Shown piece after piece: positions 1-35,467 of a stretch of DNA of 35,467 nt. How positions within the stretch are numbered: position 1 is the stretch's first letter; each line of letters starts with the position of its first letter. A model generated the notes under the pieces. The model searched no databases, was not told the origin of the DNA, and worked only from the letters and a program-made list of their open reading frames with translations. The stretch comes from Pseudanabaena biceps PCC 7429. GTDB taxonomy: Bacteria > Cyanobacteriota > Cyanobacteriia > Pseudanabaenales > Pseudanabaenaceae. The stretch spans positions 1-35,467 of the forward strand of contig NZ_ALWB01000024.1 in the NCBI RefSeq assembly GCF_000332215.1, given 5' to 3'. Position numbers and translations under genes: made by a program.

Positions 1-640
1 AGAAATACTAGATAACCAGTCCAACGATACAAATCAGGTAGTCCAACGGCAAGTTGATACTGCTATACAGAAAAAGACTAACGATCTTGCTCCTATTGAT
101 CGCAATCAACCTGATATAGCTCGGCTAGATAATATTACTCAAAGCGATCGCACGATCCAAAGAGAGTCCGACTTTACCATTCAACCTGTCTTAGATTCTC
201 AAACCACTGAGATCCAAAGATCTTCCGATGATATTCCACCTATTCAAAACGCATTAACTTCCGATCAACCCATTGCAGAAATACTAGATAACCAGTCCAA
301 CGATACAAATCAGGTAGTTCAAAGGCAAGTTGATGCTGCTGATTTACCAAATTTGCCAATTGTTTTACCGACTGTAAACAATACTCCATTAGAAAGCGAT
401 CGCAATATTCAAGCAAGAGTTAATGCAGATTATTCTGCTCCTATTCGAGCTATTGCCCAAGATATTAATTTATCGCAAACTGATGCTATACAAAGGCAGA
501 CTAATGATCCTAATCCTATCGATCGCAATCAACCTGATATAGCTCAGCTAGATGATATTACTCAAAGCGATCGCACGATCCAAAGAGAGTTAAGCCCTTC
601 CATTCAACCTATCTTAGATTCTCAAACCACTGAGATCCAA
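1..640. repeat. Recent in-frame DNA duplications inside the IQR protein gene
   Basis: Bases 1-64 recur at 277-340 (offset 276, three mismatches by eye). Bases 61-217 recur at 484-640 (offset 423, over 80% identical). Both offsets are multiples of three, so the reading frame is kept. The two units are adjacent in the first copy, but about 140 bp of different sequence separates them in the second copy. This points to a duplication followed by an insertion or deletion. Confidence 0.9.
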
Positions 641-2425
641 TCTTCCTCTAGTAATTCGTTATCAGATCATCCTATAGATAATCCTATTCAAGATACAAAA
701 GCACCAAAACCTACTTTAATTATCGACAATAATATCGATCTAATAAATCAAAATCAATCACTACAAAGACAATCAGAAATAACTAATTCATCTATTCTTT
801 CATCTATTCTAAATACTGATATTCAGAGGAATGATGGAGCGAACTACGAAAGCTCAAATTCATCACCGCTTAACATTAGTGCAGATCAAAATACTAATAT
901 ATTACAAAGAAAAGATCATATTTCTCAAATTAATCCATCTCTACCTAATGAATCTAGTTCGTTTATCGAAGAAATTAGCACTTTAAACAGTCAATCTATA
1001 CAACAAAATAATAAAGAATCTACGAGAGAAATATCACAAGGGAATTTTGAATCTCATGTCACTAAATCCCCTATTGCAGATACTGAACAATCGAACAATC
1101 AGATTATTCAAAGAAAATTGAGTATGTCAGATCCAGAAATTGATATTAACATTACACCAGTTAATTTTTCTGAAAGGATTCAAAGAGATAAGGATCATAA
1201 TGTTACATTAAATGAAACTTTAGTCAATCTTGATCAAAACGAACAAGAAACAACAATTCAATCATTTTCTGATTTACAAACAGCAAAAAGTATTACGGGA
1301 AGTATTACGGAAAGTAATATTTCAGAAAGCGATCGCTTGCAACAATCGCCAGATCGCGCTCAAAATTTAGGTACTCCCAAATCAGATATTGCCGATATTC
1401 AAAAAAAATCAGATTTATCACCAGTGGGGAATAATCTTGAGACACAATTAGATAATATTAGGGACAGTAATACCAAGCTATCCGCAGACAATCAAAATAA
1501 TAATTTTAATAGAGACTTAGTCGGTAACTCAACTCAAGATTTACAGCAATCCATTCAAAGAAATAGTAGCAGTGAAGTTAATGCGATCGATAGCAATTCT
1601 TTAGAAGATAGCATTGAGAATCAAACGATGATTCAAATGATGAAAGATCCTAGTAATACTGAGGCATTGAAATTACCTAAAGCCATTGAAAACCTCGGTC
1701 ATACAGAATATTTAGGTAGTTTTGCATCCCTGAACTTATCACAAGTACCTAGTACCCCTCAGCAGAGAACTTTACAACCATTTCGAGATCGCAATACTCG
1801 TTCCAATAATTCTAAGAATCTCAATAATTTATCAGATAATATCAGGAACCAACCTAAAGATATCCAGCGAAAAGAAAACGATACTCCCGATCAGAGCAAT
1901 CGTACGGATGCTATGACTAATGGCTGGTCAAACATCGCCGAACTGCTTGCTAATTTGCCACCTCCCCAAACGCCTACCAATTCGTCTACGAGCTCTCTTA
2001 ACCGAAAAACTGTAAGCGATCGCAGTCCTCTAGCGATAGCCGCTCCCAAAACTTCAACAGATAGTGCTAGAAGTAGCAGTACTAACCAAACGGTCATTCA
2101 GCGATCGCCCGAACAAAAAAATAGTTACAACAATAGTCCTAATAGTGATCAAGACCTATACTTGACTCCAACAGGATTGCAAAGAGGAAACCCCAATAAA
2201 GACACAAACCCAACTGCCACGATCCAAAGAGCCTTGGATACTGACCCCTTGCCAGAAGCAACTGTATCGGTAAAACCTATCGAAGAGCAGGATGAAGAGG
2301 ACGAAGATAACCTTGAACACAACCTTGAAACTCTTGCTCAAGAAATATATATTTTGCTAAAGCAGCGTTTGGGAATAGAAAAGGAAAGGCAAGGGAATAA
2401 ATATCAAGGGCGATTACCTTGGTAA
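2..2425 (+). CDS. Giant disordered IQR-motif protein of a contractile injection system operon (5' partial)
   Basis: The frame is open from the window edge, so this is the C-terminal 807 residues of a longer protein; an internal TTG at 353 is not a credible start. The sequence is rich in N, Q, S, D, T and I, and has no apparent folded domain until the end. Short motifs of the form xIQR, xLQR or VVQR recur about every 20-50 residues (TIQR, AIQR, DIQR, IIQR, RIQR, VIQR, GLQR). An acidic run (EEQDEEDED) is followed by a helical tail with LAQEIYILLKQRL and ending GRLPW. A similar short L-A-x-E-x-Y-x-L-L pattern occurs in small proteins encoded just before the CIS tube gene in other injection systems (Pvc6 position), so I infer that the tail is that module, fused to a long disordered arm. 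Placement directly upstream of the CIS tube, spike and PAAR genes supports a CIS role. The family and function of the arm are unknown. Confidence 0.8.
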   Translation, partial: EILDNQSNDTNQVVQRQVDTAIQKKTNDLAPIDRNQPDIARLDNITQSDRTIQRESDFTIQPVLDSQTTEIQRSSDDIPPIQNALTSDQPIAEILDNQSNDTNQVVQRQVDAADLPNLPIVLPTVNNTPLESDRNIQARVNADYSAPIRAIAQDINLSQTDAIQRQTNDPNPIDRNQPDIAQLDDITQSDRTIQRELSPSIQPILDSQTTEIQSSSSNSLSDHPIDNPIQDTKAPKPTLIIDNNIDLINQNQSLQRQSEITNSSILSSILNTDIQRNDGANYESSNSSPLNISADQNTNILQRKDHISQINPSLPNESSSFIEEISTLNSQSIQQNNKESTREISQGNFESHVTKSPIADTEQSNNQIIQRKLSMSDPEIDINITPVNFSERIQRDKDHNVTLNETLVNLDQNEQETTIQSFSDLQTAKSITGSITESNISESDRLQQSPDRAQNLGTPKSDIADIQKKSDLSPVGNNLETQLDNIRDSNTKLSADNQNNNFNRDLVGNSTQDLQQSIQRNSSSEVNAIDSNSLEDSIENQTMIQMMKDPSNTEALKLPKAIENLGHTEYLGSFASLNLSQVPSTPQQRTLQPFRDRNTRSNNSKNLNNLSDNIRNQPKDIQRKENDTPDQSNRTDAMTNGWSNIAELLANLPPPQTPTNSSTSSLNRKTVSDRSPLAIAAPKTSTDSARSSSTNQTVIQRSPEQKNSYNNSPNSDQDLYLTPTGLQRGNPNKDTNPTATIQRALDTDPLPEATVSVKPIEEQDEEDEDNLEHNLETLAQEIYILLKQRLGIEKERQGNKYQGRLPW

Positions 2426-2498
2426 ACCAACATCTCACTTCCTAGTTAATTTTAGAATTTTGTTTAGAATTTTGTAGATTTTTTTAAGAGGACAGATC

Positions 2499-2945
2499 AT
2501 GACGGGTCAACTTGTCAAAGCCATGCTCACTACCACTGATGCTGGAGCTGCTGCCATAAACTTTCAGTTTAACCCCACCGAACTTCAATTTCAGCGCTCG
2601 GTTAGCCTCAATCGCTCCAAAGGTGCACGCACTGACACTGGCATACCTAAAGTCGCATTTGCATACCCAGAACCAGTAAGCCTTTCCCTCAGTAATTTAA
2701 CCTTTGATACCTACGAAACAGGAACCAGCGTTTTAACGTTAATAGATCCGATTATCAAAGCTACCGATTTTGCAGGATCGCTCGGCAGACCCCCTGTATA
2801 CGTATTTGCTTGGGGGCAAACTCAATATCTCAAGTGCTTTGTCAAAAATGTTAGTTATAAACTAACAATGTTTCTGGCTGATGGCACTCCCGTACGAGCG
2901 ATCGTCGATATGTCTCTTGAAGAAGTCGATAGCACCCAGCTTTAA
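2499..2945 (+). CDS. Contractile injection system tube/LysM-type protein (Pvc7-like, N-terminal domain)
   Basis: The 148-residue protein has the hallmark start of the CIS tube (gp53/LysM-linked) family: an early FQFNPTELQFQRS segment, then a conserved LSLSNLTFDTYE stretch and a C-terminal part with YVFAWGQTQYLKCFVKNVSY and a final DMSLEEVD. In R-type pyocin-like and Photorhabdus virulence cassette-like particles this protein sits at the junction between inner tube and baseplate hub. Homologues often carry a C-terminal LysM domain; none is present here, so this is the short form. AAGAGGA at 2486-2492, six bases before the ATG, is a good ribosome binding site. The gene lies 73 bp after the IQR protein and 96 bp before the spike gene, consistent with one operon. 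Confidence 0.88.
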   Translation: MTGQLVKAMLTTTDAGAAAINFQFNPTELQFQRSVSLNRSKGARTDTGIPKVAFAYPEPVSLSLSNLTFDTYETGTSVLTLIDPIIKATDFAGSLGRPPVYVFAWGQTQYLKCFVKNVSYKLTMFLADGTPVRAIVDMSLEEVDSTQL

Positions 2946-3041
2946 GCTTTAAGTAGGTAAAGAGATCGCTTGATAGCTAACCCCAAAAGCGAAGACCGCT
3001 ACAATATCACAAAAACGAAATCACAATAACAAAAGTCACTA

Positions 3042-4919
3042 ATGCCCAAATACCTCCCCACCCCAATCCTACTAATTGATGGTACTAAAGCACCCGATGA
3101 TTTGAGCGCAGATATTTTACAAATATCTGTCGAGGAGAGTCTACATTTACCAGGAATGTTTACGCTTATTATCAATAATGATTACTTTCCTGGCAATTTA
3201 GAACCAACTTGGAAACACCAAAGTTTATTTGCGATCGGCAAAAAAATTAAAATTGGATTCACCTCTAGCACAACTGAAGATGTTGATTTTGCTCAGGAAG
3301 AAACGGAATATATCTTAGAAGGTGAAATTACAGCGATAGAAGCTGAGTTTAACGAAAAATCTCAAGCGCCAATGATTATTCGCGGTTACGACATTTCTCA
3401 TCGCTTACATAGAGGTCGTTATAATCGCTCGTTTCAAAACGTTTCAGATAGCGATCTTGTCAATCAAATAATTGGGGAAGTAGGTATTACAGCGGGAACA
3501 GTCACGGCCACGACTATTATTCATGAATATGCTTTTCAAGAGAATCAAACTAATATGGAATTCTTGCGAGAACGTGCAGCTCGCAATGGGTTCGAGTTAT
3601 ATGTCCAAGATGGAAAGCTAAATTTTCGCGCCCCTAGTACCGATCAAACCATATTGCTTAAATGGCTAGAAGATATCCATGGTTTTCGAGTCCGTGTTAC
3701 CAGTGCCGAGCAAGTCAGTTCCGTAGAAGTTCGAGGATGGGACTATGCTCAAAAAATGGCGATCGTCTCCACTGCATCTACAGAGTCCGTCATTACGACA
3801 ACGGATAGTGGCAAAGGCAGTGCATCTAGCACTAAATTTAGTGGTAGCCCGAAGATGATCGTCGTTGATCAGCCCGTTTTTAGCGCTGGAGAAGCGGATA
3901 AAATTGCTCAATCTCTATGTAATGAACTAGGCGGAGAATTTGTCAATGCCGATGCCAAAGGTGAGGGCAATCCGAAAATTCGTCCAGGACGAGTGATCAC
4001 CTTAGCAGACATGGGTAAGTACAGCGGTAGTTACTATGTCACTGAAACTCATCATTTATTTGATGAACGCAAGTATACGACACATTTCAGCGTGCGCGGA
4101 CTTAAAGGTGGAGATTTATTTTCTACGCTATCATCACAACCACATCTGCAACCAGGACAGACAATGTTAGTGGGAATCGTAAGTAACAATAACGATCCTA
4201 AAGGATGGGGAAGGGTCAGAGTTAAGTTCCCAACTTTGACCGAAGAACATGAAAGTAATTGGGCAAGAGTTGTCAGTACAGGTGCAGGTATAAATAGAGG
4301 ATTAGACTGCTTGCCAGAAATTAATGATGAGGTTTTAGTTGGCTTCGAGCATGGAGATATCCATCGCCCCTATGTGATTGGTGGAGTCTGGAACGGAAAG
4401 GATGCAACTCCAACTAAAGTCGCCGATAGTGTAGTTGGAGGCAAAGTCCGTCTCCGCACCTTTAAAACCCGTGTAGGACATCAATTGCAATTTGTTGAAG
4501 AAGATAAAGATACGAAAAAGGGAATCTATGTAAATACCATTGATGGACATAATGTCCGCCTTAATGATAGTGAAAAATTTGTTGAATTAGAAACTACAGG
4601 CGGTCATAAATTTCGGGCTGATGATATGAGTAAGGAGATTAGCCTAACTTCAACGGGGAATATCACCATCAAGACAGGCACTACTGGACTCGCTAATGAT
4701 GTAAAAATTAATGCGGGTAATATTACTTTAACCGCCACTACAAACATTACACTTAAAGTGGGTCTTAATAAAATCGTCATAACTAATACTGGGATTGACA
4801 TTGAAGGTGTACTTGTCCAAATTAAAGGTACAGCCTCAGCCAAAATGGAAGCACCTTTGGTAAATGTCGAAGCTAGTTTCATCAATACAATTAAAGGCGG
4901 TTTAGTTAAGATTAATTAG
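3042..4919 (+). CDS. VgrG/gp5-gp27-like spike protein of a contractile injection system
   Basis: The 625-residue protein forms the trimeric hub and spike (Pvc8-like). Residues about 1-350 match the gp27/late-control-D-like barrel, with the familiar RGYDISHRLHRGR and FLRERAARNGFELY segments. Residues about 370-455 are the gp5 OB-fold, including VGIVSNNNDPKGWGRVRVKFP-type sequence and the motifs NDEVLVGFEHGD and RPYVIGGVWNGKD. Residues about 480-625 form a repetitive beta-strand tail (GNITIKTG, GNITLTATTNITLKV), typical of the needle-like beta-helix. No extra enzymatic domain follows the helix, so this looks like a structural spike and not an evolved effector VgrG. The ATG at 3042 is the only sensible start, although the ribosome binding site is weak. 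Confidence 0.93.
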   Translation: MPKYLPTPILLIDGTKAPDDLSADILQISVEESLHLPGMFTLIINNDYFPGNLEPTWKHQSLFAIGKKIKIGFTSSTTEDVDFAQEETEYILEGEITAIEAEFNEKSQAPMIIRGYDISHRLHRGRYNRSFQNVSDSDLVNQIIGEVGITAGTVTATTIIHEYAFQENQTNMEFLRERAARNGFELYVQDGKLNFRAPSTDQTILLKWLEDIHGFRVRVTSAEQVSSVEVRGWDYAQKMAIVSTASTESVITTTDSGKGSASSTKFSGSPKMIVVDQPVFSAGEADKIAQSLCNELGGEFVNADAKGEGNPKIRPGRVITLADMGKYSGSYYVTETHHLFDERKYTTHFSVRGLKGGDLFSTLSSQPHLQPGQTMLVGIVSNNNDPKGWGRVRVKFPTLTEEHESNWARVVSTGAGINRGLDCLPEINDEVLVGFEHGDIHRPYVIGGVWNGKDATPTKVADSVVGGKVRLRTFKTRVGHQLQFVEEDKDTKKGIYVNTIDGHNVRLNDSEKFVELETTGGHKFRADDMSKEISLTSTGNITIKTGTTGLANDVKINAGNITLTATTNITLKVGLNKIVITNTGIDIEGVLVQIKGTASAKMEAPLVNVEASFINTIKGGLVKIN

Positions 4920-4946
4920 ATAAGTTAGATGATTTTATGTACCTCA

Positions 4947-5028
4947 GCATAATTAAAATCCAGATCTAGAACCTGCTGCGCACGCCTTGCGTGCGCAGCA
5001 GGTTCTAGGGTTTTATAGTTAACTAAGC
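4947..5028. repeat. Dispersed hairpin repeat with variable core (copy 1)
   Basis: A perfect 20-bp inverted repeat (4966-4985 and 4989-5008) has a 3-base loop. It is flanked by the GCATAATTAAAA and GGTTTTATAG sequences seen at the ends of related elements further along the window. It fills the gap between the spike and PAAR genes and may attenuate read-through to the PAAR gene. Confidence 0.8.
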
Positions 5029-5134
5029 ACACTTACTTAACGAATTGAATTAACCATTGCCCTATTAATCTTTTCGTTAGTTCTTTTTTCCCAAACTCGC
5101 TCCATTCTTCAATACCTAATCCATATATCTATAT

Positions 5135-5425
5135 ATGTTTCCAGCAGCAAGGTTAAGTGATAAGACTGTTACAAATGACACTATTATTGGTCCTGGCGCA
5201 CCTACAGTGTTAATCGGAGGGATGCCCGCAGCCTGTGTTGGCGATGCTGTAGCTGGCAATTTAGTAGTAGGTTCAATCGTCCTAGGTTCTTTTACTGTCA
5301 TCATCGGCGGACGCTTTGCAGCAAGAACTACTTCCCAAGTAGTCGGAATCAATGTCAATGCTCCCCCAACCCCCATAACTACTTTTGTGGGCAAAGCAGA
5401 AATGACGGTTCTAATTGGAGGGTAA
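5135..5425 (+). CDS. PAAR-like tip protein of a contractile injection system
   Basis: The 96-residue protein is glycine- and valine-rich and has the paired beta-motif layout of the PAAR family: an N-terminal AARLSDKT, GPGAPTVLIGGMPAACVGD, a central GSFTVIIGGRFAAR, and a C-terminal repeat of the same fold ending VLIGG. In CIS particles a PAAR protein caps the spike with a sharp tip (Pvc10 position). Classical PAAR tips bind zinc through three histidines and a cysteine, but this protein has no histidine and a single cysteine, so the usual metal site is absent. The gene lies 215 bp after the spike gene, separated by a hairpin element, and is the last CIS gene in the window. No gp25-like gene lies between spike and tip. 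Confidence 0.85.
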   Translation: MFPAARLSDKTVTNDTIIGPGAPTVLIGGMPAACVGDAVAGNLVVGSIVLGSFTVIIGGRFAARTTSQVVGINVNAPPTPITTFVGKAEMTVLIGG

Positions 5426-5470
5426 ACTCTGCACTTACTTTTGATAACTCCTCTCTCTCACCACAATTTC

Positions 5471-5587
5471 TTATAGCAATAGTCAGTAATGTTAGGACAA
5501 AAATCAAACCCAATAGAGAGTTGCGGCGCGAAGCGCCGCAACTCTCTATTGGGTTTGATGTCCTGACTTAATTGACTATAGCTATAA
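5471..5587. repeat. MITE-like inverted repeat with a perfect GC-rich core
   Basis: The outer arms (5471-5498, and its partner ending at 5587) begin with TTATAGC and pair with four mismatches in 28. The inner arms at 5503-5529 and 5533-5559 pair perfectly around a 3-base loop. The core (CCCAATAGAGAGTTGCGGCG and its complement) is found again at 7621-7667. No coding capacity is apparent. The structure suggests a non-autonomous mobile element, and the convergent position downstream of the PAAR gene would also let it act as a terminator. Confidence 0.8.
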
Positions 5588-5619
5588 TTCACAAAAGTGT
5601 GACAACACTTTCGTGAATT
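5586..5619. repeat. Small hairpin in the leader of the 43-residue ORF
   Basis: The 15-base arms AATTCACAAAAGTGT and ACACTTTCGTGAATT have one mismatch and a 4-base loop. The hairpin lies 30 bases upstream of the ATG at 5649, so it would sit in that gene's 5' leader if the promoter is further upstream. Confidence 0.55.
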
Positions 5620-5648
5620 GGTATCAATCAACAAATCAATCAATTATT

Positions 5649-5780
5649 ATGTCGGAAGCCATTCTTCTTAATACTTTTTTCTGGGCTGCCATTGCCCTAC
5701 TCGCGATCGCCACCAGTGGAATTGGCTATCTTACCTATTTGGAATGGCAGGATCGTCGCCGTCGTGGAGGAAAAAGTTAA
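5649..5780 (+). CDS. 43-residue single-helix membrane protein, candidate NDH-1 subunit NdhP
   Basis: The short ORF starts at an ATG and encodes a polar start (MSEAILLN), one hydrophobic helix of about 22 residues (from [13 protein letters not shown] to IGYLTYL), and a basic tail ([12 protein letters not shown]). This architecture and the [13 protein letters not shown] end recall the small cyanobacterial NDH-1 subunit NdhP, which stabilises the complex in respiration and cyclic electron flow. I make this assignment from memory of the family's shape only; another one-helix photosynthetic subunit is possible. The gene is convergent with ribBA and overlaps its 3' end by 50 bp. The hydrophobic coding pattern and clean start and stop support a real gene. 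Confidence 0.65.
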
Positions 5781-7434
5781 ACCACTCATACATCCTATCT
5801 CTTGACCAAGGCGTATTCCATGCTAACCCAAGGTTAATTGTTCCCACAAAACTTTCGGGTAGAGCTGCCTCATTTACTACCAAGCAAAATTTAAAGGTGG
5901 CGATCTGTTCCCATTGTTTGAGATGTTTGAATACGCGCACGATCGCTTGACGATAGGGATGATTGGGTTGTTCGTACCAGTCCTCGGAAACTTCGTTGGA
6001 GCGATCGAATCCTAAGTGGACAAGCGAAAGTTGCTGGGAACCATCTTGGGGCGATCGCGCTGATCGGTCTTCAGTAGCAGCATTGGCAAATAAATGCGCA
6101 AAAGCTGGAGATGTCTCCTCCTGTAAGAGCAGATCGTTAGCTGAGGCAACTTCTCGCAAGCGATCAAGCCATCCTAAGGGTTTATCCTCCGTCCACCGAA
6201 TGCCGAGGGTGACGAGCTTTGATTGCAATAGCAAATGTCCTAGCTTCTCTGCTTTGGTTTCGAGATAGCGTGAGTTGTGTTCATTGGTTTCGATGAGCAG
6301 GGGCAAACGTCCCACTACTTCAATATCGAAACCTTTGAGCCCAGCGAGTTTGCGAGGATTGTTGGTAATCAAACGCATTTTTTTGATGCCGAGATCGTGC
6401 AGAATTTGCGCCCCAACCCCATAGGTTCGTAAATCGGCTCCAAATCCTAGTTTTTCGTTAGCTTCAACCGTATCTAATCCCCCATCTTGAAGGTTATAGG
6501 CTTTAATTTTATTAATCAAGCCGATCCCGCGTCCTTCTTGGCGCAGGTAAACAACTACGCCCCAATTGGCAAACTCGATCATTTTTAAGGCACTCTGTAA
6601 CTGTCCGCGACAATCACAGCGCAAAGAACCGAGAGCGTCACCCGTCAGACATTCTGAATGCACACGGACTAAAACTTCATTATCGGGAAAATCCTGCAAA
6701 TCGCCCTTAACGATCGCTAGATGCTCCGTATTATCAATGGTGTTGCGATAGGCATAGACCTTAAAGTTGCCAAATAGTGAAGGTAAATGGGCGATAGCCT
6801 CTCGCCGTACAAAGCGATCGTGCGTGAGGCGATAACTGATGAGATCGGCAATGCTGATTAATTTCAAGTTATGCAGCTTGGCATATTCCATCAGTTCGGG
6901 CAATCGCGCCATCGAACCATCATCATTTTGGATCTCGCAAATTACGCCTGCGGGATAAAGCCCCGACATTTGCGCCAGATCTACTGCCGCTTCGGTATGC
7001 CCAGCCCGTTTGAGTACGCCACCGTCCCTTGCCCTGAGCGGGAAAATATGTCCTGGTCGCCGCAGATCGTTGGGGTGTGTATGGGGATTAATGGCTGCTT
7101 GAATGGTGCGGGAGCGATCCTCTGCGGAAATTCCCGTGGATGTCCCATCCACTGCATCAATACTGACAGTAAAGGCAGTTTGGTGACTATCGGTATTGCG
7201 ATCAACCATCAAGGGTAAGTCAAGTTCATCTAGGCGATCGCCTGTCATTGATAGGCAGATCAGTCCTCTTGCCTTTACCGCCATAAAATTTATCATTTCA
7301 GGCGTGGCAAACTGAGCCGCACCAATTAAATCGCCTTCATTTTCGCGGTTCTCATCATCGACAACGATGATGAGACGACCAGATTTAAGGTCGTTGAGGG
7401 CATCGGGAATAGAGTCAAATTGAAACTTAGTCAA
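5731..7434 (-). CDS. ribBA: Bifunctional 3,4-dihydroxy-2-butanone 4-phosphate synthase / GTP cyclohydrolase II
   Basis: This enzyme makes both precursors of riboflavin: one from ribulose 5-phosphate, the other from GTP. Residues 1-205 are the RibB domain, with the metal-binding acidic motif [10 protein letters not shown] (26-35), GTSTGIS, and the [10 protein letters not shown] and GHTEAAVDL segments. Residues about 210-395 are the RibA domain, with zinc ligands C262, C273 and C275 in [19 protein letters not shown], the catalytic RQEGRGIGL region, and the GVGAQIL and TNNPRKL segments. The remaining ~170 residues are an extension found on cyanobacterial RibBA, with no clear catalytic motif. The flavin product could support the flavin-dependent sulfur genes further along, but RibBA is a housekeeping gene and no FMN riboswitch is seen upstream. 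The 3' end overlaps the small ORF at 5649. Confidence 0.96.
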
Positions 7435-7532
7435 GGCTTACAGTAATGGCTTCAGGCTATTTATATCCATCATATAGCAATCTCTATAGTGCTTGACCGA
7501 GAAATATAAAGAGTGTTTTTAGGGATGCTGTC

Positions 7533-7694
7533 AGCGCTACTTGTAGCGCCATTTGCTGCCCCCAAGAGAGGAAGGCGGCGCAAAGCGCCGCCTTCCTCTC
7601 TTGGGGGCAGCAATGTTAAGCCCCAATAGAGAGTTGCGGCGCGAAGCGCCGCAACTCTCTATTGGGGTAGCAAATGGCAATCTGGTGGAGCGCT
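7533..7694. repeat. Compound nested inverted-repeat element
   Basis: Two perfect hairpins lie side by side inside a larger imperfect inverted repeat. Hairpin 1 has 27-base arms (7555-7581 and 7585-7611). Hairpin 2 has 22-base arms (7621-7642 and 7646-7667), and its core matches the element at 5503-5559. The outer arms at 7533-7557 and 7669-7694 share AGCGCT and GCCATTTGCT in inverted orientation. This is the main content of the 375-bp gap between ribBA and the SLH gene. The rest of the gap is AT-rich, with a small dyad (AGGAAC/GTTCCT, 7741-7758). Confidence 0.85.
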
Positions 7695-7809
7695 GCCCAT
7701 CAATGGTCGAGGGAATATTGCCATAGATTCATAAAATTTCAGGAACATTTAGGTTCCTTATACAGTCTGACATGAAATATACATAAAAATGTATAGGAGA
7801 AAACTCAAA

Positions 7810-9036
7810 ATGACAAATCAGCCTAAACGTTCTAGCACTGCGTTACTTGTTGCAATTAGTTTTATTGGAAGTTCGGCAATTTCCACGATCGGCGCAACCT
7901 CTGCATTTGCTCAGACTACGTTTAATGATGTGCCTACGGGCTATTGGGCGCAAACTTTTATTCAAGAATTAGCCTCAAGAGATATCATTAAGGGTTTTCC
8001 CGATGGGGGATTCCGTCCAAACGATCCAGTAACCAGAGCGCAGTTTGCAGCAATGCTCAGTAAAGCTGTAAATAAGTCTCCTGTAAGAGGTACTGTTACC
8101 TTTGTTGATGTTTCCTCAAACTATTGGGCAGCCCCCGCTATTCAAAAGTCTTACACTACGGGCTTTATGTCTGGATATCCAGGTAACGTGTTTGAGCCTA
8201 CCCAGAATATTCCTCGCGTCCAAATTTTAGTTTCCCTAGCGAATGGCTTAAGTTATTCTGCTAGCCAACCAACTGAAACGACTTTACAAACCTATGCTGA
8301 TGCTTCAGGCATTCCGAACTATGCAAGAAATAGCGTAGCTGCGGCAACAGAAAATCGCTTAGTGGTTAATTACCCCAATGTGCAATTTCTGAATCCTAAT
8401 CAAACGGCTACTAGAGCCGAAGTTGCTGCTTTTATCTATCAAGCTTTGGTGAGATCTGGTCAAGCCAATGCGATCGCCTCACCCTACATTGTCGGGCAAA
8501 CCACTACGCCCCCAGTCCAAAATCAAACCAGAATTCCCGCAGGCAATGTAATTGCCCTTCAGTATTCTAAGGATAAGATTTTGCTGGGACCTGATGAAAA
8601 AGTACCTTTGACGCTAAATGTTGCTCAAAATATTGCCAATTCTCAAGGAGCTATTTTGATTCCTGCGGGTTCTCAAGTCGTTGGTGAATTGCGTACCGTA
8701 TCAGGTGGGACGCAATTCTTTGCTAGCGAACTTGTGTTTGCTAATGGTCGTAGGGTGCCGATTAATGCAACTTCTAAGGTTGTTACCACAACCGAAAAGG
8801 TTGATAAGGGTTTGAGTGCTGGCACTCTCGTTAGAAATGCTGCTCTCGGAGCAGGTGCAGCCGCAGCGATCGCTGCCGTCACAGGCGATCGGGCGATCGC
8901 CACCGAGGAAGTTCTTGGTGGTGCGGGTATTGGTACATTAATCGGTCTATTCTTAGGTCGCGATAGTGTAACTCTTTCTTCGGTTAACCCCAATACCGAT
9001 CTAGCAGTAACTCTTAACTCAGATTTACTCCTCTAA
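7810..9036 (+). CDS. SLH-domain surface protein with a conserved C-terminal beta/glycine-zipper region
   Basis: I chose the ATG at 7810, not the one at 7789, because AGGAG at 7795-7799 is correctly spaced for it and the signal peptide then starts properly (MTNQPKRSSTALLVAIS, cleavage after TSAFAQ). Three S-layer homology repeats follow: FNDVPTGYWAQTFI with a TRAQFA motif, FVDVSSNYWAAPAI with IPRVQI, and YADASGIPNYARNS with TRAEVAAFI. SLH domains anchor proteins to the cell wall. The C-terminal half begins GNVIALQYSKDKI and includes AILIPAGSQVVGELR, which resembles the beta-barrel of TrbI/VirB10-type proteins. It continues with an alanine/glycine-rich hydrophobic segment (NAALGAGAAAAIAAV, AGIGTLIGLFLG). 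Cyanobacterial homologues are known, but their job is unclear. Confidence 0.88.
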   Translation: MTNQPKRSSTALLVAISFIGSSAISTIGATSAFAQTTFNDVPTGYWAQTFIQELASRDIIKGFPDGGFRPNDPVTRAQFAAMLSKAVNKSPVRGTVTFVDVSSNYWAAPAIQKSYTTGFMSGYPGNVFEPTQNIPRVQILVSLANGLSYSASQPTETTLQTYADASGIPNYARNSVAAATENRLVVNYPNVQFLNPNQTATRAEVAAFIYQALVRSGQANAIASPYIVGQTTTPPVQNQTRIPAGNVIALQYSKDKILLGPDEKVPLTLNVAQNIANSQGAILIPAGSQVVGELRTVSGGTQFFASELVFANGRRVPINATSKVVTTTEKVDKGLSAGTLVRNAALGAGAAAAIAAVTGDRAIATEEVLGGAGIGTLIGLFLGRDSVTLSSVNPNTDLAVTLNSDLLL

Positions 9037-9064
9037 TTACAGCGCTTTGCGCTGACTTAAAACC

Positions 9065-9115
9065 CAAGAAAAATTTTAAAAGGCTTGTGAAGCAAGCCTT
9101 TTAAAATTTTTCTTG
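9065..9115. terminator. Long hairpin downstream of the SLH gene
   Basis: Perfect 23-base arms (9065-9087 and 9093-9115) surround a 5-base loop. The stem has an A/T-rich base and a U-rich 3' arm. It lies 29 bp after the SLH stop codon and is a good candidate terminator. Confidence 0.7.
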
Positions 9116-9174
9116 TATCTCTTAAAGCCTCAACAGGCTGTAACGTCAGTTCGAGTTAAACTAGCAAATTTTTA

Positions 9175-9263
9175 AAAGCCCAAAAGTAAAAGCCTTGCTA
9201 CGCAAGGCTTTTACTTTTGGGCTTTGAGGAAGCGTTTGCTACGCAAACCCTTCCTCAAAGCCC
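9175..9263. repeat. Two overlapping hairpins that share one arm
   Basis: The first hairpin has perfect 24-base arms (9175-9198 and 9202-9225). The end of its right arm, from 9219, is reused as the left arm of a second hairpin (9219-9239 and 9243-9263, one mismatch). The two folds are mutually exclusive and both carry the loop TAC. The 285-bp gap between the SLH gene and the transporter holds little else. Confidence 0.8.
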
Positions 9264-9268
9264 GTTTC

Positions 9269-9323
9269 AAAAAACAAAAAGATATAGCGATCGCACAGCA
9301 AGCGCTATATCTTTTTGTTTTTT
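9269..9323. terminator. Bidirectional terminator hairpin after the BASS-family transporter
   Basis: The 21-base arms (9269-9289 and 9303-9323) pair perfectly. An A-run on one side and a T-run on the other suit termination from both directions. The right arm runs into the stop codon of the minus-strand transporter gene, whose last codon is at 9322-9324. Confidence 0.75.
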
Positions 9324-10260
9324 ATTGAGTATTAAGGGAAGTTGTGCTGACCTCCGTTGATGGAACTTTTTGATTTATAGAGAATCTAGCAATCAATCGA
9401 ATTACCACAAATAAAGATAAACTCGTCACCACAATTACACTGATAATTGCAGGATCGTTAAAATTTGTACCCGCTACCAAGAGCGCTCCTGCGATATTCC
9501 GTTGAGCCGTGCCAACTCCAAGGGTTAACCTTGTATCGAGATTGGGTCCCCCAAGCAAATATCCCACGGCAAAGGCGACGACAATGAAAATGGCGATCGC
9601 GAAGACCATACCACTCTTAACCAGCTCAATTAGACTATTAAATTGTAAAATGAATGCTGAACCTATCCCTGAGATGAAAGCAAAGTTAGCAACTCGACGC
9701 AGGAATGGAGCGACAACGGTGGCGATCGCCTCAAAGCGGGATCGAATAAATAGCCCGATCGCTAAGGGCGGTAATAGAGAAATAAATAGGGGCTTCGCAA
9801 CTTGCCAAGGACTAATCTGCACACCATCTAAAACCAACGGTAAGACGATCGGCATAAAGATCGAAGAACCCAACATCAATATCATTAGCAATCCTGCGGC
9901 AAAGGCAAGGTTTCCATTTACGATTTGGGCTAACTTGGGTAATACAGGAGGTCCAGCGGCAACGGCAAGGATCGTAAAGCCAATTTTGATTGGTTCGCTC
10001 ACGGTCACAAATTGCAGTGCAATAAAAACTAAAAGCGGTACTATCACAAAGTTTGCCACTAACGAACAAATTACTAACCGCCAATTGCGAAGGGGTTCTA
10101 GGATCTGCGGTACGGTGAGACTCAATCCCGTGGATAGTAACATCGCTAAAATAAACAGCAAAAAGGAAAGTCGATTTAGCAGAGTAAAATCAATTTTATG
10201 GAAGTAAAAGTCTAGCTGTTGGATTAGAGGAGAACCGATCGAGGATAGCAATTCATGCAT
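9322..10260 (-). CDS. Bile acid:sodium symporter (BASS/SBF) family transporter
   Basis: The 312-residue protein has about nine or ten predicted membrane helices. Features of the BASS fold are visible: an early GLSLTVPQI segment, NFVIVPLLVF, the AVAAGPPVLPKLAQIV crossover, and a second inverted crossover near VGTAQRNIAGALLVA. The family moves organic anions with sodium; plant and cyanobacterial members carry pyruvate, keto acids or similar compounds. The substrate cannot be read from the sequence. The gene starts 15 bp after a HAD phosphatase on the same strand, so the two are probably one operon, perhaps transporting and dephosphorylating a metabolite. It ends at a shared terminator. Confidence 0.88.
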   Translation of the reverse strand: MHELLSSIGSPLIQQLDFYFHKIDFTLLNRLSFLLFILAMLLSTGLSLTVPQILEPLRNWRLVICSLVANFVIVPLLVFIALQFVTVSEPIKIGFTILAVAAGPPVLPKLAQIVNGNLAFAAGLLMILMLGSSIFMPIVLPLVLDGVQISPWQVAKPLFISLLPPLAIGLFIRSRFEAIATVVAPFLRRVANFAFISGIGSAFILQFNSLIELVKSGMVFAIAIFIVVAFAVGYLLGGPNLDTRLTLGVGTAQRNIAGALLVAGTNFNDPAIISVIVVTSLSLFVVIRLIARFSINQKVPSTEVSTTSLNTQ

Positions 10261-10275
10261 GGTGAATGAAGGAAT

Positions 10276-10926
10276 TTATAATTTAAATGGAATTAATGGG
10301 AGGATCTCTTTAGGAGAATTAGCAATCACGTCAGCACCATTATTGCTTAATTCTTCTGCGGAACCATAGCCATAGGTAACACCGATCGCAAAAACTTGGT
10401 TTTGCTTGGCGGCGATCGTATCATGGGAGCGATCGCCGATCATCACGGTTGCTTTTGCATCAAGGTTTTCTGCGCGCAAAATATGCCGAATTAATTCACC
10501 TTTAATGCTGCGTGTACCGTCTAATTCACTGCCATAGATGCCATCAAAGAGATCAGACAATCCAAAATGCTCGACAATCCGTTGCGCATACACATGGGGT
10601 TTAGATGTTGCTATATAGGTCTGATATCCTTCTGCCCGAATAGAAGCAAGGGTTTCGGGGATTTCAGGATAAAGCTCATTTTCAAATAAGCCAATGGTTG
10701 AGAAGCGATCGCGATATAAGGAAATTGCGCGATCGATCAAAACCCGATCCTCAGTTTGCAGAATTTTTGCAAAACTGGTAGTCAATGGGGGCCCAATGCA
10801 CCACAATAATTCATCGGTGGTTGGTGGTTCATTGCCAAGCTGGCGGATCGCATATTGAATGCAGGTCGTAATCCCAACCTTTGGATCGGTAAGGGTTCCA
10901 TCGAGATCGAATAGGATTGCTGCCAT
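10276..10926 (-). CDS. HAD-family phosphatase, phosphoglycolate phosphatase-like
   Basis: The 216-residue protein has the four HAD motifs: FDLDGTLTD near the N-terminus (nucleophile aspartate), IATSKPH (motif II), a lysine in SIKGELI (motif III), and MIGDRSHDTIAA (motif IV). The inserted alpha-helical cap follows motif I. It belongs to the Gph/PpaX/5'-nucleotidase-like subgroup and hydrolyses a small phosphate ester; phosphoglycolate or a nucleotide are possible substrates. It lies immediately upstream of the BASS transporter gene on the same strand. Confidence 0.88.
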   Translation of the reverse strand: MAAILFDLDGTLTDPKVGITTCIQYAIRQLGNEPPTTDELLWCIGPPLTTSFAKILQTEDRVLIDRAISLYRDRFSTIGLFENELYPEIPETLASIRAEGYQTYIATSKPHVYAQRIVEHFGLSDLFDGIYGSELDGTRSIKGELIRHILRAENLDAKATVMIGDRSHDTIAAKQNQVFAIGVTYGYGSAEELSNNGADVIANSPKEILPLIPFKL

Positions 10927-11064
10927 CAGAGTTTAAACTGCTCATCGATAGGGACTTGATAGCCATTAGCAAGGCGGTTATTGGAATTTCCAGCTGTGAC
11001 GATCGCGAGGATATAACCTCGGATTTTTTCGGTTATCACAGCAATTATCGATCAAACGAACCAC

Positions 11065-11113
11065 AGGGAAATTTTTGAAAGCGTTGCTTCGCAACGCTTT
11101 CAAAAATTTCCCT
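11065..11113. repeat. Perfect hairpin with core also present at 21385
   Basis: Perfect 23-base arms (11065-11087 and 11091-11113) have the loop TTC. The inner part (AAATTTTTGAAAGCGTTGC and its complement) is identical to the hairpin at 21385-21433, while the outermost bases differ but still pair. It lies in the 304-bp gap between the HAD gene and the arylsulfatase gene and could terminate the sulfatase transcript. Confidence 0.8.
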
Positions 11114-11140
11114 AGTTTGGGTTTAAGCGCAAAGCCCTAT

Positions 11141-11230
11141 AAGTAGCTAGGCGCAATTAAATATAAAACCCCAAAACCTGTAGCGCACGCTGCGCTACAG
11201 GTTTTGATTATGGTTTTTAATTTGGTTCGC
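11141..11230. repeat. Dispersed hairpin repeat with variable core (copy 2)
   Basis: The end sequence AAGTAGCTAGG-(C/G)CAATTAAA and the partner GGTTTTTAATTTGG flank a perfect 16-base stem (11172-11187 and 11191-11206; core CTGTAGCGCA). It abuts the stop codon of the arylsulfatase gene. It has the same end design as copies at 4947, 15998, 19623, 22150 and 35401. Confidence 0.8.
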
Positions 11231-13648
11231 TTACAACAAATCAATCTTGACCTGCTCTAAATTACCCGTAAATTTAAAGGGAATTTGATAGCTATCAATT
11301 ACAGTAGTCCCCGTATCTTGACCGATATCGAAGGTGTCATCAATACCAAAGCGAGCCGCTACGGTTTTGGCAATTCGACCCTCTGCAACCAGTTTATCAT
11401 TGATAAAGATCTTGCCCGTACCACCCGCACCGATCGCCCCCCCATCGGCATTGAAATCAAAGCGGATCTGGGACTTACCGATCGCGATCGGTTCCGAGGC
11501 TTGAATTGTCGTGTGATCGCTATTCAAGAAATTGTAAACAAAGGTCGGCTTCCCATCTTTTAAGAAAAAGCTCCAACCCGCAAACCGTCCTCCCTGCGTA
11601 GCTAATACGCCTTCAGCATCGGCTTTCGCTACCACATCGGCAGCAATCCTAAAGGAGCGATTTTTAATGTTCGGAGCGCTAATTTCAGGAATTCCCACAA
11701 CAGGAGTGTAGTAGGTAAAGCTACTTCTGCCATCATTGATATTCGGACGATGTTCGGTCTCGAAGCGTTGATAGAGGCGATCGTCAAGGGGAAATACCTT
11801 GTGCTTCTTTGCTTCCTTTTGGAATAGACTTTGGAGTTCCGCTAACTTCGCAGGATTCTCTTGGGCTAAATCCTTAGATTCGCTGAAGTCATTAGCAACA
11901 TCGTATAGTTCCCACTTATCTTCATCGAAACTCGTTTTAGAAACAAATTCCCAAGGTAAACGTCCGTGTCGCGCTGCTGCAACCCAGCCATTGTCATAAA
12001 TGGCGCGATTACCCAGCATTTCAAAATATTGAGTCTTATGGCGAGAGGGAAGCGCAGGATCGTCAAAGGAATAAACTAGACTAGTTCCTTCGATGGGCTG
12101 CTGCTTAGCACCATTGACTACTTCAGGTGTTTCTAGCCCTGCGGCTTCGATAATTGTGGGAGCGATATCAATCACATGGTGGAATTGACTGCGAATGCCA
12201 CCCTTATCCTTAATGCGATCGCCCCAAGCTACTACTAGTCCATTGCGAGTACCGCCAAAGTGAGAAGCAATTTGTTTCGTCCATTGGAAGGGACTATCTC
12301 CAGCCCAAGCCCAAGCCGCATGGTAGTGGTTGAAGGTTTTGGGACTGCCCAAATCATCAAGAGCTGCTAAAAATTCCGCTTGGGTTTCCTTAACGCCATT
12401 AAAGGTTTTGATTTGGTTTAATTCACCTGTCAAACCACCTTCAGCACTTGCACCATTATCGCCAGCGATGAAAAATACTAAGGTGTTGTCCAATTCGCCC
12501 AACTGGGCGATCGCATCGATCACGCGCCCAACCTGAGCATCGGTATGGCTGAGGAAACCTGCAAATACTTCGGCTTGACGGGCATAGATTTTCTGTTCCG
12601 TTGGGGAGAGCGAATCCCATGCGGGAATTTCCGCAGGACGAGGCGTGAGTTTGGTGTCAGAGGGAATAATGCCATTAGTAATCTGACGGGCAAAGGTTTC
12701 TTCGCGAACTTTGTCCCAACCTTGATCGAACTTGCCCTTATATTTATCAATCCATTCCTTGGGCGCATGGTGGGGCGCATGGGTTGCACCTGTGGCGAAG
12801 TACGTAAAGAAGGGTTTGTTAGGGGCGATCGATTGCTGGGTGCGAATCCAGTTAATCGCATGGTCGGCAAGGTCGTTGGTGATATGATAATCTACGCGAT
12901 CGCTAGATTTTTCGACAAACTTAGTATTCTCAACTACCGATGTATTCCATTGATCGGCTTCCCCCCCTAAGAATCCATAGAAGTAATCAAAGCCGAGGTG
13001 AGTCGGCCAGCGATCAAAGGGACCAACAGCACTAGTTTCATTGGCTGGCGTATTGTGCCATTTCCCGAATGCGGCAGTATTATAGCCATTACTGCGTAAT
13101 ACTTCGGCAATTGTGGCAGCACTGCGAGGAAGAATTGCGGTATATCCTGGGTAGCCCGTAGCAATCTCGGTTACTACGCCCGTATTGACGGAGTGATGAT
13201 TGCGTCCCGTTAGTAAGGCAGCTCTGGTGGGAGAGCAGAGGGCTGTAGTATGGAATTGGTTGTAACGCAGTCCCTTAGAGGCTAAGCGGTCTAGGTTAGG
13301 AGTTTCAATCAATCCGCCGAAGGTGCTTGTCTGTCCAAACCCAACATCATCGAGGATCACTAGCAACACATTGGGAGCTTTTGCAGGGGCTTTGATAGGT
13401 TGGGGAAAGTCTGGTTGTGATTCCTTGTAGGTTATGCCAATTTTGCCCTTAAAGGGTGGTTGTGGTAGTGGTAAGGAGTCGCCATAGTCAGCAAAGGCTG
13501 CTAATGGGGAAAAGCTGGAAAACACAAGGGCGATCGCAGTTAAAAAACTGATTTGTTTAGCGATCGCCTTTTTAGTTTCCCATTCTACAATAAACTTAAG
13601 AGAGCTTTCCCAAAAACCTCTCTTTGAAGAATTTGTAATTTTTGTCAT
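11231..13648 (-). CDS. Secreted arylsulfatase (type I, formylglycine-dependent)
   Basis: The 805-residue enzyme hydrolyses sulfate esters to release sulfate. The sulfatase signature CSPTR at residues 138-142 provides the cysteine that is converted to formylglycine. Metal-binding D100 and D101 (ILDDVGFG), [16 protein letters not shown], and a DNGAS segment are all in place. The N-terminus has a long basic region and then a hydrophobic signal segment ([15 protein letters not shown], with cleavage near AAFA), so the enzyme is exported, probably to the periplasm. A C-terminal beta-rich domain of about 170 residues (from [11 protein letters not shown]) follows the catalytic core, as in other large AtsA-type enzymes. 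The gene lies 117 bp downstream of the SLH porin on the same strand and probably belongs to the same sulfur-starvation regulon. Confidence 0.95.
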
Positions 13649-13654
13649 TATTAT

Positions 13655-13732
13655 CTAAATTAAATTATCTAAATTAAAGATTATCTGAATTCAAGATTGA
13701 CTGAATTCAAGATTGACTGAATTCAAGATTGA
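13655..13732. repeat. Degenerate 16-bp tandem repeat directly upstream of the arylsulfatase
   Basis: Three exact 16-bp units, CTGAATTCAAGATTGA, lie at 13685-13732. They are preceded by two diverged units (14 and 16 bp) at 13655-13684. The array starts 6 bp from the sulfatase start codon and therefore lies in its leader or promoter. Confidence 0.9.
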
Positions 13733-13765
13733 CTAAGTGGCTGAAACTGTTCTAAATTACATTTT

Positions 13766-15706
13766 CTAAAAAGAAAATGTACTACGGATTGAGAAGCCCC
13801 AAATTGGTTCGGCTGTAGTGCCTTTGTCAGGATTGAGAACTAGAAAAATATCAGGAGTGATACTGATATTTTTATTAAATCGGTGGGTATAGAAAGCTTC
13901 AAATAGCCAAGGAGCAAGGGCATCTTGGCGAGCCGCGTTATCATTACTGGTCACATAGGGCGTAATTGCTACAAGAATACCGCCATGATTTCCTTCTTGA
14001 AATAGATCGAAGAATCCCAAACTTAAAGATGCGCTGAATACATTTGCTTTTGTACCAGTTTTCGATGCCGATAGATTAGTGGCAGCGGTGGTTGTAAATC
14101 CTCCACCTAAACCCACTTTGGGGAATATTCGCCAATCAAATTGTGTACCAAAAGTATCAGAAAGAGTCGCGACATCACCAAAGGGTTGAATTGCATTAGT
14201 TGTGCCAGTGGGACCGCCAAAGCTCACTTCACCAGCCCTCAGATCGCCATTTGTACCAGTCCAGTATTTACGGATATAGTTTAAAGAGGCGGCAAACGAC
14301 TCAGATGGCTTGTACGTTAATTGAGCTGCATAGGTGCTACTACCACCAAATAGACCATTACCATTAGCCTGATTAGCTCCATTAAGCGTACCAGCTCCTG
14401 GGTTAGCTGCTTGTACATCGCTAGCAAAGTAGCCAGTATGGAGTTGCAATTGCTCATTAAATCGGAAAGCAGCACCAATACCAGTATTGGTGAATCCAGG
14501 ACGGAAAATTATTGGATTAAAGAGTCCATAAACAGTTGCTGCTGTTGAGTTTCCACTCCGCAGAGGAGTGATTAAGGGAAAGAAGTCAAAAAACTGTAAT
14601 GACCTTGCCGATAGCCATATCGTAGTCTGATCGCCAACAGGAAACCGATAGAATAGTTGACCAAGGACAAAGCTTCCTGGCACTGTAGTGGAAGTAGAAC
14701 CATCAAGGGAAAAGTTAGCGACGTTAGATGGTGAAGCTATAGTTCCGCCCTTGGTTGTTGTTCCGCCAATAAGGTTCGCGATATTAGGAGTACCACTTGT
14801 ACCAATAGTGAAACTTAACAGGTCTTTTCCCGTAAAACTGGTATTGAATCTTAAATTTACAGCATAGGCAAAGACCGTATTGCTAGATCTGCTAGCTCCA
14901 GTGGATTCAGTTCTACCATTACTAACTATAGTTCCTAGCAAGAATTGTGCAGTACCAGACAATTTGGTAGTAGTTGAAAATTGTTGTTCTTCAAGTTTGC
15001 TAGTTTTTGTTTCAAGGCTCTCCACTCGTCCTCGAAGGCTAGCGAGCTCATTGGCAAACTGTTCCTGTAGTTTTTGCAAGGTAGCGAGATCTTCCTTACT
15101 AACTTTGTCAGCTAGCCCCGCTGAAATAATTTCATTGACCTTATCAAGGGCTGTATTCAAAGCTGCGGCGAATTCGTAGCGAGTTAATGATTGCTTACCG
15201 CGAAAGGTCCTGTCGGGATAACCTGCGATGACTCCATAGCGCTCAACCAGAGATTGTAAGGCGGTGAAAGCCCAATCCGTTGATTTAACATCGTTAAGTT
15301 GAGAAACAGAAGTAATTGCTGCGAGGTCGGAGTTTTGAGATGATAGATTAATATTGGGATTGGAGAGTTCTGTCACAGGAACTACTGTGGAACTTAATTC
15401 TGGTTGCTGCGTAGATAGAGGATTCTGTAATCCATTTCCTGAAACGTTGATTACATCATCGAGATTAACAGATGAACCCGCAACCTTGTTATCAGCAACC
15501 TTGCTATTGAGCATGGTGGCGTTATCCAACGCTTTTTTGATTTCGCCAACCTTAAATGTGGGGGCAGATGCGATCGCGGGTGGTGTGGATGATGAGTTTT
15601 CTGCTAATTGCTTAATTTCGTTAGCGCTTACTGATGATGTGCTAGCGATCGCAGCTAATAAAAGCGATGGAAAATATAACGCAATAGTTTGCGGAGCCCT
15701 AAACAT
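13766..15706 (-). CDS. SLH-domain outer-membrane porin (cyanobacterial OprB/SomA type)
   Basis: The 646-residue protein has a signal peptide (PQTIALYFPSLLLAAIA, cleaved near VSAN), a low-complexity linker, and one SLH domain (VSQLNDVKSTDWAFTALQSL, with AGYPDRTFRGKQSLTRYEFAA). A coiled-coil spacer follows (LATLQKLQEQFANELASLRGRVESLETKTSKLEEQ), and then a beta-barrel of about 400 residues ending in a C-terminal phenylalanine (IRSTFSF), the signal for outer-membrane insertion. Cyanobacterial porins of this type are often labelled iron-uptake or OprB porins. The position between ssu genes and an arylsulfatase suggests a role in entry of sulfonates or sulfate esters; that is inference from context. 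A TACGGTA-N12-TACCGTA dyad lies about 190 bp upstream. Confidence 0.93.
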   Translation of the reverse strand: MFRAPQTIALYFPSLLLAAIASTSSVSANEIKQLAENSSSTPPAIASAPTFKVGEIKKALDNATMLNSKVADNKVAGSSVNLDDVINVSGNGLQNPLSTQQPELSSTVVPVTELSNPNINLSSQNSDLAAITSVSQLNDVKSTDWAFTALQSLVERYGVIAGYPDRTFRGKQSLTRYEFAAALNTALDKVNEIISAGLADKVSKEDLATLQKLQEQFANELASLRGRVESLETKTSKLEEQQFSTTTKLSGTAQFLLGTIVSNGRTESTGASRSSNTVFAYAVNLRFNTSFTGKDLLSFTIGTSGTPNIANLIGGTTTKGGTIASPSNVANFSLDGSTSTTVPGSFVLGQLFYRFPVGDQTTIWLSARSLQFFDFFPLITPLRSGNSTAATVYGLFNPIIFRPGFTNTGIGAAFRFNEQLQLHTGYFASDVQAANPGAGTLNGANQANGNGLFGGSSTYAAQLTYKPSESFAASLNYIRKYWTGTNGDLRAGEVSFGGPTGTTNAIQPFGDVATLSDTFGTQFDWRIFPKVGLGGGFTTTAATNLSASKTGTKANVFSASLSLGFFDLFQEGNHGGILVAITPYVTSNDNAARQDALAPWLFEAFYTHRFNKNISITPDIFLVLNPDKGTTAEPIWGFSIRSTFSF

Positions 15707-15773
15707 TTTTATTTCTCCTCACGTAGAGACTAAAAAAACAAATTAGAAAATAAATTACAAAGATCGAGTTACG

Positions 15774-15806
15774 GAACTTCAAGTTGAACTTCAACCTGAA
15801 CTTCAA
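15774..15806. repeat. 12-bp-period tandem repeat in the porin leader
   Basis: GAACTTCAA occurs three times at a strict 12-bp spacing (15774, 15786 and 15798), 68 bp upstream of the porin start codon. Confidence 0.8.
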
Positions 15807-15891
15807 AAATATATTTTCAACATCGAGGATTGACTCTAGATATATTCTTCATGTCCAATCTACAAGCCTTTTGATTAACTCAAATCTAATA

Positions 15892-15917
15892 TACGGTAAA
15901 TACATGTTAATACCGTA
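15892..15917. promoter_or_regulatory. Candidate operator, TACGGTA-N12-TACCGTA (porin copy)
   Basis: Two perfect inverted 7-mers are separated by 12 bases, with ACATGT in the middle. The same dyad with the same spacing lies upstream of ssuC (19491-19516), and a degenerate form lies upstream of the sulfonate-binding protein (34137-34162). The regulator is not known. Spacing and symmetry suit a dimeric or tetrameric transcription factor. Confidence 0.7.
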
Positions 15918-15997
15918 GTATAAAATTAAGTATTGCATGTATATGTATTAAAAGCAAGGCTTTTAAATAATTAGAAAAGATAGAAAGGATAAATAAA

Positions 15998-16100
15998 AGT
16001 GGTTGGCATAATTAACACCCAGAATCAAAAGCTGTAGCGCACGCTGCGCGTGCGCTACAGCTTTTGATTCTGGGTGTTATATTTAATAAGGAATGCATAC
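15998..16100. repeat. Dispersed hairpin repeat with variable core (copy 3)
   Basis: Perfect 32-base arms (16013-16044 and 16048-16079) surround a TGC loop, flanked by GGCATAATTAA and ATTTAATAAGGAATGCAT. The GTAGCGCA core is like copy 2. It lies between the nitroreductase stop codon and the porin promoter, in a 438-bp gap that also holds the operator and the 12-bp tandem repeat. It may also act as the terminator of the ssu operon. Confidence 0.85.
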
Positions 16101-16144
16101 CCATTTGAAAATCACTATTGGAGAATTAATTCTCAAGCGGGGAT

Positions 16145-16993
16145 TTATCGGATTGCAAAACCAAGATTGTGTAGCACTTCTGTTAAGCGATCGCGACCAC
16201 CGAGAGCCGCCGCAGTTGCAATTCTGGCTGTGGAATGGGTTGACCAATCAACATTAACGCCCGTTTGTTGTTGCTGATAGAAATCAGTCATGATCCGATC
16301 GTATTCAGCGATCGCTTCTTCTTGAGCCTCAGTAGAATACTCCTCGCGATGGAGAACTGCTGACTGACCTAGCCGAGGCTTGACTATAGGAATATTATCG
16401 GGATCGGGATAGCCTACGCTAAGACCAAATACAGGAAATACTAAGGGTGGTAAATTTAGTTCCTTAGCTACAGCCTCAGGATTATTGCGAATTGCTCCAA
16501 CATAAACGGTTCCCAAACCCAAAGATTCGGCGGCAACTACGGCATTCTGGGCTGCTAAAGAGGCATCGATCGCTCCAGTCAGGAATGTCTCTAAATATTC
16601 CAAACCTTCAGAAGTTGAGTTCCGCGATTGGGCAATATTTCTCGCCCGCGATAGGTCGGCAAGCCATACTAAAAATAGAGGTACTTGGCGGATATGCACT
16701 TGATTGCGTGCTAGGACTGATAACCGCTCTTTACGGGCAGGATCTTCGACGGCTACTACACTCCATAGCTGCAAATTAGAAGAACTAGCCGCAGATTGTG
16801 CTGCGGCGATCAATGTTTCTAAAGTGCCTTTGGGTAAGGGTTTAGATAGATAGGAACGGACAGAACGATGGACTAACAAATTGCGAATATGTTCGTTCCA
16901 CAAAAAATCCTCCAAAAAATCCTCAGGGAAAGAACTGCCATAGCGATCGTTGAGAAGATCCGTTGCTGCCAATTTTGGGGTGGTAGTAGTCAT
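16145..16993 (-). CDS. NfsA-type nitroreductase family FMN oxidoreductase
   Basis: The 282-residue protein has the FMN-binding RSVRSYLSKPLP motif of the nitroreductase superfamily, the AAQSAASSSNLQLWSVVAVED segment, and the conserved AQNAVVAAESLGLGTVYVGAIRN core followed by FPVFGLSVGYPD, which matches the NfsA/Frp subgroup. Such enzymes oxidise NADPH and reduce flavins or nitro compounds. It is the last gene of the ssuC-ssuB-ssuE group (33 bp after ssuE). That supports a role in providing reduced flavin to a desulfonating monooxygenase, or in reducing an organosulfur intermediate. The exact substrate is unknown. Confidence 0.88.
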   Translation of the reverse strand: MTTTTPKLAATDLLNDRYGSSFPEDFLEDFLWNEHIRNLLVHRSVRSYLSKPLPKGTLETLIAAAQSAASSSNLQLWSVVAVEDPARKERLSVLARNQVHIRQVPLFLVWLADLSRARNIAQSRNSTSEGLEYLETFLTGAIDASLAAQNAVVAAESLGLGTVYVGAIRNNPEAVAKELNLPPLVFPVFGLSVGYPDPDNIPIVKPRLGQSAVLHREEYSTEAQEEAIAEYDRIMTDFYQQQQTGVNVDWSTHSTARIATAAALGGRDRLTEVLHNLGFAIR

Positions 16994-17026
16994 TAAGTTT
17001 TGAAGGTAATGATAGGAAAAGAAAGA

Positions 17027-17644
17027 TTAAATCGCATAAACTTCCTGTAGAGTGGGTGACTGAGAAGGCAAGGAGTCATGCTTATGGCTTTTTTTTACAT
17101 CATTGCTAGCGATCGCATCGATTAAATCATTTAAAGCTGTCTGCAAACGAATGTGAAGCCCTATATCGGCAGCAAGTTCTGAAACATTGTTTAATTGTAG
17201 TTGATCATCAAGCGCAAATACACTAGTGAGAATCCGCGTTGTGCCGAGTTCGGCTAGAACAGGTTTGAGCGAATATTCTAGCGCGACAGAATGCCCGATG
17301 GTATTACTAGTCGATAGGGGTAAAATCACTTTCTGGGATAAAATGTCACGGGGTAACAGATCGAGAAATGATTTTAGTAAGCCCGTGTAAGCAGCCTTAG
17401 AAATCGGACTGACAATAATCAGAGCCTCAGCATCTTCAATCATCTTCTTAGGATAGAGTAGTGCAGGACTGGCATAACGCCCAAAGGCTAAGTCTTCAGC
17501 TAATAAGTCGCGCACTAGCAAAGTAGTTACTTTGATATTGCTTGTTCCTGATTGTGCTTCCAGTAAACACTTCGCATAATCTAGTAAATAATGTGCTTTG
17601 CAAGGATGGGTGGGACTGCCACCAATTAACAAAATACGAGCCAT
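17027..17644 (-). CDS. ssuE: NAD(P)H-dependent FMN reductase, SsuE-like
   Basis: The 205-residue flavodoxin-fold protein starts MARILLIGGSPTHP, the phosphate-binding loop of the NADPH-dependent FMN reductase family. It contains SPISKAAYTGLLKSFLDLLP, the typical SP-x-Y/T...LK-x-x-LDLLP motif around the flavin. SsuE reduces FMN and hands it to the SsuD-type monooxygenase that cleaves sulfonates. It lies 38 bp downstream of ssuB in the same direction. A truncated relative (30 codons) lies at 22068. Confidence 0.9.
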   Translation of the reverse strand: MARILLIGGSPTHPCKAHYLLDYAKCLLEAQSGTSNIKVTTLLVRDLLAEDLAFGRYASPALLYPKKMIEDAEALIIVSPISKAAYTGLLKSFLDLLPRDILSQKVILPLSTSNTIGHSVALEYSLKPVLAELGTTRILTSVFALDDQLQLNNVSELAADIGLHIRLQTALNDLIDAIASNDVKKSHKHDSLPSQSPTLQEVYAI

Positions 17645-17682
17645 ATCAAATCCTTCAATCTAAAGTCTAAATCTAGAGCCAT

Positions 17683-18444
17683 CTATGCAGCTTGGTTAAC
17701 AAATTGTGGAGCTAATTCAGGGCTCATTACTCTTGTCCGAATCTGATCGACTAAGGCGGCAAATTCAGCGCTACCACGAGCGCGGGGACGGGGTAAATCA
17801 ATATGGAGATCGAGTCCAATTTGCCCATGTTCAATTAGAATTAGGCGATCGCTAAGGGCAACAGCTTCTTCCACATCATGGGTAATAAGCAACGTAGTGA
17901 ATTTCTGTTCCTGCCAAAGGGTTTCTAATAAAGACTGCATCTCAATCCGAGTCAGCGCATCTAAAGCTCCCAAAGGCTCATCTAATAGCATGAGTCGAGG
18001 CTCGCTTACGAGTGCTCGCGCAAGGGCAACCCGTTGTTTTTGTCCGCCAGAGAGAATTGAAGGAAATTCACTAGCGCGATCGCCTAAACCAACTTGAGAC
18101 AAAGCCCAACGCGCTCGCACACGGGATTCTTTTTCTAATCCCAAAGCGACATTTTGGTAAACTCTTTTCCAAGGTAGCAGTCTCGGCTCTTGAAACATGA
18201 CTCTGGCAATTGAATTAATTCCTTTAACTGGTTTATCATCCACCCACAGCGACCCTGCGCTGGGCTCCGATAAACCTGCGATCGCTCTTAATAACGTACT
18301 TTTGCCACAGCCACTACGCCCGACAATCGAAATAAACTCCCCTGCTTTAATTTCAACATTTAATCCTTGCAGGACATGAGTTTTTCCAAAACTTTTCCAA
18401 AGATTCTCAACAACTAGGTTTACGCCTCTTACAGAATTTGTCAT
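17683..18444 (-). CDS. ssuB: Aliphatic sulfonate ABC transporter ATPase
   Basis: The 253-residue ATPase has Walker A GRSGCGKST (residues 42-50), a Q-loop (FQEPRLLPW), the ABC signature LSGGQKQR, Walker B LMLLDEPLGALD, and a switch histidine in LLITHDVEEAV. The FQEPRLLPW and ALDALTR features are typical of the nitrate/sulfonate/taurine (SsuB/TauB) family. It powers uptake through the SsuC permease encoded 84 bp upstream. The binding protein is not in this operon; a candidate lies at 34237 on the opposite strand. Confidence 0.94.
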   Translation of the reverse strand: MTNSVRGVNLVVENLWKSFGKTHVLQGLNVEIKAGEFISIVGRSGCGKSTLLRAIAGLSEPSAGSLWVDDKPVKGINSIARVMFQEPRLLPWKRVYQNVALGLEKESRVRARWALSQVGLGDRASEFPSILSGGQKQRVALARALVSEPRLMLLDEPLGALDALTRIEMQSLLETLWQEQKFTTLLITHDVEEAVALSDRLILIEHGQIGLDLHIDLPRPRARGSAEFAALVDQIRTRVMSPELAPQFVNQAA

Positions 18445-18467
18445 AATGCCTCCATTTCTTGGTTATA

Positions 18468-18507
18468 CGAAAATTACAAATCACAAATTACGAATTACAA
18501 GTTACGA
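18468..18507. repeat. Short tandem repeat between ssuC and ssuB
   Basis: Imperfect repeats of the form (A)ATTAC(A/G)AA/GTTACGAA occupy the spacer between the two ssu genes. This type of short tandemly repeated sequence is common in cyanobacterial intergenic regions. It probably does not break the operon. Confidence 0.6.
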
Positions 18508-18528
18508 ACTGAATTGCACCCAATACCT

Positions 18529-19380
18529 CTAAGTAGCTTTTACTCTTTGGTAATTAGGATGCCAATTCAAAAACCATGCTTCTAAAGCTCTGACGATTAC
18601 ATCGGCTAACTTCCCAAAACTTGCGTAGAGAATAATACTGAATACGACGATATCGGTTTGCATAAATTCCCTTGCGCTAGTTGCCATGTAGCCAATTCCT
18701 GAATCAGCAGCGATCGTTTCGGCAACAATTAACGATAGCCACATAATTCCCAACGAAAAGCGCACACCAACTAAGATCGAAGGTAATGCGCCTGGGAGGA
18801 TAATATTCCAGAAAAGTTGAAAAGGATTGAGCCCGTAAACCTTACCCATCTCAATCAAACCACTATCAATACTGCGGATGCCGTGAAATGTATTGATGTA
18901 AATGGGAAAGAGAACACCACTAGAAACGAGAAACAACTTCGCTTCTTCTCCAATCCCAAACCAGAGAATGACCAAAGGAATTAACGCTAGGTTAGGGATA
19001 TTTCTCCACATTTGCAGAGTAGTATCGAGGATCTTCTCGGAAACGACGAACAGTCCATTTACTAATCCGAGAATGAATCCGATACTGCCGCCGATCGCAA
19101 AACCAGTTAATGCTCTTGAGGCGCTGATCTTAAAGTTGGTAGCTAGTTCTCCTGATTGGGCAAGTTTTACTGCTGCGGTCACTACTGTAGTTGGAGCAGG
19201 GAGAATCCTTGTGGAAAGCCAACCAAATTGAACTGCAATCTGCCAGAGAATAACGAGGAAAATGGGAAATAACCAAGGAATTAGTTTGTCGAAAATTTCT
19301 TTGGCTCGGACGATCGCCTTAAAAGATGGCTTCTGCTTTGACTGATAAGGGGGAGTTGAGAAAGAGGAAGTATATTGCAT
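18529..19380 (-). CDS. ssuC: Aliphatic sulfonate ABC transporter permease
   Basis: The 283-residue protein has about six membrane helices and the binding-protein-dependent permease motif (the EAA loop region GKVYGLNPFQLFWNIILPGALPSI) that contacts the ATPase. ILPAPTTVVTAAV near the N-terminus and GIGYMATSAREFMQTD near the C-terminus are typical of SsuC/TauC. It is the first gene of the minus-strand group ssuC-ssuB-ssuE-nitroreductase. The TACGGTA dyad lies 110-136 bp upstream of its start codon. Confidence 0.94.
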   Translation of the reverse strand: MQYTSSFSTPPYQSKQKPSFKAIVRAKEIFDKLIPWLFPIFLVILWQIAVQFGWLSTRILPAPTTVVTAAVKLAQSGELATNFKISASRALTGFAIGGSIGFILGLVNGLFVVSEKILDTTLQMWRNIPNLALIPLVILWFGIGEEAKLFLVSSGVLFPIYINTFHGIRSIDSGLIEMGKVYGLNPFQLFWNIILPGALPSILVGVRFSLGIMWLSLIVAETIAADSGIGYMATSAREFMQTDIVVFSIILYASFGKLADVIVRALEAWFLNWHPNYQRVKAT

Positions 19381-19490
19381 AGTGGTCTTTATAGTCTACT
19401 GAACGCGATCTAATCACGACCTACAAAGCCTTGGAAAAGCCTTGGAAAACTTGTACTTTGATGTATCGCAGTTGTTTATCAATCACAATC

Positions 19491-19516
19491 TACGGTAAAA
19501 TCATGTAGATACCGTA
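19491..19516. promoter_or_regulatory. Candidate operator, TACGGTA-N12-TACCGTA (ssuC copy)
   Basis: Perfect inverted 7-mers, extended to CTACGGTA and TACCGTAG, are separated by 12 bases with TCATGT in the middle, as in the porin copy. The site lies between the divergent ssuC operon and the TauE/SafE gene, so it could control both. Confidence 0.75.
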
Positions 19517-19570
19517 GAATCTAAAGCTCAGTATGTCACTTGCGGTGCAAAAAATCAATCTTTTTTAAAA

Positions 19571-19600
19571 ATTAATCAAAATTAGTCAAAATCAGTCAAA
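19571..19600. repeat. 10-bp tandem repeat in the ssuC/tauE divergent region
   Basis: Three 10-bp units of ATTARTCAAA type (ATTAATCAAA, ATTAGTCAAA, ATCAGTCAAA) are in perfect register. A tandem AAAGCCTTGGA repeat lies nearby at 19425-19448. The 379-bp gap also holds the operator and a dispersed hairpin element. Confidence 0.75.
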
Positions 19601-19622
19601 GATTCAGTATTGGTGATTTGTA

Positions 19623-19706
19623 CTAAGTAGCTAATCATAAGTAAACTTAAAGCCTAGAAGAGCGTACCGCCCGCTGTGCGGGCGGTACGCTTGCCGAACT
19701 ACTTAA
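19623..19706. repeat. Dispersed hairpin repeat with variable core (copy 4, right arm shortened)
   Basis: The left end CTAAGTAGCTAATCATAAGT and the right end GCCGAACTACTTA match copy 5 at 22150. The core stem is perfect (19661-19674 and 19678-19691). Compared with copy 5, about 21 bases of the right arm between the stem and GCCGAACTAC are missing, so this copy has an internal deletion. Confidence 0.85.
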
Positions 19707-19759
19707 ATACGGGGCTTTGGAGTTTATTTTGGAGTTTATCAAGAGAATAAAATTAATAA

Positions 19760-20518
19760 ATGATAGAAATTCTGGTTCTTTGTGGACTTGCCTTTGTCGC
19801 AGGTTTAATTGATGCGGTAGTCGGGGGCGGTGGATTAATTCAACTACCTGCATTGTTAATTATGTTGCCGCATACTGCGATCGCCTCAATTTTGGGTACG
19901 AGTAAATTTGTCTCGATCGCAGGAACTAGCATCGCTGTCCAGCAATATGCTAAACAACAAAAAATCGAGTGGGGAACGACAATTCCCGCAATGTTTGCAG
20001 CTTTTATTTTTTCTTTTTTAGGCGCAAGAATAACGAGTCTACTTAACCCCAGTTTGATGCGCCCAGTAATTTTAGTTTTGCTAATTGCCGTGGCTATCTA
20101 TACCTTTAGCAAAAAAGATTTTGGACTATTACAAATATCAAAATTTAGTCGATCACAGCAATGGATATATAGTGTAGTAATCGGTAGTGTAATTGGTTTT
20201 TACGATGGATTTTTTGGTCCTGGCACAGGTAGTTTTTTGATTTTTGCCTTTGTTGGTATCTTCGGCTATAGCTTTCTAACTGCTTCTGCTTCAGCAAAAA
20301 TAATTAACTTTGCGACTAACCTCGCTGCTATTCTTTACTTTTTCTTTACTAATAATATTATTTATACATTTGGAATACCAATGGCAATCTGTAATATTTT
20401 AGGAGCTTTTATCGGTACAAAATTAGCTATTAGTAAGGGTAGTCAATTCGTCAGGAAATTATTTTTAGTAATTGTATCGTTACTAATTTGTAAGTTAGGT
20501 TATGACATCATTAAATAG
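19760..20518 (+). CDS. TauE/SafE-family membrane protein, candidate sulfite or organosulfonate exporter
   Basis: The 252-residue protein has about seven or eight helices. The N-terminal GLIDAVVGGGGLIQLPALL is the hallmark of the TauE/SafE (TSUP) family, and the second repeat has IGFYDGFFGPGTGSFLIFAFV. Family members export sulfite, sulfoacetate or other sulfur anions, and some import them. The position divergent from ssuC, in a region of sulfonate use, suggests removal of sulfite released by the desulfonating monooxygenase; that is inference. The stop codon lies inside a perfect palindrome. Confidence 0.9.
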   Translation: MIEILVLCGLAFVAGLIDAVVGGGGLIQLPALLIMLPHTAIASILGTSKFVSIAGTSIAVQQYAKQQKIEWGTTIPAMFAAFIFSFLGARITSLLNPSLMRPVILVLLIAVAIYTFSKKDFGLLQISKFSRSQQWIYSVVIGSVIGFYDGFFGPGTGSFLIFAFVGIFGYSFLTASASAKIINFATNLAAILYFFFTNNIIYTFGIPMAICNILGAFIGTKLAISKGSQFVRKLFLVIVSLLICKLGYDIIK

Positions 20519-20564
20519 TTTGTGAGGATGCGCCCTATAGGGCGCATCCTCACAAACTATTTAA
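20511..20564. terminator. Perfect 54-bp palindrome overlapping the tauE stop codon
   Basis: Two 27-base arms (20511-20537 and 20538-20564) pair without any loop in the DNA. The stop codon TAG (20516-20518) lies in the left arm. As RNA it would fold into a long hairpin closed by A/U pairs and could terminate or stabilise the transcript. Confidence 0.75.
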
Positions 20565-20740
20565 TCCAATATTTAATCCAATAAATTAACGCGGGAAAAC
20601 AGCTATTTATTAGGTTATTAAAACAATCAAATATAGTGATTAATTCAACATTCATTTTGCAGCTTCCTATTAATTTCTTGAGATAGAATGTATTTAAGAT
20701 AACAAATGTAACAGTTCTTAATATTTATCTTGAAATTAAC

Positions 20741-21340
20741 ATGAAATACCTCAAACGACTAGCTATTCCTTGTTTGCTCATAGGGCTATCCATGAGCGTT
20801 ATTTCTGCTGTAATTCCCAGAGCAAATAGCGCGATCGCCCAAGATTTACAAGATTTGACGGGAGCATCCTCACCAACAAAATTTATCCAGTTCCCTAGTC
20901 TTATTTCCGTTGATACTAGCGATCGCGAAACCAATACTCGGAATGCAATTTATTCCTTTCAAATCTCCATACCAGTTCAAGCTGGAGCAACCCTGCAAAA
21001 AGTGACGATCGCTCAACAAGATCCCATTGAGTCAATCACCTTTGCTAGTGATCGCACGACTGCCTATATTCAAGAACCATCAGGCGATCGCATTGCTGTA
21101 GCGACAAAAACTATGATCGATCCCAATACTAAAGCTGCGTCAATTGTTTTCACTTCTCCAGTCGCCGCAGGTAAGATTGTAGTTGTTAGCTTGCGTCCAG
21201 TCAGTAATCCCAGTTTGGAAGGTGAATATGTGTTTGGTGTGACTGCTTTTGCTGATTCCTTACAAGGACAATTCATCGGTAACGGTCGTTTGGGTATCTA
21301 TAACTCCTACATTAGTGATGTATTTGTGCCAACTTTTTAA
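20741..21340 (+). CDS. DUF2808 family exported protein
   Basis: The 199-residue protein has a signal peptide (RLAIPCLLIGLSMSVISAV, with cleavage near NSAIAQ) and the domain typical of DUF2808: FQISIPVQAGATLQKVTIAQ, a central PIESITFASDRTTAY, and SLRPVSNPSLEGEYVFGVTAF. DUF2808 proteins are widespread in cyanobacteria, small, exported and of unknown function. The gene follows the tauE palindrome by 176 bp and is followed by two hairpins, so it is probably transcribed alone. Confidence 0.88.
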   Translation: MKYLKRLAIPCLLIGLSMSVISAVIPRANSAIAQDLQDLTGASSPTKFIQFPSLISVDTSDRETNTRNAIYSFQISIPVQAGATLQKVTIAQQDPIESITFASDRTTAYIQEPSGDRIAVATKTMIDPNTKAASIVFTSPVAAGKIVVVSLRPVSNPSLEGEYVFGVTAFADSLQGQFIGNGRLGIYNSYISDVFVPTF

Positions 21341-21384
21341 AGCGATCTCTATTTCTTACAGCGCTTCGCGCTCAAACCCAAACT

Positions 21385-21433
21385 AAGTAAATTTTTGAAA
21401 GCGTTGCTTCGCAACGCTTTCAAAAATTTACTT
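21385..21433. repeat. Perfect hairpin, same core as 11065
   Basis: Perfect 23-base arms (21385-21407 and 21411-21433) have the loop TTC. The 19-base inner stem is identical to that at 11065, and the outer bases differ in a compensating way. Confidence 0.8.
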
Positions 21434-21437
21434 GTGG

Positions 21438-21464
21438 AAAGAGTCACGCAAGGCGTGACTCTTT
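21438..21464. terminator. Rho-independent terminator
   Basis: AAAGAGTCACGC (21438-21449) pairs with GCGTGACTCTTT (21453-21464) around an AAG loop and is followed by more T residues. It serves the DUF2808 gene on the plus strand. The A-run on the other side suits the convergent minus-strand gene ending at 21470. Confidence 0.8.
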
Positions 21465-21469
21465 TTTAT

Positions 21470-21793
21470 TTATTGACCACGTTCCGCCCGCTTACGTTCT
21501 AGCTCAGTCATTCTTTGCTCTAGGTCTAATTTGTCCGCTTCATAAGACAAACTATAACCAATCAAGCGATCAATCATCCTTTCCTGTTGTCTAGATCTCT
21601 CTAGCATTAGCTCTATGTCTTGGCGATCGCGAATTTGGCTTTCTTGCAAGTTGCGCTGCACACTTGAAGCTTGCTTGGCTTGTTCAATCAATAGCAAAAT
21701 ATCTTGACGATCGCGAATTTGGCTTTCTTGCAAGTTGCGTTGCACTTCCAACATCCCTGTGATTACCGCTTGCATTTCTTCAAAGGTCATCAT
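21470..21793 (-). CDS. Small coiled-coil protein with a duplicated 28-residue unit
   Basis: I chose the start at 21793 (MMTFEEMQAV) because GAGAG lies eight bases upstream; the earlier possible start at 21823 lacks such a site. The 107-residue product is entirely charged and helical. A 28-residue unit is repeated in tandem: VQRNLQESQIRDRQDI followed by LLLIEQAKQASS and then by ELMLERSRQQER. The duplicated DNA (84-bp period) is nearly identical over about 40 bp. Similar small helical proteins occur across cyanobacteria, often next to Uma2-type or transposon-related genes, but I do not recognise a function. Confidence 0.6.
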   Translation of the reverse strand: MMTFEEMQAVITGMLEVQRNLQESQIRDRQDILLLIEQAKQASSVQRNLQESQIRDRQDIELMLERSRQQERMIDRLIGYSLSYEADKLDLEQRMTELERKRAERGQ

Positions 21794-21939
21794 AAATTCA
21801 TCTCTCAAATACAGTTGAAACAATAGCCACTATTCAACTTGTAATCAATTAACTAATGCCTGCTTGTATATACTAGCCCGTTTATTTGCAAGTTTTATTG
21901 CAGTGCAAATCCTAAAAATATAAATTCCACACCCAATAA

Positions 21940-22067
21940 AATACTTAGATAAACTAATAATTAGTATTTCACAAAATTGTAGTCCAGATAACATATCTTT
22001 TCAGCGCGAGTATGACAGACTTCTAGAAGCAATCCACGATAAACAAGTCGGATAATGAGGGTATTGA
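21940..22067 (+). promoter_or_regulatory. Conserved 127-nt leader, copy upstream of the ssuE-like remnant
   Basis: This stretch aligns, almost ungapped and up to the start codon, with 28845-28971 upstream of the amidohydrolase. The hand alignment gives about 90 of 127 identical. The first 27 bases differ at one position and contain the dyad ACTAATAATTAGT (21953-21965). Both copies have GTCGG/ATCGGG and GAGGGTAT/GAGAGTAT near the start codon. It probably carries a shared promoter and operator, or a leader RNA element. Confidence 0.65.
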
Positions 22068-22149
22068 GTGGCTAATATTCTTTTAATTAATAGCAGTCCT
22101 TCGGCTCCTTCTAGATCTCAGGGACTTTTGAACTATGCGATCACATTAC
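22068..22149 (+). pseudogene. Truncated NAD(P)H-dependent FMN reductase (SsuE/MsuE-like) remnant
   Basis: A GTG start after GAGGG opens a frame reading ANILLINSSPSAPSRSQGLL, then NYAI. This is the N-terminal flavin-phosphate loop of the SsuE family; the intact ssuE at 17644 begins MARILLIGGSPTHP and continues LLDYA. After about 27 codons the sequence runs into a dispersed hairpin repeat at 22150, where a TAG (22158-22160) ends the frame. No SsuE sequence continues on the far side. The gene was evidently cut by insertion of the repeat with loss of the rest. Confidence 0.7.
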
Positions 22150-22253
22150 TAAGTATCTAGGCATAAGTAAACTTAAAACCTAGAAGAGCATACCGCCCGC
22201 GCAGCGGGCAGTATGCTCTCAGGTTTTAGTTTTTAATTATGCCGAACTACTTA
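22150..22253. repeat. Dispersed hairpin repeat with variable core (copy 5, full length)
   Basis: The ends TAAGTATCTAGGCATAA and TTATGCCGAACTACTTA are imperfect inverted copies. The central stem AGAGCATACCGCCCGC pairs with GCGGGCAGTATGCTCT (one mismatch, loop GCA). It directly follows the ssuE-like remnant. The 114 bp from here to the next gene shows nothing recognisable. Confidence 0.85.
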
Positions 22254-22367
22254 ATAGCCATTCAGAAATAGATTCAAATCCCCTTACGACAAAATCAAAA
22301 CTTTTTAAATTCATTCAAGCAAAGTGTTAACAGCTAATTAACTAATTCCACCTTTTCCATACTTACT

Positions 22368-23405
22368 ATGAAATACAACAAGCTTGGCGATAGCGATTTA
22401 CAAGTTTCCAAAATTACCCTCGGTACGATGACATGGGGAAATCAGAACACGATCGCCGAAGCCCACGAACAACTCGATTATGCCTTTGATCATGGCGTGA
22501 ACTTCCTTGACGCGGCGGAAATGTATCCCGTGCCAGTGCAAGAGAAGACCCAAGGCTTGACCGAAAGCTATATCGGTGAATGGTTAGCCAAACGTCAACG
22601 CGATCAAGTCATCGTGGCAACCAAAATTGCGGGGCCAGGACGTGGCTTTGCTTGGCTCCGTAGTGGTGTGCAGAAGATTGATCGCGCCAATATCGAGCAA
22701 GCCGTTAACGATAGTCTGAAACGTTTACAAACCGACTACATCGATCTTTATCAAATCCACTGGCCTGATCGCTATGTGCCTCGTTTTGGAGAAACGGTTT
22801 ATGACGTTACCAAAGAACATGAAACTGTTCCCATTTCTGAACAACTCGCAGTATTTGATGACCTGATTAAAGCGGGTAAGATTCGCCATATCGGAGTCAG
22901 TAATGAGACTCCTTGGGGACTTGCCAAATTTAGCCATGTTGCGAAGAAGAAAGGTTTGCCCAAAATTGTTTCGATCCAGAATGCCTATAGCTTACTGAAT
23001 CGCGCCTTCGATGGAGCCTTAGCTGAAGCTTCCCATCATACGAATGTGCCACTGCTTGCCTATAGCCCTCTCGCCTTTGGGTTACTGACGGGCAAATATC
23101 TCCATGACAATCCCCCTAAAGCGCGTCTTAATGCCTTTTCAGGATTTGGCGATCGCTACCGTAAGCCGAATGTGACCAATGCTGTTGCGGCATATGTGGA
23201 AATTGCCAAGGCACACAATATTAAGCCCTCGGCTTTAGCTTTAGCCTTTGTCCGTAGTCGTTGGTTTGTGGCTAGCACAATCATCGGCGCGACTAGTTTA
23301 GATCAACTCAAAGAGAATCTTGATAGCGTCAATGTGGAATTAGATTCTGCCATTTTTGCCGAGATTGAAAACGTAAATTCTCTTTATCCCAACCCCGCAC
23401 AATAA
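22368..23405 (+). CDS. Tas-like NADP(H)-dependent aldo/keto reductase
   Basis: The 345-residue TIM-barrel enzyme closely follows E. coli Tas: LGTMTWGNQNT, FLDAAEMYPVP (catalytic D and Y), KTQGLTESYIGEWLAKR, SLKRLQTDYIDLYQIHWPDR (with the catalytic H), IRHIGVSNETPWG, and the C-terminal STIIGATSLDQLKENLDSV that binds NADPH. It reduces aldehydes or ketones with NADPH. It is followed 261 bp later by a glutathione transferase gene and then a flavin monooxygenase gene in the same direction. I infer a role in handling carbonyl products of C-S cleavage. Confidence 0.92.
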   Translation: MKYNKLGDSDLQVSKITLGTMTWGNQNTIAEAHEQLDYAFDHGVNFLDAAEMYPVPVQEKTQGLTESYIGEWLAKRQRDQVIVATKIAGPGRGFAWLRSGVQKIDRANIEQAVNDSLKRLQTDYIDLYQIHWPDRYVPRFGETVYDVTKEHETVPISEQLAVFDDLIKAGKIRHIGVSNETPWGLAKFSHVAKKKGLPKIVSIQNAYSLLNRAFDGALAEASHHTNVPLLAYSPLAFGLLTGKYLHDNPPKARLNAFSGFGDRYRKPNVTNAVAAYVEIAKAHNIKPSALALAFVRSRWFVASTIIGATSLDQLKENLDSVNVELDSAIFAEIENVNSLYPNPAQ

Positions 23406-23423
23406 AACAAAAAACAACGATCT

Positions 23424-23627
23424 TGTAGGGGTAGAGCATTTGCGCCATTATTTTTGCCTTCCATCAAAATCTTAAATCGCAAATGCTCTACCCTCTCCGC
23501 TTTCATCGACAATTTGTCTCTGAAGTATAAATTTGTCCCTCCGTTGCGAGGTTTAGGGCAGAGCATTCTCAAATTAAGGCGATCTGTAAATTTTATAGAT
23601 TGTGGCGAGAATGCTCTGCCCCTACGA
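23424..23627. repeat. Two-hairpin inverted-repeat element between tas-like and GST genes
   Basis: Hairpin arms lie at 23429-23444 with 23478-23493, and at 23556-23570 with 23607-23621. The outer ends also pair with each other (GTAGGGGTAGAGCATT against AGAATGCTCTGCCCCTAC). Elements with GTAGGGGCAGAGCATT ends are common in cyanobacterial intergenic DNA. A CCAATAA short tandem repeat (23636-23656) follows. Confidence 0.8.
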
Positions 23628-23666
23628 ATCGATCTTCCAATAACCAATAACCAATCACCGATTAAC

Positions 23667-24335
23667 ATGTCCAAAATTCAACTTTACAGTGCCAAAGCCT
23701 GCCCCTATGCCCATCGTACTCGCCTAGTTCTAGGCGAAAAGGGGATTGACTTTGAATATACCGAAATTGATTTGCAGAATAAACCCGAATGGTTCTCGAC
23801 AATTTCCAAATATGGCAAAGTCCCCGCCATTCGTCATGGTGAGAATGAGATTTATGAATCAGCAGTTATTAATGAATACTTGAATGAAGTCTTTCCTGAA
23901 CCTGCGTTATTACCTAAAGATGCTGGTTCTAAAGCGATCGCTAGAATTTGGATTGACTATGCCAATACCAAATTCACAACTGCTTTTGGTAAGTTATTGC
24001 GCGGCAAGACTGCTGAAGAACAAGAGCAAGGTCACACCGAATTAAACGAAGCAATTTTATTCATTGAGAATGAAGCCTTCGCTAAGCTCTCTGGCAATGG
24101 TGCTTACTGGTTTGGCGAAAATATTTCCCTCGTCGATCTCACCTTCTATCCTTGGTTTGAGCGCATTCCTACCCTAGAGCATTATCGCAATTACACGATT
24201 CCTGCGGAAGCTGTGCGCGTTAAGCGTTGGTGGGATGCTGTTAGCGATCGCCCTGCGGTAAAAGCGATCGCTAACCCTGTCGATTTCTACATTGAACGCT
24301 ATTCCCGATTTATTCAACAGCCCGTTGCGGCTTAG
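23667..24335 (+). CDS. Glutathione S-transferase family protein (omega-like, CPYA)
   Basis: I chose the ATG at 23667; the longer frame upstream is only read-through of the repeat element. The 222-residue protein starts MSKIQLYSAKACPYAHRTRL. The CPYA motif supplies a catalytic cysteine as in omega- and DHAR-type transferases. The thioredoxin-like domain continues with GKVPAIRHGENEIYESAVINEYL, where the conserved ES binds glutathione. The helical C-terminal domain has SLVDLTFYPWFER. Cysteine-type enzymes often act as thiol transferases or deglutathionylases. With the aldo/keto reductase and monooxygenase on either side, a role in processing organosulfur or glutathione adducts is plausible. Confidence 0.9.
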   Translation: MSKIQLYSAKACPYAHRTRLVLGEKGIDFEYTEIDLQNKPEWFSTISKYGKVPAIRHGENEIYESAVINEYLNEVFPEPALLPKDAGSKAIARIWIDYANTKFTTAFGKLLRGKTAEEQEQGHTELNEAILFIENEAFAKLSGNGAYWFGENISLVDLTFYPWFERIPTLEHYRNYTIPAEAVRVKRWWDAVSDRPAVKAIANPVDFYIERYSRFIQQPVAA

Positions 24336-24366
24336 TAATTGTGTGGGGCAAAGCGCCACACAATTA
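24336..24366. repeat. Small dyad between the GST and monooxygenase genes
   Basis: TAATTGTGTGGGGC and GCGCCACACAATTA pair with one mismatch around AAA. It begins right after the GST stop codon. There is no T-run, so it is more likely a processing or stabilising hairpin than a terminator. Confidence 0.5.
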
Positions 24367-24392
24367 TGCTAAAAAATTTTAATGGAAAACCT

Positions 24393-25751
24393 ATGAGTCA
24401 AAAACGTCAATTTCGATTAGGTGCATTTATTCAAGCTACGGGTCACCATGTATCGGCATGGAGACATCCTGACGCTCAAATCGATGCAGGGCATAACTTT
24501 GAACATTACAAGCAAATCACCCAAACCGCAGAACGGGGTCTCTTTGATACCGTCTTTCTCGCTGATAGTCCTGCGGTATGGGGTGGATCGCCAGAAACCC
24601 AGAGCCGTAATGGCAAGATTGCTCACTTTGAACCTGTTACCCTCTTTTCGGCACTTTCCGCCGTTACTACCCATATCGGCTTTGTTTCCACCGCTTCTAC
24701 TACTTACGAAGAACCCTATACCTTAGCCCGTAAATTTGCTTCTCTCGATCATCTCAGTAATGGGCGAGCAGCATGGAACGTCGTTACCACAGGTAATGAA
24801 AATGCAGCGGCTAACTTTGGTTTAGAGCATCATCCCGAACATAGTCAGCGCTACGAACGCGCCGAGGAATTTCTCGAAGTTGTGAAAGGACTTTGGGATA
24901 GTTGGGAAGATGATGCTTTCATCGCCGATCGCGAATCTGGTGTTTATTTTGAAGTAGAGAAATTGCATACCCTCAATCACAAGGGTAAGTATTTCTCGGT
25001 CAAAGGACCTCTCAATGTCGCTCGTCCTCCCCAAGGCTATCCCGTGATCGTTCAAGCAGGAGCTTCGGAACCGGGACGCGAACTAGCGGCGCGTACTGCG
25101 GAAGTAATCTTCACTGCTAATCAAACCCTTGCTGACGCTCAGGAATTTTACAGCGATGTTAAAGGTCGTCTCGCTAAATATGGGCGATCAACCGATGATT
25201 TGAAAATTATGCCAGGAGCTTTCCCTGTGATTGGACGCACGGAAGAAGAGGCGCAGGAGAAGTATGAATTTTTGCAATCTCTGATTCATCCCGATGTCGC
25301 TTGGGGCATTTTGAAGCAATATTATCGAGGTGTGGATTTGTCAGGATATTCCCTCGACGATCTCGCGCCAGAGTTACCATCTAACACCAATAACAATAAG
25401 AGTCGCTTGAAGTTAGTCAAGGATTTAGCTTCACAGGGTTTGACTTTGCGGGAGTTGTATCGTTCTCTCGCCACTGCACGCGGACATCGCACGATCATCG
25501 GTACTCCTGAAAGCATTGCTGACCAGTTGCAAGAGTGGTTTGATAATGGTGCTGCCGATGGCTTTAACATCATGCCTCCTATTCTTCCTACTGGTTTAGA
25601 TGATTTTGTAAATCTAGTCGTCCCCATTCTCCAAAAGCGCGGTTTATTCCGCACTGCCTATGAAGGGAAGACTCTCCGCGAAAATCTGGGTTTACGCCGT
25701 CCTGCGAATCAGTACATAATTCGTAATCAGGAAAGACAATTGGTTGCATAA
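24393..25751 (+). CDS. Flavin-dependent monooxygenase of the NtaA/SnaA/DszA (luciferase-like) family
   Basis: The 452-residue enzyme starts at ATG 24393 (MSQKRQFRLGAFIQATGHHVSAWRHP), the usual start for this family, with GGAAA upstream. Characteristic segments are AERGLFDTVFLADSP, LSAVTTHIGFVSTASTTYEEPYTLARKFASLDHLSNGRAAWNVVT (flavin site), and PQGYPVIVQAGASEPGRELAARTAEVIFTA. Family members use FMNH2 from a separate reductase to cleave C-N or C-S bonds in nitrilotriacetate, dibenzothiophene sulfone, dimethyl sulfone or similar compounds. Length and motifs fit the NTA/DszA branch, not SsuD (about 380 residues). The SsuE and nitroreductase in this window are candidate FMNH2 donors. Confidence 0.92.
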   Translation: MSQKRQFRLGAFIQATGHHVSAWRHPDAQIDAGHNFEHYKQITQTAERGLFDTVFLADSPAVWGGSPETQSRNGKIAHFEPVTLFSALSAVTTHIGFVSTASTTYEEPYTLARKFASLDHLSNGRAAWNVVTTGNENAAANFGLEHHPEHSQRYERAEEFLEVVKGLWDSWEDDAFIADRESGVYFEVEKLHTLNHKGKYFSVKGPLNVARPPQGYPVIVQAGASEPGRELAARTAEVIFTANQTLADAQEFYSDVKGRLAKYGRSTDDLKIMPGAFPVIGRTEEEAQEKYEFLQSLIHPDVAWGILKQYYRGVDLSGYSLDDLAPELPSNTNNNKSRLKLVKDLASQGLTLRELYRSLATARGHRTIIGTPESIADQLQEWFDNGAADGFNIMPPILPTGLDDFVNLVVPILQKRGLFRTAYEGKTLRENLGLRRPANQYIIRNQERQLVA

Positions 25752-25753
25752 TG

Positions 25754-25791
25754 GCTGTTAGCTGTTAGCTGTTAGCAATTAGCAATTAGCT
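25754..25791. repeat. Heptanucleotide tandem repeat after the monooxygenase gene
   Basis: The 7-bp unit GCTGTTA is repeated three times and then GCAATTA twice. This is a typical cyanobacterial short tandem repeat. Confidence 0.75.
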
Positions 25792-25833
25792 ATTTGAATT
25801 CAGCGCTTTGCAAGGCAAGGCGTTGAATTTGGT

Positions 25834-26292
25834 TTATTCAGGTAAAAAATCGGGGTTTAGAGTCTGTTCTTGGTTAAAAGGTGATTCAGTGGGAAAAGTA
25901 ACAATATTTAAACCTGTTTCAATAGCGGCTTTTCTACGACCTTCTTGATAGCATTCATCAAAGACTTGTTTTAAATGTGGTTTGAGACTAGGGCTTACTT
26001 TAATGGCTTTGAGAATGCGGCTACGGTGTTCATCAATGGTATACCGCCAACTGGGAGTCCTTTTATTAACTTGATATTGATATTTGAGTAGGTGCATCAA
26101 TAACACTTCTAAATTACTTTCTAAAGCAACTTTTTCTTTTCGCGCCATTGATTCAATTTCTTCTAAAAGGTTCTCAATATCTAAGTTTTCTAGTTGTCCT
26201 GTGCGGAGTTGTTCGCTAGTCGTTTCTAACCACAATAAGTAATCTTGTTCGTAGACTGTCTTTAAATATGGCTTTGCATTTATGACGGTCAT
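25834..26292 (-). CDS. DUF29 family protein
   Basis: The 152-residue protein has the DUF29 layout: YEQDYLLWLETTSEQLR at the N-terminus, LDIENLLEEIESMARKEKVALESNLEVLLMHLLKYQYQ in the middle, and WRYTIDEHRSRILKAIKVSPSLK. DUF29 proteins are small helical proteins, abundant in cyanobacteria and of unknown function; toxin-antitoxin-like or mobile association has been suggested for some. A second member lies at 28180, on the other side of a kinase gene. Confidence 0.9.
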   Translation of the reverse strand: MTVINAKPYLKTVYEQDYLLWLETTSEQLRTGQLENLDIENLLEEIESMARKEKVALESNLEVLLMHLLKYQYQVNKRTPSWRYTIDEHRSRILKAIKVSPSLKPHLKQVFDECYQEGRRKAAIETGLNIVTFPTESPFNQEQTLNPDFLPE

Positions 26293-26621
26293 TGGGTTAC
26301 TCCATTGACGATGTTTCTATTTTACAATGTGATCGCTCAGTACTCAGATTCAGATCTCCGACTTTTTCTAAAGAGGATTGGCAAGTTTACACAAAAAGTC
26401 GGAGATCTAGATTTCTTCTACCGCACTGCGAAGATACTTTTAGTAATGGTTTTGTGGCAGGTTTTATTTTTACTAATTTAGAAGAAGACAATTTAGCAAC
26501 AATCAGGCTCAATCAGCTTATAGAAGCACGCGGAAAATTACCTGCACCAGAAATGTTTTTTCCAGGTCACTATTTAGCCTCATTCTACGAAAACGAATCC
26601 TTTGGTGATTTTGCGGTTTAG
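26292..26621 (+). pseudogene. Decayed hypothetical gene interrupted by an inverted repeat
   Basis: The frame opens with an unconvincing TTG that overlaps the start codon of the divergent DUF29 gene, and has no ATG in its first two thirds. The first half contains an inverted repeat (26352-26408) that encodes meaningless residues. The second half (FSNGFVAGFIFTNLEEDN to ASFYENESFGDFAV) looks more like a real protein end, but I do not recognise the family. I read it as the tail of a gene damaged by a repeat insertion. Confidence 0.35.
26352..26408. repeat. Inverted repeat AGATCTCCGACTTTTT
   Basis: Perfect 16-base arms (26352-26367 and 26393-26408) surround a 25-base loop. The design AGAT-(C)TCCGACTTTTT...AAAAAGTCGGAGATCT is that of a widespread cyanobacterial miniature repeat. 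Confidence 0.8.
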
Positions 26622-26623
26622 TT

Positions 26624-28105
26624 TTATTTTATTTGAGGGTTTGAAACTTTTTGCTTAACAAATCCTTCGAAAGAGACACCAACCATAATAAAGTCATTTG
26701 TATTTCTAGTTAACTTTATGTATCTGACTTTGTTTCCAAAATCAGTATTAGGATAAAACACCCTTTTTCCTGATGCTATAGGATCCTTTTTTGCTTTGAT
26801 GCCTAACAGCGGGGTGAAGGTACTTCCATCATAACTATATGTATCTAAATCACTGTTAGGTGCTAACTTTGCAATTAATTCTAGGTCTTCTGATGTTAAG
26901 TCACTAAACTCATTACTTGCTGTAGAGGTAGTAGAAGCAGTTGCTGTCGGTGTTGCTGTTGCTGAAGTTGAAGTACTTGCCGTTGGTGTTGCGGAAGGAG
27001 ATGCTGATGGGTTTGTAGTTGAGGTTGGTGGAGTGACGATATTTGGCGGTTTGGGTTTAATCCATTCCCATAAAAATGCACCTGCGATCGCTGCGCCGAC
27101 TAAACCCATGACTGGCAAAAAGAATTTCGCAAAAACGCGCCACGACAGAGGATTTACAGGATTTGCAATCTGAACTTTGGCGATCGGCTTGTTTACAAGT
27201 GGAGACTGCTTTCGCTTTGGTGGCAGATTTACAAGCGGCACAGATGGCGGCGCAACCGATCCTGCAATGGGTGGGCAAGCCTGTAAAGCTGCGAGTGCCT
27301 CACCCGCATTGGCGTAACGTTCCGTAAAAGAATGCGCCACCATTTTTGAGATCACATCAGCAAAGCGATCGCTGACATTAGTGCGGTGTCGCCATAAAAT
27401 TTCACCCGTATTCGCATCCATCTCAAAGCCATCGGGACATGGATATTCACGGATCAACATTTCGATCGCAATGCAACCAATCGCATAAACATCACTAGCA
27501 AACCTTGTTTTACCCGCAGTCTGCTCATCAGGCATATAGCCCTCAGTGCCAAGCGCCCATGTAATCCCCACCTCTGAGTTGATGCCAGTTTTCTTAACGA
27601 GTCTCACCCCGCCAAAGTCCGTCAGCACCAATTTGCCATTTACATCACGGCGGATGATGTTCTCTGGTTTGGGATCGCGGTGAATTACCCCGTTACTATG
27701 CGTATATGCCAAAATTTCTAAAACCTCGATCAAAAAGCCCATGACCTGCGCTTCTGTCCATTTGACATTGGACTGCACTTCCGATCGTAACCTATGACCA
27801 TCCACAAAGTCTTGAACGATATAAAAGTGTCCCTTGTCAAAGCGTCCCTTTTCTTCAAAATAGTCAATCAGTTTCGGAATGCCTTGATGATTCAACTTTT
27901 TCAGGCTTTCAGGTTCTGAAGTAAATAGCTGGCGAGTTTTCTGAATGAGTTGGGATTCGGTCGGCAAACTCAACCGCTTGACCACACATAAACCTGCCCC
28001 AACGCCAAAGTGTAGATCTTTGGCTAAAAAAGTCGCCCCAGAAGCACCTTGACCAAGTTTGTCAATAATTAGAAAGCGATCGCCTTTGAGTTTTTGCCCT
28101 TTCAT
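26624..28105 (-). CDS. Serine/threonine protein kinase (Pkn2/Hanks type) with one membrane helix
   Basis: The 493-residue protein has an N-terminal kinase domain: glycine loop GQGASGAT (18-25), catalytic lysine K43 in CVVKRL, HRDPKPENI (142-150) as the catalytic loop, DFGGVR (163-168), and an APE-region equivalent around LGTEGYMPDEQ. A membrane helix follows near residues 330-350 (FFLPVMGLVGAAIAGAFLW). Next come a Ser/Thr/Ala/Pro-rich linker and a C-terminal domain of about 100 residues (from FSDLTSEDLELIAKLAPNSD to the end) that is probably outside the cytoplasm. The P in HRDPKPEN is usual for cyanobacterial kinases. The C-terminal domain is of unknown type. Its target is not evident; the sulfur genes around it are only neighbours. 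Confidence 0.93.
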   Translation of the reverse strand: MKGQKLKGDRFLIIDKLGQGASGATFLAKDLHFGVGAGLCVVKRLSLPTESQLIQKTRQLFTSEPESLKKLNHQGIPKLIDYFEEKGRFDKGHFYIVQDFVDGHRLRSEVQSNVKWTEAQVMGFLIEVLEILAYTHSNGVIHRDPKPENIIRRDVNGKLVLTDFGGVRLVKKTGINSEVGITWALGTEGYMPDEQTAGKTRFASDVYAIGCIAIEMLIREYPCPDGFEMDANTGEILWRHRTNVSDRFADVISKMVAHSFTERYANAGEALAALQACPPIAGSVAPPSVPLVNLPPKRKQSPLVNKPIAKVQIANPVNPLSWRVFAKFFLPVMGLVGAAIAGAFLWEWIKPKPPNIVTPPTSTTNPSASPSATPTASTSTSATATPTATASTTSTASNEFSDLTSEDLELIAKLAPNSDLDTYSYDGSTFTPLLGIKAKKDPIASGKRVFYPNTDFGNKVRYIKLTRNTNDFIMVGVSFEGFVKQKVSNPQIK

Positions 28106-28179
28106 TACAAAATTCCTACACTAAGACGTTAAGCGCTAGCATATCACGATCTTTTTGCGATCTCTTTTTGCGATCATGG

Positions 28180-28635
28180 TTAACAATCTTCCCAAAAATT
28201 ACGATTTAGAATGTCATTCACATCATAATTCTCTAGCCAAATATCAGGGAAATTAACCTGCGGATATTCTTCTCTCATCGAAGCAAGAGCATTTTCAAAT
28301 ACTTTAGGCAAAATTTCCGAGATTTGATTTTTTAAACTCGGTGCATCTTCCAAAATATCTTTGATATCGTTACGAAAAGCTCTAATTTCTCTTTGCCAAC
28401 CAACATAACATTCGGGTAATGGCACATAACAGCGTTTGAGTAAATGCTCAATCAATCTTCTTAACAAACTTCTGATCGCATTACGCTGACTTTTACCCAA
28501 AGTATCTATCTCCTCAATTAAATTTTCTAGATCCAAATTTGCAAAATCATGCGCTTTTAATTTAGCGATCGTATCTTCGACCCAGAGTAAAATATCTTGC
28601 TCATAGAGAGATTGAGGGGTAACTAACTCTGTCAT
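28180..28635 (-). CDS. DUF29 family protein (second copy)
   Basis: The 151-residue protein matches the DUF29 pattern: YEQDILLWVEDTIAKLK, LDLENLIEEIDTLGKSQRNAIRSLLRRLIEHLLKR, and WQREIRAFRNDIKDILEDAPSLK. It lies 74 bp upstream of the kinase gene on the same strand. It is only distantly similar to the copy at 25834, so this is not a recent duplication. Confidence 0.9.
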   Translation of the reverse strand: MTELVTPQSLYEQDILLWVEDTIAKLKAHDFANLDLENLIEEIDTLGKSQRNAIRSLLRRLIEHLLKRCYVPLPECYVGWQREIRAFRNDIKDILEDAPSLKNQISEILPKVFENALASMREEYPQVNFPDIWLENYDVNDILNRNFWEDC

Positions 28636-28710
28636 TTTCGCCTCTATAACGTAACTACATATACTATATGTCCTATTGAAATTTATGGCTGCACAAAATC
28701 AGCATAAGTA

Positions 28711-28803
28711 TATAGCAATCCTAAATGAGTCATAAGAACCAAAAGTATATAACAAGGGGCTTAAACCCCTTGCCTTCCTCACAAATGAAATAGGATTGCT
28801 ATA
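28711..28803. repeat. MITE-like element with TATAGCAATCCTA ends
   Basis: The perfect 13-bp terminal inverted repeats are at 28711-28723 and 28791-28803. Inside is a small hairpin (CAAGGGG/CCCCTTG, 28753-28772). CTCACAAATGAAATAGG at 28778-28794 pairs with CCCTATTTCATTTGTGAG just outside the right end. The TATAGCAAT end is also found at the left end of the element at 5471. The remaining gap up to the leader at 28845 has no coding signs. Confidence 0.8.
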
Positions 28804-28844
28804 ACCCTATTTCATTTGTGAGAAAGCCTAAAATCTTAAAACCA

Positions 28845-28971
28845 AATACTTAGACAAACTAATAATTAGTAATACGCATATTTGTAATCTAGAAGACATC
28901 GGTTTTGAACGTGGCTATGCCAAACTTTGATCATTAATCTACGGCAACCCAATCGGGTAACGAGAGTATCT
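28845..28971 (+). promoter_or_regulatory. Conserved 127-nt leader, copy upstream of the amidohydrolase
   Basis: This is homologous to 21940-22067 (about 70% identical by eye, ungapped apart from one base at the end), and contains the dyad ACTAATAATTAGT at 28858-28870. The similarity stops at the start codons: the genes downstream are unrelated (an FMN reductase remnant and an amidohydrolase). Confidence 0.65.
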
Positions 28972-30528
28972 ATGAGCAAATATAGCCGCCTCAGTACTTC
29001 GCCTTCCGCCGCATTGAAAGCGAAGCTTGACTATCCAGTAATCGATACCGATATTCATACTAACGACTTCACTCCCGATTTTGAGGACTACATCGCTAAT
29101 TATGGCGGTTCCAAATTAGTAGATGAACTGCGTAAAGCTGAATTTGGTCGCCTCAATCCTAAGTCTGAAGGTAAAGACTGGTACCAACAAACCCCTGAAG
29201 AGCGTCAATATCACCGCACCTTGCGCTCTCCTTGGTGGGCGAGAGTTACCAAGAACACTTTGGATCTTGCTACCTACACTCTTCCTTCTTTATTAGCGGA
29301 ACGCCTTGCTGAGCAAGGTTCTGATTATTCAGTCCTTTTCCCTAATAACGTATTGGCGGCGGCTGGTGCTAGCAATGAGAATCGTCAAGCCTTGCAACGG
29401 GCGATCAATCACTACCATGCTGACCTCTATCGTAAATATAGCGATCGCCTCACCCCTGTCGCTGGAATTCTCTTGAATGATCCTAAAGAAGCGATCGAGG
29501 AGCTAGAATTTGCGGTCAATACTTTGGGCTTGAAGGTAATCAATATCCCTGGTGGTGTCAAGCGTCCGATTAAGGCGATCGCTGATAAATATCCCGCCGA
29601 TAAGTATCCTGAAATTGCTCGCTATGCCTCCTATATCGATTTCTATGGAATTGATAGCGAGTATGACTACGATCCATTCTGGGCAAAGGTTGTCGAATTA
29701 GGCGTACCGATCGCCACTCACTACGGTAGCCAAGGTTGGACGGGTCGCTCTTCCATCAGCAACTACATGAACAACCACATCGGACACTTTGCCGATGGTT
29801 CGGAAGCTTTTGCTAAGGCTCTGTTCTTTGGTGGTGTCACTAAGCGCTTCCCACAATTGCGTGTGGCTCTGCTCGAAGGTGGTGCGGATTGGGGCGCTCA
29901 TGTTTATATTCACTTGGTCGATCGCTTCTTAAAGCGCAACCTTGAAGGTTTGAAGAACTACGATCCAACTGAAGCTAATGCTGATGAATTGCTCGATATC
30001 TTCGAGAAGTATGGTCAAGAATTGACTAAGGGCAGATCCTTCACCAAGGAAGAATTGCTACAAACCGTCCTCGGTTCTTCGTTCCTACGCCATAGCCGTT
30101 CTCCTATTGGTGATGAGCTAGAAGATTTCGGTAAGGCAGGTATTGAGAAGATTGAAGATATTCGCGATCAGTGGGTCGATAACTTCTACTTCGGTTCTGA
30201 GTCAGACGATCGCACGATTGCTACTGCTTTCAACGACAAGGCGAATCCATTGGGCGTGAAGATTAACGCGATCTACTCTTCTGATGTCGGTCATTGGGAT
30301 GTTCCCGATCTCACTCAGCCTCTTGCCGAAAGTTGGAGCTTGGTAGAAGAAGGGGTGATTACGGAAGCTGATTTCAAGGCTTATGTCTTCTCGAATCCTT
30401 ACAAGTTCTACACTCAAGCTAATGCGAACTTCTTCAAGGGTACGCAGATTGAGGCGAAGTTGAACAAATATCAACCCGCCCCCGTCGCTGTTAAACCAGC
30501 GGCTCAAAAGGTTGCTGTAGGCGTATAA
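28972..30528 (+). CDS. Amidohydrolase-2 family metal-dependent hydrolase
   Basis: I chose the ATG at 28972 (MSKYSRLSTSPSAALKAKLD), preceded by GAGAG and matching the end of the conserved leader; the TTG at 28927 lies within the leader. The 518-residue protein starts its TIM barrel with YPVIDTDIHTND. Further metal-ligand regions are VPIATHYGSQGW, ALLEGGADWGAH, and the final SSDVGHWDVPD. These fit the PF04909 amidohydrolase/decarboxylase group. Such enzymes hydrolyse or decarboxylate small ring compounds. In this context the substrate may be an organosulfur or aromatic compound, but it cannot be read from the sequence. Confidence 0.88.
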   Translation: MSKYSRLSTSPSAALKAKLDYPVIDTDIHTNDFTPDFEDYIANYGGSKLVDELRKAEFGRLNPKSEGKDWYQQTPEERQYHRTLRSPWWARVTKNTLDLATYTLPSLLAERLAEQGSDYSVLFPNNVLAAAGASNENRQALQRAINHYHADLYRKYSDRLTPVAGILLNDPKEAIEELEFAVNTLGLKVINIPGGVKRPIKAIADKYPADKYPEIARYASYIDFYGIDSEYDYDPFWAKVVELGVPIATHYGSQGWTGRSSISNYMNNHIGHFADGSEAFAKALFFGGVTKRFPQLRVALLEGGADWGAHVYIHLVDRFLKRNLEGLKNYDPTEANADELLDIFEKYGQELTKGRSFTKEELLQTVLGSSFLRHSRSPIGDELEDFGKAGIEKIEDIRDQWVDNFYFGSESDDRTIATAFNDKANPLGVKINAIYSSDVGHWDVPDLTQPLAESWSLVEEGVITEADFKAYVFSNPYKFYTQANANFFKGTQIEAKLNKYQPAPVAVKPAAQKVAVGV

Positions 30529-30657
30529 GTTTACTTTCCGTTGCCTTTACTCTTTGAACTCCAAGATTTACCAGTTAGAAAAAGCTTTGGCAAACAGAGT
30601 CGCTTCTAACTGGTTTTCTACTTATAAAATTGCGCTTATGACTATTGTTTTAATCAG

Positions 30658-30823
30658 GTGAAATTCTTTACTAAAAATGGAACTAGCGGCAATGCGATCG
30701 CCCGTGAGTTCTGTCCTGAATGTGGTTCACCCCCCGATTTATCAAATCTGGGTTGATTCCGTCCCTTGGGCATATATCGCTAACGGTTTACCCAAATATT
30801 CTGGCAATCGTATTATTTCGTAA
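30658..30823 (+). pseudogene. Decayed GFA-family (glutathione-dependent formaldehyde-activating-like) gene
   Basis: One frame from GTG 30658 reads VKFFTKNGTSGNAIAREFCPECGSP, the C-terminal half of a GFA/CENP-V domain with its zinc-binding CPECGSP. It then meets a stop. A second frame continues with IYQIWVDSVPWAYIANGLPKYSG to a TAA at 30821, which is the usual end of GFA proteins. About 20 codons are missing at the junction and the first half of the gene is absent. The 449-bp gap holds this remnant and an inverted repeat, and no intact gene. Confidence 0.7.
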
Positions 30824-30824
30824 G

Positions 30825-30908
30825 AGATCCCCCTCAATCCCCCTTGTAAAGGGGGAAGAAGATAATAATTGATTCTCCCCCCTTTACAAGGGGGGCTGGG
30901 GGGGATCT
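30825..30908. repeat. AGATCCCCC-type inverted repeat element
   Basis: The left arm (30825-30855) carries AGATCCCCCTCAATCCCCC, and the right arm (30876-30908) is its near-complement ending GGGGGGGATCT. The inner stem CCCCCTTGTAAAGGGGG and CCCCCCTTTACAAGGGGGG can also fold on themselves. It is typical of widespread cyanobacterial miniature elements and adjoins the GFA remnant. Confidence 0.85.
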
Positions 30909-30977
30909 AGACAATTCCTAAATGGCTTCTAATTTATACATAAAATCACTTCTCTACTTTTAATCACTAAAATCTCT

Positions 30978-31976
30978 ATGACAATTCCCTACACAAAATT
31001 TGGTAACACTGGTTTAACCGTTTCCAAACTCGTCCTCGGTACGATGACCTTTGGACTGCAAACCGATGAAGAAACTTCGATCAAAATTCTCGATACTTCT
31101 GCTGAAGCGGGAATCAACTTTCTTGATACAGCCGATGTTTATCCGCTAGGTGGTGGACTTACGAATGCAGGACGTACCGAAGAAATTATTGGGCGTTGGC
31201 TGAAAGGAAAACGCGATCGCTTTATTTTGGCGACTAAGGCAGTCGGCAAAGTTGGTAACGCCCCTTGGGATCAAGGCTCATCGCGCAAACATTTATTTGA
31301 TGCGATCGATCATTCCCTGCGGCGCTTGCAGACCGATTATGTTGATCTCTATCAATTGCATTCTGATGATACAAATACGCCCCTTGATGAAACTATTGAG
31401 GCTTTAGATGCGATCGTTAAATCGGGCAAAGTTCGCTATATCGGCGTTTCCAATTTCCTTGCCTATCGCCTCAGCCGTGCTTTGGGCAAAGCAGACACGC
31501 GCAGATTAACGAGATTTATTTCCGTACAGCCTCGCTATAATCTCCTATTCCGTCAAATCGAAAGAGAACTCTTGCCCCTCGCCCAAGAAGAAGGCTTAGC
31601 CGTAATTCCTTACAATCCTCTTGCGGGTGGATTGCTGACTGGTAAACACGCCGCCAGTAAAGAGCCAACGGAAGGAACGCGCTTCACTCTCGCTGCTGCG
31701 GCGAAGAACTATCAAGATCGTTATTGGCACGATCGCGAATTCAGCACTGTCCAAAAGTTGCAGGATGTGGCGAAGGAAGCAGGAATTCCCCTCACCACTC
31801 TGTCTCTTGCTTGGGTATTGGCGAATCCGATTATCACGGCTCCGATTATTGGCGCGAGTCGTCTTGAACAGTTGGCGGATAATTTCAAGGCTTTGGAAAT
31901 CAAGCTCGATACTGATTTAAAAGAAAAGCTCGATCATATTTCGGCTGAATATCGCCTCGGTGATGCGTTGAGATAG
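30978..31976 (+). CDS. Aldo/keto reductase
   Basis: The 332-residue TIM-barrel protein has the AKR signature: LGTMTFGLQTDEE, FLDTADVYPLGG (catalytic D and Y), ILATKAVGKVG (catalytic K), SLRRLQTDYVDLYQLHSDD (catalytic H), IRYIGVSNF-type VRYIGVSNFLAYR, and PIIGASRLEQLADNFKAL for NADPH binding. It is only a distant paralogue of the Tas-like protein at 22368. It lies just upstream of an ABC exporter gene. Confidence 0.92.
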   Translation: MTIPYTKFGNTGLTVSKLVLGTMTFGLQTDEETSIKILDTSAEAGINFLDTADVYPLGGGLTNAGRTEEIIGRWLKGKRDRFILATKAVGKVGNAPWDQGSSRKHLFDAIDHSLRRLQTDYVDLYQLHSDDTNTPLDETIEALDAIVKSGKVRYIGVSNFLAYRLSRALGKADTRRLTRFISVQPRYNLLFRQIERELLPLAQEEGLAVIPYNPLAGGLLTGKHAASKEPTEGTRFTLAAAAKNYQDRYWHDREFSTVQKLQDVAKEAGIPLTTLSLAWVLANPIITAPIIGASRLEQLADNFKALEIKLDTDLKEKLDHISAEYRLGDALR

Positions 31977-32012
31977 ATTTTTGATTTTGCCGTAGGCAAA
32001 ATCAAAAATCTA
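31974..32012. terminator. Hairpin overlapping the aldo/keto reductase stop codon
   Basis: Perfect 18-base arms (31974-31991 and 31995-32012) surround a GTA loop. The left arm begins with the stop codon TAG. There is no long T-run, and the ABC gene starts 26 bp later, so partial read-through is likely. Confidence 0.6.
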
Positions 32013-32038
32013 GTTGGGTTTAATTTTTAGGAACTTAA

Positions 32039-34018
32039 ATGACCACAAAAACTCATTCGTCAAATCGTAAAAACCTAAAACGTGTTTTGCGATCGCATCT
32101 CAGATCCCAAGCCTTTCAACGTGCGGCTGATGCTCCTGATTTGCCAGCGACTCCTTTCCGTTTTGTCTGGTATTTTGTAAGTCAATTTCGCTGGTGGTAT
32201 CTGGCGATGGTGGCTCTCGAAGCACTCCATGCCATTTGTGGAATTATGCTCCCCTTTGCGATCGGCGAGATTATGCGAGGAGTCACTAGAGCCAGTCAGC
32301 ATGGCGCAGGACTAGAAGCGATTTGGAATCCTTTTATTTTGTTCGCCTGTTTAAGCATCGGTGAAGTAATCTTTGGCAAAACCTCTGGGCTAGTGATGAT
32401 CTTGCTACAGCCCGTTTTGCGCCAGCATGTAGCGCGAAATCTTTATGGCTATTTACAGCATCATTCCCATCGCTACATTAGCAATAGTTTCGCAGGAGCC
32501 TTAGCCCATCGCATTGGCGAAACTTCCCTTGGCGTTGCCCGCACTCTATATTCTCTCATTTTTGATTTTATGCCTGTAGGCATCGTGATGACAGTGGCGA
32601 TCGCTCTACTAGCTCGTGTAAATACAGGGCTAGCTCTATTTGTTGGGATTTGGGCTTTCTCCTTTGTTTCCGTTTCCTATTGGCTTGCCTCCCGAAGTCG
32701 TCCCTACGAGCTAGCCGCATCCTCAGCAAGAAGCGAAACCATCGGGCAGATTGTCGATACTGTCACTAATCTCAGCAGTGTGCGTTTATTTGCTCGATTG
32801 GGTTTTGAGCGCAAGTATTTACGCGATCGCCATGCGGTCGAACTGAAGGATGTGAGAAGGGCTAACTGGTATTCGGAGCGGGTAAAACTGTTCCAATTTG
32901 TCGCAGGAGCCGCCCTCAAAATTGGCACGCTCTACTATGCCCTGACCCTATGGAGTCAAGGGAAAATCGAAGTTGCGGATTTTGTCATGGCAAGTAGCAT
33001 TGCTCTTTTGATTATTTCTGAAGCGAAGAATTTAAGTCGTCGCTTTTTAGAATTTTTTGAGCATATTGGCAATGTCAGCAATGGCGTTTACACAATCATT
33101 CAGCCCCATGAAATTATCGATCGCGATCGCCCAATTAACCACTACATTAACCAAGGTAAAATTGAATTTCGGGATGTGGAATTTAGCTATTCCGAGGAAA
33201 AGAAAGTTTTTGATCGCCTCTCAGTTACGATTGAATCGGGTCAAAGAGTAGGATTAGTGGGGTTATCGGGTTCGGGCAAATCTACTTTTGTAAATTTAGT
33301 ATTGCGACTCTTTGATCCGCAATCGGGAAGGATCGCGATCGATGGTGTAGATATTCGCGATATGACCCAAGAAGCTCTCCATGCCCAAATCAGCCTCATC
33401 CCTCAAGATCCATCTCTATTCCATCGCACGCTCCTCGAAAATATTCGCTATGGGCGTTTAGAGGCGAGCGATCGGGAAGTAATGGAAGCTGCAAAAAAAG
33501 CTAATGCCCATGAATTTATCCAACAAATTCGCGAAGGCTATGATTCAATGGTGGGAGAGCGTGGTGTAAAGCTATCGGGTGGTCAGCGTCAAAGAATTGC
33601 GATCGCCAGAGTCATTCTCAAAGATGCACCAATTCTAATTCTCGATGAAGCGACTTCGAGCCTTGATTCGATTACCGAACGCGCCATTCAAGATACTCTG
33701 GACAAAGAGATGAATGGTAAAACCGTAATTGTCGTAGCACACCGTCTTTCTACTATTTCTCATTTAGATCGCATCCTTGTATTTCATCATGGCAAGATAG
33801 TTGAAGATGGTTCCCATGCTGACTTGCTAGAACTAAAAGGTGCATACCATCGCCTATGGCAGATGCAAGCTGGCGGATTCTTACCTGAAAATCTGAGCGA
33901 TCGCAATTTTGCTAATCAAACTCAAAATAACGGTTCTAAAAACGGTTCTCAAATTGGGGCGATCAACTCTCATTCCAATTCCCAAGATCCAGTGATTTCA
34001 GAATTAATTCAAGATTAG
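32039..34018 (+). CDS. ABC exporter, fused permease and ATPase (MsbA/MDR type)
   Basis: The 659-residue half-transporter has six membrane helices in residues about 40-350. A nucleotide-binding domain follows: Walker A VGLSGSGKST, Q-loop IPQDPSLFH, signature LSGGQRQR, Walker B ILILDEATSSLD, and H-loop VAHRLSTIS. It resembles multidrug or lipid exporters that act as homodimers. The C-terminal 45 residues are hydrophilic, N/Q/S-rich and probably disordered. The substrate is unknown; location after the reductase and before ssuA suggests, at most, export of a product of organosulfur use. Confidence 0.93.
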   Translation: MTTKTHSSNRKNLKRVLRSHLRSQAFQRAADAPDLPATPFRFVWYFVSQFRWWYLAMVALEALHAICGIMLPFAIGEIMRGVTRASQHGAGLEAIWNPFILFACLSIGEVIFGKTSGLVMILLQPVLRQHVARNLYGYLQHHSHRYISNSFAGALAHRIGETSLGVARTLYSLIFDFMPVGIVMTVAIALLARVNTGLALFVGIWAFSFVSVSYWLASRSRPYELAASSARSETIGQIVDTVTNLSSVRLFARLGFERKYLRDRHAVELKDVRRANWYSERVKLFQFVAGAALKIGTLYYALTLWSQGKIEVADFVMASSIALLIISEAKNLSRRFLEFFEHIGNVSNGVYTIIQPHEIIDRDRPINHYINQGKIEFRDVEFSYSEEKKVFDRLSVTIESGQRVGLVGLSGSGKSTFVNLVLRLFDPQSGRIAIDGVDIRDMTQEALHAQISLIPQDPSLFHRTLLENIRYGRLEASDREVMEAAKKANAHEFIQQIREGYDSMVGERGVKLSGGQRQRIAIARVILKDAPILILDEATSSLDSITERAIQDTLDKEMNGKTVIVVAHRLSTISHLDRILVFHHGKIVEDGSHADLLELKGAYHRLWQMQAGGFLPENLSDRNFANQTQNNGSKNGSQIGAINSHSNSQDPVISELIQD

Positions 34019-34136
34019 AAATTCGGTTAGCTCCTTTTTATTTCGTTTTTCTATTTCGTTTTTTTGTTTCGATCCCATTTTGTATACCAGTTAACTTGCA
34101 TTTTATTTTGAACCATGGGAGGATTATTTTATAAAC

Positions 34137-34162
34137 TACGGTATTTACGTGTATATTTAGTA
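34137..34162. promoter_or_regulatory. Candidate operator, half-degenerate TACGGTA copy (ssuA)
   Basis: A perfect CTACGGTA at 34136-34143 is followed at the same spacing by TTTAGTAG in place of TACCGTAG. The centre has ACGTGT where the other copies have ACATGT or TCATGT. The site lies 75-100 bp upstream of the sulfonate-binding protein gene. Confidence 0.5.
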
Positions 34163-34236
34163 GATTGCTTGAAATCCTTAATTTACAAAGGATATACAGA
34201 ATTTCAATAATTTCCCATAACTCGCTAGACAAGTCC

Positions 34237-35382
34237 ATGAAAGAACTGCCTCCATTGTTTAAGGTCTTCACTCGCCCCGCTCAAGTCCAAAAAATTAAAC
34301 GGCGATCGCTATTATTTGCCACAGCCTATAGCCTCGTCTTATCCACCACTTTAATTGGTTGTGCATCTAGTCCTACAGCCTCAACTTCGACCGATTCTAA
34401 AGATTCTAAAACAGCATCAACATCTGACATAAAAACTACTGAAACGAACAAACCTACTGCTAGTGGGGAGAAAAAAGTCATTCGGATTGTGCGCTCTAAA
34501 CAACTCACAGCTCTAGCAGTTCTAGAGAAGCAAGGTACCTTAGAGAAAGCCTTTCAACCCCTTGGCTATGAAGTGAAATGGGCTGAATTTGCCGCAGGAC
34601 CTCAGCAACTTGAAGCCTTGAATGCTAATGGTCTCGATATTGCTTCTACTGCCGAATCACCACCTGTATTTTCCCAAGCCGCAGGTAGTCCTCTTGTCTA
34701 TTTAGGAGCCACAGCAACTAATGGCAAACCTGTAGCCCTCCTAGTCGCCAAAGATTCGACTTATAAAACTGCGGCGGATCTTAAAGGCAAAAAGATTGCT
34801 TTCCAGAAAGCATCAATCGGTCACTACTTAGCGGTCAAAGCTTTTGAGAAAGAAGGGCTATCCAATAGTGATTTTGAATCTATCTTTTTACCTCCTGCCG
34901 ATGCTAGTGCCGCTTTTAGTCAAGGCAAAGTTGATGGATGGTTTATTTGGGATCCCTTCGTCACTCGTACAGAATTAAGTGGAGTTGGAAGAGTATTACT
35001 TGATGGAGAAAAGCTCCGTGATACTCGTAACTTCTACACCACAACTCGTAAATATTATGAGGGGAATAAAGATGCCATTAAGCTTTTCTTTGAAGAGCTA
35101 GAAAAGGCTGATGCATGGGTAAAGGCAAATCCTAAGGAAGTTGCTGTTCTACTAACCGATGTGACTAAAGTTGATGCACCCATCTTAGAAAAGATGCACG
35201 CTAAGTATGAATATGGCTTGCGTCCAATTACTGAAGATGTGATTAAAGAGCAAGAGAAAGTTGCTGAGTTTTGGTTCAAATATAAGTTGATTCCGAATAA
35301 GCCCGATGTTCGTGCTGGCTTCTTAAAACCTGAAGAGTACGAATACATTACTCCCAAAAATGTACTTGCTCTTGGAAAGTAA
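34237..35382 (+). CDS. ssuA: Aliphatic sulfonate-binding lipoprotein of the Ssu transporter
   Basis: I chose the ATG at 34237; an upstream TTG at 34165 would start inside the candidate operator. The 381-residue protein has a lipoprotein signal (KIKRRSLLFATAYSLVLS, lipobox TLIGC with the cysteine at residue 42), a Ser/Thr/Lys linker, and then the SsuA/NrtA-type periplasmic binding fold: VIRIVRSKQLTALAVLEKQG, LNANGLDIASTAESPPVFSQA, DLKGKKIAFQKASIGHYLAVKAFEKEGL, and SQGKVDGWFIWDPFVT. The WDPF and GKKIAFQK motifs are typical of aliphatic sulfonate binding proteins. It would deliver sulfonates to SsuC/SsuB, encoded about 15 kb away on the other strand, unless further ssu genes follow beyond the window. 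Confidence 0.92.
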   Translation: MKELPPLFKVFTRPAQVQKIKRRSLLFATAYSLVLSTTLIGCASSPTASTSTDSKDSKTASTSDIKTTETNKPTASGEKKVIRIVRSKQLTALAVLEKQGTLEKAFQPLGYEVKWAEFAAGPQQLEALNANGLDIASTAESPPVFSQAAGSPLVYLGATATNGKPVALLVAKDSTYKTAADLKGKKIAFQKASIGHYLAVKAFEKEGLSNSDFESIFLPPADASAAFSQGKVDGWFIWDPFVTRTELSGVGRVLLDGEKLRDTRNFYTTTRKYYEGNKDAIKLFFEELEKADAWVKANPKEVAVLLTDVTKVDAPILEKMHAKYEYGLRPITEDVIKEQEKVAEFWFKYKLIPNKPDVRAGFLKPEEYEYITPKNVLALGK

Positions 35383-35400
35383 ACAAAGTCTGAAATCATC

Positions 35401-35467
35401 AACTAAGCAGTTAAGCATAATTAAAAACTAAAACCAGAGAGCGTGCCGCCCGCGCAGCGGGCGGCAC
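35401..35467. repeat. Dispersed hairpin repeat with variable core (copy 6, cut by window end)
   Basis: The left end AGCATAATTAAAAACTAAAACC and the stem GTGCCGCCCGC (35443-35453) with GCGGGCGGCAC (35457-35467, loop GCA) match the family pattern. The right arm lies beyond the window. Confidence 0.8.

Follow-up and report, generated by a model that had tools for sequence, protein, structure and literature searches.

Cyanobacterial sensing of sulfur shortage is less well known than the sensing of nitrogen and phosphorus. The NtcA-type promoters have nutrient-status operators, as the promoters described here probably do, but our dyad consensus does not contain GTA-N8-TAC and a different gene set is involved. 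The LysR-type sulfonate activators (CysB, Cbl and SsuR) offer a second comparison: here too a distal box of T-N11-A form stands 5' of sulfonate-type genes and the locus has a LysR gene within it or close by, although this box was not found 5' of that LysR gene and LysR binding is a guess. In the CysR system of S. elongatus, as here, a Crp-like gene is linked to cysA and cysK, and sulfur genes are plasmid-borne in some strains, but no dyad was found on its plasmid pANL. CysR has been reported to control sulfur genes (PMC8049743), and, by the terms searched, the PMC12016511 text names no binding site for CysR. Finally, the CymR-CysK regulon of Bacillus and Staphylococcus, in which the two proteins form a complex (PMC2869319), resembles the present system in having sulfur-source genes under one operator, an Rrf2-family gene next to cysK and, likely, repression at plentiful sulfur. 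It differs in that our system is cyanobacterial, its dyad does not follow rrf2-cysK in most of the extra-genus genomes examined, its protein falls below the CymR cut-off, and binding by Rrf2 is only putative.

The window, meaning the whole stretch of DNA analyzed, spans 35,467 nucleotides of Pseudanabaena biceps PCC 7429. Ungapped comparison of positions 21940-22066 with 28845-28971 gives 90/127 identities (70.9%), in agreement with the value of about 70% in the initial annotation, and shuffled sequences stay far below: the pair has a local score of 77 (528 against 527 bases), and the maximum among 500 dinucleotide shuffles is 34. The initial 27 bases are nearly identical (26/27), as had been observed, and the dyad claimed for the leaders, ACTAATAATTAGT, is found in both. 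Identity in 20-base blocks is 5-6/20 upstream of the leader and 2-8/20 from offset 140 on. The codons that follow are indeed GTG at 22068 (copy 1) and ATG at 28972 (copy 2), but the similarity had been said to stop exactly there; since the block at offset 120-139, which spans both start codons, is still 12/20 identical, it ends near them instead. The comparisons below make it highly probable that this 127-bp leader is a duplicated DNA-level promoter-operator module of a cyanobacterial sulfur-limitation regulon. The two copies are arranged as follows.

21940..22067, + strand: leader copy 1 (90/127 identity to copy 2; model R1, 99.7 bits), before the ssuE-like remnant and then the aldo-keto reductase, GST and luciferase-like monooxygenase genes
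21945..21964, + strand: distal box of copy 1, exact TTAG-N5-CTAA-TAA-TTAG
22034..22061, + strand: sulfur dyad of copy 1, left half diverged and right half degenerate; not among the R2 matches at E<=0.05
22068..22155, + strand: ssuE-like remnant, from DNA alignment to the intact gene of locus L015; truncated close to where a palindromic MITE-like repeat begins
22368..25751, + strand: aldo-keto reductase, glutathione S-transferase (GST) and luciferase-like monooxygenase genes, 3' of copy 1
28845..28971, + strand: leader copy 2 (90/127 identity to copy 1; R1, 109.7 bits), directly 5' of the amidohydrolase gene
28850..28869, + strand: distal box of copy 2, exact TTAG-N5-CTAA-TAA-TTAG
28939..28966, + strand: sulfur dyad of copy 2, left half good and right half degenerate; R2, 38.9 bits (training sequence)
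28972..30528, + strand: amidohydrolase gene (PF04909), 3' of copy 2

The leader had been described as preceding two unrelated genes. It does precede both, but not only these two, as there is a third copy elsewhere in the same genome. The proposed search for more brought the total to 19 copies in 7 of 38 family genomes, with 2-3 full copies per genome. They form three classes, each with one constant downstream gene (19/19 copies), and mean identity is 83.8% within classes and 73.3% between them. Could the leader be a mobile or multicopy repeat that lies before genes by chance? The genome does contain duplicates of it, and the island of sulfur genes with which it travels is on a plasmid in Pseudanabaena sp. 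ABRG5-3, where plasmid ABRG53c has two of the three leader classes. MITE-like repeats also occur in the window. However, all 19 copies stand before one of three genes, and the fixed downstream gene of each class therefore argues against a mobile repeat. Identity between classes is the same inside a single genome (73.4%) as between genomes, which speaks against recent copying. Copies at unrelated places with high identity within one genome, as expected of a MITE, were not found. We give this reading almost no credence, and neither of the outcomes named in advance as fatal to the shared leader, an insignificant score against shuffles and copies scattered at random places, occurred.

More distant relatives also keep to certain genes. 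In 388 class genomes searched at E<=1e-4, there were 11 further matches among those listed, and the genes 3' of them code for luciferase-like monooxygenases in six cases (Pfam identified three, inspection by eye the other three), nitroreductases in two, GSTs in two and an HlyD-type protein in one; this again counts against a mobile repeat. The diverged relatives before luciferase-like monooxygenase, nitroreductase and GST genes belong to families f32 and f16, while the diverged copy before an HlyD-type efflux gene in genome G027 counts against the sulfur-regulon reading. Both box and dyad are readable in six diverged relatives (L050-L054 and L056), and the R1 element is present in L057 and L059. 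By eye the end of L051 looked like an arylsulfotransferase, but it had no Pfam match at 1e-8 and the assignment is not claimed.

Each leader consists of the distal box TTAG-N5-CTAA-TAA-TTAG, a core, and one good and one degenerate half of the dyad AATCTACGGTAAnTCnnnnGAnnnACCGTAG; the promoter-proximal half-site is AATCTACGGTAA, and the degenerate second half follows. Among other copies, GAG(A/G)GTAT closes the conserved module, and the start of the gene is further 3', about 26-30 nt away in the ferredoxin class and about 130 nt away in the amidohydrolase copies L009 and L011. The leader alignment holds 18 of the 19 copies (L025, equal to L024 across the aligned stretch, was omitted), and in all 18 the TTAG and CTAATAATTAG of the distal box are unchanged. 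The T-N11-A inverted repeat 5' of the promoter, TTAG-N5-CTAA, is likewise invariant. Exact matches to the distal box in the window are confined to the two leaders; with up to three mismatches the box is not significant there (12 matches against 8.8 expected).

The dyad part of the leader recurs before other sulfur genes, both in the same genome and in distant cyanobacteria, and this points to a putative sulfur-control signal. In its full form, CTACGGTA-N12-TACCGTAG, the dyad precedes sulfate transport, sulfonate, sulfone and taurine genes and is also found beside cysK/crp; full dyads stand before ssuC, OprB-sulfatase, cysA, sulfate-binding protein, tauD and sfnG genes. Several of these sites and their genes lie in the window.

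11231..15706, - strand: sulfatase and OprB porin genes, 3' of the dyad at 15891
15891..15918, - strand: full sulfur dyad before the OprB porin-sulfatase genes, promoter TTGCTT-N17-AATACT
17027..19380, - strand: FMN reductase, ABC ATPase and permease genes (ssuE-, ssuB- and ssuC-type); the ABRG53c plasmid counterpart of the permease is annotated ssuC
19490..19517, - strand: full sulfur dyad before the ssuC-type permease gene, promoter TTGATT-N17-CATACT
34136..34163, + strand: sulfur dyad with a weaker right half, before the NMT1-type binding protein gene
34165..35382, + strand: NMT1/THI5-type periplasmic binding protein gene, true start uncertain; at the equivalent position ABRG53c has a gene annotated as aliphatic sulfonate binding protein

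Genome-wide, P. biceps has 14 distinct R2 sites at E<=0.05, eight of them adjoining plain sulfur genes; eight of the 14 are training sequences of the model, and the six that are not include the sites of cysA, sulfate-binding protein/SulP and an NMT1 binding protein. Against a sulfur regulon, six of the 14 precede genes not plainly involved with sulfur (those for an amidohydrolase, a GST, an MFS protein, a carbonic-anhydrase-like and a haloperoxidase-like protein, and an NMT1-type binding protein of open substrate), and the dyad of leader copy 1 is poor. Eight of the 26 genus genomes have no R2 site at E<=0.05. When the exact dyad pattern was run against 84,980 species genomes, it hit 10 stretches, every one of them cyanobacterial. 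A simple dyad pattern gave 8 matches in the genus and none in the control, but showed no enrichment across the class (14 matches, against 18 for the reversed control). All 14 of these class-wide matches are 28 bases long though 26-29 were permitted, and some of them look like chance, for instance L072, inside coding-like sequence. The further locus scans covered up to 30 loci per search.

The geometry is constant. In the dyad alignment, which holds 28 of the 29 listed dyads (the poor one at window positions 22020-22069 was omitted), the 28 selected sequences align without gaps across 50 columns. A TTG-N17-nAnnnT promoter lies 8-12 nt 5' of the dyad in 13 of 29 rows where 1.6 are expected, although the pattern was picked after viewing the rows and some rows are orthologues; the count uses 29 of 34 rows, leaving out L048, L074 and L088 on the other strand, L064 on the first strand, and L033. 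A common motif with a fixed geometry before functionally related operons is what an operator would give. The common promoter and operator suggested in the initial annotation finds backing in the sequence: the module always stands before the same three gene classes, it contains a distal box, and it shares its dyad with other sulfur promoters.

The alternative suggested at the same time, a riboswitch-like regulatory RNA in which the folded transcript would sense a sulfur compound, fared badly, and we regard it as very unlikely. The dyad arms could make a hairpin of 7-12 bp near the 5' end, and in a few pairs both partners differ between sequences (L071 compared with L073 is one example). Pairing between the arms is seen in 73.1% of cells, and in 28-47% with the arms slid, but the value is not above arm shuffles, so the arms are better seen as a DNA palindrome. 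The co-varying pairs that were to be sought did not appear in the 11-pair outer stem, which has no excess of pairing or covariation and whose arms vary independently; with inner pairs added there is a weak excess, the covariation score being reached by just 19 of 500 shuffles. Moreover, the right arm is mostly unpaired in the leader classes yet conserved, the consensus fold of 18 leaders has -1.47 kcal/mol and no compensatory pairs, and the folds of three single leaders are no more stable than those of shuffles (z 1.82, 0.56 and -0.13). Rfam gave no match over the window at gathering score, and a relaxed search gave only E>=0.43, far under the gathering scores. The distal box and core would also sit 5' of the transcript.

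For the promoter-operator module, a working scheme can be proposed, with sulfur as the signal inferred from gene content. A putative sulfur-status regulator would bind the dyad, placed at roughly +3 to +35 of the transcript, and would keep the promoters down while sulfur is plentiful. A second, pathway-specific activator might work from the distal box, so that the three leader operons would need both inputs. In its widest form, to which we would give a little less than an even chance, the scheme has one undescribed operator for sulfur status, a dyad of 34 bp situated where transcription starts, that is common to several cyanobacterial families, and its reader would be encoded together with cysK, cysE, crp and rrf2. 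Three operons would add a distal activator box and stay silent unless sulfur is scarce and a particular organosulfur signal is also there. Among the matches listed, the literature searches turned up no paper describing the motif or such a regulon, and in a study of sulfur starvation in Synechocystis (PMC2491639) the word "motif" is absent from the main text. If the scheme is true, several uncharacterized genes, for the amidohydrolase, a ferredoxin/flavoprotein pair, a haloperoxidase-like protein and the OprB porin, would be tied to sulfur scavenging. Now that an operator is defined, its target operons are listed and two candidate regulators are linked to it, the question of sulfur sensing becomes directly testable.

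The first candidate, a linked Crp-like protein of CysR type, is a tentative but plausible binder of the dyad. This Crp-family regulator (PF13545) is linked to sulfur genes, and the site precedes the gene of the regulator itself: all 17 of the 17 genus loci have an R2 match about 55-60 bp 5' of crp (12 at E<=0.05, five weakly). Outside the genus, 7 of 13 crp loci have a match at E<=1 and four at E<=0.05, with five matches within about 150 bp upstream of the crp match, and in L237, L238 and L248 the dyad adjoins crp or cysE-crp, not rrf2-cysK. On the other hand, an operator at the transcription start suits repression better than Crp-type activation. To our knowledge, the half-site spacing GTA-N12-TAC is also unlike usual Crp-type sites. 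Genomes G018, G023 and G025 have crp but no genome-wide dyad at E<=0.05, and G016 has one only; in L232 crp and rrf2 are neighbors, and no R2 match lies between them. The plasmid pANL, taken as a positive control for the dyad, came out negative (best 19.1 bits, E 0.19).

Co-occurrence with dyads in the genus is weaker for Crp-like (p = 0.012) than for the second candidate, an Rrf2/CymR-like neighbor of cysK that would be a dyad-binding repressor, like CymR with CysK in Firmicutes. Its orthologue goes with at least two dyad rows in 13/13 genus genomes, against 2/13 (p = 1e-5). The protein has an Rrf2 domain (PF02082, E 5.2e-32) and the neighboring CysK scores 456.6 bits with TIGR01139; a dyad lies 5' of the cysK-rrf2 pair, and its site at the transcription start suits a repressor. 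The operator is found beside rrf2-cysK in genus loci and in several f32 loci: L240 (E 2.5e-6), L243 (9.6e-4), L234 (0.0099), L230 (0.012) and L233 (0.017). We nevertheless find this repressor doubtful. L239, L244, L245 and L249 have no match at E<=5, none of 17 rrf2 loci outside the genus (L200-L216) has an R2 match at E<=1, and the CymR model NF047409 gives 92.8 bits, under its cut-off of 195. The site before crp is retained in four genus genomes with Crp-like and no intact Rrf2 orthologue (E 2.7e-4, 0.0013, 0.021 and 0.36). Genome G032 has dyads (10 rows) with neither a Crp-like nor an Rrf2 orthologue, and a reader other than these two proteins is possible, though we would rather not expect it.

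At the distal box, we guess that a LysR-type activator acts, because the box is of T-N11-A form and no -35 can be recognized in any of this genome's three leaders; the link comes from locus position. There are four LysR genes in the P. biceps genome, and one is on the contig of the sulfur locus; TTAG-N5-CTAA was not found upstream of it. The sulfur loci of this genome (C119), of ABRG53c and of G005 each have a LysR gene within them or close by. The distal box is kept in the f32 copies and reads GTTAG-N5-CTAAC in L051 and L052.

Two copies of a leader of about 127 nt and three dyads, 28-bp inverted repeats that are candidate sulfur operators, lie in the window:

21940-22066/7 (+), leader copy
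28845-28971 (+), leader copy
19490-19517 (-), dyad 5' of ssuC
15891-15918 (-), dyad 5' of the OprB-sulfatase genes
34136-34163 (+), dyad 5' of an NMT1 binding protein gene

The initial annotation had described the leader as a shared element ending at two start codons, and this is borne out: 90 of 127 positions are equal in a gap-free alignment (shuffled controls are far lower), 26 of the first 27 bases agree, and the codons that follow are GTG and ATG. Outside the pair, blocks of 20 bases share 2-8 positions, and the block across the start codons shares 12, so the similarity stops close to these codons and not precisely at them. Between the two functions then offered, promoter/operator or regulatory RNA, the former is the right one. 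Judging from sequence, the leader is very probably a conserved promoter-operator module, best taken as part of a sulfur regulon. As a kind, regulon operators are already familiar; no description of this leader or dyad operator was found in the accessible portions of the literature searched. With a candidate operator, sulfur control in cyanobacteria becomes testable. The regulatory RNA is without support: Rfam gives nothing for leader or window, the consensus fold of the leader alignment is weak (-1.47 kcal/mol, zero compensatory change), and three single leaders fold at shuffle level. Base pairs between the dyad arms are possible in 73.1% of cells, compared with 28-47% in slid versions, but shuffled arms reach 73.8%; thus each half varies independently of the other, as expected for a DNA palindrome. 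When inner pairs are included there is weak covariation, reached by 19 of 500 shuffles, which is not decisive.

A third full copy in the same genome (C13:11573) precedes a row encoding a ferredoxin, an NMT1 binding protein, an FAD enzyme and an arylsulfotransferase. At E<=0.001, 19 copies are found in 7 of 38 family genomes, all seven from the genus Pseudanabaena, and the downstream gene sorts every copy into one of three classes: amidohydrolase (7), ferredoxin (6) and SsuE/aldo-keto reductase (6). Within the last class, L015, L024 and L025 have an intact ssuE, the window has a remnant, and L014 and L019 lack the gene. Mean identity over 18 copies is 83.8% within classes and 73.3% between them; inside single genomes the between-class value is 73.4%. 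Since copies are bound to their class and these two between-class values agree, the leaders are old duplicates that descended vertically, judged by their sequences, and a mobile repeat with such fixed downstream genes is rejected. Palindromic MITE-like repeats of related sequence do occur at window positions 22147-22270 and 19600-19740, one starting close to the break point of the ssuE-like remnant. In four genomes, a second dyad match to R2, the dyad profile (E 0.004-0.018), lies about 120-135 bp upstream of the ferredoxin-class leader start (L006:4867-4916; G013:C1:526709; G012:C113:4291; G032:C8:45670).

A set of 28 chosen dyads can be aligned without gaps over 50 columns. In the P. biceps genome R2 gives 20 rows at E<=0.05, counted as 14 distinct sites, eight of which are training sequences of the model. 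The six others precede genes for CysA, a sulfate-binding protein with a SulP permease, an NMT1 binding protein, an MFS protein, a carbonic-anhydrase-like protein and a vanadium-haloperoxidase-like protein. Plain sulfur-role genes adjoin eight of the 14 (sfnG, the ferredoxin-arylsulfotransferase row, tauD, OprB-sulfatase, ssuC, cysA, the sulfate-binding protein and the window binding protein), an NMT1-type gene on C41 is probably a further such neighbor, and the remaining five have neighbors lacking a clear sulfur role. A looser search of this genome with the leader's 3' block recovers full inverted repeats 5' of a GST gene, beside sfnG and 5' of tauD. Across the genus, R2 matches at E<=0.05 in 18 of 26 genomes and in none of the other eight. 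A scan of 84,980 species genomes with an exact dyad pattern yields 10 stretches, all cyanobacterial (Phormidium two, Pseudanabaena three, Oscillatoria, Microcoleus, Aliterella, Calothrix and one uncultured). Sulfonate or sulfate transport genes adjoin the dyad or lie a few kb off in L081, L085, L086, L087 and L088 (by profile), a GST gene is near it in L083 and L089 and the ferredoxin row in L090 (by eye), and no sulfur gene is seen near it in L082 and L084. Because a simple dyad pattern has 14 matches in 388 class genomes versus 18 for its reversed control, the claim is carried by R2 and gene context rather than by the number of raw matches. One dyad lies immediately 5' of L126:8018-9841 (C146). 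Pfam recognizes nothing at 1e-8 in the product of this gene, whose likeness to vanadium-dependent bromoperoxidases (PDB 1qi9, E 1.8e-63) makes it a possible haloperoxidase within the regulon. Another dyad (L128:6153-9534, C41) has on one side a gene for an FAD/metallo-beta-lactamase fusion protein and on the other a carbonic-anhydrase-like gene; on the S. elongatus plasmid pANL a carbonic anhydrase gene is beside rrf2.

A TTG-N17-nAnnnT promoter precedes the dyad by 8-12 nt in 13 of 29 rows against 1.6 expected from shuffles, always with spacing 17 where 16-18 was permitted; this excess is only indicative, as the pattern was picked after the rows had been viewed and several rows are orthologues. 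The dyad would then start a few bases inside the transcript. The three P. biceps leaders have no TTG-type -35 and carry the distal box instead. LysR sites have the form T-N11-A, as does the distal-box TTAG-N5-CTAA, and a LysR gene lies about 7-8 kb from crp on the sulfur contig of P. biceps, with counterparts on plasmid ABRG53c of Pseudanabaena sp. ABRG5-3 (86% identical) and in G005 (69%). Its product may read the box. On that plasmid, the intergenic stretch before the amidohydrolase leader holds two more TTAG-N5-CTAA boxes (NZ_AP017563.1, L251, ~78503-78560), lying towards a divergent ABC transporter-MarR-MFS gene row, so the MarR protein could be an alternative reader.

On C119, cysA, a Crp-like gene, cysK and rrf2 make up a sulfur locus in which dyads lie 5' of cysA and between cysK and crp. 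That the Crp-like (CysR-type) protein binds the dyad is a tentative but serious proposal. Its orthologue (>=78%) is present in 17 of 26 genus genomes, and R2 matches directly 5' of crp in all 17 loci (12 at E<=0.05, five at 0.067-0.36). Outside the genus, 7 of 13 Crp-like loci match at E<=1, four at E<=0.05; five of the seven lie at most about 150 bp upstream of the Crp match and two farther off. L237, L238 and L248 have the dyad at crp or cysE-crp rather than at rrf2-cysK. Yet co-occurrence with dyads is weaker for this protein (p = 0.012), and in L232, where crp and rrf2 are adjacent, no dyad separates them. The Rrf2 (CymR-type) protein is a less likely candidate for binding the dyad. In its favor, genomes with its orthologue (at least 65% identity; 13 of 26, plus a fragment in G023) have at least two dyad rows in 13/13 cases versus 2/13 of the others (p = 1e-5). 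None of 17 Rrf2 loci outside the genus matches R2 at E<=1, although dyads do occur beside rrf2 in genus loci and in several loci of family f32, and four Crp-like genomes without intact rrf2 keep the site before crp (E 2.7e-4, 0.0013, 0.021, 0.36). Neither candidate explains G032 unless the regulator lies outside the assembly: this genome (C1, C3, C5, C8) has 10 dyad rows and leaders of each of the three classes, but neither orthologue. Among 20 further loci, 16 match R2 at E<=5. Several genomes of family f32 cluster crp, cysE, rrf2 and cysK with dyads in between, and plasmid ABRG53c carries cysA, crp, cysK, cysE and rrf2 together with ssu genes and leaders of two classes. No dyad is found on pANL, which bears sulfur genes and rrf2.

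Diverged relatives of the leader were sought with R1, a sequence-only model of 18 copies. At E<=1e-4 it matches in 16 of 388 class genomes, eight from the same genus and eight from families f16 and f32; weak partial matches occur in G005, G006, G010 and G032. Outside the three leader classes, 11 matches precede genes for a luciferase-like monooxygenase (six: L050, L053 and L055 by Pfam; L054, L056 and L057 by eye), a nitroreductase (L051, L052), a GST (L058, L059) and an HlyD-type efflux protein (L033, a diverged copy in G027), the last a misfit to the sulfur theme. The distal box and 3' block are legible in L050-L054 and L056.
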